Below, in pieces: positions 1-64,000 of a stretch of DNA of 64,000 nt. The DNA lies in the IMG/VR virus record IMGVR_UViG_3300025674_000021, positions 1 through 64,000 of that record; one strand, 5' to 3'. Made by a program: the position numbers and the translations under genes. Origin of the DNA: a virus. The notes under the pieces were generated by a model. The model had not been told where the DNA came from. It saw only the letters and a list, made by a program, of their open reading frames with translations, and searched no databases. Position 1 is the first letter of the stretch. Each line of letters begins with the position of its first letter.

Positions 1-63
1 ACATAATTTAGAAAATGTTAAGATAACATTTTCACAATTCCTTAATTGTTATCACAATCGTTG

Positions 64-127
64 CTTGTGTTTGTGTTAGGTGTAATCGTAATTTATTCTT
101 GTGTTTGTGTTAGGTGTAATCGTAATT
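64..127. repeat. tandem direct repeat, 30-bp unit, 34-bp period
   Basis: Two identical 30-base copies (64-93 and 98-127) begin CTTGTGTTTGTGTTAGG and end GTAATCGTAATT, separated by four bases. They lie in the noncoding leader before the first gene. Function is not evident: a protein-binding site, a recombination or slippage product, or part of a leader RNA are all possible. Confidence 0.85.
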
Positions 128-183
128 GTCGCTAATTCTTTAACCTAACTCATTTTTTTTAGTTTCTAACCACACTGGTGCCC

Positions 184-307
184 GATCCGTCAAGCGGTTT
201 GGCGATAAGCATCGCTAATCAGACGGATCTGGATTTTGGTATCAACGGATACCATTGTTCCCTTGCGGGATCCTGACCTGCCGTGTAGATTAACCCTGTC
301 GTTAATC
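184..307 (+). promoter_or_regulatory. cluster of consecutive hairpins in a leader region
   Basis: Four stem-loop units lie end to end just before the gene at 321. The first is an outer stem GATCCGTC (184-191) with GACGGATC (222-229) enclosing a second stem centred on GCGAT-AAGC-ATCGC (202-215). Next comes TGGTATC-AACG-GATACCA (237-254), a short TCCC/GGGA stem (259-270), and GATTAA/TTAATC (288-307). No tRNA cloverleaf or known riboswitch was recognised. It may be a structured 5' leader or a small RNA; the stems are visible but the function is inferred. Confidence 0.5.
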
Positions 308-320
308 ACACCACACCGAC

Positions 321-719
321 ATGACCACCAGCACCACCACCGCCGCCGCCCACTACGCCGCGTCTCTCACCCAGACCGTTGATGCCATCGACCAGATCTG
401 CGATGTGCTTTTCGACACAGAGTCTTTCGACGTGCGGATTGACCGCTACGTCGCTGAAGCGAAAATCGCCAAGCGTGCCGCCGATGATGCCGCACAGTAT
501 CTGGCGCAGATCCGCGCCGAGATACTCTCCCTGATGGTCGAAAGCAACCTTGCGACCTTTGAGAGTGAGGCGGGTAAGGTCACTGTCTGCAAGGGTAAGC
601 GGACAGTCAGCGTCACTGACAAGGCGCTTGCCGCTGAAATTTCTTTAATTAAAGAACGCGGCGTTAGAACTGGGCGCTGCACTGAAAAACAAGGCGCCGA
701 TTACGTGATCATCAAGTGA
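321..719 (+). CDS. hypothetical protein, helical N-terminal part
   Basis: 132 residues with no family recognised with confidence. After a Thr/Ala-rich start, residues 15-85 look like one long amphipathic helical region. A shorter beta-rich tail follows (KVTVCKGKRTVSV). The helix-then-strand plan loosely recalls Gp157-like or Gam-like phage proteins, but no diagnostic motif is visible. It is preceded by the hairpin cluster and followed at once by a strong hairpin, so it is probably its own transcription unit. Its codons favour C and G at third positions, unlike most of the window, so recent acquisition from a richer-GC source is possible. Confidence 0.7.
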   Translation: MTTSTTTAAAHYAASLTQTVDAIDQICDVLFDTESFDVRIDRYVAEAKIAKRAADDAAQYLAQIRAEILSLMVESNLATFESEAGKVTVCKGKRTVSVTDKALAAEISLIKERGVRTGRCTEKQGADYVIIK

Positions 720-727
720 ACACAATT

Positions 728-751
728 GGGGACAATTCTGTCCCCTTAATT
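728..751 (+). terminator. hairpin terminator-like element
   Basis: Stem GGGGACA (728-734) and TGTCCCC (739-745) with a four-base loop, followed by TTAATTAACATTTTTCT rather than a pure T run. The same design recurs at 981 and, in part, at 1328. It probably ends or trims the transcript of the gene at 321. Confidence 0.6.
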
Positions 752-771
752 AACATTTTTCTTTCCCCACA

Positions 772-972
772 ATGTCAGAACTTAAATTCAACATTTACGG
801 CGAACATTTCTATCCTAATGGTTACTCTAGGATGGATGTTCTAAGTTACATTGCATCAACAAGAGAGGAAGCATTAGCAACATGCAAGCGTCTCAATCCT
901 AAGTTCCACATTATGTCAATCTGGATTGATGAAACTAAACCTGAAGTTGTAAAACTGCAACCGCTTCGGTAA
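772..972 (+). CDS. hypothetical small protein
   Basis: 66 residues, not recognised. The sequence begins MSELKFNIYGEHFYPNGYSR and alternates strand-like and helix-like stretches (residues 20-40 helical), compatible with a small alpha/beta domain. No metal-binding or membrane motif is seen. Compact hairpins on both sides set it apart as a separate small unit in an accessory cluster. Confidence 0.6.
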   Translation: MSELKFNIYGEHFYPNGYSRMDVLSYIASTREEALATCKRLNPKFHIMSIWIDETKPEVVKLQPLR

Positions 973-980
973 CATTTAGC

Positions 981-1003
981 GGGGGAGAATCCTCCCCCTT
1001 AAT
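981..1003 (+). terminator. hairpin terminator-like element
   Basis: Stem GGGGGAG (981-987) and CTCCCCC (992-998), loop AATC, then TTAATTAACATTTTTCT. It is a close relative of the element at 728, including the downstream tail. Confidence 0.6.
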
Positions 1004-1033
1004 TAACATTTTTCTCCCCTACACTTTAGACCC

Positions 1034-1315
1034 ATGCTTTCTACTTTCGATACCAACTTTCAACGGATTCGTGATGTTGAGCAGTTCGCCATTGATTCTA
1101 TTAATCGCGGCGGATTGCACGGTGATGGTATGATCGGGCAGGCAGAATTGCACTGCCAGGGTTATGCTGGAGAGGGCAATCCTCCACACGACATAGTGCT
1201 AGGTTGCACGGTTAAAGTCATCAAGAACGGCAATCGTCGCCATACGTTTACACTGAACGGGCGACGGATTGCGTGTCATAAGATAGCACTAAGATTAGGA
1301 GAATTGGGCGCTTAA
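1034..1315 (+). CDS. hypothetical protein
   Basis: 93 residues, not recognised. It has a helical N-terminus (residues 5-25), a Gly/His-rich middle (GGLHGDGMIGQAELHCQGYAG is the key stretch), and a basic beta-hairpin-like C-terminal half (VKVIKNGNRRHTFTLNGRR). Basic residues in the second half would fit nucleic-acid binding, but this is a guess. It is bracketed by the hairpins at 981 and 1328, as its upstream neighbours are by theirs. Confidence 0.55.
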   Translation: MLSTFDTNFQRIRDVEQFAIDSINRGGLHGDGMIGQAELHCQGYAGEGNPPHDIVLGCTVKVIKNGNRRHTFTLNGRRIACHKIALRLGELGA

Positions 1316-1327
1316 GTTACACTTAGC

Positions 1328-1349
1328 GGGGGCAGATATTGCCCCCTTA
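1328..1349 (+). terminator. hairpin terminator-like element
   Basis: Stem GGGGGCA (1328-1334) and TGCCCCC (1340-1346), loop GATAT, followed by TTAAATGTTAG. It is the third member of the hairpin family at 728 and 981, with a diverged tail. The rest of the gap to 1546 holds C-runs, A-runs and a -10-like TATAAT at 1521-1526, but no gene I can support. Confidence 0.55.
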
Positions 1350-1520
1350 AATGTTAGTATTTGGCAGTTAATATGGGGGCGATTTTTTATATTTTCCGCC
1401 CCATGCCCCCCCGTATATAAAACGCCTAACTACCCTAAGCTATAAAGTGTTACGAACGCCTGTTAAAAAACGCGCCTATAAAAAAATCCGCCCCCCACCT
1501 CAAAAACCGTCAAAGTCATA

Positions 1521-1526
1521 TATAAT
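1521..1526 (+). promoter_or_regulatory. possible -10 element (TATAAT)
   Basis: A perfect TATAAT lies 21 bases before the ATG at 1547, but no good -35 hexamer sits at 16-18 bases. The surrounding CATATATAAT is repeated at 1736-1745 in the next promoter region. This is a weak call. Confidence 0.35.
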
Positions 1527-1546
1527 GCAAGAACGGAAAACGATCT

Positions 1547-1717
1547 ATGGAAAAAAATCGCGCAGAAAATTTTTCGACCGTAGAGATCGATCCAGTGACG
1601 GGGGAGTACTACGTAATCATTCCGCAATGGATATGTGACGAGCAGGGTTGGTATGAGGGCACAGAAGTAAACATTGAGGTAGAGAGCAACTGCATTATTG
1701 TCCGTGGAGTGGATTAG
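1547..1717 (+). CDS. AbrB/MazE-like swapped-hairpin mini-protein
   Basis: 56 residues: a short leader and then a single domain resembling the AbrB/SpoVT/MazE DNA-binding fold. The pattern is a strand (VEIDPVTGEYYVIIPQ, residues 12-27), a short helix and turn (ICDEQGWYEGTEV), and a final strand pair (VNIEVESNCIIVRGVD). The P-x-W-I-C segment takes the place of the usual IP-x-x-I-R. Family members bind DNA as dimers and act as transition regulators or antitoxins. No toxin gene is adjacent, so a regulatory role is more likely. It overlaps a spurious frame at 1447-1638; this frame is preferred because it has a recognisable domain. Confidence 0.6.
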   Translation: MEKNRAENFSTVEIDPVTGEYYVIIPQWICDEQGWYEGTEVNIEVESNCIIVRGVD

Positions 1718-1726
1718 CATCACCGA

Positions 1727-1755
1727 TTGACACTTCATATATAATACGGTATGAT
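1727..1755 (+). promoter_or_regulatory. sigma70-type promoter
   Basis: TTGACA (1727-1732), a 17-base spacer, and TATGAT (1750-1755), placed 23 bases before the ATG at 1778. The -35 is perfect and the -10 matches five of six. It should be used by unmodified host polymerase and drive the 1778-3564 gene group. Confidence 0.75.
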
Positions 1756-1777
1756 ACTGAAGTAACCAATTTCTATT

Positions 1778-2536
1778 ATGGCTAAAGGATTTACAGTAAA
1801 GGCAAAGACACCCAAACCATCAGAGAGCGCCCCAGAATGGGATTACGATGCTGCCAGAGAGATGCTGAAAGGCAAGGCAGTAGTTTTCTGTTTACCCGGT
1901 CGAGGGGTATCTTATGCATTTCTCAAAAGTTTTGTACAACTTTGCTTCGACCTGGTAAAATGCGGAGCAAGCATCCAGATCTCGCAGGATTATTCCTCAA
2001 TGGTCAACTTTGCAAGATGCAAGTGTCTGGGAGCGAATGTACTGCGTGGACCGGATCAGATTCCCTGGGATGGAAAGTTGAAGTATGATTATCAGTTGTG
2101 GATTGATAGTGATATTGTATTCAACACTGAGAAGTTCTATCAGTTGGTTCTGATGGATCAGGACATTGCCGCCGGATGGTACTGTACCGAGGACGGGCGC
2201 ACGACATCTGTTGCCCACTGGTTGGACGAAGAGGACTTCCGTGGTAATGGTGGTGTCATGAACCATGAAACCCTGGAGAGTATTGGTAAGCGTCGTAAGC
2301 CATTCACTGTGGACTACACAGGATTTGGATGGGTACTGATCAAGCACGGAGTGTTTGAACATGAAGAGATGAAGTATCCATGGTTTGCACCAAAGATGCA
2401 GGTTTTTGAATCTGGCAGTGTACAGGACATGTGCGGTGAAGACGTATCTTTCTGTCTCGATGCAATTCAGGCGGGCTTTGAAATTTGGTGCGACCCACGT
2501 ATCAGAGTTGGTCACGAAAAGACAAGGGTGATCTGA
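1778..2536 (+). CDS. glycosyltransferase-like protein (GT-A type)
   Basis: 252 residues. The central strand LWIDSDIVF carries a D-x-D motif (Asp110, Asp112) of the kind that binds the metal and nucleotide-sugar in GT-A transferases. Before it is a Rossmann-like stretch (VVFCLPGRG; SQDYSSMVNFAR), and after it a Tyr/Trp-rich acceptor-side region ending in a GEDVSFC segment, as in many phage-encoded GT2-like proteins. It probably modifies a surface sugar or a virion component, but donor and acceptor cannot be told from sequence. It is the first gene after the promoter at 1727, and its TGA overlaps the next ATG by one base. Confidence 0.65.
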   Translation: MAKGFTVKAKTPKPSESAPEWDYDAAREMLKGKAVVFCLPGRGVSYAFLKSFVQLCFDLVKCGASIQISQDYSSMVNFARCKCLGANVLRGPDQIPWDGKLKYDYQLWIDSDIVFNTEKFYQLVLMDQDIAAGWYCTEDGRTTSVAHWLDEEDFRGNGGVMNHETLESIGKRRKPFTVDYTGFGWVLIKHGVFEHEEMKYPWFAPKMQVFESGSVQDMCGEDVSFCLDAIQAGFEIWCDPRIRVGHEKTRVI

Positions 2537-3111
2537 TGACATCGAGGGTATTCATGTATGATGCGCCTTGTGTTATAAGACCTTTTGAGGACCACGCGGC
2601 GCTCCGGGATCTCGTATTGGAAAAGATCTTGAAGGATGCGGAGGATAATGATCGAAGATACGATTATTATGATCAATATGATATTCCTTATATGGACATC
2701 TTCACGGATTACACCTCGGAACTTGAGGACTTACCGTATTATGATATGATTCGGAAACCCTTGAACAAACATATGGTCAAGGTAATTCGTGAGGACATGG
2801 GTTTTCATGATGTGAATGACGTATCTGAGATCTGGTATCAGATTTATTACAATCAACAGATGCACGGATGGCACGTCCATCACAATTGTAACTTCACGTC
2901 TGTATGGTACTTGGAGTTTCCTGAGGGCGCTCCGTGTACGGAATTTATGGATACGCGGACAAAGGAGGTCAAAGTCATTGAAGGACTCAAGGAGGGTGAT
3001 ATAATGACATTCCCATCTTATGTCGTCCACCGCGCACCAGTTAATCTCGGTCACGAGCGGAAGACCATTATTTCATGGCATGTCGATGTAATATGGGATC
3101 CACCAGAATGA
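2536..3111 (+). CDS. 2OG-Fe(II) oxygenase-like protein
   Basis: 191 residues with the double-stranded beta-helix signature of 2-oxoglutarate/Fe(II) dioxygenases. Key residues are a His-x-His in WHVHHN (His113, His115), a distal His in FPSYVVHRAPVN (His165), and an Arg (Arg175) placed to bind 2-oxoglutarate. Having His rather than Asp in the middle ligand position resembles the phage TIGR02466-type proteins and leaves activity uncertain. Such proteins are frequent in cyanomyoviruses. ATG 2536 is chosen over the upstream in-frame start at 2485 because it is coupled to the previous stop and avoids a 52-base overlap. Confidence 0.65.
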   Translation: MTSRVFMYDAPCVIRPFEDHAALRDLVLEKILKDAEDNDRRYDYYDQYDIPYMDIFTDYTSELEDLPYYDMIRKPLNKHMVKVIREDMGFHDVNDVSEIWYQIYYNQQMHGWHVHHNCNFTSVWYLEFPEGAPCTEFMDTRTKEVKVIEGLKEGDIMTFPSYVVHRAPVNLGHERKTIISWHVDVIWDPPE

Positions 3112-3269
3112 GAGAGAAGTACAATGTTTATGTAAACGGCGACCTTACACACAGTAATCTTTCTGAAGAAGATTTTTTTAATGTGATGGAAGATTACGCC
3201 AAAGGGTTCTATGATAACGGAACCATCAAACCAGACCAAATCACCTACAAAGTTATTATTGAAGATTAA
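3108..3269 (+). CDS. hypothetical small protein
   Basis: 53 residues beginning MREKYNVYVNGDL. It starts inside the ATGA that ends the oxygenase gene, so translation is coupled. A beta-hairpin, an acidic helix (SEEDFFNVMEDYAKGF) and a final strand suggest a compact alpha/beta domain. No function is recognised. An in-frame upstream ATG at 3075 would overlap the oxygenase much more and is not preferred. Confidence 0.6.
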   Translation: MREKYNVYVNGDLTHSNLSEEDFFNVMEDYAKGFYDNGTIKPDQITYKVIIED

Positions 3270-3271
3270 TT

Positions 3272-3418
3272 ATGGCACGATCTAAAGTTGGAATTGTAAA
3301 AGATAGTTTCATGCCGGGGAAACCCAAAAAAACTCGGCAAGGATCAGGACAGCACACCAAGTGTGCTGCGACCTCACGTAATGGTAAGCAGAAGCGTTAT
3401 CGGGGGCAGGGACGATGA
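3272..3418 (+). CDS. hypothetical basic mini-protein
   Basis: 48 residues, rich in Lys/Arg (GKPKKTRQGSGQHTKCAAT is central; the end is KQKRYRGQGR). It starts two bases after the previous stop and ends in an ATGA overlap with the next gene. The basic, low-complexity character suggests nucleic-acid binding or a disordered protein. No family is assigned. It was too short for a standard length cut-off, but the tight coupling on both sides supports it. Confidence 0.55.
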   Translation: MARSKVGIVKDSFMPGKPKKTRQGSGQHTKCAATSRNGKQKRYRGQGR

Positions 3419-3564
3419 AAACATTTGATAAAGTCCTTAGTTACGTCTTCGTCGGTGTTATTTCAGTTATTGTCTGGGAGTTTGGACATCCATATGTTCT
3501 AGGTACTCATGATGACCATCATCACAGTCATCCAGGCAACGAACACGTTAGAGATTATAAATGA
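3415..3564 (+). CDS. small membrane protein with His-rich tail
   Basis: 49 residues. Residues 7-22 (LSYVFVGVISVIVWEF) form one membrane segment, followed by a His/Asp-rich tail (GTHDDHHHSHPGNEH) that could bind a divalent metal. The start lies in an ATGA overlap with the previous gene. It is the last gene before a strong terminator. A second protein of the same plan lies at 53481. Function is unknown; metal binding is inferred from composition only. Confidence 0.55.
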   Translation: MKTFDKVLSYVFVGVISVIVWEFGHPYVLGTHDDHHHSHPGNEHVRDYK

Positions 3565-3572
3565 TTGAAGAG

Positions 3573-3595
3573 GTCCCCTTCGGGGGACTTTTTTT
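3573..3595 (+). terminator. rho-independent terminator with UUCG loop
   Basis: GTCCCC (3573-3578), loop TTCG, GGGGAC (3583-3588), then seven T. The C(UUCG)G tetraloop is exceptionally stable. It separates the early-type group from the late baseplate block. Confidence 0.9.
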
Positions 3596-3600
3596 ATGCC

Positions 3601-3627
3601 AATAAATAAGAGGTAAGTGCTAAATAA
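3601..3627 (+). promoter_or_regulatory. T4-type late promoter(s)
   Basis: AATAAATA (3601-3608) and CTAAATAA (3620-3627) directly follow the terminator and precede gp25. Both resemble the T4 late -10 sequence TATAAATA recognised by gp55-bound polymerase. CTAAATA lies 18 bases before the ATG, so AATAAATA may be the better placed start signal. Confidence 0.6.
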
Positions 3628-3644
3628 CTAAAAAGTTCTCGGAA

Positions 3645-4046
3645 ATGGCAGTAACAAGGGTATCTAGATCCTTCAAAGATATTAGTTTATCCTTTGAACC
3701 ACATCCTGTGACAAAGGATTTACCTATTCTTACAAATAGAAATGCTATTATAAGGTCTGTACGTAATTTAGTTGAAACAATCAAAACAGAACGATTCTTT
3801 CAACCTAATCTAGGATCAGATGTACGTGATAGTTTATTTGAAATTGTTGACTATGCAACGGCAACAGTATTAGAAGATCAGGTCAAGGAAGTTATTCTCA
3901 ATTATGAACCAAGAGTTGAGAATCTTGATGTTGAAGTAGAACCAAGCATTGATGATAATAAATTTGAGGTTACTGTAATTTTCGATATTATTGGACAAGA
4001 TGTTCCTACCCAATCGTTTACCTTCATCTTAGAGGCAACCAGATAA
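3645..4046 (+). CDS. gp25: baseplate wedge subunit gp25
   Basis: 133 residues, about the length of T4 gp25 (132). It shows the gp25/lysozyme-like fold pattern shared with contractile injection systems: an early SLSFEPHPVTKDL segment, the helix NAIIRSVRNLVETIK, then ERFFQPNLGSDVRDSLFE. The gp25 family joins the wedge proteins at the inner baseplate and contacts the sheath. It heads the baseplate operon after a late promoter and is followed four bases later by gp6. Confidence 0.93.
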   Translation: MAVTRVSRSFKDISLSFEPHPVTKDLPILTNRNAIIRSVRNLVETIKTERFFQPNLGSDVRDSLFEIVDYATATVLEDQVKEVILNYEPRVENLDVEVEPSIDDNKFEVTVIFDIIGQDVPTQSFTFILEATR

Positions 4047-4050
4047 ACAA

Positions 4051-6000
4051 ATGCCTTTTACTAAATTCACCAATCTCGACTACGGTCAAATAAGAGAATC
4101 GATAAAAGATTACCTTCGTGCAAACTCCACCTTTACGGATTTTGACTTTGAGGGATCTAACTTCTCTGTTTTGATTGATACGTTAGCATATAATACGTAT
4201 ATCACGGCATTCAATACGAATATGGTCGTGAATGAATCCTTCTTGGATTCTGCAACGGTTAGGGAGAATGTCGTTGCTCTTGCACGAAATATTGGATATG
4301 TACCTTCTTCAAGAACTGCGGCGAGTGCAAAGATTTCTTTTGAAGTAAGAGTCGATCCTCAGGCAACCTTACAAGACGGAACACCCATTTATACCCCTAC
4401 AGTAACACTTCAGGCAGGTCTTGTCTGTACTGGTGGTACGAGAGGGTCTTCTTTCGTCTTCTCTTCTCCTGAGACCATTACGGCACCAGTCGTGAACGGT
4501 CTTGCGAAGTTTGATAATGTTATTGTCAGGGAAGGAACGTTCCTAACAAAGAGATTTACTGTTGATACCTCAATAGATCAGAAATATATCGTCGATAACT
4601 CATTTGTAGATACATCTACTCTTAGAGCATATGTAAGAGAACCTTCAGAGACAGGTTTAGGTGATCAATACTCCTTGGTAGAGAATATTATCAATATTGA
4701 TTCCAATTCATTAGTATATCTTATTCAAGAGGTAGCGGATGAAAGGTATCAGTTATTGTTCGGTAACGGTATTTTTGGAAAAGCACTAGAAAATGGCAAT
4801 ATTGTAACGGTAAACTACATTGTAACGTCTGGAAAGGACGGAAATGGTGTTGATACCTTTGCTTTTGGTGGAACATTGCGTGATGCAGACGATAATATCG
4901 TCGTTCCTACTAATACAGTCACCATAACGACCATAGATCGTTCATATAATGGCGCAGAAATTGAAAATCTTGACTCAATTCGTTATTTTGCACCAAGATT
5001 GTACTCTGCACAGAACAGAGCAGTCACAACGACTGATTATGAAACGATTATTAAGTCAAAAATCTTCAAAAATGCGGAATCTGTCTCCGTTGTTGGTGGA
5101 GAAGAGCTTGAACCACCACAATATGGCAATGTTTTGATCAGTATCAAACCAAAAAATGGTACTTTTATCTCAGATTTCGATAAAGAGCAGATTTTATCAA
5201 AATTAAAGCAATATTCGGTCTCCGGAATCAACCAAAAGATCGTCGATCTCAAGATTCTCTATGTTGAGATTGACGCTTCGGTCTATTATAACTTTAATAA
5301 GGTCGTAAATGCGTCTGATTTGAAGAGTAGAGTCAATTCTTCACTTGTTTCTTACTCACAATCGGTAGATTTGAACAAATTTGGTGGAAGATTCAAATAT
5401 TCCAAACTTTTACAGATTATTGACAACACAGATTCTGCAATTACATCAAATATCACGAAAATTATCATTAGAAGAGACCTGAAAGCACTGATTAATCAGT
5501 TTGCACAGTACGAAATCTGTTTTGGCAATAGATTTCATATCAATCAGAAGGGATATAACATCAAATCAACTGGATTTACGATTCTTGGAAGCACTGATAC
5601 CGTATTTTTCACTGATACGCCAAATAATGACGGAAAAACAGGTGTTCTTTCAATCGTAAAACCAGCAACTGAGATCCAAACTGACTCTGAGGATCCATTT
5701 GCACCCGAAATTCTTGTAAAATCTGCCGGAACGGTGGATTATGAGAAGGGAGAAGTCAATATTAACAATATTATCATTACTTCAACTGTTCTTGAGAACG
5801 ATTCTATTGAAATTCAGGCATTCCCAGAATCAAATGACGTTATTGGATTGAAAGATCTCTATATTTCTTTCAATCTTGAGAAGAGTAAAATAAATATGAT
5901 TAAAGATTCTATATCTTCTGGGGAAGATAATTCAGGTGTTGTCTTCAATAAAAATTATTATACATCCAGCTATTCCAACGGGAGTTTAACGAGGTCATAA
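4051..6000 (+). CDS. gp6: baseplate wedge subunit gp6
   Basis: 649 residues, close to T4 gp6 (660). The N-terminus (FTNLDYGQIRESIKDYLRAN, then DFEGSNFSVLIDTLAYNTYI) is characteristic of the gp6/BaseplateJ-like family, whose dimers form the ring that holds the wedges together. The middle includes the GNGIFGKALENGNIVTVNYIV segment typical of BaseplateJ, and the last 200 residues are a cyanophage-type extension. Position between gp25 and the gp7-position gene agrees. Confidence 0.93.
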   Translation: MPFTKFTNLDYGQIRESIKDYLRANSTFTDFDFEGSNFSVLIDTLAYNTYITAFNTNMVVNESFLDSATVRENVVALARNIGYVPSSRTAASAKISFEVRVDPQATLQDGTPIYTPTVTLQAGLVCTGGTRGSSFVFSSPETITAPVVNGLAKFDNVIVREGTFLTKRFTVDTSIDQKYIVDNSFVDTSTLRAYVREPSETGLGDQYSLVENIINIDSNSLVYLIQEVADERYQLLFGNGIFGKALENGNIVTVNYIVTSGKDGNGVDTFAFGGTLRDADDNIVVPTNTVTITTIDRSYNGAEIENLDSIRYFAPRLYSAQNRAVTTTDYETIIKSKIFKNAESVSVVGGEELEPPQYGNVLISIKPKNGTFISDFDKEQILSKLKQYSVSGINQKIVDLKILYVEIDASVYYNFNKVVNASDLKSRVNSSLVSYSQSVDLNKFGGRFKYSKLLQIIDNTDSAITSNITKIIIRRDLKALINQFAQYEICFGNRFHINQKGYNIKSTGFTILGSTDTVFFTDTPNNDGKTGVLSIVKPATEIQTDSEDPFAPEILVKSAGTVDYEKGEVNINNIIITSTVLENDSIEIQAFPESNDVIGLKDLYISFNLEKSKINMIKDSISSGEDNSGVVFNKNYYTSSYSNGSLTRS

Positions 6001-6001
6001 T

Positions 6002-9000
6002 ATGCAAAACGCAGGTTTTGGAGAAAGAGTAAAGATTCAGCAGATCATTGAAAATCAACTCCCTGAGTTCATTTTAGGCGAAAATCCTAAATTTGTCGAA
6101 TTTTTGAAGCAATATTATATTTCTCAAGAATATCAAGGTGGTCCAGTAGACATTGCGGACAACCTTGATAGGTATTTGAAGCTTGATAACCTCACTCCAG
6201 AAGTCATTAGGGGTAATACACACCTAACAGAATCAATAACATCCACTTCAGAAACTATTAATGTTGTTTCTACGAAGGGATTTCCGCCAAAATACGGTCT
6301 AATTCGTATTGATAACGAAATTATCACCTATACCGAAAGTACTGAAACCACTTTTGAGGGTTGTATTAGAGGTTTTAGTGGTGTTACCGACTATCATGCT
6401 GAACTAAATCAGGAAGAACTGGTATTTGAGAGCACTTCTGCAGCAGATCATGCCAATGAATCCATCATTTACAACCTGAGTTCTCTATTTTTACAAGAAT
6501 TTTACAAAAAACTCAAGTTTTCTCTCACTCCAGGACTCGAAAATCTTGATTTTGCAGAAAACCTAAACGTTGCAAACTTCGTAAAAGAGGCAAGAGGGTT
6601 CTATGAGTCCAAAGGAACGGACGAATCCTTCAGAATTCTGTTTAATGTCCTCTATAATGAAAGTCCAACCATTATAAACCTTGAAGATTTCCTTCTGAAA
6701 CCATCTGATGCATCATATATCAGAAGGTCTGTAGTCATCGTAAGACCGCTCTCAGGCAGTATTAACGATCTAGAGGGTCAAACTATCTACAAGAGTACAG
6801 ACAACGTTACAACCGCTTCTGTGTCGGAGATAGAGTCGTTTACCAGGAAGGGTGTAACATACTATAAACTGAATCTTTTTGTAGGTTATGACGATACAAA
6901 CCCAACGATTACTGGTACTTTTGACGTTACTCAGAATACTAGAGTTGTTGATGACGTAACAATATCAGGAACAGAACCAATTCATACCATTTCAGTAGAT
7001 TCTACTGTAGGGTTTGACCATAATGGATTGATTTACTCCAATCACAAACCAATTTATTACACTGAAAAGACCTTAAACCAGTTTTTAGGTTGTTACACTA
7101 ATGAGAGTGAGCCAATTCTCATTGACAAAACTGATTATGTTCATGGAAGCAACACTTACTATGGGTATGCTGATGGTGATGAAAATCAAAAAGTAGAATT
7201 CCTGATCACGGGTGTACTGTCTAATGCTGTTATTGATAATGAGAAGTTTAATTTCAAATCTGGCGACGTTATTTCTCCAAAGAGTTTAGGAACTACCGTT
7301 AGTAAAGATGGTAGCAAATTGTCTATCTTTACTAATGCATGGTTATATAATACTAGTACTCGATATCAAATTGATACCTTTTCTGGTAGTACTATAACAA
7401 CAAAAGTTTCTATTGATAGAAATACTCTTAAGGCAGGAGATAAAGTAGAAATCCTCTCTAGGAACACTGAGATCGTCCCTGTGGGGTTTGATGATATAAC
7501 CATCCTAAGTATTGCAGAAGACGGTACAATCACTCTGAACGTCTCTACGACGCCTCTGGCGATCCCTGGAACATCATATGATGTTAGAAGATTGCTTAAA
7601 AAAGCAACCTCATCTACTGCAGACATTCAGTATGGTAATAATGTCGTATCTTCGGATGTACAGAACGTTTATATTGATAAAGAAGATGTTGTATACGTAG
7701 CTTCAAACTCTTTACCTGGTTATGAAATCACATCTCCTATATTTGAATATGAAATATCATCTCTTGATGAATTTGATAATGTATCCCAGGGATATAGTGT
7801 TATTAGATTTAATGACGTAGTATCATTCTTAACAGGGGATAAAGTAAAATATATTCCAAATGAATCTGATCCTATTGAAGGATTAAATGAAGAATTTTAT
7901 TTTGTAGACGTTCTTTCCGATAAAACAAGTATAAAATTATACCAAAACGGTGTTACAATTCCTTCAACAGATTTCTTAAAATTTGGAACTTCTGATACTA
8001 TTAGTTCTGGAAATAATATTATCTTGTTTGAGCAGAGAACTAAAACTATAAATCCTCAAAAAATTCTCAAGAAGATAGATCTTAAACAGGAAGTCGAAGA
8101 TAATGTAAGTAGTAGCATTCTTCCTGGAGCATTAGGAATGCTCAAAAATGGTGCAGAAATATTCACCTTTAAAACCAACGATAAGGTTTATTATGGTCCT
8201 CTGGAAAGTATTAATATATTGAATGGTGGTAAAGATTATGACGTAATCAATCCACCACTTCTTGAGATTCCAGGAACGGCAGATATCTCACCTGTCATTA
8301 TCGGTAGTGTTAAGAGTGTTTATGTTGATCCTCAGGATTTTGACTTTGAGAAAATTATTTCTATCGATTTAACCGGTGGAAATGGTTCTGGAGCAAAATT
8401 TGAACCTGTTGTAGAAAAATTTGCACGTCAAATTGACTTTGATGCTAGAGAATTCAATCTTGGTGGAGGATTGGATATCGTCAATGAAAGAATTACATTT
8501 ACAAAACCTCACGGTCTGATTGATGGTCAAGAAATTACTTATAATAAAGTAAACAATCTTGCTATTGGCATTGAACCATTTCAAGGTCCAAATACAGATT
8601 CTGGAGAAAGTTTGATTGATGGTGCAATTTACTATCCAGAAATCATTAACGATCAAACAATTAGAATCTATAGAAATTATTCCGATTTCTTTGCAGGAAT
8701 CAATACTGTAGGATTCTCTACGATTGGAGCTTCTGGAATTCATAAGTTTAAGTTAGAAACTAAGAACAGATTATCTGAAATTAGAGTTACTGCAGGTGGA
8801 GAAGGATTTGCCTATAGAAACCTGAAAGTTAATACTTCTGGAATATCTACAACCAATCATTTTATCGAATTTGAGAATCATGGTTTCTCTGAAGGAGAAA
8901 TCATTGAGTATACTCCTGATGGAACACCTATCTCAGGTGTTTCTAGCACAACTAAGTACAAGGTACTCTTTATTGATGAGAATAGGTTTAGAATTTCTGA

Positions 9001-12000
9001 TGCCGGTGTAGATGGAATTGACAATACAAACTATGATAGACACAAATATGTAAAATTTAACAACGCAGGAACAGGAAGACATCACTTCTCATATCCAGAA
9101 ATTAACATGGTTGTTAATTTCTCATCTCCTGGTGCTGGAAACACATCTATTATTGCAACTCCAGTAATCAGAGGATCTATTGATCAAATTTATATCTTTG
9201 ATAAAGGAGAAGATTATGGTACTACCACATTAAATGTACATAGTAGACCAAAAATTTCTGTTCTTAATGGTAAAGAAGCACAATTTAGTGCTGTTGTAGA
9301 AAATGGTCAGATTTCTAGAATAAGAATTTTATACGGTGGTTTAGATTATTATTCTACTCCAGATTTAGTTGTAGAATCACCTACAGGAATTGGTGCGGTT
9401 CTCAGACCCGTAATTAAAGGTGGCACAATCATTGATGTCATTATCGTTACTGGCGGACTTAATTATGCAAATGGAACAACAGCAGTTTATCCAGTTTCTG
9501 CAGGTTCTGGTGCTATTTTCCAGGCAAATGTAAGACCTCTTACTGTAAATAGTTCAATTAAGTTTGGAGTTCAGAATCAGTTCTATAGAGACCCTGCTTC
9601 CGAAATTATAACCACGGGAAGTAATGGTCTTCAGTATGCTGTAGTAAGTTATTCTCAAAACATAAAAAATCAACTAGGGGATAATGGCGATTTAGAGGGT
9701 AAGCATTCCGATATTATCGGATGGGCATATGATGGAAACCCAATTTATGGTTCATTCGGTTATTCTAATCCAGATGACATTAATTCTACTGTAAGGAGAT
9801 TGACTCCTAGTTATGAGATTACTAATGTAGAAAATCGCCCAAGTACTAGTATATTCCCACGGGGTTACTTTGTAGAAGATTATAAGTATACTGCTACTAA
9901 CGATCTAGATCAGTATAATGGAAGATTTGGTAAAACCAAGGACTTCCCTGATGGCGTATATGCATACTTTGCAACCACAGAATTGAATGCTGATGGGCAG
10001 ACGGTTGGTAAGTTTCCATATTTTGTTGGACACAACTACAAGTCGGAGTACATCCAAGAAAATGATAATTTAGATCAATCTTTTGATTTAAATTCAACTA
10101 ATGTTCTCAGAAACACATTACCTTATGGAGTTTCAAATCAATTTGCAGACAATGATTTCCTCATTGAATCAAATGAAGTTATTAAGCAAGAAACACTTAT
10201 CGAATCAGTTTCTGCTGGTGGTGTAAATGGATATGAAGTAATTAAAGCAGGAACTGACTATTCTATTGGTGATAGAGTTACATTTGAACTTGAATCTGGA
10301 ACTTCTCCATTCATAAAAGTATCTGAAATTCAAGGTAAAGATATTGAGACAATAAGAACAGACATCACAAGTTATGATGATACTATTATTACTTGGAAGA
10401 ATGGTAGTAAGATAATTTTCACAATATACCCATATCATGATTTCAATAATGGAGATAATATCAACATTATTGGTGTATCTACAGATAAAATTGATATTCA
10501 AGGATCTTATGAAGTTGGAGTGACTACAGTAACGTCACTTCTTTCATCTCAGTTGAATGAATTCAATATGACTGGATTTGCAACTGATGTTTTTGTCAAT
10601 TATGTGCCAGAAAATGTTTCTGTAGGAAATACAGTTACAATTGACGATGAGTTCTTCCAAATTATTGGCGTAAATTCAAAACAAAATATTCTCACCTTAA
10701 GAAGAGATAATTTAGGTGTAGCACACACTTTTGGAACTCAAGTAAGATATCTTCCTTATCAATTTGAAATTAATAAGGAAATGGAAGCATTTACTTCTAA
10801 TATTCCGAAGAGAGTTAATTTCAACCCACAAAAATCTGTTGGAGTTGGTATAGTTACAGGAACTGGTGTTACCTTAGATTATACTGTTGGTCTTACTACC
10901 TATCAAACTTTCGTTGAAACTAAGAGTATCTTCTTACAAAATCACCCATTTAAAACTGGTGATAAGGTAACGATTAAAAAACCAACAGCATCAGATGCAA
11001 TACCAATTAGAGTTCCAAATCTTGGTACTGTAGATGTTCCAGATATTATTGATGAACTATTCGTTATCAGAAAGACATCAGATTTTATTGGTCTTGTTAC
11101 CACTGTTGGTCTTACTTCAGAATCTCAAGGTGTTTTCTTTGAAAACAATGGTTCTGATAACTTCGATTATATCATCGAAACTATTGAAGATAATATTACT
11201 GCAACTAGCGAAAGAATCAATGCGGTTGTGTCGGTATCTACCTCACACAATCTTGAAAGAGGTGATGAGATCAGTTTGGAAGTTAAACCAAATATTAATG
11301 TTGGAATAGGTACTACTAACAAGATTCTTGTAAAATATCTCAATAATAATCTAATCGTAAATCCAATTAGTTTTAGTACTACTGAAGTAAACTCTCAGAA
11401 AAATACGATAACTGTAGAAGAACATTCATATGTCACAGGTCAGAAGGTATTCTATGATTCTGGAGACGATATAATTAGTGGTTTGTCTACAGGAGAATAT
11501 TTTGTTTATAAAGTAGACGAAAATACTATTAGACTTGCAGAAACATATGTAGATGCAACTTCAGTTCCACCACTTCTTGTAGGTTTTGGAAATACAGGTG
11601 GAGATCTGCAGTTTGTAGCGGCAGTAAATCCTCCAATTGCAAATTACAAGAATAATAACTTGATATTTGATGTTTCTGACGATTCTCTTCAAGGATACGA
11701 CTTTAAATTCTTCTATGATAATTCTTTCAAAAATGAATTTGATTCATTCACATCTGATGGAACTTTTGTTGTAACTGGTGTTGGCGGATCTGTAGGATTC
11801 TCTAGTATTGCAAGAGTTAATCTCAATTTCTCAGAAACTACTCCCGAAGTACTTTATTATAACCTCGCTCAAGACGGAATTCCTATTAATACCACGGATA
11901 ATGACGTATCTCACCATTCTGAAATCCTCTTTAAAGATAGTTTATATAATTCTGACCATAAAGTAATGGGAACAGCAACAACTGAGTTTAGTGTTGCCCT

Positions 12001-15000
12001 CAGACAACTTCCAGAGAGTTTAGTATACCTGAAAGAAGATTGTGATGTAATTAAGTATACCACAAAATCTCAAACAGCTACTGGTGGAATTGAAAGCATT
12101 AACATCGTATCTCAAGGGTATGGCATGAAGTCGCTTCCAGTATTTTCTGGAGTTGAATCTATTAATGGTGCTGGTGCATTTATTGTTCCAGTTTCTGATA
12201 GCATCGGAAATATTATTTCTGATAAGCTCAGAAATGAAGGTTATGAATATCCATCAGATAATACTGTAAGACCTTCTGCAATCATCCCTCAGGAAGTATT
12301 CCTGGCAGATTCCAACACAATTGACACTATTGAAATCATATTTGGTGGACAAGATTATGCTTCTGCACCAGATGTAGTGCTTATCGACACTGATACTAGA
12401 GAAATTATTGACTCTGGATATATCAGAGCAAAAGTTAATGGTGCTTCGATTACTGATCTTGATATTGAGTTCCCAGCAAACGGACTTCCTATCAAACCAG
12501 TTACTATGAAGACCATTAATAACAGTAACGGTATTAATATTGATAAGGTTGAATATTCTCAATCAGGTATTGTTACTTGTACTATTACCACACCAATTTT
12601 TGGATTCACTCAACAACCTCTTGAACAAGGACAAGAAATTTTTGTTGAAGGTATTGAAAAAGTAAGTGGTTCAACTGGAGATGGTATAAATTCTACAGAT
12701 CTTGGATTTAATTTCTTTAGAATTACTCAATACTATGCTACAAACCCAGTAAAATTTGAATATGATGTTTCTGATTACACTAATAATGGCGGTAACATTA
12801 AGTTTATCCAAGAAGGTTATGCAACTGTAATCAACAAAGATAATTATCCTGAGTTCAAGGTTAATCAGAAAGGATCTCAATTCTTAATTGATGAATCATT
12901 ATCAGTAATTTCTGATGCTCAGATTACTTCTGATGATTTGAGAGTTATTTCGGCAGATTCTAATATTATTAGAGTTCTTGGATCTAGAATTCTAAAAGTT
13001 GGTGAGAGGATTTCTGGAAATTCTTCTAATAGTGCAGGAACTATTGACTTTATCAGAAATAGTACAGGTTCTTATAATACTTCATGGACTAATCTCAAAG
13101 AATTTGATTGGAAGTATAACATTGGCAAATTAAATGAGAATGCACAAGTTCTTCCTGATAATGACTATTATCAGAATTTATCTTACACAATTAAGAGTAG
13201 TAAATCTTGGGAAGAAATTGTAGGAAACGTCAATAGTTTAGTTCATACCAGTGGTATGAAAAACTTTGCTGATATGCAATTCACTGAGAGCACACAATCT
13301 GGTATTAGTACAGAATCTCCAGAATCTGTTATAACAGTAACAAACTCTTATATAAGTGATTTAAGAGTTGATAGAATCAACTATTTCGATAATGCTATTG
13401 ATATTAATATTTCAGGAAATGTTTCAAGATTCTTGAAATTTAAAAATACATATCTTCTTGATTTCATCTTATGTAAGACAAATAACGTAATTGCTATTGA
13501 TGATATCAGCAGTGAATTCTCAAGTAGGAATGATGTCAAATCTGATACTCAAAATCTTTCTTTCCTCAATAGTGCGAATAATTACAATAAATTCTATATT
13601 CAATCTAGAGATTTAATCACAAATCAAATTCAATTTAGTGAAATTATTACTCTGAATACTAATAATCAGATCTATACTTTATTTAAATCTGATCTCAGTA
13701 ACTTTGACTACAATATTGCAGATATTGAACCAGTTTTTTCTGCTAATTTTGAATACTTCTTAGGAGTTACTGCTAATGACCCAGATAATGCTGCTATTGT
13801 ATTCAAGACGTTAAATGAAACTGTTTCTGGTGTTTCTCTCACATCAGGTAATGTAGATTTGAATATGATTCAAATTGAAGCAATTAGTTGTAATGCATCT
13901 GTCGGAGTAAACACAACTCTGTTCAGTTTACCTGCAGATGATTTTGATGCTGCACATGTTTCTGTACACATCAAGAATGCTGATAATTCTAAGATGAATT
14001 ATATTGAACTATATGTCACTCATGACAATGTAGACACTTACATGAACGAATTCTTCTTCGATTCTGATGGAGAACAAAGTTTTGATATCTTAGGAGAATT
14101 TACTGCAGACATTGTAGATGGAAACTTTATTCTTGAATATGAAAATACTATCAATGAAGGTTTGGTAGCAAGATCCAGAACAATTGGATTTGGAACTGTA
14201 ACCGAAGGTGATGGAGATTATAGATTCAAGTTGGATGATCAACCAATTGGATCTGAAAGAAGTTTGATGTATCAAACATTCAACACTGTAGTTGCTGCAG
14301 GAACTACTGCTATCTTTGAACTTGAAGCATCGGAATTTGCTGCTGTTAAATCAGTAGTTAGTGTTGGACAAGGTGAAAACAGTGCGGTCCATCAAATCAC
14401 GACAATTTGTGATGGAGAAGATGCATATATTATGCAAAATCCATTCCTATCAGTTGGACCTAAAAGTGGAATTGGAACATTTGGAGCTAACTACGATTCA
14501 AATACTGGAGAATTTAGTTTAATATTCACTCCAGATTCATACTTTGATGTTACAAGAGTCAAGGCATTGAATACACAATTCTATAAGGACTTTGACTTTA
14601 TCAATCCAACTCCAGATTTAGAATATGATCCATTTGTAGAAGATGTAAAACTATCTTCTTACTATGGTGTCAATGTTGATCTTGGAATTAATTTTGACTT
14701 TGCAGCAAAGGTTGATGGTGTAGATATCTTTGCTAAGACATTTAATCCAAACTCATCTGCAGTAAATTATACGACTAATGAGTTCAATCTTAATAGTCAC
14801 TTCTTCCAACCTTATGAGGAACTGATTTATACTCCGCAATCATCTTTTATTGGTGTCGGAACAGAACCTATAGAAATTGAAGAACTAGAAGTTAGTGCTG
14901 GCGTACTAACAACTCATCTACCAACTCAAGTATTTGCAATCAAGATCGATCAAAATACTTTCAAACTTGCCACAACAAGAGAGAATGCCATTGCAGGAAT

Positions 15001-17968
15001 TGCAATAACTCTTACCAGTCCTGGAGTTGGTAATGCTCACATTCTCGAAATGAAGAAGAAAAATGAGAAGGCACTTATAACAGTAAGCAATGTTGTACAA
15101 GCACCAATTGCATTTACTTACATTCAGCATGATCTTGCTGGAAATGGTGGAAATATTTCTATTGGACAAACGTTCTTCGCACTTTCCGGAATTAGTTCCG
15201 TAAAACCATCTGATGTACTCTTAATTGAAGATGAATATGTGAGAGTTGAAAATGTAGGTTTATCCAACAATACCACAGGACCAATTACATTCTCTGGAAA
15301 TGTTCCTCTTGTAGAAGTTTCTAGAGGTGTTCTCGGAACAGATCCTGCAGAGCATTTAGATGGCACTAGATGTGATCTTTATAGAGGTTCATTCAACATT
15401 GTCAAGAATAATATTCACTTTACAGAACCTCCAAGAGGCAATCAATTAGATCTTCTTGGACCTGATGAAAGCAAACTTCCAAGAGAAAGAGCTACATTTA
15501 GTGGAAGAGTATTCTTGCGTCAAGATTATGACAGTAACCAAGTATATGATGATATCTCCGAACAGTTTACTGGTGTTGGACAAACATTCACACTAACAAG
15601 ATCTGGATTGAATACTGTTGGTCTTGGGACTAGTGGTGGAAGTGGTTTAGTATTCATTAACGGAATATTCCAGGCACCAACTACAGAAAATAATTCTAGT
15701 AATAACTATATCATCGAAGAAGATCTAAATCTTGGAATTTCTTCAATTACATTTAGTGGAGTTGAAGTTGATGATGAAATATTCATTACAGACAATGATG
15801 TAAACCAGAATCAACTTCCTAGAGGAGGTCTAATTGTTTCATATGGTTCTACACCTGGTCTTGGTTACGCACCTCTTGAAGGTGCAAGAGTAACTCCAGT
15901 TCTTAATTCTAGCGGTTCTATAATTGATTTAAATGTACTAGATCATGGATCTGGATATAGAGAACCAGTTGCTATTGCAGTCACTGATCTTTCATATGAG
16001 CATAGATTTGTAAGATCTGACACTAATGCTGTTAGTGCAACTACTGGTGGTCCATTTACCCCAAGTGGAGCAGATTATGACTCATTAACTGGTGTTCTTG
16101 TATTGACAATTGCAGATCATGGTCTTGCTGGAACTGATACCATCTTAATTGCAGATAATTCGATATACTTTACATGTGCTAGAGACAACTTTGCTTCTGA
16201 GCATTCGTATCCAAGACCAACTGATCCTGCTTCTGGTGTTAATCTTCCAATCACTTCATTTACAAATAACACAATAACTGTAAATGTAGGACCTGGTGGC
16301 GGCACAGGAACTGATGGAGTTATTAGTGCTGTTGTTGGTGTAGGAGGAACTCTTATCTTCACCATCGATAATTCTGGAACAGGATATATTGATCCTGTTG
16401 TTGATATTGAAGATCCTGTTTATGAAAATATGGAAATCATTGGTGTTTCTCGTTTAGGGGAGGGTGCAACTACAGATACTGGTGTTGGATTACTAGTTAA
16501 TGTTGAAATTGGAGCAGCAAAAACTTCTGTCGGTATTGGATCAACATTATTCGAAGTCAGTAATTTCCAAATTACTAGAACTGGATATGGATTTAAGCGT
16601 GGTGATATATTTACTGTTGATGGTCTTGTTACAGACAGACATCTTACTGAACCTGTAGAGCAATTCCAAATTTCTGTTCTTGATACATTTACCGATTCCT
16701 TCAGTGCCACACAATTCGGAGAACTTGATTATATCGACTCTATTGCACCTTATCAAGATGGTGAAAGAGTAAGATTCCCTCTAATTTACAAAGGTGAGAA
16801 TCTAAGTTTCCAGACAGATGAATTAGATCCAGAATCTTCTTCTATCGATCTTAATAATGTCTTAGTTATATTCAATAATGGAATTCTTCAAGAACCAGGT
16901 AGTTCTTATTTCTTTGATGGAGGATCTACTTTCATCTTTGCGGTTGCTCCAAGAGCATTGGATGATGTTCAAATATTCTTCTACAGAGGAACTAGAGGAA
17001 TTGATAGTACTCAGTTCGAAGTTGATGAAACTATTAAGGTAGGAGATATCGTCCAAGTAATGGCATCAAATCAGAATGATGACACGATTGCTCAAGAAAA
17101 GAGAAGAGTTTACACTATTGATAGTGCTGATGTTATTCAAACTGATGCATATCCTTTCCAAGGAATTGATCCAGTAAATTACAAACCCGTACATTGGACA
17201 AAACAGAAAGAAGATTTGATTATTAATAATGAAAGAGTTTCTAAAGCGAGAGATAGTATTGCAGCACAAGTTTATCCAACATCAAATGTTATTGCCTCCA
17301 TTGAATCAACATCAACTACTTTCTGGTTAGATAGTGGAGAATTGTGGAACTATGAAGATGATGCAGTTCTTACAACTGATGCTTTACTATACACCAATAG
17401 AGAAGCAGTTGGTATGGGAACAACTATGGCATCACTCAATTATGAAACAGTTGTAAATATCAATGATATTGATTCATTCGTAGCACAAGTTGTTGGAATA
17501 ACAACTGTTCCTGGTGTTGGTGGAGCAGATCTTGCAATTCAATTTACAATTGAAAGAGATCCATTCACATTCCCTGGATTTGCAGTCGGTGATTACTTCT
17601 ATATCTCAAAGACATCTGTAGGTTCTGGAAACGTCAGTATTGAAGATAATGACACGGAGATTGTTGCAACATCTACAGCATTCTGTGACAACATCTATAA
17701 AGTTGCTGAATGGACTGAACTTACAGGAGTTATTAAAGCAAACGTAAGGTCTGATAGTCCAGTAGTTGGTCTTACATCAACAGGAACTCTCTTATATCCA
17801 TGTGGAACACTATCTTTTGCTCGCCTCTCCGGAGCTGAAAGAAGACCTAACAATCCTCTCAGCATTGACATTTCTAATTATACTTCTAGCAATAGTGGAC
17901 TATCTACATACCCAATTCTACAAAGACGTGATGCGGGACTCAGAGATACTGGTGCCCTAGAGTTATAA
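6002..17968 (+). CDS. gp7: giant baseplate protein at the gp7 position, with YHYH-like domain and beta repeats
   Basis: 3988 residues in one open frame; T4 gp7 has about 1030. Only the N-terminal 250 residues (FVEFLKQYYISQEYQGGP and following) look like a wedge attachment domain. The rest is a chain of beta-rich modules: a lipid- or fibre-like segment IDNEIITY...CIRGFSG near 100-130; several repeats of the type HGL/HGF-x2-G-x2-I-x-Y (near 840, 960, 1810, 2930); GG-x-DY/GSGY repeats (near 742, 1069, 1113, 1150, 2115, 3315, 3459); and a YHYH-like region (GWAYDGNPIYG near 1240). It probably forms the peripheral wedge arm and may contact host glycans. The gp7 name rests on order (6-7-8) more than on similarity. 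Confidence 0.75.
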   Translation: MQNAGFGERVKIQQIIENQLPEFILGENPKFVEFLKQYYISQEYQGGPVDIADNLDRYLKLDNLTPEVIRGNTHLTESITSTSETINVVSTKGFPPKYGLIRIDNEIITYTESTETTFEGCIRGFSGVTDYHAELNQEELVFESTSAADHANESIIYNLSSLFLQEFYKKLKFSLTPGLENLDFAENLNVANFVKEARGFYESKGTDESFRILFNVLYNESPTIINLEDFLLKPSDASYIRRSVVIVRPLSGSINDLEGQTIYKSTDNVTTASVSEIESFTRKGVTYYKLNLFVGYDDTNPTITGTFDVTQNTRVVDDVTISGTEPIHTISVDSTVGFDHNGLIYSNHKPIYYTEKTLNQFLGCYTNESEPILIDKTDYVHGSNTYYGYADGDENQKVEFLITGVLSNAVIDNEKFNFKSGDVISPKSLGTTVSKDGSKLSIFTNAWLYNTSTRYQIDTFSGSTITTKVSIDRNTLKAGDKVEILSRNTEIVPVGFDDITILSIAEDGTITLNVSTTPLAIPGTSYDVRRLLKKATSSTADIQYGNNVVSSDVQNVYIDKEDVVYVASNSLPGYEITSPIFEYEISSLDEFDNVSQGYSVIRFNDVVSFLTGDKVKYIPNESDPIEGLNEEFYFVDVLSDKTSIKLYQNGVTIPSTDFLKFGTSDTISSGNNIILFEQRTKTINPQKILKKIDLKQEVEDNVSSSILPGALGMLKNGAEIFTFKTNDKVYYGPLESINILNGGKDYDVINPPLLEIPGTADISPVIIGSVKSVYVDPQDFDFEKIISIDLTGGNGSGAKFEPVVEKFARQIDFDAREFNLGGGLDIVNERITFTKPHGLIDGQEITYNKVNNLAIGIEPFQGPNTDSGESLIDGAIYYPEIINDQTIRIYRNYSDFFAGINTVGFSTIGASGIHKFKLETKNRLSEIRVTAGGEGFAYRNLKVNTSGISTTNHFIEFENHGFSEGEIIEYTPDGTPISGVSSTTKYKVLFIDENRFRISDAGVDGIDNTNYDRHKYVKFNNAGTGRHHFSYPEINMVVNFSSPGAGNTSIIATPVIRGSIDQIYIFDKGEDYGTTTLNVHSRPKISVLNGKEAQFSAVVENGQISRIRILYGGLDYYSTPDLVVESPTGIGAVLRPVIKGGTIIDVIIVTGGLNYANGTTAVYPVSAGSGAIFQANVRPLTVNSSIKFGVQNQFYRDPASEIITTGSNGLQYAVVSYSQNIKNQLGDNGDLEGKHSDIIGWAYDGNPIYGSFGYSNPDDINSTVRRLTPSYEITNVENRPSTSIFPRGYFVEDYKYTATNDLDQYNGRFGKTKDFPDGVYAYFATTELNADGQTVGKFPYFVGHNYKSEYIQENDNLDQSFDLNSTNVLRNTLPYGVSNQFADNDFLIESNEVIKQETLIESVSAGGVNGYEVIKAGTDYSIGDRVTFELESGTSPFIKVSEIQGKDIETIRTDITSYDDTIITWKNGSKIIFTIYPYHDFNNGDNINIIGVSTDKIDIQGSYEVGVTTVTSLLSSQLNEFNMTGFATDVFVNYVPENVSVGNTVTIDDEFFQIIGVNSKQNILTLRRDNLGVAHTFGTQVRYLPYQFEINKEMEAFTSNIPKRVNFNPQKSVGVGIVTGTGVTLDYTVGLTTYQTFVETKSIFLQNHPFKTGDKVTIKKPTASDAIPIRVPNLGTVDVPDIIDELFVIRKTSDFIGLVTTVGLTSESQGVFFENNGSDNFDYIIETIEDNITATSERINAVVSVSTSHNLERGDEISLEVKPNINVGIGTTNKILVKYLNNNLIVNPISFSTTEVNSQKNTITVEEHSYVTGQKVFYDSGDDIISGLSTGEYFVYKVDENTIRLAETYVDATSVPPLLVGFGNTGGDLQFVAAVNPPIANYKNNNLIFDVSDDSLQGYDFKFFYDNSFKNEFDSFTSDGTFVVTGVGGSVGFSSIARVNLNFSETTPEVLYYNLAQDGIPINTTDNDVSHHSEILFKDSLYNSDHKVMGTATTEFSVALRQLPESLVYLKEDCDVIKYTTKSQTATGGIESINIVSQGYGMKSLPVFSGVESINGAGAFIVPVSDSIGNIISDKLRNEGYEYPSDNTVRPSAIIPQEVFLADSNTIDTIEIIFGGQDYASAPDVVLIDTDTREIIDSGYIRAKVNGASITDLDIEFPANGLPIKPVTMKTINNSNGINIDKVEYSQSGIVTCTITTPIFGFTQQPLEQGQEIFVEGIEKVSGSTGDGINSTDLGFNFFRITQYYATNPVKFEYDVSDYTNNGGNIKFIQEGYATVINKDNYPEFKVNQKGSQFLIDESLSVISDAQITSDDLRVISADSNIIRVLGSRILKVGERISGNSSNSAGTIDFIRNSTGSYNTSWTNLKEFDWKYNIGKLNENAQVLPDNDYYQNLSYTIKSSKSWEEIVGNVNSLVHTSGMKNFADMQFTESTQSGISTESPESVITVTNSYISDLRVDRINYFDNAIDINISGNVSRFLKFKNTYLLDFILCKTNNVIAIDDISSEFSSRNDVKSDTQNLSFLNSANNYNKFYIQSRDLITNQIQFSEIITLNTNNQIYTLFKSDLSNFDYNIADIEPVFSANFEYFLGVTANDPDNAAIVFKTLNETVSGVSLTSGNVDLNMIQIEAISCNASVGVNTTLFSLPADDFDAAHVSVHIKNADNSKMNYIELYVTHDNVDTYMNEFFFDSDGEQSFDILGEFTADIVDGNFILEYENTINEGLVARSRTIGFGTVTEGDGDYRFKLDDQPIGSERSLMYQTFNTVVAAGTTAIFELEASEFAAVKSVVSVGQGENSAVHQITTICDGEDAYIMQNPFLSVGPKSGIGTFGANYDSNTGEFSLIFTPDSYFDVTRVKALNTQFYKDFDFINPTPDLEYDPFVEDVKLSSYYGVNVDLGINFDFAAKVDGVDIFAKTFNPNSSAVNYTTNEFNLNSHFFQPYEELIYTPQSSFIGVGTEPIEIEELEVSAGVLTTHLPTQVFAIKIDQNTFKLATTRENAIAGIAITLTSPGVGNAHILEMKKKNEKALITVSNVVQAPIAFTYIQHDLAGNGGNISIGQTFFALSGISSVKPSDVLLIEDEYVRVENVGLSNNTTGPITFSGNVPLVEVSRGVLGTDPAEHLDGTRCDLYRGSFNIVKNNIHFTEPPRGNQLDLLGPDESKLPRERATFSGRVFLRQDYDSNQVYDDISEQFTGVGQTFTLTRSGLNTVGLGTSGGSGLVFINGIFQAPTTENNSSNNYIIEEDLNLGISSITFSGVEVDDEIFITDNDVNQNQLPRGGLIVSYGSTPGLGYAPLEGARVTPVLNSSGSIIDLNVLDHGSGYREPVAIAVTDLSYEHRFVRSDTNAVSATTGGPFTPSGADYDSLTGVLVLTIADHGLAGTDTILIADNSIYFTCARDNFASEHSYPRPTDPASGVNLPITSFTNNTITVNVGPGGGTGTDGVISAVVGVGGTLIFTIDNSGTGYIDPVVDIEDPVYENMEIIGVSRLGEGATTDTGVGLLVNVEIGAAKTSVGIGSTLFEVSNFQITRTGYGFKRGDIFTVDGLVTDRHLTEPVEQFQISVLDTFTDSFSATQFGELDYIDSIAPYQDGERVRFPLIYKGENLSFQTDELDPESSSIDLNNVLVIFNNGILQEPGSSYFFDGGSTFIFAVAPRALDDVQIFFYRGTRGIDSTQFEVDETIKVGDIVQVMASNQNDDTIAQEKRRVYTIDSADVIQTDAYPFQGIDPVNYKPVHWTKQKEDLIINNERVSKARDSIAAQVYPTSNVIASIESTSTTFWLDSGELWNYEDDAVLTTDALLYTNREAVGMGTTMASLNYETVVNINDIDSFVAQVVGITTVPGVGGADLAIQFTIERDPFTFPGFAVGDYFYISKTSVGSGNVSIEDNDTEIVATSTAFCDNIYKVAEWTELTGVIKANVRSDSPVVGLTSTGTLLYPCGTLSFARLSGAERRPNNPLSIDISNYTSSNSGLSTYPILQRRDAGLRDTGALEL

Positions 17969-17971
17969 ATA
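17964..17971 (+). promoter_or_regulatory. T4-type late promoter TATAAATA
   Basis: A perfect TATAAATA, whose TAA at 17966-17968 is the stop codon of the giant gene. It lies 20 bases before the ATG of gp8. Confidence 0.75.
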
Positions 17972-17991
17972 TAAGAAAAAACGTTATATAG

Positions 17992-19566
17992 ATGTCCGCA
18001 CTTGTAACAGACCAGTTCCGAATTGAAAATTCCGCGAACTTTGTTGAGTCAGTAAATGACTCAGATAACTCCTACTATGTCTGGTTGGGACTACCAAATC
18101 CCAACCTTTATACTGGTTTTGCCAGGAATCTTAATTGGAAAGGTTCTGAAGGTGTAACTGTAGGCGTAGTACCTAACCCAGTTGATAACGGCAGTTATCT
18201 ATCCCAATACAAAGATTCCTTACTCTTTGGAAAGAGAATCACATCTTCTAATGTCAAGAGGATTGTGAAGAGAGTTGATTGGGTGAAGGGTAAGAAATAC
18301 GACATGTATCGTCACGATTATAGTGATGCTAACTTATCTACAGTTTCTAAAACTGCACGATTGTATAATTCAGAGTTCTATGTAATCAATAGTGACTTCA
18401 ACGTATACATTTGCATTTCGAATGGTTCTGGTGGAACATCAAATCAAGCAAATCAGTCCCAATACGAACCAACTTTCACAGATCTAGAACCATCAATTGC
18501 AGGAAATGGATCTGATGGTTATATTTGGAAGTATCTTTTCTCTATCTCACCATCAGATATTATTAAATTTGACTCTACTGAGTATATTACTCTTCCTGAT
18601 AATTGGTCAAATAGTACAAACAGCAGTATTGTATCTGTCAGAGAGAATGGAAACTCTGATGATAATCAGAATCAAATTAAAACGGTCTTTATTGATAATG
18701 ATGGGACCGGATATTCTTCTGGAGAAGTTGATATTCTAGGAGATGGTACGGGTGGTAGAGTATTCATTGAAGTAAATGCTTCTGGGGAAATTACCGATGC
18801 AACGGTTACTTCAGGTGGAAGTGGATATACTTATGGTATTGTTGATTTAGGACCACTTCAACCACAAGGATCAATTTCAGATCCAGCAAAGTTAATTCCA
18901 ATCATCCCACCATCTAAGGGACACGGTTACGATATTTACAAGGAACTGGGTGCTGATAAGGTTCTAGTTTATGCTAGATTTGATAATACTACTAGAGATT
19001 TCCCAACAAATACATCATTCTGTCAGATTGGTCTAATTAAAAATCCATCTAGCGTAGGTTCTGGACAAACTTTCTATGATGGAGAGTTTTCAAACCTTGG
19101 AGCAGTGATGTTCGACCAAGTTAATGAGTTTATTCCACAGGTAGGAGAAAAAATTACTCAAACTGTAAATGCAATAGATACCGCTAAAGGTTATGTTGCT
19201 TCTTATGATGCTGATACTAAAGTATTGAAATATTTTAAAGATAGATCTCTATTTAATTCAACCACTCAAGATGAAACTGATTATATCGGAGTTTCATTAG
19301 GTGCTAAGGCAAACGTAGAATTTGTAAATTCAGGTCAGAATATTATTGGTTCGGACAGCGGATTCTCAGGATCTGTTGCTAATTTTACAGGAATTACTAC
19401 ATCAGTAAACAATTCAATTATTAATCTTGGGATCTCTTTTAATAATGGACTCGCAACTTCTGAGATAAATAAAAAGACAGGAGATATTCTCTACGTTGAT
19501 AATAGACCTCTTGTCTTTAGGAATGATAGGCAAAAAGAAGACATCAAAATTATTCTCGAATTTTAA
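17992..19566 (+). CDS. gp8: baseplate wedge subunit gp8, with extra repeat domain
   Basis: 524 residues against 334 in T4. The core shows gp8 features: an N-terminal region with YYVWLGLPNPN, then VNSEFY/VINSDFNVYICISN and DGYIWKYLFSISPSD. An inserted segment, residues about 230-290, carries two GTGY/GSGY beta repeats like those in the neighbouring giant protein and in gp14. gp8 dimers sit in each wedge next to gp7 and gp10. It has its own late promoter. Confidence 0.88.
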   Translation: MSALVTDQFRIENSANFVESVNDSDNSYYVWLGLPNPNLYTGFARNLNWKGSEGVTVGVVPNPVDNGSYLSQYKDSLLFGKRITSSNVKRIVKRVDWVKGKKYDMYRHDYSDANLSTVSKTARLYNSEFYVINSDFNVYICISNGSGGTSNQANQSQYEPTFTDLEPSIAGNGSDGYIWKYLFSISPSDIIKFDSTEYITLPDNWSNSTNSSIVSVRENGNSDDNQNQIKTVFIDNDGTGYSSGEVDILGDGTGGRVFIEVNASGEITDATVTSGGSGYTYGIVDLGPLQPQGSISDPAKLIPIIPPSKGHGYDIYKELGADKVLVYARFDNTTRDFPTNTSFCQIGLIKNPSSVGSGQTFYDGEFSNLGAVMFDQVNEFIPQVGEKITQTVNAIDTAKGYVASYDADTKVLKYFKDRSLFNSTTQDETDYIGVSLGAKANVEFVNSGQNIIGSDSGFSGSVANFTGITTSVNNSIINLGISFNNGLATSEINKKTGDILYVDNRPLVFRNDRQKEDIKIILEF

Positions 19567-19569
19567 GAA

Positions 19570-22500
19570 ATGGCACAAAAAACAGATTTAAACGTAAATC
19601 CATATTTTGACGATTTTGATGCGGACAAGAATTTTTACAAAGTTCTATTCAAGCCTGGAACTCCAGTTCAGTCAAGAGAATTAAATAATATTCAGTCGAT
19701 TCTACAAAATCAGATTGAGTCATTTGGAAGTCATATCTTCAAGGAAGGATCGTTAGTAATTCCTGGCGCTATTTCATATGATCCTCAGTATTATGCAGTT
19801 AAACTGAATCAAAACTTTTCAAATATTGATATCCAAGCATATATTAGACAATATCTTGGAAAAACTATCGAAGGTCAAAATTCTGGAGTCACTGCATCAG
19901 TTCAGAGAATAGAAATTCCTGATGCTATCAATAATCTTGACTCTATTACATTATATGTCAAGTATCTTGCAGCAGATAATAATAACGAAATCTCTCCATT
20001 CAGTGATGGGGAGATATTGACTTGTGACGAAAGTGTTATTTACGGCAATAATACAGTAATTAATGCTGGAGCAGGTTTTGCATCCCTCATTTCTTTAGAT
20101 GCTACCTCGACAGGATCTGCAGTTTCTGTTACTGAAGGAATTTACTTTGTTAGAGGAACTTTTGCTAAGATCTTCAAAGAAACAATTATCCTAGATTATT
20201 ACACAAATACTCCAACCTACAGAGTAGGTATTAAAGTATCGGAAGAGATTATCAGTGCAAAAGATGATCCTTCCCTGTATGATAACGCAAAAGGATTCAA
20301 TAACTATTCTGCACCTGGTTCGGATAGATTTAAATTAAATCTCTCTCTTACCAAAAAATCAATTGATAGTGTCGATACTGATACTGATTTTATTGAGATT
20401 CTGAGAATCGTAGACGGAGAAATTAAGAAAGTATCCGTACAATCTCAATACAATCTAATCAGAGATTATCTTGCACAGAGAACATATGATGAATCAGGAA
20501 ACTATGCAGTTACTCCTTTCGGAATTTCTGTTCATGAAACCTTAAATAATAATCGTGGAAATGATGGACTGTTCTTTGAAGGTGAATCCACAGATCAAGG
20601 TAATATACCTACAGATGACTTAATGTCAATTAAGTTGTCCCCAGGTAAAGTATATGTTAGAGGTTATGATGTTGAAAGAACAGTAACTTCTATTATTGAT
20701 GTTAACAAACCAAGGCAAACTGTAGAGAATCCAGAACAAACTGTAAATTTGCAGTTAGGAAATCTACTTAGAGTAAATAATGTTCTTGGAACACCAAAAC
20801 AGAATGCTCCTATTGAACTGCACTCCGTAAGAAGAACTTCTGGAACAAACATTCCTGCACCATCAACGTATATTGGTCAAGCAAGAGTATATAATTTCTC
20901 TCTAACTGATGCCGCTTATACTAATGCAGCAACTTCCTGGGATTGCTACCTATATGATCTCCAGTTATTCACAACAATTCAAACTACATCTGACTTTGCT
21001 GCAGGAACTGTTCATGAAGGTTCTAGAGTTAGAGGAGAGAGCAGTGGTGCTCTTGGATTTGCCGCAGCAGCTACAGCAAATTCTACGCTTACAGTAACTC
21101 AGGTATCTGGAACCTTTGTTAAGGGAGAAAAAGTTATTATTGATGAAAATGAAAATATCAAGAGATCTACTGCCTCAGTAACTGCTTGGGGTATTGATGA
21201 TGTAAAGCAATTTTACATGAGCAGTACTGTAAGTGGATTTAATTCTAATTTCCTTGCAGATACTATTTTAGAAAGAAGATTACCTGTAGGATTCAATGCA
21301 TCCGATAGTTTGTTTATTGACGGTGCAGGAAACGCAACTTGCCCAGGTAAGTTCTTCAATGGTAAAGTTAAAGTAGGAGACATTGTAAGATATACTGTTC
21401 CTACCGAAACTGATGAAATTTTTAACGTAGTTGGATCAATATCACCAACTGGTAATAGTATTGGTTTAAATGCTGTACAAGCAGTTGCTGGAGTATGTCA
21501 AGGTGCTGTTCAAGCAAGTGTTACTGCATCATCTTTCTCAATCGGAAAAGCAGAAATTAAGAACAGCGATATTGATGGTCTGTATGTAACCCTTAATCAA
21601 GATAATGTTGCAACTTTAGATCTAAACAATTCTGATTTAATCTTTACAAAACAAAGAGTTCTACAAAAAGCGACAGGTGGTAGTGGTCAGATTACTCTTA
21701 ATGTATCTGAATTTGATGTCCCAATCGGATCTAATTTCTTAGCATTTGACCAAGAGAGATATTTTATTCAATATGATGATGGATCTATTGAAACTTTAAG
21801 TTCTGAAAAATTTACTTACGGTAGTGGAACAGTAACTATTAGAGGTTTAGAAGTCGGAAAAACCACTAATATGATTGTTGCTACGTTTGAAAAACCAACA
21901 ATCTCTAGTAAAGTTAAAGTAAATAAAAAATCTGAAATTTTAGAAATTACACTTTCTAAAAATCAAGAATCAGGTTCTACAGAAGGATCTACAGTTAATG
22001 ATGGTTTGACATATAATGCTTACTATGGATTAAGAGTTCAAGATAGAGAGATCTCTCTGAACTACCCAGATGTAAACTCTGTTCTTGCTGTCTATGAATC
22101 CCTGAATTCTGATGCTCCAATTTTAGACAAATTGACATTCAGTAGCATTTTTGCAATTGGAGATAATGCTATTGTTGGTGAAAATATCTTAGGTCCAGAA
22201 TCAAAAACTCTTGCAAGAGTAGTAAGAAGATCAGTTAACAGTGTTGATATTGTATATCTAAATGATAATAGATTCTTGAAGAATGAGTTAGTAACATTCA
22301 AGGAATCCAATATTCAAGCAGAGATTGATGTCAATACTCCAGGAAAATATTTAAACATCTCCAATAAATTTAGATTAGATTCTTCTCAGAGAGAACAGTT
22401 CTACGATTATTCTAGAATCGTAAGAAAAACTGGAGAAAATTCTCCAGCAAAACGTTTAATGGTTATATTTGACCACTTTGTTGTAGATGATGAGGATGAA

Positions 22501-25500
22501 GGTGATCTCTTCACAGTCATGAGCTATGATGAGAGAGATTATAAAACTAGAGTTCCTCTTATTGGACCAGAAAAATTAAGAGCAAGTGATACTCTAGATT
22601 TTAGACCTCGTGTTCCTGTGTTTACCGGAACTACTTCATCTCCATTCTTCTTTGGTTCTAGAGATTTTACAAATTCAGTTCCAGTCAATGTTGCTCCAGA
22701 AGAAACAATTCAAGTTTCTTACACATATTATATTGGAAGACAAGACAAACTTTATATCAGTAAAGATGGTGAGTTTGTATACCTTCAAGGGAATGATTCA
22801 CCAGATCCATCTGCACCAGTAAAAGATGGTGACATGATGGAGTTGGCAACCTTTACTCTTCCACCATATCTCTATGATATGGATCAGGTTGAAGTATCTC
22901 TTCGTGAAAATAGAAGATATACGATGAGAGATATTGGTGCGATTGAAAGTAGAGTTACTAATCTTGAGAATGTAACATCACTATCTCTACTAGAACTGAG
23001 TACACAAACATTAGAAGTTCAGGACTCTGAAGGTTTCAATAGATTTAAATCTGGTTTCTTTGTAGATGATTTTAGATCTCTTGATAGATCTAATCTTGGA
23101 TATACTTTAGCAGAAATTGATGATACTGATACTGATGCTGGTCTTGTTCCAACAATATCAAGAAATAGCATTCCAAACTATCTTGCTCCTTCAGAGAGCA
23201 TTATTGATGAACAGCTTGACCTCTCTGTTGACTACGACCTGTTTGATCCAGGAGTAGTTAAGAGAAATGAAACTGTTATGCTCAAATACACTAGCAAAAA
23301 GTGGATTGAGCAACCTCTAGCAACCCGTGTAGAAAATGTAAACCCATTCCATGTTGTAGTATACCGTGGAACAATTGAATTAAGTCCCTCTAGAGATACT
23401 TGGACTAGAACAGTAGAACTACCAGATATCGTTAATAACGAAAGTCAAAGATTTACTGTTACTGAAAATAGAACAAGAAGAGGACCAGATATTACAACAA
23501 GAGTTCCGAACCCTAGAAGAAGAGGAGATACCGAAGTTACAGGACGTAGAGTTACAAGAAGTTCTGCAATCACTAATAGACAGAGTAATAGTATTACTCT
23601 TAGATCTAGAGTCCTAGTTGATACTCAGTCAGAAAGATTCATGAGATCCAGAAACACTGGATTTACTGTTTCTAACCTGAAACCATACACCAGATACTAT
23701 CAGTTCTTAGATGGAAATTCTCAGGTAGATTTTATTCCAAAACTTTTGGAAATTTCTCCAAACTCTTCCTTAACTAATTTTGGTTCTACTTCATCTTTCA
23801 ATCCAGGTGAAACTGTAAAAGGATACTTCAATGGAAGAAATATTCTTGAATTTAGAGTTGCAGCATCAAATCATAAAACTGGAAGATATGATAGTCCAAG
23901 TACTACCTTTGGAGTAAATCCTTATGAAAAAGGAGGAACTATTTCTTCTAACTATAGTAATACCTCTAAAGTACTGAATGTCGATATCAATTCCTTATGC
24001 AGAGAAGCACAAGGAAAATATCGTGGTTATGTCGAAAAAGGTATGAAACTGGTTGGTCAGACCAGCGGTGCAGTAGCATATTTGAAGGATAAGCGTCTCA
24101 TTACGGACAATTTTGGTGATCTATTTGGATCATTCTTCCTGAAAAATCCACTTAGAAATCCAGCACCTAGTGTAAGGATCAATACTGGAACAAAGAGCTA
24201 CATCTTAAGTTCTAGTAAAACTAACGCAGAAGCAACTCCAGGAAGCACTACAATTTCAACTGCAGAGACAAATTACACTGCTGAAGGAACAATTCAAAGG
24301 TTCCAGACAACCATTACCAATATAACAACTACAGTTAGAACAAGAACTAATACTAGAACTGTTCAGAGAAGAGTTACTGAGTTCTATGACCCACTTGCAC
24401 AATCTTTCAGTGTTGGTGGAAGTGGAACTGCAAATGATGATGAGCAGGGTGCATTCCTTAGCGGTGTCGATGTTTATTTCTCCACTAAGGATAGCGGAAC
24501 TAACCCTGTAACAGTTCAGGTCAGAACAGTTGAACTTGGAACACCAACCAGAGAAGTTCTTGGTATTCCTGTTGTTCTGAGACCAGATCAGGTCAATACT
24601 TCAGAAACAGGCACTGTTCCAACTCACGTTGATTTCCCATATCCAATTTATCTTGCTCCAGGTCAAGAATATGCAATCGTTCTCGTAGCACCAGAAACTA
24701 CTGGTTACGAAGTATTCATTGCAGAAATGGGTGAAAAGACATTGCAAACAGGCAATCTTCCAGATTCTGAATCTGTACTTTACACTCAACAGTTTGCACT
24801 TGGTAGTTTGTTCAAATCCCAAAACGGATCTATTTGGACAGCAAATCAGTATCAGGATATGAAGTTCACACTATATCGTTGTGAATTCACTCCAAATACA
24901 CCTGCTACTGCATGGTTCTACAATCCAACTCTAGATGCAAGTAATGGTTATATTCCAAATCTTGCAGAAAATCCAATTACGGTTATTCCTAGAAGATTAA
25001 AAGTTGGTATCACTCCTACTAACAATCCTGCAACTATTGCTGCACTATCTGTCGGAAGACAAGTTAGTGACAGTGTAAAAACATATGTTTCTGGAAATAT
25101 CATTCAAACTGGTGGACCAGTCGGTAGCGTTAGTGTAGTAACTGATTTTGCTGGAACTGGATATCCATCTTCAGCAGACATTCCAACCTACAATATTGTT
25201 GGTGAAGGATCTGGTCTTACAGTTGACATAACAGTTAATGCTGAGGGTCAAATAACATCTGCTGTCGTTAACAATGAAGGTAATGGTTATGAGAACGGAA
25301 ATATTGTTGGTATCGTAACTGCTGCACTTAACCCAACTACTGGTTTTGGTGCTCAGCTTAGAGTTGATGGTGTAACTGATTTAGATACTCTCTTCCTTAC
25401 AGATGTTCAAGGAGATTCTTTCAATACAGACGGAACATCAGAATTAATCTACGTAGATAATGGTGCTAATGTTCTTCTCTCTGGAGTAGAAATTCTAACT

Positions 25501-26868
25501 TCTAGTACTATTTCTCCAATATTTGATGGATCACATATGTTTGTACAACATTTCAATCACGGAATGTATTCAAACAATAATAGAGTTGAAGTATCTGGTG
25601 TTCTTCCAACAGCAGTTCCAACAACTCTTGATGGATCTATTTCTAACAATGCATCGGTAATTCCTGTTGCAAGCACAGAGGGATTCGATACCTTTGAAGG
25701 AGTTGCAGTCGGCAACGCAAATCCAGGTTATGCTTTAATTGAGAATGAGTTAATTAAGTACGAATCTATTGGAGTAGGAGCATTAGAGACAGTATCAAGA
25801 TCTCAAGATCAAACTATTGCACTTCCTTATGATAGTGGAACATCCATTGTTAAGTATGAAACTCAGGGAGTATCTCTTAGAAGAATCAATACGGTACATG
25901 ATATTAGTGATACACGTCTATCTATTGACTCGTATTTCTTAGAAATTGATCGTTCTGCTAATGGTGTTGATAGAAGTTCTGATAATAATGTATTGAATTA
26001 TCCAGCATTGTCTTTCTCTGGTCTACTTAATTGTGGAGGTCCTGACGTAAGAGCGTCAGAAAATATACAGTTTGATACTATCATTCCATTCTATAATATT
26101 GAGAATCCAACTGGTGCTACCAATGTAACTGGTAAAATCAGAACCGTTAGCGGAACTAGCGTTAGTGGTACGGAGATATCATTCCGAGATAATGGATATG
26201 AGGATATTCAACTTAATACTATAAACAGATTAGGATCTTCTAGAATCATTTGCTCCAGAGTAAATGAGCAGTTCTTCCTAACTGATTTACCAAGAAATAA
26301 ATCATTTACGACAGCTCTGGCACTGTCTACAACTGATAAGTATCTAAGTCCTCAAATCTTCCTTGATCTATCCTTTACTGAACTTCAAACTTACAGAATC
26401 AATCGTCCAGTAACGAATTACATTACAGATTCTCTAACGAATACTGTTGATGATGATCCACATACATCAATTTACGTTACTAACACGGTCAATCTAGCAC
26501 AACCAGCAACATCACTGAAAGTAATTCTATCTGCAAATAGACCTTCTGCAGCGGACTTTAGAGTTCTTTACAGCGTAAGTGCATCAGCAACTGATGTTCT
26601 TGACTCTTATGTTCTGTTCCCAGGTTTTGAGAACTTAACTGCAGATACTGATGGTGATGGTTATCTAGACGTTATTGATCCATCTCAAAATAATGGAAAA
26701 CCAGATAAAGATATCCCTGCAAGCAGGGATGGTGAATACCTTGAATATGAATTCTCAGTCGGAGGACTTCCAGAGTTCTCTACATACAGAATCAAGGTAG
26801 TCATGTCATCTACAAATCAGGCAACTCCACCACAATTCAGAGATCTTAGAACACTAGCGGTAAGATGA
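19570..26868 (+). CDS. large virion structural protein, DUF4815-type N-terminus
   Basis: 2432 residues. The N-terminus (VNPYFDDFDADKNFYKVLF, then PVQSRELNNIQSILQNQI) matches the DUF4815 family of cyanophage structural proteins. The position after gp8 is where T4 carries gp9-gp12, so a role in the outer baseplate or fibre attachment is likely. Later parts include Arg/Thr-rich coiled stretches (near 1270-1370), GTGY/GNGY repeats (1862, 1904) and a segment near 2040-2110 (ALIENELIKYE...VSRSQD...VSLRRINTVHD) that echoes the giant protein. It overlaps the next gene by four bases. Confidence 0.8.
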   Translation: MAQKTDLNVNPYFDDFDADKNFYKVLFKPGTPVQSRELNNIQSILQNQIESFGSHIFKEGSLVIPGAISYDPQYYAVKLNQNFSNIDIQAYIRQYLGKTIEGQNSGVTASVQRIEIPDAINNLDSITLYVKYLAADNNNEISPFSDGEILTCDESVIYGNNTVINAGAGFASLISLDATSTGSAVSVTEGIYFVRGTFAKIFKETIILDYYTNTPTYRVGIKVSEEIISAKDDPSLYDNAKGFNNYSAPGSDRFKLNLSLTKKSIDSVDTDTDFIEILRIVDGEIKKVSVQSQYNLIRDYLAQRTYDESGNYAVTPFGISVHETLNNNRGNDGLFFEGESTDQGNIPTDDLMSIKLSPGKVYVRGYDVERTVTSIIDVNKPRQTVENPEQTVNLQLGNLLRVNNVLGTPKQNAPIELHSVRRTSGTNIPAPSTYIGQARVYNFSLTDAAYTNAATSWDCYLYDLQLFTTIQTTSDFAAGTVHEGSRVRGESSGALGFAAAATANSTLTVTQVSGTFVKGEKVIIDENENIKRSTASVTAWGIDDVKQFYMSSTVSGFNSNFLADTILERRLPVGFNASDSLFIDGAGNATCPGKFFNGKVKVGDIVRYTVPTETDEIFNVVGSISPTGNSIGLNAVQAVAGVCQGAVQASVTASSFSIGKAEIKNSDIDGLYVTLNQDNVATLDLNNSDLIFTKQRVLQKATGGSGQITLNVSEFDVPIGSNFLAFDQERYFIQYDDGSIETLSSEKFTYGSGTVTIRGLEVGKTTNMIVATFEKPTISSKVKVNKKSEILEITLSKNQESGSTEGSTVNDGLTYNAYYGLRVQDREISLNYPDVNSVLAVYESLNSDAPILDKLTFSSIFAIGDNAIVGENILGPESKTLARVVRRSVNSVDIVYLNDNRFLKNELVTFKESNIQAEIDVNTPGKYLNISNKFRLDSSQREQFYDYSRIVRKTGENSPAKRLMVIFDHFVVDDEDEGDLFTVMSYDERDYKTRVPLIGPEKLRASDTLDFRPRVPVFTGTTSSPFFFGSRDFTNSVPVNVAPEETIQVSYTYYIGRQDKLYISKDGEFVYLQGNDSPDPSAPVKDGDMMELATFTLPPYLYDMDQVEVSLRENRRYTMRDIGAIESRVTNLENVTSLSLLELSTQTLEVQDSEGFNRFKSGFFVDDFRSLDRSNLGYTLAEIDDTDTDAGLVPTISRNSIPNYLAPSESIIDEQLDLSVDYDLFDPGVVKRNETVMLKYTSKKWIEQPLATRVENVNPFHVVVYRGTIELSPSRDTWTRTVELPDIVNNESQRFTVTENRTRRGPDITTRVPNPRRRGDTEVTGRRVTRSSAITNRQSNSITLRSRVLVDTQSERFMRSRNTGFTVSNLKPYTRYYQFLDGNSQVDFIPKLLEISPNSSLTNFGSTSSFNPGETVKGYFNGRNILEFRVAASNHKTGRYDSPSTTFGVNPYEKGGTISSNYSNTSKVLNVDINSLCREAQGKYRGYVEKGMKLVGQTSGAVAYLKDKRLITDNFGDLFGSFFLKNPLRNPAPSVRINTGTKSYILSSSKTNAEATPGSTTISTAETNYTAEGTIQRFQTTITNITTTVRTRTNTRTVQRRVTEFYDPLAQSFSVGGSGTANDDEQGAFLSGVDVYFSTKDSGTNPVTVQVRTVELGTPTREVLGIPVVLRPDQVNTSETGTVPTHVDFPYPIYLAPGQEYAIVLVAPETTGYEVFIAEMGEKTLQTGNLPDSESVLYTQQFALGSLFKSQNGSIWTANQYQDMKFTLYRCEFTPNTPATAWFYNPTLDASNGYIPNLAENPITVIPRRLKVGITPTNNPATIAALSVGRQVSDSVKTYVSGNIIQTGGPVGSVSVVTDFAGTGYPSSADIPTYNIVGEGSGLTVDITVNAEGQITSAVVNNEGNGYENGNIVGIVTAALNPTTGFGAQLRVDGVTDLDTLFLTDVQGDSFNTDGTSELIYVDNGANVLLSGVEILTSSTISPIFDGSHMFVQHFNHGMYSNNNRVEVSGVLPTAVPTTLDGSISNNASVIPVASTEGFDTFEGVAVGNANPGYALIENELIKYESIGVGALETVSRSQDQTIALPYDSGTSIVKYETQGVSLRRINTVHDISDTRLSIDSYFLEIDRSANGVDRSSDNNVLNYPALSFSGLLNCGGPDVRASENIQFDTIIPFYNIENPTGATNVTGKIRTVSGTSVSGTEISFRDNGYEDIQLNTINRLGSSRIICSRVNEQFFLTDLPRNKSFTTALALSTTDKYLSPQIFLDLSFTELQTYRINRPVTNYITDSLTNTVDDDPHTSIYVTNTVNLAQPATSLKVILSANRPSAADFRVLYSVSASATDVLDSYVLFPGFENLTADTDGDGYLDVIDPSQNNGKPDKDIPASRDGEYLEYEFSVGGLPEFSTYRIKVVMSSTNQATPPQFRDLRTLAVR

Positions 26869-27077
26869 TTAAAGTAGAGGGACATTCAAACTTATATCGT
26901 GATGAAGATTCTGGCGCTATTGTCAACACTGATAGTAGTGCCTATAATCAATATGTGAATAGTTTGAATAATAGGAGGAAACACAAAGAAGAAATTGCCG
27001 ATCTTAAGAATGAAATTAATGAAATCAAATCTCTACTAAAGGAGTTTCTAAATGGATCCCGACAGAATAACACTTGA
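26865..27077 (+). CDS. small coiled-coil protein
   Basis: 70 residues. The start (ATGA overlap) is coupled to the large structural gene. The N-terminal half reads VEGHSNLYRDEDSGAIVNTD, a pattern seen in T4-type phages next to neck genes. Residues 35-65 form a charged heptad-like helix (RRKHKEEIADLKNEINEIKSL). It could be a small virion or assembly factor, but its role is not known. Confidence 0.7.
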   Translation: MIKVEGHSNLYRDEDSGAIVNTDSSAYNQYVNSLNNRRKHKEEIADLKNEINEIKSLLKEFLNGSRQNNT

Positions 27078-27240
27078 TTCAATCGCTAAGAATTTTGAGT
27101 TTGAAAAAACTTCAAGACAGATCGATACTTTGGATGGGGAGGAATTAAAAAAAATAACTAAATATTTTTTTAAGATGTACTTGAAACAACAAGAAGTTGT
27201 TACAAACATGATGCGTGAAGATATTATGAGAGGTCTTTAA
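27052..27240 (+). CDS. hypothetical small helical protein
   Basis: 62 residues, overlapping the end of the previous gene by 26 bases in another frame. It is helical and charged, with SIAKNFEFEKTSRQIDTL, LKKITKYFFKMYLKQQEVV and a final MMREDIMRGL. A ribosome site (AAAGGAG) lies 8 bases before the ATG, inside the upstream gene. No function is recognised. Its place between baseplate and neck genes suggests a virion assembly role. Confidence 0.65.
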   Translation: MDPDRITLDSIAKNFEFEKTSRQIDTLDGEELKKITKYFFKMYLKQQEVVTNMMREDIMRGL

Positions 27241-27258
27241 TAGTAATACGGGGCATTC

Positions 27259-28098
27259 ATGGCAAAACCTACAAATAGACAAGAGTTAATAGATTATTGT
27301 TTGAGGCAACTGGGTGCTCCTGTCCTAGAAATCAATGTCGCAGAAGATCAAATAGATGACATTGTAGATGATTGTATTCAATATTTCCAGGAAAGGCACT
27401 TTGATGGTGTAACTCAAACCTTCCTGAAGTATCAGGTAACTCAAGAAGATATCGACAGAGGCAAAGCAAGTAAAGGAACTGGACCTGGAGTAGAGTCCAC
27501 TTCCGTAACTGCTAATGTCGGAACTGCAACTACTTTTACATACACTGAAACAGCGAATTATCTGCCGATCCCAGATCATATTATTGGTGTAAATCAGATT
27601 ATGCAATTTGAAGGATCTAGCAGCCTTTCTGCTGGAATGTTCAATATTAAGTATCAACTATTTTTGAATGACGTTTATTATTGGGGATCTACAGAACTTT
27701 TAACCTATCAAATGGTTAGAACATATCTTGCAGATATTGACTTTTTACTATCAACAAAGAAAAATATTAGATTTAATAAGAGATCAAATAGATTATATCT
27801 TGATATCGATTGGGATACTCTAAAAGCAGGAGAGTTTCTTATCATTGACTGCTATAGAGCATTAGACCCATCAAAATATGAAGAAATTTGGAACGATTCT
27901 TTCCTTAAAAAGTATATCACAGCTTCAATTAAAAAGCAATGGGGTCAGAATCTAATTAAATTCCAAGGTGTCAAACTCCCAGGAGGTTTGGAGTTCAATG
28001 GAAGACAGTTATATGAAGACGGACTAAATGATATTAATGCTCTGATGGATAAGATGTCCAGCACATATGAGTTACCACCTTTAGACATGATCGGTTGA
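27259..28098 (+). CDS. gp13: neck protein gp13
   Basis: 279 residues (T4 gp13: 309). The N-terminus NRQELIDYCLRQLGAPVLEINV followed by DQIDDIVDDCIQYFQERHFDG is the hallmark of T4-like gp13, the head completion protein that seals the portal with gp14 after packaging. The C-terminal part carries the WNDSFLKKYITASIKKQWGQN segment typical of the family. It heads the neck-packaging block. Confidence 0.93.
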   Translation: MAKPTNRQELIDYCLRQLGAPVLEINVAEDQIDDIVDDCIQYFQERHFDGVTQTFLKYQVTQEDIDRGKASKGTGPGVESTSVTANVGTATTFTYTETANYLPIPDHIIGVNQIMQFEGSSSLSAGMFNIKYQLFLNDVYYWGSTELLTYQMVRTYLADIDFLLSTKKNIRFNKRSNRLYLDIDWDTLKAGEFLIIDCYRALDPSKYEEIWNDSFLKKYITASIKKQWGQNLIKFQGVKLPGGLEFNGRQLYEDGLNDINALMDKMSSTYELPPLDMIG

Positions 28099-28102
28099 TA
28101 TT

Positions 28103-29530
28103 ATGCCACTAAATCCATTTTTTCTTTCAGGTTCCAAAGGTGAGCAAGGTCTCATACAAGATTTGATCAATGAACAGATCAAAATGTATGGGGTCGATGT
28201 TCACTATATCCCTAGAAAATTCTTAACTAAGAATACAGTTCTCAAGGAAGTCATTGAATCACAGTATGATTCTGCCTTCCCTATCGAAGCATATATTTCG
28301 AATTCTAATGGTTTCGGTGGACAAGGAACCTTACTATCTAAGTTTGGCATCACTGAAGTCGATGATCTTACCCTTGTCATCTCAAGAGAGATCTTTGAGT
28401 TGTACATTACCCCTCTCCAGAAGAATCTAGAAGATATTGAGCTTGCTACAAGACCAAAAGAAGGTGATCTAATTTTCTTCCCACTGGGTGACAGAATATT
28501 TGAAATTAAGTATGTGGAGCACGAATCTCCATTTTATCAACTCAAGAAGAACTATGTTTACGAGTTGAGATGTGAACCATTCAGATATGGAAACGAAGTT
28601 ATCGATACGAGCATTGACGTTATCGATAAGTCCGTTGAGGATGAAGGAATCATCACCACACTCAGTTTTGTTGGTGGTGGTAGAACAGCAACTGCTCAAG
28701 TAATCATGGGACTTCAGTATGTAACTGAAGTATTCGTCAATGAAGATGGAAATGGTTATGACTTCCCACCAAGTGTTACCTTTAGTCCTCCAGAAATACC
28801 AGGAGGATTTACTGCTAGAGGTTTTGCATTAACCACAAGTGTTGGAGATGCATCATCTGTATACGATGTCATCCTCTCTAGTGCTGGTTCTGGGTATGAA
28901 AATCCACCAACCATTACATTTGCTGGTGGTGGAGGTGCTGGAGCTGCAGCAACTGCTTCAATTGCAGGTGTTGGAGTCACTGGAATTATTGGATTCCAAA
29001 TGTTTGATAGAGGTGAGGGTTACTTAGATGATGGAGATGCCGTCATAACAGTTACACCTCCTAACGATGTAAATCTTGCTCCAGGTGCTGGAGTAACCGC
29101 AGTTGGTATCGCATCGGTACAAAATGGGCAAGTAGTTTCTATAAATATTCTTAACAGTGGCATTGGATATACTGGCGCAGGTATTTCCACAGAGATCAGT
29201 GTTACCGTATCTTCACCAAGATACGCCGGATTCGGAACATATCTGTTCAACGAAATAGTAACCGGACAAACATCAGGAGTAGAAGCAAGAGTCAAATCTT
29301 GGGATGCTCCATCCAGAGTCCTCAAAGTCGCAAACGTCAGTTCCAACGTACAAAACGTATCCTTCTATCCAGGTGAAGTTGTTGTTGGTTCTTCATCTTC
29401 AGCATACTACAAACTTGCCGAATATGATTCTGAGGATCTTAATGATCCATTTGCAGAAAATAAAGACATTGAAACGGAAGCAGATGCAATTCTTGATTTC
29501 TCTGAATCAAATCCATTTGGTAACTATTAA
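28103..29530 (+). CDS. gp14: neck protein gp14 with repeat insertion
   Basis: 475 residues against 256 in T4. Residues 1-185 are gp14-like (NPFFLSGSKGEQGLIQDLIN, VHYIPRKFL, GDLIFFPLGDRIFEIKYVEH). Residues about 190-375 are an insertion of four beta repeats with GNGY, GSGY, GEGY and GIGY signatures, each with a PP-x-V/I-TF strand or similar. The end (DFSESNPFGNY) returns to gp14 type. gp14 connects the portal to the tail; the insertion would project from the neck. The stop overlaps the next ATG by one base. Confidence 0.9.
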   Translation: MPLNPFFLSGSKGEQGLIQDLINEQIKMYGVDVHYIPRKFLTKNTVLKEVIESQYDSAFPIEAYISNSNGFGGQGTLLSKFGITEVDDLTLVISREIFELYITPLQKNLEDIELATRPKEGDLIFFPLGDRIFEIKYVEHESPFYQLKKNYVYELRCEPFRYGNEVIDTSIDVIDKSVEDEGIITTLSFVGGGRTATAQVIMGLQYVTEVFVNEDGNGYDFPPSVTFSPPEIPGGFTARGFALTTSVGDASSVYDVILSSAGSGYENPPTITFAGGGGAGAAATASIAGVGVTGIIGFQMFDRGEGYLDDGDAVITVTPPNDVNLAPGAGVTAVGIASVQNGQVVSINILNSGIGYTGAGISTEISVTVSSPRYAGFGTYLFNEIVTGQTSGVEARVKSWDAPSRVLKVANVSSNVQNVSFYPGEVVVGSSSSAYYKLAEYDSEDLNDPFAENKDIETEADAILDFSESNPFGNY

Positions 29531-30297
29531 TGTTAGGAACATACTACTATCACGAAATACTCAGAAGAACTACGATTGCTTTTGCAACGTTGTTCAATGA
29601 TATTCATATCAGACATAGAAAAAAAGGAACTGATAAAACTACTGATATCAAAGTTCCTCTGAGTTATGGTCCTATCCAAAAGTTCCTTGCTCGTCTTGAG
29701 CAACAACCAGAATTAGAAAGACCGGTTCAAAACGTTCTTCCTAGGTTGTCATTTGAAATGACTAACATTCAGTATGATGCTAGTAGAAAAACTTCTATCA
29801 CACAAACTTTTAAAGCATGTGAGGATGGAGGTCAAATAAAGAAAGTATTCCTACCAATACCTTATAATATTGGGTTTCAACTTAATATGATGAGCAAAAT
29901 TGAAGAAGATACTCATCAAGTAGTAGAACAAATTCTACCATTTTTCCAACCAGCATTTAATTTGACAGTCGATCTTGTCGATTCTATTGGTGAGAAGAGA
30001 GATGTTCCTGTGATCCTAGATAGTGTTAGTTTTACTGATGATTATGAAGGAGATTTTTCAAGTAGAAGAGTTTTAATCTATACCTTCAATTTCACTGTCA
30101 AGACATATCTCTTTGGTCCTATCGCAGACAGTACCGATGGACTCATCAAGAAGGTTCAAGTTGATCTCTACAGCAATACTGATGTTCAAATTGCTAAGAG
30201 AGAAACTAGATATACAGTAACTCCAGATCCTATTGATGCTTCACCAGACGATGATTATGGATATAACGAATCCATAGAAAATCTATTCGATCAATAA
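29530..30297 (+). CDS. gp15: tail sheath stabilizer / tail completion protein gp15
   Basis: 255 residues (T4: 272). It starts MLGTYYYHEILRRTTIAFATLFNDIHIRH, the conserved gp15 beginning, and contains VPLSYGPIQKFLARLEQQPEL and the IPYNIGFQLNMMSK strand pair. gp15 caps the finished tail with a hexamer that contacts gp3 and the neck. It lies in the usual 13-14-15-16 order. Confidence 0.93.
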   Translation: MLGTYYYHEILRRTTIAFATLFNDIHIRHRKKGTDKTTDIKVPLSYGPIQKFLARLEQQPELERPVQNVLPRLSFEMTNIQYDASRKTSITQTFKACEDGGQIKKVFLPIPYNIGFQLNMMSKIEEDTHQVVEQILPFFQPAFNLTVDLVDSIGEKRDVPVILDSVSFTDDYEGDFSSRRVLIYTFNFTVKTYLFGPIADSTDGLIKKVQVDLYSNTDVQIAKRETRYTVTPDPIDASPDDDYGYNESIENLFDQ

Positions 30298-30300
30298 ACC

Positions 30301-30705
30301 ATGCAAGATTTTAATGAAGATGACATGTCCATTGACGTGAATGTAACAGAAGCATCAATTGTCAAGAAGGAAGAAAAGCAGAAACCTGATGACATCACAA
30401 AAGATTATGAGTATACCCGTGCAAATTTATATTCATTGATTGAAAAAGGTCAGGAAGCAATCAACGGTATCATGGAACTTGCTGGAGAAGGTGGCAGTCC
30501 AAGAGCATATGAAGTTGCGGGACAATTAATTAAGAACGTTGCAGACACGACAGATAAATTGATTGATCTTCAGAAGAAACTGAAAGAAGTTGAAGAAGAA
30601 TCCAATAAAACTACTAATGTTACTAATAATGCTTTCATATTTGAAGGTCCTACAAATCAACTCTCCAAGTTACTAAAAGAAGGTTTTCTAAATAATAAAG
30701 AGTAA
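30301..30705 (+). CDS. gp16: small terminase subunit gp16
   Basis: 134 residues (T4: 164). The central helices (DYEYTRANLYSLIEKGQEAI, then IMELAGEGGSPRAYEVAGQL) match T4-like gp16, which forms the ring that recognises DNA and regulates gp17. A C-terminal coiled-coil and an acidic N-terminus flank them. The usual partner gp17 is displaced downstream by three inserted genes. Confidence 0.9.
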   Translation: MQDFNEDDMSIDVNVTEASIVKKEEKQKPDDITKDYEYTRANLYSLIEKGQEAINGIMELAGEGGSPRAYEVAGQLIKNVADTTDKLIDLQKKLKEVEEESNKTTNVTNNAFIFEGPTNQLSKLLKEGFLNNKE

Positions 30706-30718
30706 TCTCTCATTACTA

Positions 30719-32554
30719 ATGGGTTGGTCTAGTAAATATAAAAAATCAATTGATTGTAAGAACCCAAAAGGTTTTTCTCAAAAAGCACACTGCCAAGGCA
30801 AAAAGAAAATGAATGAGCAAATGACTCAGCAAAATAAAGCTGAATACATGGCGCAACGGTTACTTAATAAGGCGAGAGGTGTTGCCGCCAAATATGATGC
30901 TGCCAAAAAAGCGGCAAAAGATGTGAAAACAACATCTGGTAGTGTAACCATTCCCGAAGAAACTTGTCCTGTTTGTGCATTTGACCCTTGCCAATGCCTT
31001 GAAAGTACTATTACTGAAAAACGTGATGGCAAATCTTCCAAAGATCCTGGATATTCTCTTCGTGACTGGTTCAAAGGTGGTGGATGGGTTCAGGCTGGTG
31101 GTAAGTATGATGGAAAACCTTGTGCTAAACAACCAGGACAAAAAACTAAACCTTTCTGTCGTGATGCAGACGATCGTGCTGCAATGAGTAAGATTGAAAG
31201 AAACAAAAGAGCTGCTAAAAAACGCAAAGAAGATCCAAATCCTGATAGGAAAGGGAAGGCAAAGAACGTGAAACAAGAATCTTTTTCAAACTGGAGAGCA
31301 GACTTAGAGCAACTTGATGAAATGGGTCTTGCCAATGCAATTAGAGTTGGTGGGGCAGTAGGTGCGGCTATTGGTGGAGGAGTTTTAGTTAATAAAGCAA
31401 AAGAATCGGCGCAGAGATTGAGAAATGCTGCCGATAAGCGTATGGGCAAACCACCAACCTATCAAAAGAACTCATATCAACCAGAAGGTGAAAATATTCA
31501 AGAATTTGGTGGTTTGATAGATAGGGTGAAATCTGCTGGTAGAAAAGTAGCAGTCAAAACCGGCGAAAGAGTTGGTGAAAGAATAGGAAAAGAAAAGGCA
31601 GGTCCTATTGGTGGAATGATTGGTAAGGGAAGAGGTGGTAAAACTGGTGGAAAAGCTTACGATCAAGCTACCAGTGGAAACGTTGGTGGTGCAGTAAACA
31701 CTATTCGTGATGCACTGTCCAATTCATATGAACCAGAAGGTGGACTGGTTGATGAAGGCAAGAAAGACGCTTGCTATCATAAGGTTAAGTCGCGTTATTC
31801 TGTTTGGCCAAGTGCATATGCATCTGGTGCTTTAGTGAAGTGTCGTAAGAAAGGTGCTGCTAATTGGGGAAACAGCAAGAAAACTAGAAAAGAATCATTT
31901 GAATTTTCTAATTGGAGAGATGACTTTCAACCAACTGAATATGAATTTATTGACATTATTAAAACAACACCTATGAAAGGTCTTGCTGAAGCAAAGACAA
32001 AAGATCATGAGCATCAGATGGCAAGATCTGAAATCTCTAAAATTGTCTCTGCAGCAGGAAGATTAAAGAAAAAGGTAAAAGGTGAAGGGAACCTGAAGGC
32101 ATGGGTTCAATCAAAGATCACTAGAGCAGCAGATTATATTGATACTGCAGCAGATTATATGGATGGTCATGAGGGAAGTGATACTCATGAATCTGTAAAC
32201 GAAAAGTGTTGGGATGGATATGTTCAGAAGGGATTGAAGAAAAAAGGGAAGAGAATGGTTCCCAACTGCGTAAAAGAGTTTTCTGACTGGAGATCTGATA
32301 TTGAGGAAGGTGCTGCTTGGACTAGAAAAGAAGGAAAAAACAAATCAGGTGGATTGAATGAAAAAGGACGTAAGTCCTATGAGCGTGAGAATCATGGTTC
32401 AGACCTTAAAGCACCAAGTAAGAAGGTTGGAAATCCTCGCCGCAAATCATTCTGTGCAAGAATGAAAGGGATGAAAGCAAAACTTACTTCGAAAAAAACT
32501 GCTAGCGATCCAGATAGCAGAATTAACAAATCACTCAGAGCTTGGAACTGCTGA
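30719..32554 (+). CDS. mosaic basic protein with repeated FS(N/D)WR motifs, DUF5872-like and DUF6321-like segments
   Basis: 611 residues, Lys/Gly/Ser-rich. In order: a Cys-containing KSIDCKNPKGFSQKAHC module (8-27), a CPVC...CQC pair (~80-90), a basic stretch, three FS(N/D)WR-x-D motifs (~189, ~394, ~519), a DUF5872-like block (ACYHKVKSRYSVWPSAYASG, ~345), a helical block with KAWVQSKITRAADYIDTAADY (~460), a GYVQKGLKKKGKRMVPNC block (~500), and a DUF6321-like C-terminus (AAWTRKEGKNKSGGLNEKGR to SFCARMKG). These blocks recur separately in cyanophage proteins. It may be a capsid-packaged polyprotein cut by gp21, which is inference. No enzymatic motif is seen. Confidence 0.65.
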   Translation: MGWSSKYKKSIDCKNPKGFSQKAHCQGKKKMNEQMTQQNKAEYMAQRLLNKARGVAAKYDAAKKAAKDVKTTSGSVTIPEETCPVCAFDPCQCLESTITEKRDGKSSKDPGYSLRDWFKGGGWVQAGGKYDGKPCAKQPGQKTKPFCRDADDRAAMSKIERNKRAAKKRKEDPNPDRKGKAKNVKQESFSNWRADLEQLDEMGLANAIRVGGAVGAAIGGGVLVNKAKESAQRLRNAADKRMGKPPTYQKNSYQPEGENIQEFGGLIDRVKSAGRKVAVKTGERVGERIGKEKAGPIGGMIGKGRGGKTGGKAYDQATSGNVGGAVNTIRDALSNSYEPEGGLVDEGKKDACYHKVKSRYSVWPSAYASGALVKCRKKGAANWGNSKKTRKESFEFSNWRDDFQPTEYEFIDIIKTTPMKGLAEAKTKDHEHQMARSEISKIVSAAGRLKKKVKGEGNLKAWVQSKITRAADYIDTAADYMDGHEGSDTHESVNEKCWDGYVQKGLKKKGKRMVPNCVKEFSDWRSDIEEGAAWTRKEGKNKSGGLNEKGRKSYERENHGSDLKAPSKKVGNPRRKSFCARMKGMKAKLTSKKTASDPDSRINKSLRAWNC

Positions 32555-32556
32555 TC

Positions 32557-32880
32557 ATGTCAAAAAACAATCAAATAACAGAAAACGTTAGTATTCAAGG
32601 TGACTTCAATGGAACTTTGAATATTAATTCTCCGTCAGAACAACAACAAAATTTTGGTGAGGATTATACTGCTGATATAGTTTGGCAAGGAAATCTTTAT
32701 CGTATGGATATTAATAGTAAAGGTGTTCCTTCAAAACAAGATCTTGGAGAACAACTTCAAGGTGATTATCCAGGTGCGATAGTACATAATATTTACCCAT
32801 CAAATACAATCAATAACAATACTATGAGAATTACTGGAATCAAAAGATATCAACCAGAGAGATTGACTTGGGGAGAATGA
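32557..32880 (+). CDS. hypothetical protein, possible virion component
   Basis: 107 residues. A beta-rich N-terminus (ENVSIQGDFNGTLNINSPS) precedes an alpha/beta part (DIVWQGNLYRMDINSKG, then LGEQLQGDYPGAIVHNIYP). ATG 32557 is preferred to the in-frame start at 32542, which would overlap the previous gene. No family name is certain. It sits in the structural block between the terminase genes. Confidence 0.65.
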   Translation: MSKNNQITENVSIQGDFNGTLNINSPSEQQQNFGEDYTADIVWQGNLYRMDINSKGVPSKQDLGEQLQGDYPGAIVHNIYPSNTINNNTMRITGIKRYQPERLTWGE

Positions 32881-32883
32881 TTT

Positions 32884-34239
32884 ATGGCACAGTGGAATAA
32901 AAATATACAAGATTATCTCAATCAAGAGAGGACTCTTTTTGAAGTTTTTATGTGTGCCGATAGATACGGCAATATTGGAAACTGTGGAGTAACTTCTGGA
33001 CCTACCAGTGGTGGGTCTGATGCTTTTGGTAGGATGAGAGTATCCGACACTTTCACTCTTGCCGACTATTCTCATATTTATGGTGAAGAGGTAGAACTTC
33101 TTACAAAGACTGTTGGTGCAGCATCAACAACTGAGGTAAATCCAAATACAGCATCTATTGCCCTGATTGTTGGAACTGGTGCAACAGATCAGGTGATTCA
33201 CCAGTCCAGAATGTATCACCACTACATGCCTGGTAAGTCACAGTTTGTGCTTACTAGTTTTAACTTCACCGATGTAAGAGAAAATACTACGAAGAAGATT
33301 GGATATTTTGATGATAGAAATGGAGTATTTGTTCAACAGGAGGGAGACGGAACTGTTTCTGTTGTAAGACGATCATATAACACGGGAATTACCAGTGATA
33401 CAGTTGTCAATCAATCCGATTGGAATCTGGATAAGTTAGATGGAACAACTCTTTCTGGTATTAATATAGATTTCACAAAAACCCATCTGTTTGCAGCAGA
33501 CTTTCAGTGGTTAGGTGTTGGTAGAGTTCGTTGTGGATTTGTCATCGGTGGACAGATGATTTATTTCCACGAGTTTAATCATTCCAACATTGAAGAACAC
33601 GCATACTGGTCACTCCCATCTCTTCCCATTCGTTGTGAGGTTGCTAATACTGGAGCTGCTGTGGGTATTACATCAATGGAACAAATCTGCTCCACTGTAA
33701 TGAGTGAGGGTGGATATGTTGAGACTGGTGTTGAGTTTGCTGCCTTTGATGGTCCAATATCTTTTTCCAGTGCTGGTGGTGCGACTGCGAGACAGTGTGT
33801 TATGGCAATTCGTTGTAAGAACACATTTAAGGGAATTCCAAACAGAACAACTGTAAGAGTAACTGACATTGAAGTTTTGAGTGATTCTACAAATTGCAGA
33901 ATTGAACTTTGGAGATTACCTGGAAATAGTAATATTACTGGTGGAACTTGGGTGGATGCTGATAATGATTCAGCAGTTGAATATAATGTCACGGTAGGGA
34001 CTAACTTCACAACAACTGGTGGAGATTTGAGACAGGCAACTTTGATTGCTGCTAATAATCCATCAGGTAAACAAGCATCTGCTAGTGTTGCATTTAATCC
34101 AACGACTGCTAGAAGATCTTACATAGCACAAAATATTGACTCTAATGATAGTAATATTTTTGCTGTTATTGTGAATAATCTAGATACTAATACGACAACC
34201 GATGTCTTTAATACTATTCAGTGGCGAGAAACCAGATAG
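32884..34239 (+). CDS. virion structural protein, beta-rich
   Basis: 451 residues with few charged helices and many strand-like segments. It has GGSDAFGRMRVSD (~43-55), IHQSRMYHHYMPGKSQFVL, and WLGVGRVRCGFVIGGQMIYFHEF (~200-225), a pattern I associate with structural proteins of marine myoviruses. The C-terminal third has repeated Thr/Asn-rich strands. A fibre, decoration or appendage protein is likely, but its place in the virion cannot be told. It is inserted just ahead of gp17. Confidence 0.6.
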   Translation: MAQWNKNIQDYLNQERTLFEVFMCADRYGNIGNCGVTSGPTSGGSDAFGRMRVSDTFTLADYSHIYGEEVELLTKTVGAASTTEVNPNTASIALIVGTGATDQVIHQSRMYHHYMPGKSQFVLTSFNFTDVRENTTKKIGYFDDRNGVFVQQEGDGTVSVVRRSYNTGITSDTVVNQSDWNLDKLDGTTLSGINIDFTKTHLFAADFQWLGVGRVRCGFVIGGQMIYFHEFNHSNIEEHAYWSLPSLPIRCEVANTGAAVGITSMEQICSTVMSEGGYVETGVEFAAFDGPISFSSAGGATARQCVMAIRCKNTFKGIPNRTTVRVTDIEVLSDSTNCRIELWRLPGNSNITGGTWVDADNDSAVEYNVTVGTNFTTTGGDLRQATLIAANNPSGKQASASVAFNPTTARRSYIAQNIDSNDSNIFAVIVNNLDTNTTTDVFNTIQWRETR

Positions 34240-34249
34240 GTAATTTTTT

Positions 34250-35938
34250 ATGAGTGACAACGTTTATCTTGGTAATCCCAATCTTAAGAAAGCTAATACC
34301 CCTATTCAATTTACAGAAGAAAATGTAATTGAATATCTTAAGTGTAGAGATAATCCAATTTATTTTGCAAAAAACTATGTTCAGATTGTATCTCTCGATA
34401 AGGGTCTAGTCCCTTTTGAGATGTACCCTTTTCAGGAAAAATTAATTCAAAATTTCCATGATAATAGGTTTAATATCTGTAAGATGCCACGTCAAACTGG
34501 TAAATCTACAACTTGTGTTTCATATCTGCTGCATTACCTTATTTTTAACGACAATGTTAACATCGGGATTCTAGCAAACAAAGCACCAACTGCGAGAGAG
34601 ATTCTTGGTAGGTTACAACTTGCTTACGAAAACTTGCCAAGATGGATGCAGCAGGGTATCATATCATGGAATAAAGGATCGGTTGAATTAGAAAATGGCA
34701 GTAAAATATTGGCATCTTCTACGTCTGCAAGTGCTGTCAGAGGTATGTCGTTTAACATCCTCTTTCTCGACGAGTTCGCGTTCGTCCCAAATCACATTGC
34801 TGACTCGTTCTTTGCATCTGTTTATCCTACTATTACGTCTGGTAAATCAACCAAAGTAATTATTGTCTCAACGCCACACGGTATGAATCATTTCTACCGT
34901 ATGTGGCACGATGCGGAAAGAGAGAAGAACGAATACGTACCAACAGAAGTTCATTGGTCAGAAGTTCCTGGAAGAGACCTTGAATGGAAGGAACAAACGA
35001 TTGCAAACACTTCTGAACAGCAGTTCAAAGTTGAGTTTGAATGCGAATTCTTAGGATCGATCAATACTCTGATCAATCCAGCAAAATTAAAAAACCTTGT
35101 ATACGAAGACCCTATAAAGAGAAACAAAGGTCTAGACATATATGAAGGTCCAAAAGAAGATCACGAATATCTAATTACAGTTGACGTTGCTCGGGGTATG
35201 GGCAATGACTATTCAGCATTCATTATATTTGATATAACGCAGTTCCCGTATAGAGTTGTAGGTAAATATAGGAATAATGAAATCAAACCGATGCTGTTTC
35301 CAAGCATCATTGAGGATGTTGCAAAGGGATATAATCAGGCATGGTTATTGATTGAAGTCAATGATATTGGTGATCAAGTTGCCAGTATTATGCACTTTGA
35401 TCTTGAATACGACAATGTATTGATGTGTGCAATGAGAGGTCGTGCAGGTCAAGTTGTAGGTACAGGATTTAGTGGTAAGAAGTCCCAACTTGGTGTCAGA
35501 ATGACATCTGCAGTTAAGAAGTTGGGATGTTCAAACCTGAAAACTTTGCTGGAAGACGATAAGCTTCTTACAGTTGACTACGATATTATTGCAGAACTTA
35601 CAACATTCTCACAAAAACACAATTCTTTCGAAGCAGAAGACGGTTGTAATGATGACCTTGCAATGTGTCTTGTCATCTTTTCTTGGTTAGTTGCTCAGGA
35701 TTACTTCAGAGAAATGACGGACAATGATGTCCGAAAGAGAATTTACGAAGAGCAGAAAAATCAGATAGAACAAGACATGGCACCTTTTGGTTTTGTTCTT
35801 GATGGAATAGATGACGAAGGAACATTTGTAGAGAAAGAAACTGGTGATGTATGGGTTTCGTCAGGAAAAGAGAACCCTTTAGACACCTGGAATGTAGATG
35901 AATATGGTGATAGATCATACATGTGGGACTATAGGTGA
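34250..35938 (+). CDS. gp17: large terminase subunit gp17
   Basis: 562 residues (T4: 610). The ATPase domain has a Walker A KMPRQTGKST (~78-87), Walker B ILFLDEFAF (~170-178) and the following coupling region VIIVSTPHG. The nuclease domain has an RNase H-like fold with acidic residues in VDVARGMGNDYS (~309), LIEVNDIG (~366) and GCNDDLAM (~464). It pumps DNA through the gp20 portal and makes headful cuts. It ends 61 bases before the sheath gene, with a late promoter between. Confidence 0.96.
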   Translation: MSDNVYLGNPNLKKANTPIQFTEENVIEYLKCRDNPIYFAKNYVQIVSLDKGLVPFEMYPFQEKLIQNFHDNRFNICKMPRQTGKSTTCVSYLLHYLIFNDNVNIGILANKAPTAREILGRLQLAYENLPRWMQQGIISWNKGSVELENGSKILASSTSASAVRGMSFNILFLDEFAFVPNHIADSFFASVYPTITSGKSTKVIIVSTPHGMNHFYRMWHDAEREKNEYVPTEVHWSEVPGRDLEWKEQTIANTSEQQFKVEFECEFLGSINTLINPAKLKNLVYEDPIKRNKGLDIYEGPKEDHEYLITVDVARGMGNDYSAFIIFDITQFPYRVVGKYRNNEIKPMLFPSIIEDVAKGYNQAWLLIEVNDIGDQVASIMHFDLEYDNVLMCAMRGRAGQVVGTGFSGKKSQLGVRMTSAVKKLGCSNLKTLLEDDKLLTVDYDIIAELTTFSQKHNSFEAEDGCNDDLAMCLVIFSWLVAQDYFREMTDNDVRKRIYEEQKNQIEQDMAPFGFVLDGIDDEGTFVEKETGDVWVSSGKENPLDTWNVDEYGDRSYMWDYR

Positions 35939-35954
35939 CTAAAAAGGTCTAAAT

Positions 35955-35962
35955 TATAAATA
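35955..35962 (+). promoter_or_regulatory. T4-type late promoter TATAAATA
   Basis: A perfect TATAAATA, 38 bases before the tail sheath ATG at 36000, in the only gap of the packaging-tail region. A GTAGGAGAG ribosome site follows just before the ATG. Confidence 0.85.
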
Positions 35963-35999
35963 TTTCTAGATTAATTCTGGTTTTGTAGGAGAGTAAAAG

Positions 36000-38177
36000 A
36001 TGCCACTTAATTTAGCATCTCCTGGAATTGTAGTAAAAGAAATTGATTTAACCACAGGAAGAGTAACTCCTTCCTCTGACAAAGTTGGCGCAATTGTAGC
36101 ACCTTTTGCCAAAGGTCCTGTAAATTACCCAACTCTAATAGAGTCTGAGAACGATTTACTAAACACTTTCGGAGAACCATATTCCACGGATAAGCACTTT
36201 GAGCATTGGCTCGTTGCTTCCTCTTATCTAGCATATGGCGGATCACTTAGAGTCGTAAGAGCAGGAGACGATGGTCTCAAGAATGCTTATATCGGCACAG
36301 GTGCTTCGGTATATATTGAGAGTGCTGAAGATTACAGCAACAAAGGATATTCTGAGAATACCCTTGCTGGTAAAACTTTTGTTGCTAAGAATCCAGGTTC
36401 TTGGGCAAATGGCATCAACGTAGCATATATCGACTCTAGATCAGACCAGATTCTTTCCGGACCAAAAGACAGCGATCAGTTTGTTGGTCTCGGCGCTAAC
36501 GTATTCCAAACTATTACCGATGAAGCAATCGCTGGTATTGGCACAACAACTTCTCTAACAGGAACATTAAGAGGTATTGTTACTAAATCTGATAATTCTG
36601 GAATTGAAGTTAAAGTTCAAGCAATTATCAAAGGCAGCGAAGAAACTCTCATTGACTACACTCCATACGGAACTTATAAATTTAGATCTGGTTCTTTAGT
36701 TGGTTTTGGAACTAACAAGGATCAACTCGGATTTACTACTGCAGTTACTTCCCAGAAAGATTGGTTTGATGAGCAAACCTTAGACATCAATGCAACAACT
36801 CAAATTAAGTGGAATAGCATTGTAAGAAGACCAGGAACATCCACTCATGCAGCATCAAGAAGCTCTAGATTCGATGAACTTCACATCGTAGTCATTGACT
36901 CGAATGGAGATATCACCGGAAATGCTGGAACAATTCTTGAGAAGCATGAGGCACTTTCCAAGGCAACTGATGCTAAGTTCTCTGCAGGAAGTTCTCAGTA
37001 TTGGAGAAAGCACTTAGAAGATAACTCCGAATATATCTTTGGTCTTGATGGTCCAACCGGAACCGTAGTAACAGGTGCAGATGCAGGTGTGGGTCTAACC
37101 AGTTACATCCAAGAAGCAGATGGTGACTGGGATCAACCAGCAGAAGGAGTTATTTTTGACGGTAAGGGTTCTGAAACGGGAACTCTTGAGAATGGTAAGA
37201 ACTACAATGGAAAAACTGGTTTTTCAACTACCGGTTCTTTAGGTGGATCACTACAATCACTTAGTGCTGGTTACGACCTATTCCAGAATACAGAAGACAT
37301 TAATGTAGATTTCCTGATCATGGGATCTTCTGCATATGCAAAAGAAGAAGCACAGGCACTTGCAAATAAACTCATTGCAGTTGCCGGAATCAGAAAGGAT
37401 GCAGTTGCTTTCATCTCACCACATAGAGGAGCAGCAATCACTGATGGTGATTCTGGTTCTGCTTCGGTTAAAAAATCCGCAGACAAGATCACAGATAATA
37501 TTCTAGAATTCTATTCAGCAATTACATCATCTTCTTATGCGGTATTTGATACCGGTCATAAGTACATGTATGATCGTTTCTCGAATCAGTTCAGATATGT
37601 CCCTCTGAATGGAGACATCGCTGGAATCTGTGCAAGAAATGACATCAATAATTTCCCATGGTTCTCACCAGCAGGAAATCTTAGAGGTACAATCCTGAAT
37701 GCAATCAAACTTGCATACAACCCATCTAAATCTCAAAGAGATCAACTGTATACCAACAGAATTAACCCAGTAATCTTCTCACCAGGTTCTGGAATGATTC
37801 TATTCGGTGACAGAACTGGAATGGCGAAGGCATCTGCGTTTGATCGCATCAATGTACGTCGTCTGTTTATCTACCTCGAAGAGGCAATTTCAAGAGCAGC
37901 AAAAGATTCTCTGTTTGAGTTCAATGACGAACTTACAAGAACAAACTTCGTAAATACCGTTGAACCTTTCCTTCGTGATGTTCAGGCGAAGAGAGGTATT
38001 CAAGATTATGTCGTCGTTTGCGACGAGACAAACAACACTGCAGCAATCATTGATAATAATGAGTTTGTTGCTGACATTTACATTAAACCAGCAAGGTCTA
38101 TCAACTTTATTGGTCTGAACTTCATCGCCACTAAGACCGGCGTTGATTTTGAAGAGATCATCGGTAACTTTAATTAA
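36000..38177 (+). CDS. gp18: tail sheath protein gp18
   Basis: 725 residues (T4: 659). It begins PLNLASPGIVVKEIDLTTGR, the conserved sheath start, followed by KGPVNYPTLIESENDLLNTFG. The C-terminal 200 residues (NPSKSQRDQLYTNRINPVIF, RINVRRLFIYLEEAISRAAK, FIATKTGVDFEEIIGNFN) form the core domain common to contractile sheaths. The middle region is phage-specific and faces outward. A strong GGAG ribosome site precedes it. Confidence 0.97.
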   Translation: MPLNLASPGIVVKEIDLTTGRVTPSSDKVGAIVAPFAKGPVNYPTLIESENDLLNTFGEPYSTDKHFEHWLVASSYLAYGGSLRVVRAGDDGLKNAYIGTGASVYIESAEDYSNKGYSENTLAGKTFVAKNPGSWANGINVAYIDSRSDQILSGPKDSDQFVGLGANVFQTITDEAIAGIGTTTSLTGTLRGIVTKSDNSGIEVKVQAIIKGSEETLIDYTPYGTYKFRSGSLVGFGTNKDQLGFTTAVTSQKDWFDEQTLDINATTQIKWNSIVRRPGTSTHAASRSSRFDELHIVVIDSNGDITGNAGTILEKHEALSKATDAKFSAGSSQYWRKHLEDNSEYIFGLDGPTGTVVTGADAGVGLTSYIQEADGDWDQPAEGVIFDGKGSETGTLENGKNYNGKTGFSTTGSLGGSLQSLSAGYDLFQNTEDINVDFLIMGSSAYAKEEAQALANKLIAVAGIRKDAVAFISPHRGAAITDGDSGSASVKKSADKITDNILEFYSAITSSSYAVFDTGHKYMYDRFSNQFRYVPLNGDIAGICARNDINNFPWFSPAGNLRGTILNAIKLAYNPSKSQRDQLYTNRINPVIFSPGSGMILFGDRTGMAKASAFDRINVRRLFIYLEEAISRAAKDSLFEFNDELTRTNFVNTVEPFLRDVQAKRGIQDYVVVCDETNNTAAIIDNNEFVADIYIKPARSINFIGLNFIATKTGVDFEEIIGNFN

Positions 38178-38191
38178 TAGGTTTAACAACA

Positions 38192-38782
38192 ATGGCAACT
38201 AGAAATCAATTTAATCCACCCCCACTGAGAAAAATTACGGACTTTAAGTCCAAGTTGACGGGTGGCGGTGCAAGATCAAACCTTTTTGAAGTTGTTCTTT
38301 CTTTCCCAGGAATTGCTCCTGCTGACACCACAACTCTGGACAAAGCAAGATTTATGGTGAAGGGAGCAAACCTCCCTGCATCTAACATTGCTCCTCTGGA
38401 TGTTCCTTTTAGAGGAAGAACCCTAAAGGTTGCTGGAGATAGATCATTCGAAAGCTGGACTATTACCGTCATCAACGATACTGATTTTACAATCAGATCT
38501 GCATTCGAAAACTGGATGAATGCTATCAACAGAGTATCAAATTCTACTGGTGCTACTGATCCAACAACTTATACAGCAGATGCTTTCGTCTATCAACTTG
38601 ATCGTAACGGCGGAACACTGAGAGCATATCATTTCTATGATATCTTCCCATCATCTGTTGGTGCTATCGCACTTGATTCAGGTAACAGCAACATCCAAGA
38701 ATTCCCAGTTGAGTTCCAAATCCTCTGGTGGGAAGCAATCGTTGGTAACGCTCCTGAAGCAGGCGGCGAAAATATCGACTAA
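38192..38782 (+). CDS. gp19: tail tube protein gp19
   Basis: 196 residues (T4: 163). The start NPPPLRKITDFKSKLTGGGAR is a typical cyanophage gp19 beginning, and the body has the tube fold: RFMVKGANLPASNIAPLDVP, then RTLKVAGDRSFESWTITVIND. The hexameric rings of this protein line the channel through which DNA leaves. It follows the sheath gene by 14 bases; its stop codon lies within a late promoter. Confidence 0.95.
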   Translation: MATRNQFNPPPLRKITDFKSKLTGGGARSNLFEVVLSFPGIAPADTTTLDKARFMVKGANLPASNIAPLDVPFRGRTLKVAGDRSFESWTITVINDTDFTIRSAFENWMNAINRVSNSTGATDPTTYTADAFVYQLDRNGGTLRAYHFYDIFPSSVGAIALDSGNSNIQEFPVEFQILWWEAIVGNAPEAGGENID

Positions 38783-38786
38783 ATAG
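38779..38786 (+). promoter_or_regulatory. T4-type late promoter CTAAATAG
   Basis: CTAAATAG overlaps the TAA stop of gp19 (38780-38782) and lies 28 bases before the portal ATG. It matches the CTAAATA variant also seen before 44314 and gp25. Confidence 0.6.
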
Positions 38787-38813
38787 ATAAGATAAGATAG
38801 TTTACTTTATAAA

Positions 38814-40472
38814 ATGGCGAAACTTTTTGGTTTTTCGATTGATGATGGTCAAAATAAGAAGAAGGACTCTATCGCTTCCCCCGTTCCTCAGTCAAATGAG
38901 GACGGGGTTGATCACTATGTACAGTCAGGATTTTACGGTCAATACGTAGATATTGAAGGTGTATATAGAACAGAGTTTGACCTCATCAAGAGATACAGAG
39001 AAATGGCTCTGCATCCAGAATGTGATAACGTCATCGAAAGCATTGTAAATGAAGCAATTGTAAGTGACCTATACGATTCGCCAGTTGAAATTGAATTATC
39101 CAATTTAAATGCTAGCGATAGATTAAAACAGATTATTAGAGAAGAGTTTAAGTCGATCAAAGAGATGCTCGACTTCGACAGGAAATCTCATGAAATTTTT
39201 AGGAACTGGTATGTTGATGGTAGATTATTCTACTTTAAGGTAATTGACCAGAAAAATCCTGCTGCAGGTATTCAAGATATTAGATATATTGATCCACTGA
39301 AGATCAAACATATCAGACAAGAGAAGAAGAGAGACGCAAATCAACTTCAACCAAATTTTAAAAACACTGGCGAGTCATTCGACTTCCCAGAGATTGAAGA
39401 GTATTTCGTATATACTCAGGCATCTTCTCATCATAACAGTGCATATGGTGCTCAAAAGAAGACACTTAAAATTGCAAAAGATTCAATTGCATACTGCACC
39501 TCTGGTTTAGTAGATAGAAATAAAGGAACGATTCTTTCATATCTTCACAAAGCAATTAAGTCACTTAATCAACTTCGTATGATTGAGGACTCTTTGGTAA
39601 TTTACAGATTATCAAGAGCACCAGAACGTAGAATCTTCTACATTGATGTCGGTAACTTACCTAAAGTAAAAGCAGAGCAATACCTCAAAGAGGTCATGTC
39701 TCGCTATAGGAATAAACTTGTTTACGATGCTAACACTGGAGAAATCCGTGATGATCGTAAGTATATGAGTATGTTGGAAGATTTCTGGCTTCCTAGAAGG
39801 GAAGGTGGAAGAGGAACTGAGATTTCAACTCTACCTGGTGGAGGAAACCTTGGTGAACTTTCTGACGTTGAATATTTCCAAAAGAAACTATACAGATCTC
39901 TTGGAGTTCCAGAAACAAGAGTCGCTGGTGGTGGAGATGGATTTAACCTAGGAAGATCATCAGAAATTCTTCGTGATGAGTTGATGTTCTCTAAATTTGT
40001 TGGTCGTCTGAGAAAAAGATTTGGTAATCTTTTCAATGACCTACTCAAAACTCAATTAATCCTCAAGAATATTGTATCTCCTGAAGATTGGGAGGTTATG
40101 AGTGATCATATTCAATATGACTTCTTGTATGATAATCACTTTGCAGAGTTGAAGGAAGCAGAACTATTAACAAATAGAATGACGCTTGCTACAACTATGG
40201 AACCATATATTGGAAAGTATTACTCTACAGAATATATCCGTAAGAAAGTTCTTAGACAAACTGATAGCGAAATCATTGACATTGATGCTCAGATTGAAGA
40301 TGAAATTGAAAAAGGAATTCTTCCTGATCCTAATGCTCCGGTAGATGAGAATGGAAATCCTTTACCAACTGACGGATCAGTACAAGTTGGACAGAACGGA
40401 GAAGTTCCTATGGAACCTGTTGCAGACGAAAAAACAGTCGAAATACCTGAACCAAAGGGCGGTAAAATATAA
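38814..40472 (+). CDS. gp20: portal vertex protein gp20
   Basis: 552 residues (T4: 524). It has the T4-like portal features used as a cyanophage marker: DLIKRYREMALHPECDNVIESIVNEAI (key residues in 55-85), FRNWYVDGRLFYFKVID, and DFWLPRREGGRGTEISTLPGG. A pro/acid-rich tail follows. It forms the dodecameric ring at the vertex where gp17 docks and where the head assembles. It is preceded by the CTAAATAG promoter. Confidence 0.97.
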   Translation: MAKLFGFSIDDGQNKKKDSIASPVPQSNEDGVDHYVQSGFYGQYVDIEGVYRTEFDLIKRYREMALHPECDNVIESIVNEAIVSDLYDSPVEIELSNLNASDRLKQIIREEFKSIKEMLDFDRKSHEIFRNWYVDGRLFYFKVIDQKNPAAGIQDIRYIDPLKIKHIRQEKKRDANQLQPNFKNTGESFDFPEIEEYFVYTQASSHHNSAYGAQKKTLKIAKDSIAYCTSGLVDRNKGTILSYLHKAIKSLNQLRMIEDSLVIYRLSRAPERRIFYIDVGNLPKVKAEQYLKEVMSRYRNKLVYDANTGEIRDDRKYMSMLEDFWLPRREGGRGTEISTLPGGGNLGELSDVEYFQKKLYRSLGVPETRVAGGGDGFNLGRSSEILRDELMFSKFVGRLRKRFGNLFNDLLKTQLILKNIVSPEDWEVMSDHIQYDFLYDNHFAELKEAELLTNRMTLATTMEPYIGKYYSTEYIRKKVLRQTDSEIIDIDAQIEDEIEKGILPDPNAPVDENGNPLPTDGSVQVGQNGEVPMEPVADEKTVEIPEPKGGKI

Positions 40473-40475
40473 ATA
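40468..40475 (+). promoter_or_regulatory. T4-type late promoter TATAAATA
   Basis: A perfect TATAAATA containing the TAA stop of gp20 (40470-40472), 31 bases before the ATG at 40507. Confidence 0.75.
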
Positions 40476-40506
40476 ACATTATATCAACATAATACCAATT
40501 TTTTTC

Positions 40507-40677
40507 ATGGAAGATATTATCGACTTGATTGCAACTGATGCTTCACCTTCTCAAGTTTCTGACAGTATTAAACAACAACTTTTTGCAAAATCTGTAGAAA
40601 GAATTAATACAATGAGACCTGAAGTTGCTAGCAATATGTTTAGTGACGAAGATAGCGAAACAGGAACAGAAGAATGA
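40507..40677 (+). CDS. gp67: prohead core-like small protein (gp67 position)
   Basis: 56 residues, acidic C-terminus (FSDEDSETGTEE). The N-terminal helix MEDIIDLIATDASPSQVSDS and the segment LFAKSVERINTMRPEVAS are a cyanophage pattern. It sits between gp20 and gp21, where T4 has genes 67 and 68, so it is probably a prohead core component processed by gp21. The assignment is by order and composition. It ends in an ATGA overlap with the next gene. Confidence 0.6.
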   Translation: MEDIIDLIATDASPSQVSDSIKQQLFAKSVERINTMRPEVASNMFSDEDSETGTEE

Positions 40678-40931
40678 TCGTAAAACCATTAACAGCTGCT
40701 GTTGACGTTAGTACGGCTCCAAGTAATTTGGATTCGGCAAGTGTTATCTCTGTAGTTAATACAAGCAATGCTGCGGTATCTATTACTTTAGCAGGATCTG
40801 TATCAATCCCATTTTGGATTGGTGCAGGGGAAAGAATTAGTATTGAGAAAGAATACGCAGCGACTGTTGTATGTGACCCAGCTCAATCTGCAGGAACTGT
40901 TTACGCAAATAAAGTAGCATACACAAATTAA
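40674..40931 (+). CDS. small beta-rich protein in the head gene block
   Basis: 85 residues. Nearly all strand-like: ASVISVVNTSNAAVSITLAG, then FWIGAGERISIEKEYAATVV. The Ig-like or jelly-roll-like pattern would fit a small capsid decoration or core protein, but nothing more specific is recognised. It is translationally coupled to the gp67-like gene and lies four bases before gp21. Confidence 0.6.
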   Translation: MIVKPLTAAVDVSTAPSNLDSASVISVVNTSNAAVSITLAGSVSIPFWIGAGERISIEKEYAATVVCDPAQSAGTVYANKVAYTN

Positions 40932-40935
40932 TCAA

Positions 40936-41586
40936 ATGAAACTCATAACAGAAGAAGTATCTAACGTAAAAATTATTACCGAAGGTAAAGGTAGCGGTAA
41001 AAAGATGTACATTGAAGGTGTATTCCTTCAAGGCGACATCAAAAACCGTAACGGAAGAATGTATCCAATGGATACTCTTTCGAAAGAAGTAAATCGCTAT
41101 TGCGAAACTTTCGTTAATAAGGGTCGTGCTCTTGGTGAGTTGGGACATCCTGATGGACCAACTGTAAATCTTGACCGTGTGTCCCACAAGATTACTTCTT
41201 TGGTTAGAGAAGGTTCTAATTTTAAAGGTAAAGCACAACTTCTAAATACACCGATGGGCAAAATTGCTTCATCACTTATTGGTGAGGGAGTTATGCTTGG
41301 TGTTTCTTCCCGTGGTGTTGGTTCACTTAAGACCACTAGCGAAGGACACAAAATCGTTGGCGAAGATTTCATGCTAGCAACTGCTGCTGATATCGTTGCC
41401 GATCCTTCTGCACCTGATGCGTTTGTTCAGGGAATTATGGAAGGAAAGGAGTGGATTTGGGATGGAGGAATCCTTCGTGAACAACTCGCTGAGCGTACAG
41501 AAAGAAGAATTAATACTCTTGTTGCACAGAGAGCACTTGAAGAGCATAAGCTAAATCTATTCCAAGATTTCCTCTCAAATCTCTAA
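40936..41586 (+). CDS. gp21: prohead protease gp21
   Basis: 216 residues (T4: 212). The herpesvirus-type serine protease motifs are present: ALGELGHPDGP with His71 and VMLGVSSRGVG with the nucleophile Ser124 or Ser125. It cuts scaffold, core and capsid proteins after (L/I/V)-x-E. Candidate sites here are LSE at residue 54 of gp23 and ICE at residue 12 of the protein at 44511. It has the expected place between the core gene and gp22. Confidence 0.95.
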   Translation: MKLITEEVSNVKIITEGKGSGKKMYIEGVFLQGDIKNRNGRMYPMDTLSKEVNRYCETFVNKGRALGELGHPDGPTVNLDRVSHKITSLVREGSNFKGKAQLLNTPMGKIASSLIGEGVMLGVSSRGVGSLKTTSEGHKIVGEDFMLATAADIVADPSAPDAFVQGIMEGKEWIWDGGILREQLAERTERRINTLVAQRALEEHKLNLFQDFLSNL

Positions 41587-41588
41587 AT

Positions 41589-41596
41589 TATAAATA
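41589..41596 (+). promoter_or_regulatory. T4-type late promoter TATAAATA
   Basis: A perfect TATAAATA three bases after the gp21 stop, 33 bases before the gp22 ATG; an overlapping AAATAAATA follows. Confidence 0.85.
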
Positions 41597-41629
41597 AATA
41601 TAGATTATACTTAAAAAAATCTAAAAACA

Positions 41630-42772
41630 ATGTCCGTTGGTAGCAATTTACAAGAAATGGAAAACGTAGTAACCAAAGGGGCAGCTGCTGCCGATCCAAT
41701 GCCAAGTTCTGGTTCTAATGCATCTGGAGTCATGGCTCCTGGTCAAACCGGTAACTGGGAAGATCTCGGCGGTCCTACTCCTGAAAATTATCGTCCAGAC
41801 GACGAGTCCGCAACACTTAAGACCCCAGGTTCAACATTGTCTCAAGTAAGAGACGTTGTTAATGCTAAGGCAAAACCTGCTGATCCTATGCCTAAGGGTA
41901 TGAAGGAAGAGGAAGAGGTAGAAGGTGAAGTCGTGGCAGAAGAGGATGCAGTTAGTGAAGAAGAAACTACCACGGAAGTTGTAGCAGAAGAAGAAGAAGT
42001 CGAAACTGAAACCGAAGAAGTAATTGAGTATGATGTCGAAGAAGACATCAATGCTCTGATTGCAGGCGAAGAACTCTCTGAGGAATTCGAAGAGAGAGCA
42101 CGTACTATCTTTGAAACTGCAATTAACGCTAAGGTTGCTGAGATCAAAGAAGAACTCGTAGCATCCTACGAAGCATCCCTCGTAGAGGAAGTTTCTTCAA
42201 TTAAAACCGAACTCACTGATCGTGTCGATGCATACCTTGAGTATGTTGCAGACGAGTGGATTTCTGAGAATTCAATCGCTGTAGAGCACGGTCTTAAGAC
42301 CGAAATGACTGAATCATTCCTCTCCGGAATGAAGTCACTTTTTGAAGAACATTATGTAACCGTTCCTGAAGATAAGTATGATGTAATCGAGAGTATGGTA
42401 GATAAACTTGATGAAATGGAAGGAAAACTCAACGAGCAGATCGAACGTAATGTCGCTCTGAATCGTAGATTAGCAGAGTCAGTTGCTGATGTAATTTTTG
42501 CAGATGTCGCTGAGGGATTAGCAATTTCTCAGAAAGACAAACTCGCTTCTCTTGCTGAAAATGTTGAGTTTGATAGTGAAGAGAGCTATCGTGAGAAACT
42601 GGTAACACTGAGAGAATCATATTTCCCAGTTAATACCGGTGCTCAGAAAGAGGATTCTGAGAATCTGTCTGAAGAAGTAACTTTGACCGAAGAGACCGAA
42701 ATGATCTCTGAGGGAGCAACAAACGCAATGGATGCTTATCTTCAGGTACTTCGCAGATCCGCGAACAAGTGA
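41630..42772 (+). CDS. gp22: prohead scaffold protein gp22
   Basis: 380 residues (T4: 269), strongly acidic. Residues 93-140 are largely Glu/Val/Thr (EEEEVEGEV, TTTEVVAEEEEVETETEE). The second half is a long coiled-coil (KSLFEEHYVTVPEDKYDVIE, then LNEQIERNVALNRRLAESV), the conserved gp22 part. It forms the inner core around which gp23 assembles and is degraded by gp21. The C-terminus MDAYLQVLRRSANK is typical of cyanophage gp22. Confidence 0.92.
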   Translation: MSVGSNLQEMENVVTKGAAAADPMPSSGSNASGVMAPGQTGNWEDLGGPTPENYRPDDESATLKTPGSTLSQVRDVVNAKAKPADPMPKGMKEEEEVEGEVVAEEDAVSEEETTTEVVAEEEEVETETEEVIEYDVEEDINALIAGEELSEEFEERARTIFETAINAKVAEIKEELVASYEASLVEEVSSIKTELTDRVDAYLEYVADEWISENSIAVEHGLKTEMTESFLSGMKSLFEEHYVTVPEDKYDVIESMVDKLDEMEGKLNEQIERNVALNRRLAESVADVIFADVAEGLAISQKDKLASLAENVEFDSEESYREKLVTLRESYFPVNTGAQKEDSENLSEEVTLTEETEMISEGATNAMDAYLQVLRRSANK

Positions 42773-42826
42773 TTTTTAAATCATAAAGTCAAACTAACTT
42801 TTTTTAAACACTAGAGGTTAACTCAA

Positions 42827-44242
42827 ATGCAGATGTACAACACCGAATATCTGCAGGAGAAGTGGTCACCAATCCTCGATTACGAGGGTATGGATCCTAT
42901 CAAAGATTCACATCGTAGAGCGGTAACTGCTATCCTGCTGGAAAACCAAGAAAAAGAATTACGCGAGGAAAGAGCATTCCTTAGCGAGAATGGCCCAACC
43001 AACTCCGCAGGAACAGGCGGATTCTCTGGTTCAGGCGCAAACACAACAGGAACCCCTGTTGCAGGTTTCGATCCCGTACTGATCTCCCTGATCCGTCGTT
43101 CGATGCCTAACCTGGTCGCTTATGACCTCTGTGGCGTTCAGCCAATGAACGGTCCTACCGGACTGATCTTTGCAATGCGCTCCCGCTACAACAACCAGAC
43201 CGGTGCAGAGACCTTCTACAACGAAGTCGATTCCGCATTCTCTGGTCAGGCAAAAGGACTCGCATACGAAGACGGCTTCACCGATGGTGCAGTTGGTCTG
43301 GGTACAACCGCACAAGGCGGAAGCAACCCATCAATCCTTGATCCTTCTAACCAAGCAAATAACGCAGGTCCTGGTGCTAACCAGTACAACGCTGGCGGCG
43401 GCATGACCACCGGCAAAGCAGAAGCACTCCGTGGCGACGACGCTGATGCTTTCAACGAGATGGCATTCTCGATTGAGAAACTGACCGCAACTGCTAAGTC
43501 AAGAGCACTGAAAGCAGAATACTCCCTGGAACTGGCACAAGACCTCAGAGCAATCCACGGTCTGAATGCTGAAGCAGAACTCGCAAACATCCTCAGCACT
43601 GAGATTCTTGCTGAGATCAACCGCGAGATCATCCGTACCATCTACAAGGTCGCAGTTCCTGGCGCACAGGTCAACACCGCAACCCCTGGAACCTTCGACC
43701 TCGACGTTGACTCCAACGGCAGATGGTCTGTTGAGAAGTTCAAGGGTCTGATCTTCCAGATCGAAAGAGATGCTAACGCAATCGCGCAGCAAACTCGTAG
43801 AGGGAAGGGCAACATGATCCTCTGCTCCGCAGACGTTGCTTCCGCACTCACCATGGCAGGCGTTCTGGATTACACCCCTGCACTCAACGCTAACCTCCAG
43901 GTTGACGACACCGGTAACACCTTCGCTGGTGTTCTGCAAGGTAAGTATCGTGTATACATCGATCCTTATTCTGCAAACGTTTCTGGTAACCAGTTCTATG
44001 TTGCTGGTTATAAGGGAACCAACCCTTATGACGCAGGTCTCTTCTACTGCCCATACGTTCCTCTCCAGATGGTTCGTGCAGTTGGCGAGAACACCTTCCA
44101 GCCTAAGATTGGCTTTAAGACCCGCTATGCGGTCGTCGCAAACCCATTCGCAAAAGGCGCTACCGAAGCATCTGCTCCAGACAACATCGCAACCAACTCC
44201 AACGTATACTACAGAAGAGTCAAAGTCCAAAATCTTATGTGA
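42827..44242 (+). CDS. gp23: major capsid protein gp23
   Basis: 471 residues (T4: 521). It carries the T4-type cyanophage capsid signature (LVAYDLCGVQPMNGPTGLIF, FAMRSRYNNQ) and the HK97 fold. A 54-residue propeptide precedes a gp21-type site (AFLSE/N), so the mature protein should begin at Asn55. The codons are strikingly rich in C-ending forms (AAC, ATC, GAC, TAC) compared with neighbours, as expected for the most expressed gene. The leader 42773-42826 has no perfect late box, only TTTTTAAATCATAAAG, and a strong AGAGGTT ribosome site. Confidence 0.98.
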   Translation: MQMYNTEYLQEKWSPILDYEGMDPIKDSHRRAVTAILLENQEKELREERAFLSENGPTNSAGTGGFSGSGANTTGTPVAGFDPVLISLIRRSMPNLVAYDLCGVQPMNGPTGLIFAMRSRYNNQTGAETFYNEVDSAFSGQAKGLAYEDGFTDGAVGLGTTAQGGSNPSILDPSNQANNAGPGANQYNAGGGMTTGKAEALRGDDADAFNEMAFSIEKLTATAKSRALKAEYSLELAQDLRAIHGLNAEAELANILSTEILAEINREIIRTIYKVAVPGAQVNTATPGTFDLDVDSNGRWSVEKFKGLIFQIERDANAIAQQTRRGKGNMILCSADVASALTMAGVLDYTPALNANLQVDDTGNTFAGVLQGKYRVYIDPYSANVSGNQFYVAGYKGTNPYDAGLFYCPYVPLQMVRAVGENTFQPKIGFKTRYAVVANPFAKGATEASAPDNIATNSNVYYRRVKVQNLM

Positions 44243-44263
44243 TCACAGTCACATATTTCTCAG

Positions 44264-44289
44264 AGGGATCCTTCGGGATCCCTTTTTTT
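44264..44289 (+). terminator. rho-independent terminator with UUCG loop
   Basis: AGGGATCC (44264-44271), loop TTCG, GGATCCCT (44276-44283), and a run of seven T. It has the same C(UUCG)G design as the terminator at 3573. It ends the head gene operon. Confidence 0.93.
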
Positions 44290-44291
44290 GT

Positions 44292-44299
44292 CTAAATAA
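44292..44299 (+). promoter_or_regulatory. T4-type late promoter CTAAATAA
   Basis: CTAAATAA starts three bases after the T-run of the gp23 terminator and lies 15-22 bases before the ATG at 44314; AAATAAATAAG overlaps it. Confidence 0.65.
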
Positions 44300-44313
44300 A
44301 TAAGAAAGCTCCA

Positions 44314-44514
44314 ATGGAAGAAAATGATTGGTCGGTTGATTGGACATTAGATGTTCATAAAGTCAGAGCACTTTATGATGTCATACACTATACCTGGGAA
44401 AATTGGCCAGGATATCCAGCAAGACCAAAAGAAGAACAGGAGTTTTTAATATCGACCAAATCTGAACTTTTTGCAATGTTAATGGATTACACTTTCAAGA
44501 CGAAAAATCAATGA
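44314..44514 (+). CDS. hypothetical small protein
   Basis: 66 residues, Trp- and Glu-rich (MEENDWSVDWTLDVHKVRALYD, then TWENWPGYPARPKEEQEFL). Mostly helical. It follows its own late promoter and overlaps the next gene by ATGA. No function is recognised; late expression suggests a virion or assembly role. Confidence 0.65.
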   Translation: MEENDWSVDWTLDVHKVRALYDVIHYTWENWPGYPARPKEEQEFLISTKSELFAMLMDYTFKTKNQ

Positions 44515-45296
44515 GAACGTTTAAAGAATTTCAATATATTTGCGAAAGATCCCTTTCTAAGTGTGAAAAAGACAGAAAAGAAGGTATTACCAAAGGCATG
44601 AAGAAGAATGCTTCTGACTTTAAAGATCGTTATGGTGGCAATTGGAAAGGAGTTATGTACGCTACTGCCACCAAGATGGCAAAGAAATCTAAGTGTAAGA
44701 AGGATGTTAAAGAATTTTGGAATCCATTAGCAAAACCAAAAGCAAAACCTGCTGTAAAGAAAAAAAATTCTACTGTTTTAGCATATAAAAACTATAAACC
44801 AGGAGTTCTTAACAAAGATACTGGAAAATTTACTCAACGTGATCATACACCAGATGAAGCAAAGAGATATGGTTGGAAACCAGTAAAGACAAGTTCTTAT
44901 GGTCCCAGAGATACTACATCTCAGGCATATAATACTGGAAAAGATAAAGTTCAAAGAACTGCAGATGGAACTCCATTTACAGGGTCTACAAGAGGTGTAG
45001 CAGTTCCATATAAGTATAAAAAGAATGAAGTTCCTAAAGGTGTTTGGGCAGGAACACCATCAAGGAAATTTGGATCTGATGTGACATTTACAAATAAACC
45101 ACTTGGAAATGCTCCAGGAAAAACTAAAACTGTTACCACTAAAGTAAGAGATACTGGAAACTTTGGTGCTGCTGGTGAAGTTAATAAAAGTACTAGTTTT
45201 GATTTGATGAGGCAAACAGCAAGAGATTTATCTGGTAATCAAAAACTCACACCAACACAATGGGGAAAAAGAACCGTTTACGTGAGGTCTAACTAA
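44511..45296 (+). CDS. basic protein with capsid-targeting-like N-terminus
   Basis: 261 residues, very Lys/Arg/Thr-rich. The N-terminus MRTFKEFQYICERS resembles the T4 capsid-targeting peptide (M-K-T-Y-Q-E-F type) and contains a gp21-type cut site I-C-E after residue 12. A Cys-bounded module follows (KCEKDRKEGITKGMKKN to KMAKKSKCKKD, ~18-66), seen in other cyanophage proteins. The rest is low-complexity Gly/Thr/Lys, probably disordered. It is likely an internal head protein packaged with DNA; this is inference. Its stop overlaps gp3 by one base. Confidence 0.6.
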   Translation: MRTFKEFQYICERSLSKCEKDRKEGITKGMKKNASDFKDRYGGNWKGVMYATATKMAKKSKCKKDVKEFWNPLAKPKAKPAVKKKNSTVLAYKNYKPGVLNKDTGKFTQRDHTPDEAKRYGWKPVKTSSYGPRDTTSQAYNTGKDKVQRTADGTPFTGSTRGVAVPYKYKKNEVPKGVWAGTPSRKFGSDVTFTNKPLGNAPGKTKTVTTKVRDTGNFGAAGEVNKSTSFDLMRQTARDLSGNQKLTPTQWGKRTVYVRSN

Positions 45297-45826
45297 TGGC
45301 AAATTGCAACTTTCCGAATCAGATAGATAATAGAAATTTTCTTTCTCCGATTGGGTTTAAATTTTCTTTATCAAAAGAACCAACGGTAGCATTCTTTGCT
45401 AATGCTGCCCAGATTCCAAACCTGAATCTCAAGGTAGAGACACAATCGACATATTTAAAGAACATCCCTGTACCCGGAGATGTTATGGAGTTTGGTGACT
45501 TCACATTGAAGTTCATTGTCGATGAAGACATGGAAAACTACATGGCAGTACATAACTGGTTATATGGTCTAGGTTTTCCAGAATCAACCAAGCAGTATAA
45601 AGATCTAATCACAGATAAAAATGGTGTAGAAGACATCAAATACGAAAGAAGTGATGGAACTCTGTTTATTCTGAATAGTAACTATCAGACCTCCGCAAAG
45701 GTTAGATTCACAGATATGTTCCCTTATTCACTCTCTTCTCTAGAGTTTGATGCCACTAACTCAGATCTAACATACTTTACAGCAACAGTATCTTTCAAGT
45801 ATACTATATACGATATCGAAGTTTAA
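45296..45826 (+). CDS. gp3: tail completion and sheath stabilizer protein gp3
   Basis: 176 residues, the same length as T4 gp3. The conserved core is MEFGDFTLKFIVDEDMENYM followed by a W-x-Y-G-x-G turn, which matches the T4 pattern of FxxLTVRFIVDEELxxY. gp3 ends the tail tube with a hexamer and stops its growth. The fold is that of the tube protein. In cyanophages it stands just before uvsY, as here. Confidence 0.85.
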   Translation: MANCNFPNQIDNRNFLSPIGFKFSLSKEPTVAFFANAAQIPNLNLKVETQSTYLKNIPVPGDVMEFGDFTLKFIVDEDMENYMAVHNWLYGLGFPESTKQYKDLITDKNGVEDIKYERSDGTLFILNSNYQTSAKVRFTDMFPYSLSSLEFDATNSDLTYFTATVSFKYTIYDIEV

Positions 45827-45829
45827 ATT

Positions 45830-46258
45830 ATGGACCTTGAAAAAATTCAATCTATGTGGGAAAGGGACTCTCAGATGGATCGGGATAACTTGCATGAAGA
45901 GTCATTGAGAATCCCTCAACTTCATTCAAAATATCATACTGTATACAATACGATTCAACTTCTCAAAGAAAATTCTAAAACAAAGTATAACAAGATTCGC
46001 CTAGAACGCTATAACTACTACACAGGAAAGGCATCAGCAGAGGTCTACGCTGAAGAACCATTTCCGTATAAGATTCGTGAAAAGGACGCCATACAGAGGC
46101 ATCTAGACGCCGATGAGAGGTTGAATGAAGCAGAATTAAAGATTCGGTATTATGATGTTACTTTAAAGTACCTTGAAGACATTATTAAGTCAATTAATAA
46201 TAGGACTTATCAGATCAAAAACGCAATTGATTGGCATAATTTCCAGGCAGGTTTTTAA
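45830..46258 (+). CDS. uvsY: recombination mediator UvsY
   Basis: 142 residues (T4: 137). It shows the UvsY pattern: an N-terminal LEKIQSMWERDSQMDRDNL helix, HSKYHTVYNTIQLL, the basic NKIRLERYNYYTGKAS and a final helix with KYLEDIIKSINNRTYQIKNAI, ending in DWHNFQAGF. The protein helps UvsX load on single-stranded DNA coated with gp32. The charged, helical C-terminus forms the hexamer interface. Neighbours gp3 and uvsW agree. Confidence 0.93.
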   Translation: MDLEKIQSMWERDSQMDRDNLHEESLRIPQLHSKYHTVYNTIQLLKENSKTKYNKIRLERYNYYTGKASAEVYAEEPFPYKIREKDAIQRHLDADERLNEAELKIRYYDVTLKYLEDIIKSINNRTYQIKNAIDWHNFQAGF

Positions 46259-46264
46259 TAAATA
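46256..46264 (+). promoter_or_regulatory. T4-type late promoter-like TAATAAATA
   Basis: TAATAAATA starts at the TAA stop of uvsY and lies 19-27 bases before the ATG at 46283. It matches the AATAAATA variant. Confidence 0.55.
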
Positions 46265-46282
46265 AAAATAAACCTTCTGACG

Positions 46283-47971
46283 ATGATTACTTTTCAGCAG
46301 TTTGATGAAAATGCTAGGGCAGCGTTAAAACTGCTGAAAGCGACTAATAGAATTGTTGGTGGGAAAAATGTTGGTTCTTTGGGAAGAGCAAGATATAAAG
46401 CTTTATCAGTAGGACCAAGCAGAAGTATAGTTGGATTAGATCGTCAAAGAAGAAATGCATCTGATGCAGCAGCATTTAGAAAAGCAAACTTCCCTAGAAC
46501 TCAAACTGGAGGTACTAGACAAAGATTTAATACGACAGGTGAAAAGAATAAGTTTAGTAGAACTGTGGCAACTTCATACCCGTCACAATCTTCATATGCA
46601 AAAGATATGGTTCCTGCAAAACAATTGGAAAGTGGTGGAAGAATTCGTTCAACATCTGAACGTTCTCAATATCTGAAAAGATTGAAAAGACAAATGGGTG
46701 GGACAAGAACACGAAGAGGAGTTCATGCTGTTGATGTTCTCCCAAGAGGGGATTTCATGAAAAATGATCCAAAACAATTAATTACTAGAGGAAAAGAATA
46801 TCATAAAGCAGTATCAGATATACCAAATGAAGTTAAAGGGTTTGGAGCAAAACGAGGAGATAAGATTGTAGGAACCGCATCGGAAGTTATGCCCGGTTCA
46901 ACAAATATAGAGAGGGGAAAACAAAATCGCAGATCATTATATCGAAGAGTTCTTGGTGCAACAAAACAAGACCCTATTACAAGAAAACAAGTTGCTACTA
47001 TTAAAGATGAGTTTGAACATCTTGATGAAAATGCAAGAGCAGCATTAAAACTACTGAAATCTGCTAATAAAATTATTGGTGGTAGAAAAGTAGGCATAGT
47101 GCAGAAAGCATTGAAATCAAATCGTGCCGTATTGTCTAGGGCAGAAAGAGGTCAGAAATTTTCGCAGTCAGCAGATAAGATTACTTCTGACACACGTTCA
47201 ATGAATATCACAAGATCAGCATCAAGAAAAGCAGGATTTAGTGGTGGTGCAAATATAAACAGAAAAGATTTTAAAACTTCAACAAAAGAATATACAACAT
47301 ATCCAGAAAAAGGTGGTTTAGATTATCATCCTCGACATAATACACAGGTTGATACAAATATCAGCACCGTTCCATCGGGTAGAGTTGCGGCAATTTCTGC
47401 AAATACTACAGCAAAAAGACCAGTTCCAAAATCTGTTGGGCGTGGAAGACGAGTACCAAGAACAGAAAAATTAGTAGGGAAATTAAAAGAATATCGTCGT
47501 AGAGTTAGGAGGACTGGAGGAAATGAGAGAAATCCAGTTCATAAGATAGATTTTATTCAAAGAAGTGATGCAGATATATGGAAGAATGATTTGGACAAAT
47601 ATGCGTTCAAACGTGCTAGAAATTTTAGAAGAGCACAAGAAAATTTACCAAAAGATTTAAAAGCAGCAGGAGCAAAACCAAAAGATATTGTTCAAGGAAT
47701 TCCCTCTGTTATGATGAGAGGAGAAACATCAAAAGGTGTTGGAAAACGTGCAGAACTTTATAAAAATCGTTATGGTCATCGCGTAACTGATTTAGATCCT
47801 ACAAGAAGGACAACTGGTGTGATTGGCAGTGCTGGAGGAGAACTTCCACCAGGAAAGAAAATGAGAGGTAGAAAACCGCAGAGAAGAAGAACAAGAACAG
47901 GTCCTACAGATCGATCTTCTGCACAGGCAATGATGGATAGAACCCAGAGAAACATTTTATCAGATCGATAA
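46283..47971 (+). CDS. internally duplicated, highly basic protein with head-targeting-like start
   Basis: 562 residues, Arg/Lys-rich, no known domain. The N-terminus MITFQQFDENARAALKLLK resembles capsid-targeting peptides. The same motif DENARAALKLLK reappears at about residue 248, and both copies run on into an N-[RK]-I-[VI]-GG-[KR]-x-VG stretch. The remainder of each half also pairs: GAKRGDKIVG (~195) with GAKPKDIVQG (~465), each with a following VM-x-G and R-x-x-LY-x-R type segment. It is a diverged tandem duplication. An internal head protein bound to DNA, or an ejected effector, is plausible but unproven. It sits between uvsY and uvsW. Confidence 0.6.
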   Translation: MITFQQFDENARAALKLLKATNRIVGGKNVGSLGRARYKALSVGPSRSIVGLDRQRRNASDAAAFRKANFPRTQTGGTRQRFNTTGEKNKFSRTVATSYPSQSSYAKDMVPAKQLESGGRIRSTSERSQYLKRLKRQMGGTRTRRGVHAVDVLPRGDFMKNDPKQLITRGKEYHKAVSDIPNEVKGFGAKRGDKIVGTASEVMPGSTNIERGKQNRRSLYRRVLGATKQDPITRKQVATIKDEFEHLDENARAALKLLKSANKIIGGRKVGIVQKALKSNRAVLSRAERGQKFSQSADKITSDTRSMNITRSASRKAGFSGGANINRKDFKTSTKEYTTYPEKGGLDYHPRHNTQVDTNISTVPSGRVAAISANTTAKRPVPKSVGRGRRVPRTEKLVGKLKEYRRRVRRTGGNERNPVHKIDFIQRSDADIWKNDLDKYAFKRARNFRRAQENLPKDLKAAGAKPKDIVQGIPSVMMRGETSKGVGKRAELYKNRYGHRVTDLDPTRRTTGVIGSAGGELPPGKKMRGRKPQRRRTRTGPTDRSSAQAMMDRTQRNILSDR

Positions 47972-47974
47972 ATA
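47967..47974 (+). promoter_or_regulatory. late promoter-like GATAAATA
   Basis: GATAAATA contains the TAA stop of the previous gene and lies 24-31 bases before the uvsW ATG. One base differs from TATAAATA. It is a weaker candidate. Confidence 0.45.
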
Positions 47975-47997
47975 TCTGTAGGTGAATCTTATGATTT

Positions 47998-49461
47998 ATG
48001 TCGAATTTGATTATTGGTAAGAAGAACGAGGTATATCTTCAAATCAAGGCGGAACCTCACGTATATTACGAACTGGCAGACCAGTTTACGTTTGATGTTC
48101 CAGGCGCAAAATTCATGCCCCAGTTTCGTAACAGGCACTGGGACGGAAAAATTCGTCTATTTAACACGCAGACAGGTGAGATCTATGTCGGTTTGTTAGA
48201 TAAAATTATTAGTTTTTGTGAGAATCATGAGTACAGTTATGAATTTGTAAATAATAAGTTTTATGGTACTCCTTTTGAAACAAATGATTATATTTCAATG
48301 GAAGGAGTCAAAGATTACATGACTTCTATCAGCAGGTATGCCCCTCGGGATTACCAGGTCGAGGGGGTATACGACGCCCTAAAGCATAATAGAAGGTTGC
48401 TGATATCTCCAACTGCTTCTGGAAAGTCACTGATGATATATTCTGTTGTGAGATATTACGTTGAGAAGCAACAAAATATTCTGATAGTCGTTCCGACGAC
48501 TTCCCTAGTAGAACAGATGTATAAAGATTTTGCAGACTATGGTTGGGATGTAGGTTCATTTTGCCACAAAATTTATGCGGGTAAAGAAAGGGAAACAAGT
48601 TCCCAAGTGATTATCACTACCTGGCAATCAATCTACAAACTCCCCCGAAAATATTTTTCTAGATTTAATGTTGTGATTGGGGATGAGGCGCACCAGTTTA
48701 AATCTAAATCATTAATATCTATAATGTCAAAACTTTCCGATGCAAAATACAGATTTGGTTTTACAGGGACTCTTGATGGAACTCAAACTCATAAATGGGT
48801 ACTGGAGGGCTTATTTGGCCCCAGTTACAAAATCATTAGGACGAAAGAACTAATGGCAAAAGGGCATGTTGCTAAACTTGATATCAACGTGCTTCTATTG
48901 AAACACCCTGCTCATAAGTTTGAAAACTTTGAGGAAGAGGTTCAGTATATCATAAATCATGATAAACGCAATAATCTCATCAAAGAGTTGACACTAACTC
49001 TAAAAGGAAACACTCTTGTTCTTTTTGCAAGAGTAGAAGGTCATGGTCAACCACTTTACGAATTAATAAATAGTAGTACCACTGAAGATCGTAATGTCTT
49101 TTTCATTCACGGTGGTGTAGACACTGAAGATAGAGAGAAAGTTAGAGAGATTACAGAGAAAGAAGATAATGCAATCATTGTTGCATCTTATGGAACTTTC
49201 TCAACAGGAATTAATATTAAAAATCTCCACAATGTTATTTTTGCTTCTCCTTCCAAATCGAGAATACGTAATCTACAATCGATCGGTAGAGTACTCAGAA
49301 AAGGGAATAATAAAACAAAAGCGACTTTGTATGACATTGCTGACGACATATCCTACAAATCCAGGAAGAACTATACACTTAATCACCTGATTGAAAGAAT
49401 TAAAGTTTATAACGAAGAGAATTTTAATTACGACATTGTAAACATTCCATTAAAGAACTAG
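47998..49461 (+). CDS. uvsW: DNA/RNA helicase UvsW
   Basis: 487 residues (T4: 503). SF2 helicase motifs are Q-like YQVEGVYDAL, Walker A SPTASGKSL (~136-144), DEAH (228-231), the motif III FTGTLDG, and a C-terminal domain with VASYGTFSTGINIKNL and QSIGRVLRKG. The N-terminal domain (GAKFMPQFRNRHWDGKIRL) is the UvsW DNA-binding cap. It unwinds branched intermediates and R-loops and shifts replication from origin to recombination mode. Confidence 0.96.
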   Translation: MSNLIIGKKNEVYLQIKAEPHVYYELADQFTFDVPGAKFMPQFRNRHWDGKIRLFNTQTGEIYVGLLDKIISFCENHEYSYEFVNNKFYGTPFETNDYISMEGVKDYMTSISRYAPRDYQVEGVYDALKHNRRLLISPTASGKSLMIYSVVRYYVEKQQNILIVVPTTSLVEQMYKDFADYGWDVGSFCHKIYAGKERETSSQVIITTWQSIYKLPRKYFSRFNVVIGDEAHQFKSKSLISIMSKLSDAKYRFGFTGTLDGTQTHKWVLEGLFGPSYKIIRTKELMAKGHVAKLDINVLLLKHPAHKFENFEEEVQYIINHDKRNNLIKELTLTLKGNTLVLFARVEGHGQPLYELINSSTTEDRNVFFIHGGVDTEDREKVREITEKEDNAIIVASYGTFSTGINIKNLHNVIFASPSKSRIRNLQSIGRVLRKGNNKTKATLYDIADDISYKSRKNYTLNHLIERIKVYNEENFNYDIVNIPLKN

Positions 49462-49462
49462 T

Positions 49463-49897
49463 ATGGGCGAAGAATTCTACGCAGTTATAAAATTAGTTTC
49501 AGGAGAAGAAATCTTATCTCTGGTTATGGTTGATGACTCTGGTGATGAACCAATCATGGTATTGCAGAATCCAGTAGTCATGAAAACCTTCCATAACCAT
49601 CAGGGAGTTCATATCAAAGTAAAACCCTGGATGGAAATGACGGAAGATGATTTCTACTTTATTACCTTAGATAAAATTATCACATGCACAGAAACCTCTA
49701 ATGATAAACTTATCAATATATACAATCGTTTTCTTGAAGAGGATGATAATAGTGATATTGATGTCTACACTAAGTCAGGACAGGTAAAGCCTGATGAAAG
49801 AATGGGTTATATCTCTTCGGTAATGGAAGCAAGAAGGAAGTTAGAGAGTATCTATAGAGATCTTTCGGTAGAGGATAATAAAGATACTCAAAGCTAG
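49463..49897 (+). CDS. conserved hypothetical protein, possible Sm-like fold
   Basis: 144 residues. The N-terminal 75 residues are five strand-like segments (AVIKLVSGEEILSLVMVDD, MVLQNPVVM, VHIKVKPWM, FYFITLDKIITC), compatible with an Sm-like beta barrel, a low-confidence idea. A charged helical tail (ARRKLESIYRDLSVEDN) follows. It starts two bases after uvsW and is the last gene before a promoter region. Its role is unknown; the pairing with uvsW suggests nucleic-acid work. Confidence 0.65.
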   Translation: MGEEFYAVIKLVSGEEILSLVMVDDSGDEPIMVLQNPVVMKTFHNHQGVHIKVKPWMEMTEDDFYFITLDKIITCTETSNDKLINIYNRFLEEDDNSDIDVYTKSGQVKPDERMGYISSVMEARRKLESIYRDLSVEDNKDTQS

Positions 49898-49950
49898 CTA
49901 GATCTGTCTCTTCAACGTTAACAAACATATTCTACTGAGTTTCGGACACT

Positions 49951-49979
49951 TTGTCAAGCCCCCTAAAGTATGCTATAAT
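49951..49979 (+). promoter_or_regulatory. strong sigma70-type promoter
   Basis: TTGTCA (49951-49956), a 17-base spacer ending in TGC, and a perfect TATAAT (49974-49979), 30 bases before the gp55 ATG. It should fire with host sigma before late transcription. The gap 49898-50009 holds nothing else I can support. Confidence 0.88.
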
Positions 49980-50009
49980 GAACATATACTACGCGGTTAA
50001 GTAAATGTC

Positions 50010-50486
50010 ATGCCTAAGAAGAAGACAGAACACTATGTAAACAACAAAGAGTTGCTACAAGCACTGATTGTTTACAGAGAACAACTGGAAGAGTCCAAGA
50101 AGAATGGACTTCCGAAACCGCGAGTTACTAATTACCTTGGTGAGTGCTTCTTTAAGATCGCTACTCGCCTTTCATACAAACCAAACTTTGTCAATTATAT
50201 GTTCCGAGAAGACATGATCTCGGATGGTATTGAGAACTGTGTTGAGTATATTCATAATTTTGATCCAGCAAAGTCATCCAATCCATTTGCATACTTCACT
50301 CAAATTATTCATTACGCTTTTTTGAGACGTATTCAGAAAGAGAAGAAGCAGTTAGAGATCAAAGCAAAGATCATTGAACGAACAGGTTTCGATGAAGTTA
50401 TGATGGTAGATGATAACTCGCTTTCAGGTCATACTTCAGAATACAATTCTATTAAAGATCAAATCCAGTACAGGAATAATCGATGA
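50010..50486 (+). CDS. gp55: late-transcription sigma factor gp55
   Basis: 158 residues (T4: 185). The central region LGECFFKIATRLSYKPNF and YMFREDMISDGIENCVEYIHNFDPAKSSNPFAYFTQI is the conserved sigma region 2-like core that melts and reads the TATAAATA box. No region 4 is present, as expected for gp55 proteins, which bind the clamp gp45 instead. The candidate targets are the late boxes throughout the window. It overlaps gp47 by four bases. Confidence 0.95.
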   Translation: MPKKKTEHYVNNKELLQALIVYREQLEESKKNGLPKPRVTNYLGECFFKIATRLSYKPNFVNYMFREDMISDGIENCVEYIHNFDPAKSSNPFAYFTQIIHYAFLRRIQKEKKQLEIKAKIIERTGFDEVMMVDDNSLSGHTSEYNSIKDQIQYRNNR

Positions 50487-51517
50487 AGGTTGCTATCATT
50501 ACGGATACTCATTATGGTGCTAAGAAAGGATCTAAATCTCTTCACGATTACTTTGAACTCTTCTACGAAAATGTTTTCTTTCCATCTCTAGAAGAGCATG
50601 GAGTAAAAACTGTCATTCATATGGGTGATGCGTTTGATTCAAGGAAGGGAATTGACTTTCAAAGCTTAGAATGGTCAAAGAGGGTTGTCTTTGATCCCCT
50701 AAGCAAGTATGATGTCCATATGGTTATTGGTAACCATGATATCTACTACAAAGATACAAACTCAATCAACTCACCAGAGTTGCTTCTGAAAACTTACGAA
50801 AATATTAAGACCTATAAAGATCCTACAGAAGTTAACATTGGTGGGTTAAATATTTTACTAATTCCGTGGATTAATTCTGAAAATGAAGAAGTTACTTTCA
50901 AACTGGTTAAAGAGACAACTTGCAAGGTCGCGATGGGGCACCTTGAGTTCAGAGGATTTAAAGTTAATCGACAAATCGTCATGGAAGCAGGTATTTCATG
51001 CGAATTATTTGAGAACTTCAGTCATGTTTTCTCCGGTCATTACCACACTAGATCAAGCAACGGATTGATTCATTACTTGGGAAATCCCTACGAAATGTTC
51101 TGGTCTGATGTAGATGATCCTAGAGGTTTCCATATCTTTGATACTGAGACCTTAGAACTGACTACTATCAACAATCCATATAAACTCTTCTACAACATCT
51201 ATTACGAAGATACTCCGCATCAGATGTTTGATGCTTCTAAGTATAAAAATAAGATCGTAAAAGTTATTGTAAGAAAAAAATCAAGTCCTAAGGAATTTGA
51301 AAAGTTTGTAGATAAGTTATCGACTGCAGGAGTTGAAGATTTAAAAGTCATTGAAAACTTCAGTGTAGTTGAAAAAGAAGATTTTGAAGTTGAAGAATCT
51401 GAGAACACAATGTCTATTTTGAATAGATACATTGATGACTCTGACTTTGAACTTGATAAAGGCATTATCAAATCAATCTTTCAAGATATCTACAAAAAAG
51501 CGTGCGAGGTAGAGTAG
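50483..51517 (+). CDS. gp47: recombination endonuclease subunit gp47 (Mre11-like)
   Basis: 344 residues (T4: 339). Calcineurin-like phosphoesterase motifs are complete: DTHYG (8-12), GDAFDSR (48-54), GNHD (83-86), GHLEFRG and SGHYHTR. With gp46 it forms the Mre11-Rad50-type complex that resects ends for recombination-dependent replication and degrades host DNA. It overlaps gp55 by ATGA and leads to a small gene before gp46. Confidence 0.96.
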   Translation: MKVAIITDTHYGAKKGSKSLHDYFELFYENVFFPSLEEHGVKTVIHMGDAFDSRKGIDFQSLEWSKRVVFDPLSKYDVHMVIGNHDIYYKDTNSINSPELLLKTYENIKTYKDPTEVNIGGLNILLIPWINSENEEVTFKLVKETTCKVAMGHLEFRGFKVNRQIVMEAGISCELFENFSHVFSGHYHTRSSNGLIHYLGNPYEMFWSDVDDPRGFHIFDTETLELTTINNPYKLFYNIYYEDTPHQMFDASKYKNKIVKVIVRKKSSPKEFEKFVDKLSTAGVEDLKVIENFSVVEKEDFEVEESENTMSILNRYIDDSDFELDKGIIKSIFQDIYKKACEVE

Positions 51518-51518
51518 T

Positions 51519-51785
51519 ATGTTTCTTCTAACCGTCAAAGATAATAAAGATGACGGTGCATATGCCGTTCAAGATAGGTATGGTCATAAAGTTCTCTTCC
51601 TCTTTCAAGAGGAAGATGATGCTACAAGATACTCACTTATGCTTGAAGACGAAGAAGGAACCTATATGGATGTAGTTGAAGTTGACGATGATTTGGCGAT
51701 AAAGACGTGTAAACTGCACAACTATAAGTATGCAGTGATTACTTCTAATGATATTGTAATTCCTCCTAAAAATGATAAACTTTAA
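51519..51785 (+). CDS. DUF3110-like small protein
   Basis: 88 residues. The central sequence AYAVQDRYGHKVLFLFQEED followed by DATRYSLMLEDEEG matches the DUF3110 family, otherwise found in cyanobacteria and plastids. Strand-helix-strand order suggests a small alpha/beta domain. It is placed between gp47 and gp46 and overlaps gp46 by 14 bases, so it is translated together with the two nuclease subunits. A role in regulating that complex is only suggested by position. Confidence 0.75.
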   Translation: MFLLTVKDNKDDGAYAVQDRYGHKVLFLFQEEDDATRYSLMLEDEEGTYMDVVEVDDDLAIKTCKLHNYKYAVITSNDIVIPPKNDKL

Positions 51786-53484
51786 GAAAATCCGTTATCG
51801 CAATTTCTTATCAACCGGAAATCAGTTTATTGAAATTAACTTCCAGCAAAATAGTACTAATCTGATTGTTGGAACTAATGGGTCTGGTAAGTCAACTATA
51901 TTAGATGCACTGACCTTTGTTCTGTTTAATAAACCATTCCGTAAGATCAACAAACCTCAACTTGTCAACAGTGTAAATGAGAAGGACTGTGTAGTTGAGA
52001 TTGAATTCGATGCAAACGGAAGACAATACTTAGTTCGCAGAGGTATCAAACCTAATGTGTTTGATATTGTCATGGATGGAAGCATCTTGCATAAAGAAGC
52101 AGATGATAGATCTAATCAAAGAATTCTTGAACAAAATATTCTCAAGTTAAATTACAAATCATTTACGCAGATTGTAATCTTAGGTAGTAGTACGTTTGTT
52201 CCTTTCATGCAACTTACTACTGCAAACAGACGTGAAGTTATTGAAGATCTTCTGGATATTAGAATATTTTCTTCTATGAGTTCTTTGATTAAGGAGAACC
52301 TTCGATACGAGAAAGATCAAATCAAATCTCTGGATCTTAAGAAGCAAACTCTGAAAGAAAAAGCAAAGATGCAGATCGAGTTCATTGAAGAACTTGAGAA
52401 CCGTGGTAAGCAGCAGATAGAATCTAACAGTAAAAAAATTGATGATCTTGATGAGGAGATTGTTGTTGCAAACTTAGAGAATGAGAAGAAGCAAAAAGAG
52501 TTAGAAAGTAAAGTTAAAGAACAAGAAAAACTAACTGGGTTCTCTGATAAGTTAGTAAAACTTAACAATATGAAGGGAAAAATTTCTCAAAAAGTTTCAA
52601 CGATTACTGAAGAGTATAACTTCTTTAAGGAAAATACGGTTTGCCCTACCTGTACTCAGGATATTGAAGAATCATTTAGAGTAAATAGAATTAGTGATGC
52701 TCAAAATAAGGCAAAAGAACTTAAAGATGGTTATGTTGAACTTGAGAAAACAATTAAGTCAGAACAAGAGAGAGAGCGTCAATTCAATGCCCTATCCAAG
52801 GAGATTACTAAATTAACGCATGGCATTTCTCAAAACAATACTCGGATTCAGTCCAACAGACGCCAAGTCCGAGATCTGGAATCGGAAATTCAAACAATTA
52901 CCGACAACCTTGCAAACAGAAATACTGAACATGAGAAGTTAGAAGAGTTTAAGAAAAATCTCCAGCAGACAATTGAAGATCTCTCAGAAAGAAAACAAGA
53001 AGTCGTTTATTACGATTTTGCCTATTCCTTACTTAAGGACGATGGCGTAAAAACAAAAATCATCAAGAAATATCTCCCTCTGATTAATCAACAGGTTAAT
53101 CGATATCTACAAATGATGGAGTTCTTCATCAACTTTAAACTTGACGAAGAATTTAATGAGTCAATCGAATCTCCTATTCATGAATCATTTTCTTATAGTT
53201 CATTCAGTGAAGGTGAAAAAATGAGAATCGATTTATCTTTGCTCTTCACTTGGAGAGAAGTTGCGAAGGTAAAAAATTCTGTCAATACCAACCTGTTGAT
53301 TATGGATGAGGTGTTCGACTCTTCGCTTGATGGATTCGGTACAGAAGAGTTCCTTAAAATTATTAGATATATAATAAAGGATGCAAATATTTTTGTTATA
53401 TCTCACAAAGTGGGATTAGAGGAAAAATTTGAGTCCGTAATCAAATTCCAAAAACAAAAAGGATTTTCGCAGAAACTAAAATGA
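51772..53484 (+). CDS. gp46: recombination endonuclease subunit gp46 (Rad50-like)
   Basis: 570 residues (T4: 560). SMC-type ATPase: Walker A GTNGSGKST (34-42), a coiled-coil with a zinc hook CPTC (~291-294), signature SSFSEGEKMR (~476), and Walker B NLLIMDEVFD (~506). It is the ATPase partner of gp47. Its last codon overlaps a tiny downstream gene by ATGA. Confidence 0.96.
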   Translation: MINFKKIRYRNFLSTGNQFIEINFQQNSTNLIVGTNGSGKSTILDALTFVLFNKPFRKINKPQLVNSVNEKDCVVEIEFDANGRQYLVRRGIKPNVFDIVMDGSILHKEADDRSNQRILEQNILKLNYKSFTQIVILGSSTFVPFMQLTTANRREVIEDLLDIRIFSSMSSLIKENLRYEKDQIKSLDLKKQTLKEKAKMQIEFIEELENRGKQQIESNSKKIDDLDEEIVVANLENEKKQKELESKVKEQEKLTGFSDKLVKLNNMKGKISQKVSTITEEYNFFKENTVCPTCTQDIEESFRVNRISDAQNKAKELKDGYVELEKTIKSEQERERQFNALSKEITKLTHGISQNNTRIQSNRRQVRDLESEIQTITDNLANRNTEHEKLEEFKKNLQQTIEDLSERKQEVVYYDFAYSLLKDDGVKTKIIKKYLPLINQQVNRYLQMMEFFINFKLDEEFNESIESPIHESFSYSSFSEGEKMRIDLSLLFTWREVAKVKNSVNTNLLIMDEVFDSSLDGFGTEEFLKIIRYIIKDANIFVISHKVGLEEKFESVIKFQKQKGFSQKLK

Positions 53485-53615
53485 GCATGATTAAAATTTT
53501 CGGTCTCGCGGTAGTATTCGGACTACTAGGTGCGGGATTCCAGCATGGCAACATGCACCTTTACAATAGTATGGTTCCACATGTCCATGAGAATGGAGTG
53601 ATTCATTCTCACTGA
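53481..53615 (+). CDS. small membrane protein with His-rich tail
   Basis: 44 residues. One membrane segment (IKIFGLAVVFGLLGAGF, residues 4-20) is followed by a tail with seven His (QHGNMHLYNS, PHVHENGVIHSH). The start lies in an ATGA overlap with gp46, and a terminator follows 11 bases after the stop. It has the same plan as the protein at 3415. Metal binding or a membrane anchor role is possible, but nothing is known. Confidence 0.55.
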   Translation: MSMIKIFGLAVVFGLLGAGFQHGNMHLYNSMVPHVHENGVIHSH

Positions 53616-53626
53616 TGGTTCTAGAT

Positions 53627-53651
53627 AACGCCCCAATAAGGAGCGTTTTTT
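53627..53651 (+). terminator. rho-independent terminator
   Basis: AACGCCCC (53627-53634) pairs with GGAGCGTT (53640-53647) with one C-A mismatch, then a T run. It ends the gp55-47-46 operon and is followed directly by a late promoter. Confidence 0.85.
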
Positions 53652-53659
53652 TATAAATA
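53652..53659 (+). promoter_or_regulatory. T4-type late promoter TATAAATA
   Basis: A perfect TATAAATA attached to the T-run of the terminator, 28 bases before the ATG at 53687. Confidence 0.88.
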
Positions 53660-53686
53660 TTTGAAAATAGTGTTCAAATAAAACCA

Positions 53687-55459
53687 ATGTATAATAAGAC
53701 CGAACGTGAGTTACTTGAGTTATACAAATCTGTTTACAACGAAGATACAGAGATAAAGGGTCTTCTGATTGAACTTTGTGAGAATTTTGAGTATGGTAAT
53801 AGTTTAGAAGAGAGAGCAGAATTTGTTGGAGGTGTAATCAAAGATGAGTGCATCTTTGAATTCTTAGATCTGGTTTCAGATGTATTTGAGATTGAGATCA
53901 AAGAAACCTTAACTGAAGGAATTGACCTGACAGAAAGAGCTGCATTAGTCAGAGGTCTTGTTAATGCACTTAGCAGAGGTGCTAGGAATAAAGCACTCAA
54001 GACAGCAGGAACTGCTGCAATGGGTAAGAGTGGTAACGTAATTAAAGGTGGTGCAGCATCTTCTAGCGTTAGAGCAGCAAGATCTGCAAGAGGTGCTACT
54101 ACAGCAGCAACTAGAGCACCTGGTGGACCAGCAGCAGCGGCAAATGTTAAGAAAGCTGCTGATATTAGTGGAGCAACAAAACGACTTCCTGCTAAAGGTG
54201 GAAGTGGCGCAAATAGTGTTAATGCTATTGCTCAGCGTAATACTACAAAGACCAGGCAGGCAGTTAACCAAATGCAGACCTTCCTTGGTGGTCTTAAGAA
54301 GACCATGAGGCAAAGTGCTGCTGCAGACAAGCTTGCTAAGGCAAAAGTAGGATCTACTGGTACTGGCGTTAAGGCAGCACTTCCTGGTGCAGCACCAAAA
54401 GCAGCACTTCCTGGTGCAAAGGGAACTGTTACACCTTTGAAGACAACTGCACAAGTAGGTGGTCCTATTGGTCAAAGAACTATCAAGAAACCAGGTGCTG
54501 GACTTCCAAGACAGGCACCAAAACCTGAATGGGGCAAAGGTGGATCAGGTAATTCTGGAATTCCAAAACCACCAAGACAACCAGGTGGTGCAATGACTAA
54601 GAGACCATCTAGCAGTATTGCAACTCCTGGTGTTCAGAAGGTCAAAGTCAAGGACATGGGTCCAACTGGAAGATCTGCTACTGACAAGGGAGGAAGAACT
54701 CTCAAAGGTGATGGTGTAATTGATGTAACTGCGAAGACAGTTTCTTCTAGAAAAACTACTGCACAACGTCTTAAGGATCTAGCAAGAGCTGTTAAAAATA
54801 ATAAAGGTAAGGTTGCAGCTGGTGCTGCTATTGCTGGTGGAGCAGCACTTGGTTTAGCTACCGGAGATGGTAAGAAAACTGCTTCGGGAGATACCGCTCC
54901 TACTACTCCATCTACAGCACCTGCATCTAAGGGTAAAACTGAAACTGGACTGGCGAATATTCCTCCTGCTGAGGGTCCAGTGAACAATCCAAATTATGGA
55001 AAACCTGGTTCCAAGGATAAGGCACCTGCACCTAAGGCACCTACTGGCGGAGGATCTAAAGCACCTACTGGCGGAGGATCTAAAGCACCTACTGGCGGAG
55101 GATCTAAAGCACCTACTGGCGGTGGTTCCAAGGCACCTGAAACCAAGAAGCCTGAATCTAAGGGAACTCCAAAGATGTCAAAAATGCAGCGGGATGCTGC
55201 AGAACTTCGTCAAATGAGAAAGAGATCTCAGGAGCGTATTATCGCTCAAGGTGGTACACCAGCAACTCCTCTTGTAAAAGATGATGTAGATGTATTTGAA
55301 ATCATCAAGGGTTACCTGATCGATGAAGGTTATGCTGGTAGTGAAGAGGCAGCACTCATCATCATGACTAACATGAGTGGAGCATGGCAAGAGAAAATCA
55401 TTGAGTCCTCCTGTGGAGGTGGTCACTCCAAGAAAAAGAAAAAGAAGAAGGGATATTGA
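53687..55459 (+). CDS. Ala/Gly/Lys-rich late protein with repeats, possible internal head protein
   Basis: 590 residues. An acidic helical N-terminus (MYNKTERELLELYKS, residues 1-85) contains two similar ERAEFVGGVIKD / ERAALVRGLVNA segments and an L-T-E possible gp21 site between them (~76). Residues 90-510 are low-complexity basic sequence, with AALPGA pairs, one hydrophobic helix (KVAAGAAIAGGAALGLA, ~385) and four APTGGGSK repeats (~451-482). The C-terminus has a DVFEIIKGYLIDEGYAGSEE helix pair that recurs at the ends of cyanophage proteins, then Lys8-type tail. No enzyme motif is seen. Late expression fits a virion protein. Confidence 0.65.
   Translation: MYNKTERELLELYKSVYNEDTEIKGLLIELCENFEYGNSLEERAEFVGGVIKDECIFEFLDLVSDVFEIEIKETLTEGIDLTERAALVRGLVNALSRGARNKALKTAGTAAMGKSGNVIKGGAASSSVRAARSARGATTAATRAPGGPAAAANVKKAADISGATKRLPAKGGSGANSVNAIAQRNTTKTRQAVNQMQTFLGGLKKTMRQSAAADKLAKAKVGSTGTGVKAALPGAAPKAALPGAKGTVTPLKTTAQVGGPIGQRTIKKPGAGLPRQAPKPEWGKGGSGNSGIPKPPRQPGGAMTKRPSSSIATPGVQKVKVKDMGPTGRSATDKGGRTLKGDGVIDVTAKTVSSRKTTAQRLKDLARAVKNNKGKVAAGAAIAGGAALGLATGDGKKTASGDTAPTTPSTAPASKGKTETGLANIPPAEGPVNNPNYGKPGSKDKAPAPKAPTGGGSKAPTGGGSKAPTGGGSKAPTGGGSKAPETKKPESKGTPKMSKMQRDAAELRQMRKRSQERIIAQGGTPATPLVKDDVDVFEIIKGYLIDEGYAGSEEAALIIMTNMSGAWQEKIIESSCGGGHSKKKKKKKGY
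55037..55132 (+). repeat. 24-bp in-frame tandem repeat, four units
   Basis: Units at 55037-55060, 55061-55084 and 55085-55108 are identical (GCACCTACTGGCGGAGGATC plus TAAA); the fourth (55109-55132) has drifted. Each encodes APTGGGSK. Exact identity of three copies suggests recent slippage expansion, so copy number may vary between isolates. Confidence 0.93.
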
Positions 55460-55482
55460 TCCAGTTCTGAAACTGTCCACTA

Positions 55483-55507
55483 GCAGGTCTTAGGACCTGC
55501 TTTTTTT
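55483..55507 (+). terminator. rho-independent terminator
   Basis: GCAGGTC (55483-55489), loop TTAG, GACCTGC (55494-55500), then seven T. It isolates the 590-residue protein gene from the CobT-like gene. Confidence 0.92.
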
Positions 55508-55539
55508 GTATGATGACTACATCAAACAAGAGACCCACC

Positions 55540-57672
55540 ATGACCGTCAACCAAGAAATCAAGTCCGGACTCGCCAAACTGCTTGCGATGGAGAACATCG
55601 TGGTTGAGCACCGCAATGTCGAAACTGCGTCGTTCGATGTTCAGAACCGCATCTTAGTTCTTCCTATGTGGAAGTACGCATCTGAGGACGTGTATGACAT
55701 GCTGGTTGGTCATGAAGTCGGTCATGCTCTGCACACTCCAGATCGGAACTGGATCGCTGAGCGTAAGATCCCTCCTCAGTTTGTGAACATTGTTGAAGAT
55801 GTTCGGATTGAGAAAAAGATCAAAGAGCGTTATGTAGGAATTGTTAAGAACTTTAATCGTGCATACAAAGAACTGCATGATCAGGACTTCTTCCAGATTA
55901 AGGATGATGATCTTGACGATATGAATCTTGCCGACAGAGTAAATCTGCACTTCAAGATCGGTATGCACGAAACAATTTCTTTTTCTGAAGAAGAATTGAA
56001 TGTTGTTAGAAGAATCGATTCCTGTAATAGTTTTGATGATGTTCTTGATGCTGCTGAAGAGCTCTACTTGTATTGCAAGCAGAAGATTCAGAATAATGAT
56101 CAGGTCAATTCGAATCCTAATCAATCTTCTAATGAACCACCTGGTGCAGGTGACATGATGGAAGTTGAGAATCAAACTCAAGATTCTAAGGATGACGATT
56201 CTGAAGAAGGTAATGCAGATCAGAAAGATCTTAATCAACAACCTGATCCTTCTTCTCATGAATCAGACGAAGAATCTCAGCCAGATCAGGAACCAGAAGC
56301 AAAGACAATGAATGCTTTTGAAGAGTCCATGGAACAGTTGGTGGACAAGATTGGTTCTGAGAACGTTTATCTTGAGTTTCCTGATATCAATGTTGATGAT
56401 GTGATTATTGATAATCAATTGATTCATGATAACTGTAAAGATATGTGGGAAGATATTGAGCACGAAGAACGTTGGTCTTCCCGATTCGAGCACATTGATA
56501 ATGCATATCAAGAATTCAAGTCAAGTGCAAAGCGTGAAGTCAGTTACTTGATCAAAGAATTTGAATGCCGCAAATCTGCAGATGCTTATGCTCGCGCTAG
56601 CATTTCCCGCACAGGTGTTCTGGATTGCTCCAAACTTCATACTTACAAGTACAATGAAGACCTTTTTAAGAAAGTAACTACATTCTCTGATGGAAAGAAT
56701 CATGGTCTTGTATTCGTTCTTGACTGGTCTGGTTCTATGGGAAGGGTTCTGCTTGATACAGTAAAGCAACTTTTCAACTTGATTTGGTTCTGTAAGAGAG
56801 AATCTATTCCTTTTGAGGTTTATGCATTCACCTGCGAATTTCCTAAAGGAGATGAACTCTTTGATGAATATGGTTGTTCCTCAAAATCTTATGAAGAGCG
56901 TGGTGGTCTTATTGAGATTCCTCAGTGGTTCTCTCTGATGAACATCCTCACTCACACTGTGAACTCAAAGGTTCTTGATGATCAGATGAAAAACATCTGG
57001 AGGATTGCCTATAGTTTCTCTACCTGGTATGACATTCCTACTCCAGTTGGAATGTCATTGTCGGGAACTCCTTTGAATGAGACAATGATTTCTCTTGATA
57101 AGATCATTCCTGCATTCAGAAAGCGGACAAAGGTTCAGAAAGTTCAATGTATTGTTCTTACTGACGGTGAAGCACAGTCACTTAAGTATCATGTAGATCT
57201 TTATGACTACCGTACTCATAAGCGTTATCTGGGTCGTCGTGGAGTAAAGACCAACTGCATGATTCGTAATCGCAAGAACGGCAAAACTTATTCCCTCAAT
57301 GTTGATTGGAATGAGCAGGTTGATGTGTTCCTGAGGTATCTCCGCGACAATCATCCTGATGTCAACTTCATTGGATTCCGTCTTCTTGAATCACGCGATG
57401 CTGGTAACTTCATTAGGAATTATTGTGGATACTATGGAGATCTTCATGATTCCACGATGTCATCCTGGAGGAAGAGTAAGTCCTTTACCATCACTACATC
57501 GGGGTATCACAAATACTTTGGAATTTCTACCAGTGCAGTGTCTGATGATTCTAAGTTTACGGTTCCTGATGATGCGACAAAAGCACAAATTAAAACTGCT
57601 TTCATGAAAAATTTGGACAGTAAAAAGACAAACAAAAAGATTCTTCGTGAGTTTGTTGAGTTGATTGCATGA
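55540..57672 (+). CDS. CobT-like VWA-domain protein
   Basis: 710 residues from ATG 55540. The N-terminal domain has GHEVGHALHTPD (~57-68, a zinc-metallopeptidase-like HExxH) followed by FVNIVEDVRIEKKIKERYVG, as in CobT-type proteins. A Glu/Asp/Gln-rich linker (~190-260) follows. The C-terminal VWA domain has the metal site D-W-S-G-S (~394-398), and the VLTDGEAQS segment. VWA proteins of this type act with MoxR/CobS AAA+ ATPases, and a CobS-like gene follows. An in-frame ATG at 55510 would abut the terminator; 55540 starts the conserved region and is preferred. The substrate is unknown. Confidence 0.8.
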   Translation: MTVNQEIKSGLAKLLAMENIVVEHRNVETASFDVQNRILVLPMWKYASEDVYDMLVGHEVGHALHTPDRNWIAERKIPPQFVNIVEDVRIEKKIKERYVGIVKNFNRAYKELHDQDFFQIKDDDLDDMNLADRVNLHFKIGMHETISFSEEELNVVRRIDSCNSFDDVLDAAEELYLYCKQKIQNNDQVNSNPNQSSNEPPGAGDMMEVENQTQDSKDDDSEEGNADQKDLNQQPDPSSHESDEESQPDQEPEAKTMNAFEESMEQLVDKIGSENVYLEFPDINVDDVIIDNQLIHDNCKDMWEDIEHEERWSSRFEHIDNAYQEFKSSAKREVSYLIKEFECRKSADAYARASISRTGVLDCSKLHTYKYNEDLFKKVTTFSDGKNHGLVFVLDWSGSMGRVLLDTVKQLFNLIWFCKRESIPFEVYAFTCEFPKGDELFDEYGCSSKSYEERGGLIEIPQWFSLMNILTHTVNSKVLDDQMKNIWRIAYSFSTWYDIPTPVGMSLSGTPLNETMISLDKIIPAFRKRTKVQKVQCIVLTDGEAQSLKYHVDLYDYRTHKRYLGRRGVKTNCMIRNRKNGKTYSLNVDWNEQVDVFLRYLRDNHPDVNFIGFRLLESRDAGNFIRNYCGYYGDLHDSTMSSWRKSKSFTITTSGYHKYFGISTSAVSDDSKFTVPDDATKAQIKTAFMKNLDSKKTNKKILREFVELIA

Positions 57673-57678
57673 AGCACA

Positions 57679-57702
57679 GGGAGGTTTAGACCTCCCTTTT
57701 TT
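57679..57702 (+). terminator. rho-independent terminator
   Basis: GGGAGGT (57679-57685), loop TTAG, ACCTCCC (57690-57696), then six T. It directly adjoins the late promoter box at 57703. Confidence 0.92.
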
Positions 57703-57710
57703 AATAAATA
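57703..57710 (+). promoter_or_regulatory. T4-type late promoter-like AATAAATA
   Basis: AATAAATA follows the terminator and lies 24-31 bases before ATG 57734. It repeats the terminator-late promoter pairing seen at 3573, 44264 and 53627. Confidence 0.65.
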
Positions 57711-57733
57711 CTTTCAAAACGCAAAAAATTACG

Positions 57734-57970
57734 ATGAGCAGATTCGGAGATTTAGTAGCGGGAAAGAAGGAAGCACCCGCACCTGCACCCGCACCGGTTG
57801 CTGAACCAGCACCAGAAACCGCCCCAGAGGCAGCAGAAGAAACAATTCCTGCAGTGATTGAGGAGATGCCTTCTCCAGAAGTTCCTGCCCCTTTAAACAA
57901 TCCTGTCTTTGAGATTCCATCTGCTCCAGTTCCCCGATCGACTAGAAGAAGAAACCGTCTCCGCAAATGA
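57734..57970 (+). CDS. Pro/Ala/Glu-rich small protein
   Basis: 78 residues. A short N-terminus MSRFGDLVAGKKEAPAP is followed by a proline-alanine-glutamate linker (PVAEPAPETAPEAAEE) and a basic end (RSTRRRNRLRK). It is probably extended and disordered, with a bipolar charge that could bridge two partners. ATG 57734 is preferred over the in-frame start at 57665, which lies inside the preceding gene's stop and terminator. The late promoter suggests a virion-associated protein, but the function is unknown. Confidence 0.65.
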   Translation: MSRFGDLVAGKKEAPAPAPAPVAEPAPETAPEAAEETIPAVIEEMPSPEVPAPLNNPVFEIPSAPVPRSTRRRNRLRK

Positions 57971-57992
57971 GACAGATTGAAAACTGGCACAC

Positions 57993-58020
57993 GGGGGCAT
58001 CGACAGATGCCTCTTTTTTT
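57993..58020 (+). terminator. rho-independent terminator
   Basis: GGGGCATC (57994-58001) pairs with GATGCCTC (58006-58013; one G-T pair) around a short CGACA loop, then seven T to 58020. The loop and right arm overlap a possible -35 for the next gene. Confidence 0.8.
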
Positions 58021-58027
58021 GTATACT
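58000..58027 (+). promoter_or_regulatory. possible sigma70-type promoter overlapping terminator
   Basis: TCGACA (58000-58005), a 16-base spacer, and TATACT (58022-58027), 25 bases before the ATG at 58053. The -35 falls in the loop of the preceding terminator. A similar TATGAT stands at 55509, just before the CobT-like gene. Confidence 0.5.
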
Positions 58028-58052
58028 TGAATCAGTTCAAACCCAATCGATC

Positions 58053-59159
58053 ATGGCACTCTCTGCCGACAACATCATCGCCACCCTCAAGGACCTTTAC
58101 GGTTCAAACGTCACCTCTGGTGACATCCGAGGGTTTTGTGCATCTCGCGATCTTAACTATCAGACCGTGACTAACAAGATTGCACACTGCAAAACTGGTC
58201 GTGGGCAGTGGAATCTTACCGTTCGGGAAAAAATTGAGCAAACCTATCAATCTTCTCCTGCGGTTATTCCCGCTCAGGAACAAAACCTTATCCCCGAAAA
58301 AGATGATACCTTCGTCAAGTTTGGTAATTTTAGTGACGTTAAAAAAATTATTCAGTCCCATCTCTTCTATCCAATCTTCATTACAGGACTCTCTGGAAAC
58401 GGCAAAACGTTCTCGGTTGAGCAAGCGTGTGCTCAACTGGGTCGGGAGATGATCCGTGTCAATATCACTATTGAAACGGATGAGGATGACCTCATTGGTG
58501 GATTCCGTCTTGTTAACGGTGAGACCGTTTGGCACAATGGTCCGGTCATCGAAGCCCTGGAGCGCGGTGCGATTCTACTGCTTGACGAGATTGACCTGGC
58601 TTCCAACAAAATTCTTTGCCTTCAATCAATCCTCGAAGGAAAGGGTGTCTTCCTGAAGAAGATCGGCAAGTTCATCAAACCTTCGTTTGGTTTCAACGTT
58701 GTTGCTACTGCAAACACCAAGGGCAAAGGTTCTGATGACGGTCGTTTCATCGGCACCAACGTTCTCAACGAAGCATTCCTTGAGCGTTTCCCCGTGACTT
58801 TCGAGCAGGACTATCCTTCTGTTGCTATTGAGCAGCGTATCCTTGAAGGTATTTCTCTGGATCTGGGTGTAGAAGACCGTGACTTCTGCAAGCGTCTTTG
58901 TGATTGGGCAAACTTGTCCCGTATCGCATTCAAGAAGCAGACCCTTGATGAAGTCATCAGCACTCGTCGTCTTGTCCACATCATTCAGGCATACTCCATC
59001 TTTGGTAATAAAGAAAAAGCAATCCAGATGGGTGTGAATCGTTTTGATGACGAGACCAAAGCACAGTTCATCGATCTCTACGACAAACTTGATGCTAATT
59101 TCGACATCAATGTTGCCCGTGGTGAAGAGACGGTCATTGACGAAAATGCCGTAGTTTGA
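58053..59159 (+). CDS. cobS: CobS-like AAA+ ATPase
   Basis: 368 residues. MoxR/CobS-type ATPase: Walker A GLSGNGKTF (~112-120), Walker B AILLLDEIDLA (~171-181), sensor region VVATANTKGKGSDDGRFIGTN, and arginine-finger region LNEAFLERFPVTFE. The N-terminal 60 residues differ from cellular CobS. Cellular CobS is a chaperone-like subunit of cobaltochelatase; no CobN is encoded here. Together with the CobT-like VWA protein upstream, it looks like a MoxR-VWA remodelling pair. It is a well-known cyanophage gene. Confidence 0.92.
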   Translation: MALSADNIIATLKDLYGSNVTSGDIRGFCASRDLNYQTVTNKIAHCKTGRGQWNLTVREKIEQTYQSSPAVIPAQEQNLIPEKDDTFVKFGNFSDVKKIIQSHLFYPIFITGLSGNGKTFSVEQACAQLGREMIRVNITIETDEDDLIGGFRLVNGETVWHNGPVIEALERGAILLLDEIDLASNKILCLQSILEGKGVFLKKIGKFIKPSFGFNVVATANTKGKGSDDGRFIGTNVLNEAFLERFPVTFEQDYPSVAIEQRILEGISLDLGVEDRDFCKRLCDWANLSRIAFKKQTLDEVISTRRLVHIIQAYSIFGNKEKAIQMGVNRFDDETKAQFIDLYDKLDANFDINVARGEETVIDENAVV

Positions 59160-59165
59160 TAGAAT
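59137..59165 (+). promoter_or_regulatory. sigma70-type promoter inside the end of cobS
   Basis: TTGACG (59137-59142), exact 17-base spacer, TAGAAT (59160-59165). The -10 begins on the final base of the gap after the cobS stop. It would drive the gene at 59189 and the gp45-44 operon. Confidence 0.7.
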
Positions 59166-59188
59166 GAGTTGTACCAATTTAAATTGTT

Positions 59189-59614
59189 ATGGATAACGAT
59201 TTTCAATTTTTGGACGGCAACGAATCACCCGATGTGATTCAATTTCCCAATCAATCTGAGAGTATTTTTGAAATGTACATGGGCGAAGGTACTGGTAACA
59301 TTGACTTGATCACTGAATCCAAAGGTACTCCCTGGAAGTACAATGAAGAGGAAATTCTAAAAGAACTCCTTGAGTACATCCGGGGTACTTACAGTCAGCA
59401 TTATTCTGCTGGCGATGATAAGATTCAAACTTTGGATCTTATCGAAGCTTGTGGTGACGGTGAAGCATTCTGTCGTAGTAACATCCTGAAGTACGCTTCT
59501 CGCTATGATAAGAAAGGCACTGCCCGCCGCGATATTATGAAGATCTTGCACTATGCAGTTCTTCTTCTAAACTTTAATGATAAAAACGCCAAACGCGAAA
59601 CCTATCCTCATTGA
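59189..59614 (+). CDS. DUF3310-like protein
   Basis: 141 residues. The C-terminal half has the DUF3310 pattern: HYSAGDDKIQTLDLIEACG, then FCRSNILKYASRYDKKGTARRD and a closing helix. The family includes SaV-like phage proteins sometimes called nucleotide kinase-like, but no P-loop is present. The first 60 residues are acidic and probably flexible. It precedes gp45 by 22 bases and presumably belongs to the replication operon. Confidence 0.72.
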   Translation: MDNDFQFLDGNESPDVIQFPNQSESIFEMYMGEGTGNIDLITESKGTPWKYNEEEILKELLEYIRGTYSQHYSAGDDKIQTLDLIEACGDGEAFCRSNILKYASRYDKKGTARRDIMKILHYAVLLLNFNDKNAKRETYPH

Positions 59615-59636
59615 TATGAAATTGAAAGAACGCACA

Positions 59637-60290
59637 ATGAAACTGTCTGAAAAAACCCTCACCATCCTTAAAAATTTTGCAGGAATCAACAATTCGATTC
59701 TTGTGAAGGAGGGAAATCAACTCCGTACTATTTCTGTTGCAAGGAATATCCTTGCCGAAGCGGAGATCAGTGAAGAGTTTTCCCGTGAGTTCGCCATTTA
59801 TGATCTGAATCAATTTCTGAATGGTCTGGGTCTTCACCAGGATCCAGACATTGATTTCAGTGATCCTTCTTATCTTATGATTCGTGAAGGTAGGCGTAGG
59901 GTAAAGTATTTTTATGCAGACCCTCAGGTCATCATGGCACCTCCTGATAAGAAACTGGAACTGCCTACTAAAGATGTCTGCTTCCAACTTCAGCAAGTGA
60001 CTCTTGAGAAACTTCTGAAAGCAGCAGCAGTTTATCAACTTCCAGATCTCTCTGCTATTGGTGAGAACGGAGTTATCAAACTTGTCGTTCGCGATAAGAA
60101 GAATGATACTTCGAATGAGTTTGGTGAGGTTGTTGGTGAAACCGATGATGAGTTCACTTATAACTTCAAAGTTGAGAACATCAAAATCATTCCTGGTTCT
60201 TATGAAGTTGTGATTTCATCTAAACTTCTTTCTGAGTTCAGTAACAGTCAGCACAACCTCAAGTATTTCATTGCTCTGGAACCGAACTGA
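59637..60290 (+). CDS. gp45: sliding clamp gp45
   Basis: 217 residues from ATG 59637 (T4: 228). MKLSEKTLTILKNFAGINNSI matches the T4 clamp start, followed by REFAIYDLNQFLNGLG and the C-terminal VVISSKLLSEFS and YFIALEPN strands. The clamp raises polymerase processivity and is the mobile enhancer for gp55-dependent late transcription. Upstream in-frame ATGs at 59577 and 59616 would overlap the previous gene or add non-conserved residues, so 59637 is chosen. Confidence 0.95.
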   Translation: MKLSEKTLTILKNFAGINNSILVKEGNQLRTISVARNILAEAEISEEFSREFAIYDLNQFLNGLGLHQDPDIDFSDPSYLMIREGRRRVKYFYADPQVIMAPPDKKLELPTKDVCFQLQQVTLEKLLKAAAVYQLPDLSAIGENGVIKLVVRDKKNDTSNEFGEVVGETDDEFTYNFKVENIKIIPGSYEVVISSKLLSEFSNSQHNLKYFIALEPN

Positions 60291-60727
60291 TGACGTTCAT
60301 ACCAGAAGATGAGTACCAGAAGATTCTTAAGTCCATGCCCATCTTCTGCATGGATTTTTTGTTCCGCTGTAACGATGAATATCTCCTGATCAAAAGAACA
60401 GAACAACCTCTAAAGGGTGTTTATTGGGTCATAGGGGGTAGGATGCAATTCCGTGAAACAATTAGAAATTTTGCTAGACGAGTTCAGATGAGGGAGATTG
60501 GTAGGTATTATGCAGGATTCAAATTAATTGGATTCTCAAACTACTTTTTTCCTGAAGTTAAAGGTGCAAGAGCAACACATACTCCTACACTTCTATTGAG
60601 TGTTGAAGTTCCAGAAAAGTTTGTACCCAAAATAGATAGCACTCATTGTGACTATATGTGGTCGAAAGAACTTCCAAGAGAGCTTTTGAGGCAGACAAAC
60701 TTTATTGATAATTATGGACCTCGTTAA
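60290..60727 (+). CDS. Nudix hydrolase, GDP-mannose mannosyl hydrolase-like
   Basis: 145 residues. A Nudix box spans about residues 49-71 (GGRMQFRET and then RVQMREIG). It departs from the common REUxEExGU: RV replaces RE and R-E-I-G replaces E-E-x-G, the same kind of variation as in GDP-mannose mannosyl hydrolase (Gmm). The flanks LFRCNDEYLLIKRTEQPLKG and YWVIGG also fit. It would release mannose or glucose from GDP-sugars; the real substrate needs testing. The start overlaps the gp45 stop by one base, so it is within the clamp operon. Confidence 0.75.
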   Translation: MTFIPEDEYQKILKSMPIFCMDFLFRCNDEYLLIKRTEQPLKGVYWVIGGRMQFRETIRNFARRVQMREIGRYYAGFKLIGFSNYFFPEVKGARATHTPTLLLSVEVPEKFVPKIDSTHCDYMWSKELPRELLRQTNFIDNYGPR

Positions 60728-60730
60728 GCA

Positions 60731-61054
60731 ATGGAACCTGATCCCTATATTCAATTTTTGGAGAATTGGATACCAGGAATAGGTGAAGATACTAAACTTC
60801 ACGATCAACTTCATATACATTTTGATCTTGGATTCAGTATCAATGATGAAGCTAAACTTCTTGGTTTTCAATTAGGACATCACCCTGCTGGAAATTTTTT
60901 CCATGTTGTGGTATTTTGTATAATGAGCATTACGATTTATCCAAAAGATTATCGTAATGGTTTGAAAGATCTGCAAGATTTTTATAAAGCATATTTGCTT
61001 GGAAAATACTGGCAATCTGTATCCTATTGGTTTATTCCTAAAACAATATTATGA
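60731..61054 (+). CDS. hypothetical protein
   Basis: 107 residues, not recognised. It is aromatic- and His-rich (HDQLHIHFDLGFSIND, QLGHHPAGNFFHVVVF). The middle hydrophobic stretch (NFFHVVVFCIMSITIYP) could be a strand core or a marginal membrane segment. A helical C-terminus follows. It starts four bases after the Nudix gene and ends in an ATGA overlap with gp44. Confidence 0.6.
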   Translation: MEPDPYIQFLENWIPGIGEDTKLHDQLHIHFDLGFSINDEAKLLGFQLGHHPAGNFFHVVVFCIMSITIYPKDYRNGLKDLQDFYKAYLLGKYWQSVSYWFIPKTIL

Positions 61055-61992
61055 GTGATTTCATTTGGGTTGAGAAGTATCGTCCTAAGACGATTGAAGA
61101 ATGTATTCTCCCTGAAGCAACTAAAAAGACCTTTCAATCTTTCCTAGATAAAGGTGAGATCCCAAACATGCTACTGGCGGGACCTCCCGGAATCGGAAAA
61201 ACTACAGTAGCAAAAGCACTGTGTAACGAATTGGGGGTAGATGTTTATGTCATCAACGGATCCGACGAAGGAAGATTCCTTGATACCGTCCGAAATAATG
61301 CGAAGAACTTTGCTTCGACCGTCTCGCTTACTTCGGATGCTAAACACAAAGTCATCATCATTGATGAGGCAGATAACACATCCAACGATGTACAACTCCT
61401 CCTACGGGCGTTTATTGAGGAGTTTGCTGGAAACTGTAGATTCATCTTCACCTGCAACTATAAAAACAAAATCCTTGAACCACTGCACTCCAGAACCACA
61501 GTGGTTGAATTCGGAATCAAAGGAAAGGAGAGACAGGCAATTGCAGCAGAATTCTTCAAGCGACTCCAATACATCTTGGGTGTTGAGGGCGTACAATACG
61601 ACTCCAAAGTACTTGTTGAACTCATCAACAAACACTTCCCGGACTGGAGACGGGTTCTCAATGAATGTCAAAGGTATTCGGTCAGTGGTAAAATCGATGC
61701 AGGCATTCTTTCAACGTTCTCTGACGTAGCAGTAAATGATCTTATTAAAAACCTTAAGGAGAAAAACTTTCCTCAAGTACGTAAATGGGTCGTATCTAAT
61801 TTGGACAATGATATTACTGTACTTACTAGGCGTATTTACGATGCTTGTTATGTTTCCCTTGAAAACGCTAGCGTTCCTGCTGCTGTGCTTACTATTGCTA
61901 AGTATCAGTACCAATCTGCCTTCGTTGCTGATCAAGAAATAAATATGCTTGCATGTCTAACTGAACTCATGGTGGAGTGCAAGTTTAAATGA
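61051..61992 (+). CDS. gp44: clamp loader subunit gp44
   Basis: 313 residues (T4: 319). AAA+ clamp loader motifs: N-terminal WVEKYRPKTIEEC, Walker A GPPGIGKTT (44-52), Walker B VIIIDEADN (~100), sensor FIFTCNYKNKILEPL and the HSRTT arginine finger. Four gp44 with one gp62 open the gp45 clamp. In this window gp62 is not recognisable downstream, although it is expected next to gp44. ATGA overlaps couple both sides. Confidence 0.96.
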   Translation: MSDFIWVEKYRPKTIEECILPEATKKTFQSFLDKGEIPNMLLAGPPGIGKTTVAKALCNELGVDVYVINGSDEGRFLDTVRNNAKNFASTVSLTSDAKHKVIIIDEADNTSNDVQLLLRAFIEEFAGNCRFIFTCNYKNKILEPLHSRTTVVEFGIKGKERQAIAAEFFKRLQYILGVEGVQYDSKVLVELINKHFPDWRRVLNECQRYSVSGKIDAGILSTFSDVAVNDLIKNLKEKNFPQVRKWVVSNLDNDITVLTRRIYDACYVSLENASVPAAVLTIAKYQYQSAFVADQEINMLACLTELMVECKFK

Positions 61993-62351
61993 AAACTTGT
62001 TCAAAGTGTTTAGTTAATAAACCATTATCTGATTATCGTATTGAGTCTTCAAGAAATTGGAGAGTTCCAATTGAACAAAGACGAAAATATTATCGGGAAG
62101 AATGTAAAGAATGTGAAAAAAAACTTAGTAAACAACTAAGAGAGGCAAAAAAATTAGCAACTCCAAAACCAACAAAATGTGAGTGTTGTTCAAAAGAAAC
62201 TGATGAACTAGTTGTTGATCATGATCATCAAACGGGAAAATTTCGTGGATGGTTATGTAAAACTTGTAATATTGGAATAGGAAAACTTGGTGACAATCTT
62301 ACTGGTGTAAAAAATGCTTACAATTATCTTATAGAGTGTGAATTCAAATGA
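61989..62351 (+). CDS. endonuclease VII-like HNH protein
   Basis: 120 residues. There are two zinc-binding CxxC pairs, C4/C7 with C39/C42 and C64/C67 with C90/C93. The core VVDHDHQTGKFRGWLCKTCN (76-94 region: DHDH, then Asn94) is the recombination endonuclease VII (gp49) family signature with its beta-beta-alpha metal fold. It could resolve branched DNA, or be a free-standing homing-type nuclease, as it is spliced into the clamp-loader region with ATGA overlaps on both sides. Length is shorter than T4 gp49 (157). Confidence 0.8.
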   Translation: MKTCSKCLVNKPLSDYRIESSRNWRVPIEQRRKYYREECKECEKKLSKQLREAKKLATPKPTKCECCSKETDELVVDHDHQTGKFRGWLCKTCNIGIGKLGDNLTGVKNAYNYLIECEFK

Positions 62352-62548
62352 AAACAAAACTAAGAGTACAAGTTAAGTCCAGGTTCTATTACATCTTTTG
62401 GGGTGCTGCGACCATTGCAGTTGTCTTTGGTCAGTTGTATGTTGGTACAGGATATCGTCTTGTTCATGAAGACATGAGAGAACTACTTCAGAAAGTTGAT
62501 GGAGTTCTTCTTCATAAACAAGAATCTCCGTACCGAGGTGTGCTTTGA
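62348..62548 (+). CDS. small single-pass membrane protein
   Basis: 66 residues. Basic N-terminus (MKTKLRVQVKSR), one membrane span (YYIFWGAATIAVVFGQLYVG, about 14-33) and a soluble helical tail (LVHEDMRELLQKVDGVLL). The positive-inside rule predicts the N-terminus in the cytoplasm. It overlaps its neighbours by ATGA upstream and TTGA downstream. Not recognised; common in cyanophage replication regions by my recollection. Confidence 0.65.
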   Translation: MKTKLRVQVKSRFYYIFWGAATIAVVFGQLYVGTGYRLVHEDMRELLQKVDGVLLHKQESPYRGVL

Positions 62549-62775
62549 GTTTACTTAAAATTGATTACAAATCTCTTGCTGAACCAAGAGTAAAAACTAC
62601 TCCAGAAAATGTAGCAGAAGCAAATGAAGCATTGTTCAACTGCACAATGACTTTACCTGCTGCCGCAAAACATTGTGGAATGACCCATAAGGAAATGAAA
62701 TTAACCTTCTGGGAATATTTGAAATATCATCCGATTACTTATCATGTTGAAACTGAAAAAAGTCCTGGAGATTGA
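62545..62775 (+). CDS. hypothetical small protein, HTH-like
   Basis: 76 residues, with TTG as the apparent start, overlapping the previous TGA (TTGA). Residues 35-60 (MTLPAAAKHCGMTHKEMKLTF) resemble a helix-turn-helix, followed by WEYLKYHP. The later ATG codons would remove the conserved N-terminus, so TTG is preferred. It overlaps the next gene by 32 bases. Function unknown; it is not a convincing gp62. Confidence 0.55.
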   Translation: MSLLKIDYKSLAEPRVKTTPENVAEANEALFNCTMTLPAAAKHCGMTHKEMKLTFWEYLKYHPITYHVETEKSPGD

Positions 62776-63277
62776 TAATCTCTCTCGTCTATTTTCTACT
62801 TTGAAAACTCCTAACGATCCTACAAGCTACTTTCGTCTAGGAGTTGCAATTGAAAAGTCCTTAGAATATTTCAGTAACGGACATCTGCAAAGAGTTAATC
62901 TTACTGGTAAAGATCTTCTAGGTTCTGATAAAAAATACTACGAATGTAAAAAAGTTACATTCAAGAATAAGGGTGGAATGTCTGTCAGAGATGTAATTGT
63001 CAAAAATGGTAGAGGAAACTCAGATCAAGAATTTAAACCTGCTGACTACTACATTTTTGTCGAACCTCTAAAAAGAAAAGCATGTTGCGTCCCTGGCAAG
63101 ATGCTCTACAATATTAGACAGACCAAGACAGATGTGAAAGCGCACTGCAACCCTGAAGCAAAACATTTTTTCATGTTTGAAAATGATCTTAAGGGCAAAG
63201 AACTTCCATTCAGTTATAGGGACTTCTTTGAAGAAGATGACAAGCATCTGTATGATTACATTAAAAGCTTCTCTTAA
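62744..63277 (+). CDS. possible PD-(D/E)xK restriction endonuclease-like protein
   Basis: 177 residues. The core has a candidate nuclease motif: Asp57 (GKDLLGSD) and E67-x-K69 in the strand YYECKKVTF. A second strand DVIVKNGRG and FKPADYYIFVEPLKRKACCVP resemble the later strands of type II restriction enzymes. It stands directly before a DNA adenine methylase gene, two bases apart, which would fit a restriction-modification pair. The size is small for that class (177, near PvuII). It does not resemble gp62, which is otherwise expected here. The call is tentative. Confidence 0.45.
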   Translation: MLKLKKVLEIDNLSRLFSTLKTPNDPTSYFRLGVAIEKSLEYFSNGHLQRVNLTGKDLLGSDKKYYECKKVTFKNKGGMSVRDVIVKNGRGNSDQEFKPADYYIFVEPLKRKACCVPGKMLYNIRQTKTDVKAHCNPEAKHFFMFENDLKGKELPFSYRDFFEEDDKHLYDYIKSFS

Positions 63278-63279
63278 TT

Positions 63280-64000
63280 ATGAAATCTTTGAAAACTCCT
63301 CTTCGTTATCCTGGCGGTAAGTCCCGCGCATGTACACGTATGGCACCATACTTTCCCGATCTTCGGGAGTATGATGAATTTCGTGAACCATTTCTTGGTG
63401 GTGGTAGTGTTGCTATCTACATGACTAAGAAGTATCCCCATCTTAAGATCTGGGTCAATGATCTTTATGAACCTCTTTATAACTTCTGGGTTCAACTTCG
63501 TGATCGTGGTGCAGACATGAAGTATAAACTCCAAGAACTTAAGTCAAGGTATCCAGATCAAGGATCTGCCAGAGGACTTTTCTTGGAGTCAAAGGACTAT
63601 CTCAATAAAGAAGATGGCGATCCTTTCTGGAAGGCAGTTAGTTTCTATGTTGTTAATAAGTGTAGTTTCTCTGGTCTGAGTGAAAGTTCTTCATTCTCAA
63701 AGCAGGCATCTGATAGTAATTTTTCGATGCGTGGTATTGAAAAACTCCCAGAGTATTCAATGATTATCAAAGATTGGCACATTACCAATGTTCATTACGA
63801 TAATCTTCTTGATGAAAATTCTGAGCGTAGAGCATTCCTTTACTTAGATCCTCCATACGATATCAAAGATAATCTGTATGGGAAGAAAGGTAATATGCAT
63901 AAAGGATTTGATCACGATACTTTTGCATTGGATTGTGATGGATGCTCTTTGGATTCTATGATCAGTTACAACTCTGATCAATTGGTCAAAAATAGATTCA
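63280..64000 (+). CDS. dam: DNA adenine methylase (Dam type, D12 class), partial
   Basis: 240 codons seen; the gene runs off the window end. Motifs: SAM-binding start LRYPGGKSR (8-16) and EPFLGGGSVA (~38-47), then the catalytic DPPY (190-193). CSFSGLSESSSFSKQ (~128) is typical of the Dam family. It would methylate N6-adenine, probably in GATC; GATC sites are common in this window. It follows the candidate endonuclease by two bases. It might protect phage DNA from a host or own nuclease. Confidence 0.9.
   Translation, partial: MKSLKTPLRYPGGKSRACTRMAPYFPDLREYDEFREPFLGGGSVAIYMTKKYPHLKIWVNDLYEPLYNFWVQLRDRGADMKYKLQELKSRYPDQGSARGLFLESKDYLNKEDGDPFWKAVSFYVVNKCSFSGLSESSSFSKQASDSNFSMRGIEKLPEYSMIIKDWHITNVHYDNLLDENSERRAFLYLDPPYDIKDNLYGKKGNMHKGFDHDTFALDCDGCSLDSMISYNSDQLVKNRF

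Follow-up and report, generated by a model that had tools for sequence, protein, structure and literature searches.

A GxGY repeat family in neck and baseplate proteins of a T4-like cyanophage, with a probable role in virion decoration

Repeat-bearing genes of the virion cluster

The DNA analysed here is a stretch of 64,000 nucleotides (the window), which is part of a 101.7 kb IMG/VR virus record (IMGVR_UViG_3300025674_000021). Gene order and best matches identify the source as a T4-like cyanophage of the Kyanoviridae; S-SRM01 and P-SSM2 are the closest named phages. The window contains the genes from gp6 to gp15 that are listed in Table 1. The place of gp7 is taken by a giant protein, and a DUF4815 protein is encoded between gp8 and gp13. 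A short repeat with a GxGY motif is found in the giant protein, gp8, the DUF4815 protein and gp14, all of which are virion assembly proteins. No repeat was found in gp6, gp13 and gp15 of the window, and none by profile search in the remaining 37 kb of the record. The initial annotation had described the four carriers as neighbours within positions 17992-29530. Three of them are indeed encoded there; the giant protein gene lies outside this span, and gp13 separates the DUF4815 gene from gp14. According to the annotation of two relatives, S-SRM01 has an HNH gene between gp14 and gp15 (L083, 30513-31040), and MA10 has a homing endonuclease gene that separates gp13 from gp14 (L089, 2564-3217).

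Table 1. Genes and repeat features of the window. Giant, giant protein in the place of gp7; bits, profile scores.
Feature	Residues	Position in window	Strand	Remarks
gp6		4051-6000
Giant	3988 residues	6002-17968
Giant, repeat just before the next one	1056-1075	9167-9226	+	8.0 bits, E=0.011
Giant, GxGY repeat	1093-1132	9278-9397	+	34.2 bits; E=5.5e-6 with gp14-only profile
Giant, GxGY-type repeat	2104-2128	12311-12385	+	12.7 bits
Giant, GxGY repeat	3295-3328	15884-15985	+	12.5 bits
Giant, GxGY repeat	3441-3473	16322-16420	+	16.9 bits
gp8		17992-19566
gp8, GxGY repeat 1	225-255	18664-18756	+	21.9 bits; strands 231-236, 244-250 (model); G238 and Y241 invariant in 64 gp8
gp8, GxGY repeat 2	260-280	18769-18831	+	17.0 bits; strands 253-261, 267-277, 282-284 (model); G275, G276 and Y279 invariant in 64 gp8
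DUF4815 protein		19570-26868
DUF4815, GxGY repeat 1	about 1847-1887	25108-25230	+	GTGY at 1862; segment matches gp8 family, E=1.3e-6
DUF4815, GxGY repeat 2	1888-1928	25231-25353	+	E=0.05 with gp14-only profile; repeat pair matches gp8 repeats by hhalign, 96%, E=1.7e-9
gp13		27259-28098
gp14		28103-29530
gp14, core (counterpart of T4 gp14 stopper barrel)	1-180	28103-28642	+	PF11649, E=3.7e-26; phmmer to T4 gp14, E=2.2e-22
gp14, GxGY repeat 1	195-238	28685-28816	+	42.9 bits (gp14 profile), 34.6 bits (general profile); strands 197-204, 207-217, 224-227 (model)
gp14, GxGY repeat 2	243-283	28829-28951	+	28.9 bits; strands 239-247, 250-260, 271-274 (model)
gp14, GxGY repeat 3	282-333	28946-29101	+	19.8 bits; strands 279-287, 293-302, 314-317 (model)
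gp14, GxGY repeat 4	332-379	29096-29239	+	31.8 bits; strands 334-340, 343-351, 367-369 (model)
gp14, M2 first copy	377-412	29231-29338	+	61.8 bits, model positions 1-36 of 36; intact here, interrupted by the array in two-repeat gp14
gp14, M2 second copy	420-444	29360-29434	+	29.5 bits
gp15		29530-30297

In gp14, the core is followed by an array of four repeats and by two copies of a second small module near the C-terminus, which we refer to as M2 (consensus SGTFIFNETVTGSTSGATARVKSWN...). The window gp8 is a member of PF09215 (E=7.7e-13), and its model matches T4 gp8 in a Foldseek search (E=2.9e-8). Both proteins are longer than their T4 counterparts, and the extra length had been attributed largely to the repeats. 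This applies to gp14, where about 185 of the 219 additional residues belong to the array (aa 195-379). It does not apply to gp8, in which the repeats make up about 60-65 of the 190 additional residues and the rest is found in the C-terminal half. Soon after its strongest repeat, the giant protein has a YHYH domain (PF14240, E=6.9e-26; aa 1234-1330, window 9701-9991).

Relatedness and predicted fold of the repeats

The GxGY motifs were confirmed at the positions initially annotated, namely residues 238 and 276 of gp8, 1862 and 1904 of the DUF4815 protein, and 216, 262, 304 and 353 of gp14. With four motifs, gp14 exceeds both the expected number (0.29) and the maximum of two reached in 500 shuffles; gp8 has three (0.23 expected, shuffle maximum two), of which the third, at residue 310, does not lie in a repeat. 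The bare motif count of the giant and DUF4815 proteins does not exceed that of shuffled sequences (maxima 7 and 5), and the real evidence therefore comes from profiles.

A profile was built from the gp14 repeats of relatives alone and run against every open reading frame of the window, with 20 shuffles and a reversal of each as controls. Apart from gp14 itself, its best matches in the window lay in gp8, the giant protein and the DUF4815 protein, and most were above all controls (best control 4.5 bits, E=0.15). The matches are clear for the giant protein (best match aa 1097-1132; also aa 3302-3328, E=0.023) and for gp8 (aa 260-280, E=0.0012; aa 226-243, E=0.013). The match to the second DUF4815 repeat is borderline with this profile and strong by hhalign. 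When separate repeat profiles of gp14, gp8, the DUF4815 protein and the giant protein were aligned by hhalign, they matched each other pairwise, mostly with 90-97% probability; weaker values (22-55%) occurred only in pairs including one short segment of the giant protein. Control segments of the same proteins gave about 0-1%, with two exceptions: 13% for the C-terminal segments of gp14 and gp8, and 26% for the DUF4815 repeats with the C-terminal segment of gp14. We put both down to the M2 module. The PHROG families of gp8, gp14, gp7 and others also cross-match the repeat segments.

The proposal that one repeat family is common to the four proteins is thus upheld by profile search and hhalign. 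The alternative would be convergence, in which low-complexity glycine-rich hairpins of separate origin came to resemble each other; the repeat is short with few fixed residues, and the motif counts of the two largest proteins would fit such a view. However, the hhalign E-values (mostly 1e-6 to 1e-11) span the hairpin, the turn and the third strand, with next to nothing in controls from the same proteins, and shuffled or reversed sequences fail to score. We consider convergence highly improbable.

AlphaFold models were computed from alignments of 68 gp14 and 64 gp8 sequences. The repeat unit comprises about 43 residues. In both models, a full repeat is predicted to run from a beta-hairpin through the GxGY turn into a short third strand; in repeat 1 of gp8 the opening strand is missing. 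Comparison of these two models revealed an identical strand order in the repeats of both proteins. The pLDDT is above 90 at aa 211-290 of gp8 and about 80-92 at aa 191-300 of gp14, being lower in the last two gp14 repeats; a pTM of 0.43 makes the whole gp14 model and its domain placement uncertain.

The gp14 model matches T4 gp14 in Foldseek (E=1.3e-8), and searches against the PDB revealed no credible solved fold for the array. Matches such as lysenin had low probability; credible matches were limited to the cores known from T4 and, with the gp14 model, to neck proteins of other phages. In a viral structure library, one part or another of the gp14 model matched many virion proteins, among them a cyanophage YHYH protein, P22 gp10-type proteins and Tenacibaculum phage neck proteins. 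Pfam and NCBIfam contain no family naming the repeat, and a search of the repeat segments against Pfam (E up to 10) gave no Ig-like, carbohydrate-binding or other meaningful match. Sequence search against the PDB gave one weak match, to the Dpo31/Dpo36 tailspike (E=0.0064); the PDB matches of an idealised triple-consensus query were at chance level only. In the papers searched for GxGY-type motifs and for cyanophage neck and baseplate structures, we found neither a description of the repeat nor a structure carrying it.

Distribution, insertion sites and exchange

Among the fetched loci, all 100 gp8 proteins have one or two repeats. In gp14, four repeats (88 proteins) and two repeats (87) prevail, and 13 proteins have other numbers; that of S-CRM01 has none. 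Repeats are absent from gp13 in 184 of 186 cases. The two exceptions are either the GenBank and IMG/VR copies of S-CRM01 or S-CRM01 and L257, where an insert is seen in the alignment. In gp13 of S-CRM01 (L088, 27613-28755) and of the IMG/VR contig L257 (3001-4218), the insert is about 100 residues long and includes repeat-like segments; other gp13 proteins lack it. The repeat also occurs in tail fibre families.

The gp14 array is located directly upstream of an intact first M2 in all 88 four-repeat proteins, and inside the first M2 in 82 of 85 two-repeat proteins (two unclear, one upstream). In S-RIM44 and 76 relatives, retrieved with the S-RIM44 protein, the first M2 is intact and the array absent. 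Since the array lies before M2 in one class and within M2 in the other, it either entered gp14 at two sites or moved once. The number of repeats follows the gp14 tree, and sites and copy number are fixed per clade. In a tree of the gp14 core (39 rows), the four-repeat forms group in a single clade (support 99/97), and three changes in total explain the three states; ACG-2014f and S-CAM7, for which the profile scores two repeats only, were assigned to the long forms on account of their length and their intact M2. In gp14 of MA10 (L089, 1511-2545) and S-CRM01 (L088, 28760-29812), the stretch after the core is a different segment without GxGY repeats.

A close pair of gp14 genes, contig L424 with and S-RIM44 without array, differs in one block. 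In steps of 60 bases, DNA identity is 78-98% up to base 540 and 92% close to the end; around the array it is 50-62% over most aligned bases, and there L424 is mostly equally near or nearer to S-CAM4 or S-RIM2. This pattern of sequence identity fits an allelic cassette exchange between phages, in either direction. One site of the DUF4815 protein is occupied by two repeats in the window and its relatives and by M2 in S-RIM8, ACG-2014d and S-RIM2; in MA10 and S-CRM01 it is empty, as judged from the alignment. At this site one module stands in for the other in different clades, which shows a module swap. The M2 copies lie at aa 1897-1933 of L086 and aa 1956-1992 of L087, the repeats at 25108-25353 of the window.

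A mobile module copied between assembly partners had been suggested initially. Recurrent insertion at different sites of neck and baseplate proteins of relatives bears out the first half of this suggestion; copying between neighbouring genes finds no support. In favour of such copying within one genome, similarity between repeats of the DUF4815 protein and the giant protein is higher than in permuted genomes (equalled in 2 of 200 permutations), albeit with few repeats and in one of six tests; gp13 of S-CRM01 moreover has repeats where its gp14 has none. However, cross-protein similarity within genomes was not raised in the other five of the six protein pairs, the nearest repeat in another genome mostly belongs to the orthologous protein (18 of 20 for gp8, 59 of 74 for gp7 and 25 of 34 for gp14), and the exchange detected is allelic. 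Recent copying within a genome is unsupported by these data, and we regard this origin as very unlikely. It is improbable, though somewhat less so, that neck and baseplate form a plug-in system in which the M2 turn and nearby sites would act as sockets and GxGY arrays would be placed and exchanged by recombination, thereby varying the contact with the host envelope.

When an idealised consensus was run against genomes of bacteria and archaea, it hit 80 loci from many phyla. A phage-only profile confirms the repeats in the cellular proteins, with up to 50 bits per copy and up to 27 copies per protein; summed phmmer scores are inflated by the multiple copies and were left out of any donor inference. 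A hydrophobic, secretion-like N-terminus was predicted in 52 of 70 cellular repeat proteins versus 87 of 160 other open reading frames, a rough test with weak contrast because the latter include spurious ones. Bacteria thus bear the repeat in proteins that often look secreted, judging from their N-termini. Some carriers match multicopper oxidase, autotransporter repeats or PilY1. Large proteins with GxGY repeats and multicopper-oxidase-like matches are encoded in a Neobacillus (L302, 3656-7972), an actinobacterium (L278, 254-5479) and a Methanoperedenaceae archaeon (L283, 3539-8476).

Possible roles and comparison with known systems

The repeats probably lie on the virion exterior, with the gp14 array flanked by the stopper barrel and by the tail segment that docks on gp15 in T4. 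In T4 gp14, residues 178-256 are disordered until docking, upon which they bind gp15 (PMC12270204). As the array of cyanophage gp14 follows the core and precedes the conserved C-terminal segment, six arrays probably ring the neck-tail joint. The most likely reading, to which we assign a probability of about 0.6, is that the repeats are a single family of beta-modules inserted into neck and baseplate proteins as virion decoration. Pairs or arrays of these modules, each about 43 residues long, would lengthen and cover neck and baseplate and add contact surface between subunits. They would also present a rapidly changing surface through which the virion makes weak contacts to cell or medium, as Ig-like domains do on other phages. 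M2 would be a tolerated host site, with arrays lying just before or within it and the two modules replacing each other at the one DUF4815 site.

Two other roles have to be weighed against decoration. The repeats could be purely structural, filling out or stiffening the neck-tail joint and the baseplate and contacting adjacent subunits without any outward role. The fixed sites and copy numbers, the presence of repeats in every gp8 examined and the restriction to virion assembly proteins in the window are in favour of this, as are the positions at which 90% or more of the gp14 repeats agree (14 G, 6 A, 6 P, 4 Y, 2 N, 1 T and 1 I), whose residues look structural. It is less easily reconciled with the low identity of gp14 repeats (51%) relative to the gp14 core (73%), with the spread of the same family over tail fibres and bacterial proteins, and with a clade that manages without the gp14 array. 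We consider a purely structural role possible but doubtful; the arrays may have a role in assembly contacts alone. The clade without array tells us that gp14 can occur without it and is silent on the role of the array.

Alternatively, the repeats may be glycan-binding modules that hold the virion to cyanobacterial polysaccharide or lipopolysaccharide, as considered in the initial annotation. Their rapid change would be in line with this, as would their presence in tail fibre families, the weak match to a polysaccharide-degrading tailspike and the secretion-like N-termini of many cellular repeat proteins. However, no W, F, H, D, E, K or R is conserved in the gp14 repeats, and thus there is no common binding site; nor do the repeats match carbohydrate-binding families of Pfam, the array matches no solved fold, and a whole clade does without it in gp14. 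Since the conserved residues look structural, decoration is likelier than a fixed glycan site, and glycan binding appears unlikely.

The repeat is widespread across virion families of phages and in bacteria, yet without a name in Pfam or NCBIfam. Its occurrence in the neck stopper and the baseplate wedge indicates that abundant marine phages have taken up exchangeable modules beyond their tail fibres. Cyanophage gp14 occurs naturally with zero, two or four repeats, and among these are forms that match closely but differ in having or lacking the array; its role in adsorption and stability is therefore open to study by comparison and removal.

With respect to known systems, the window gp14 and gp8 are true members of the families of the T4 neck stopper (PF11649) and baseplate wedge protein (PF09215), and differ from the T4 proteins by carrying repeats. 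The bacterial and archaeal proteins (L258-L337) share the repeat according to the phage-only profile, but are cellular. Two stretches of the Dpo31/Dpo36 tailspike (PDB 28lx, 8ck1) resemble the first half of the unit, the better one ending in ITITDGGSGY, by sequence alone. The closest analogy is that to Ig-like domains, as in T4 Hoc, which is nonessential in the laboratory (PMC10385173), and in insertions of major capsid proteins: these are likewise small beta modules on virion proteins, variable in number and sequence. The GxGY repeat belongs to another sequence family, forms a predicted hairpin-plus-strand unit and is found in neck and baseplate wedge proteins. We therefore describe it as a family uncatalogued in Pfam and NCBIfam that would work like the Ig-like virion domains and, by its sequence, is not one of them.
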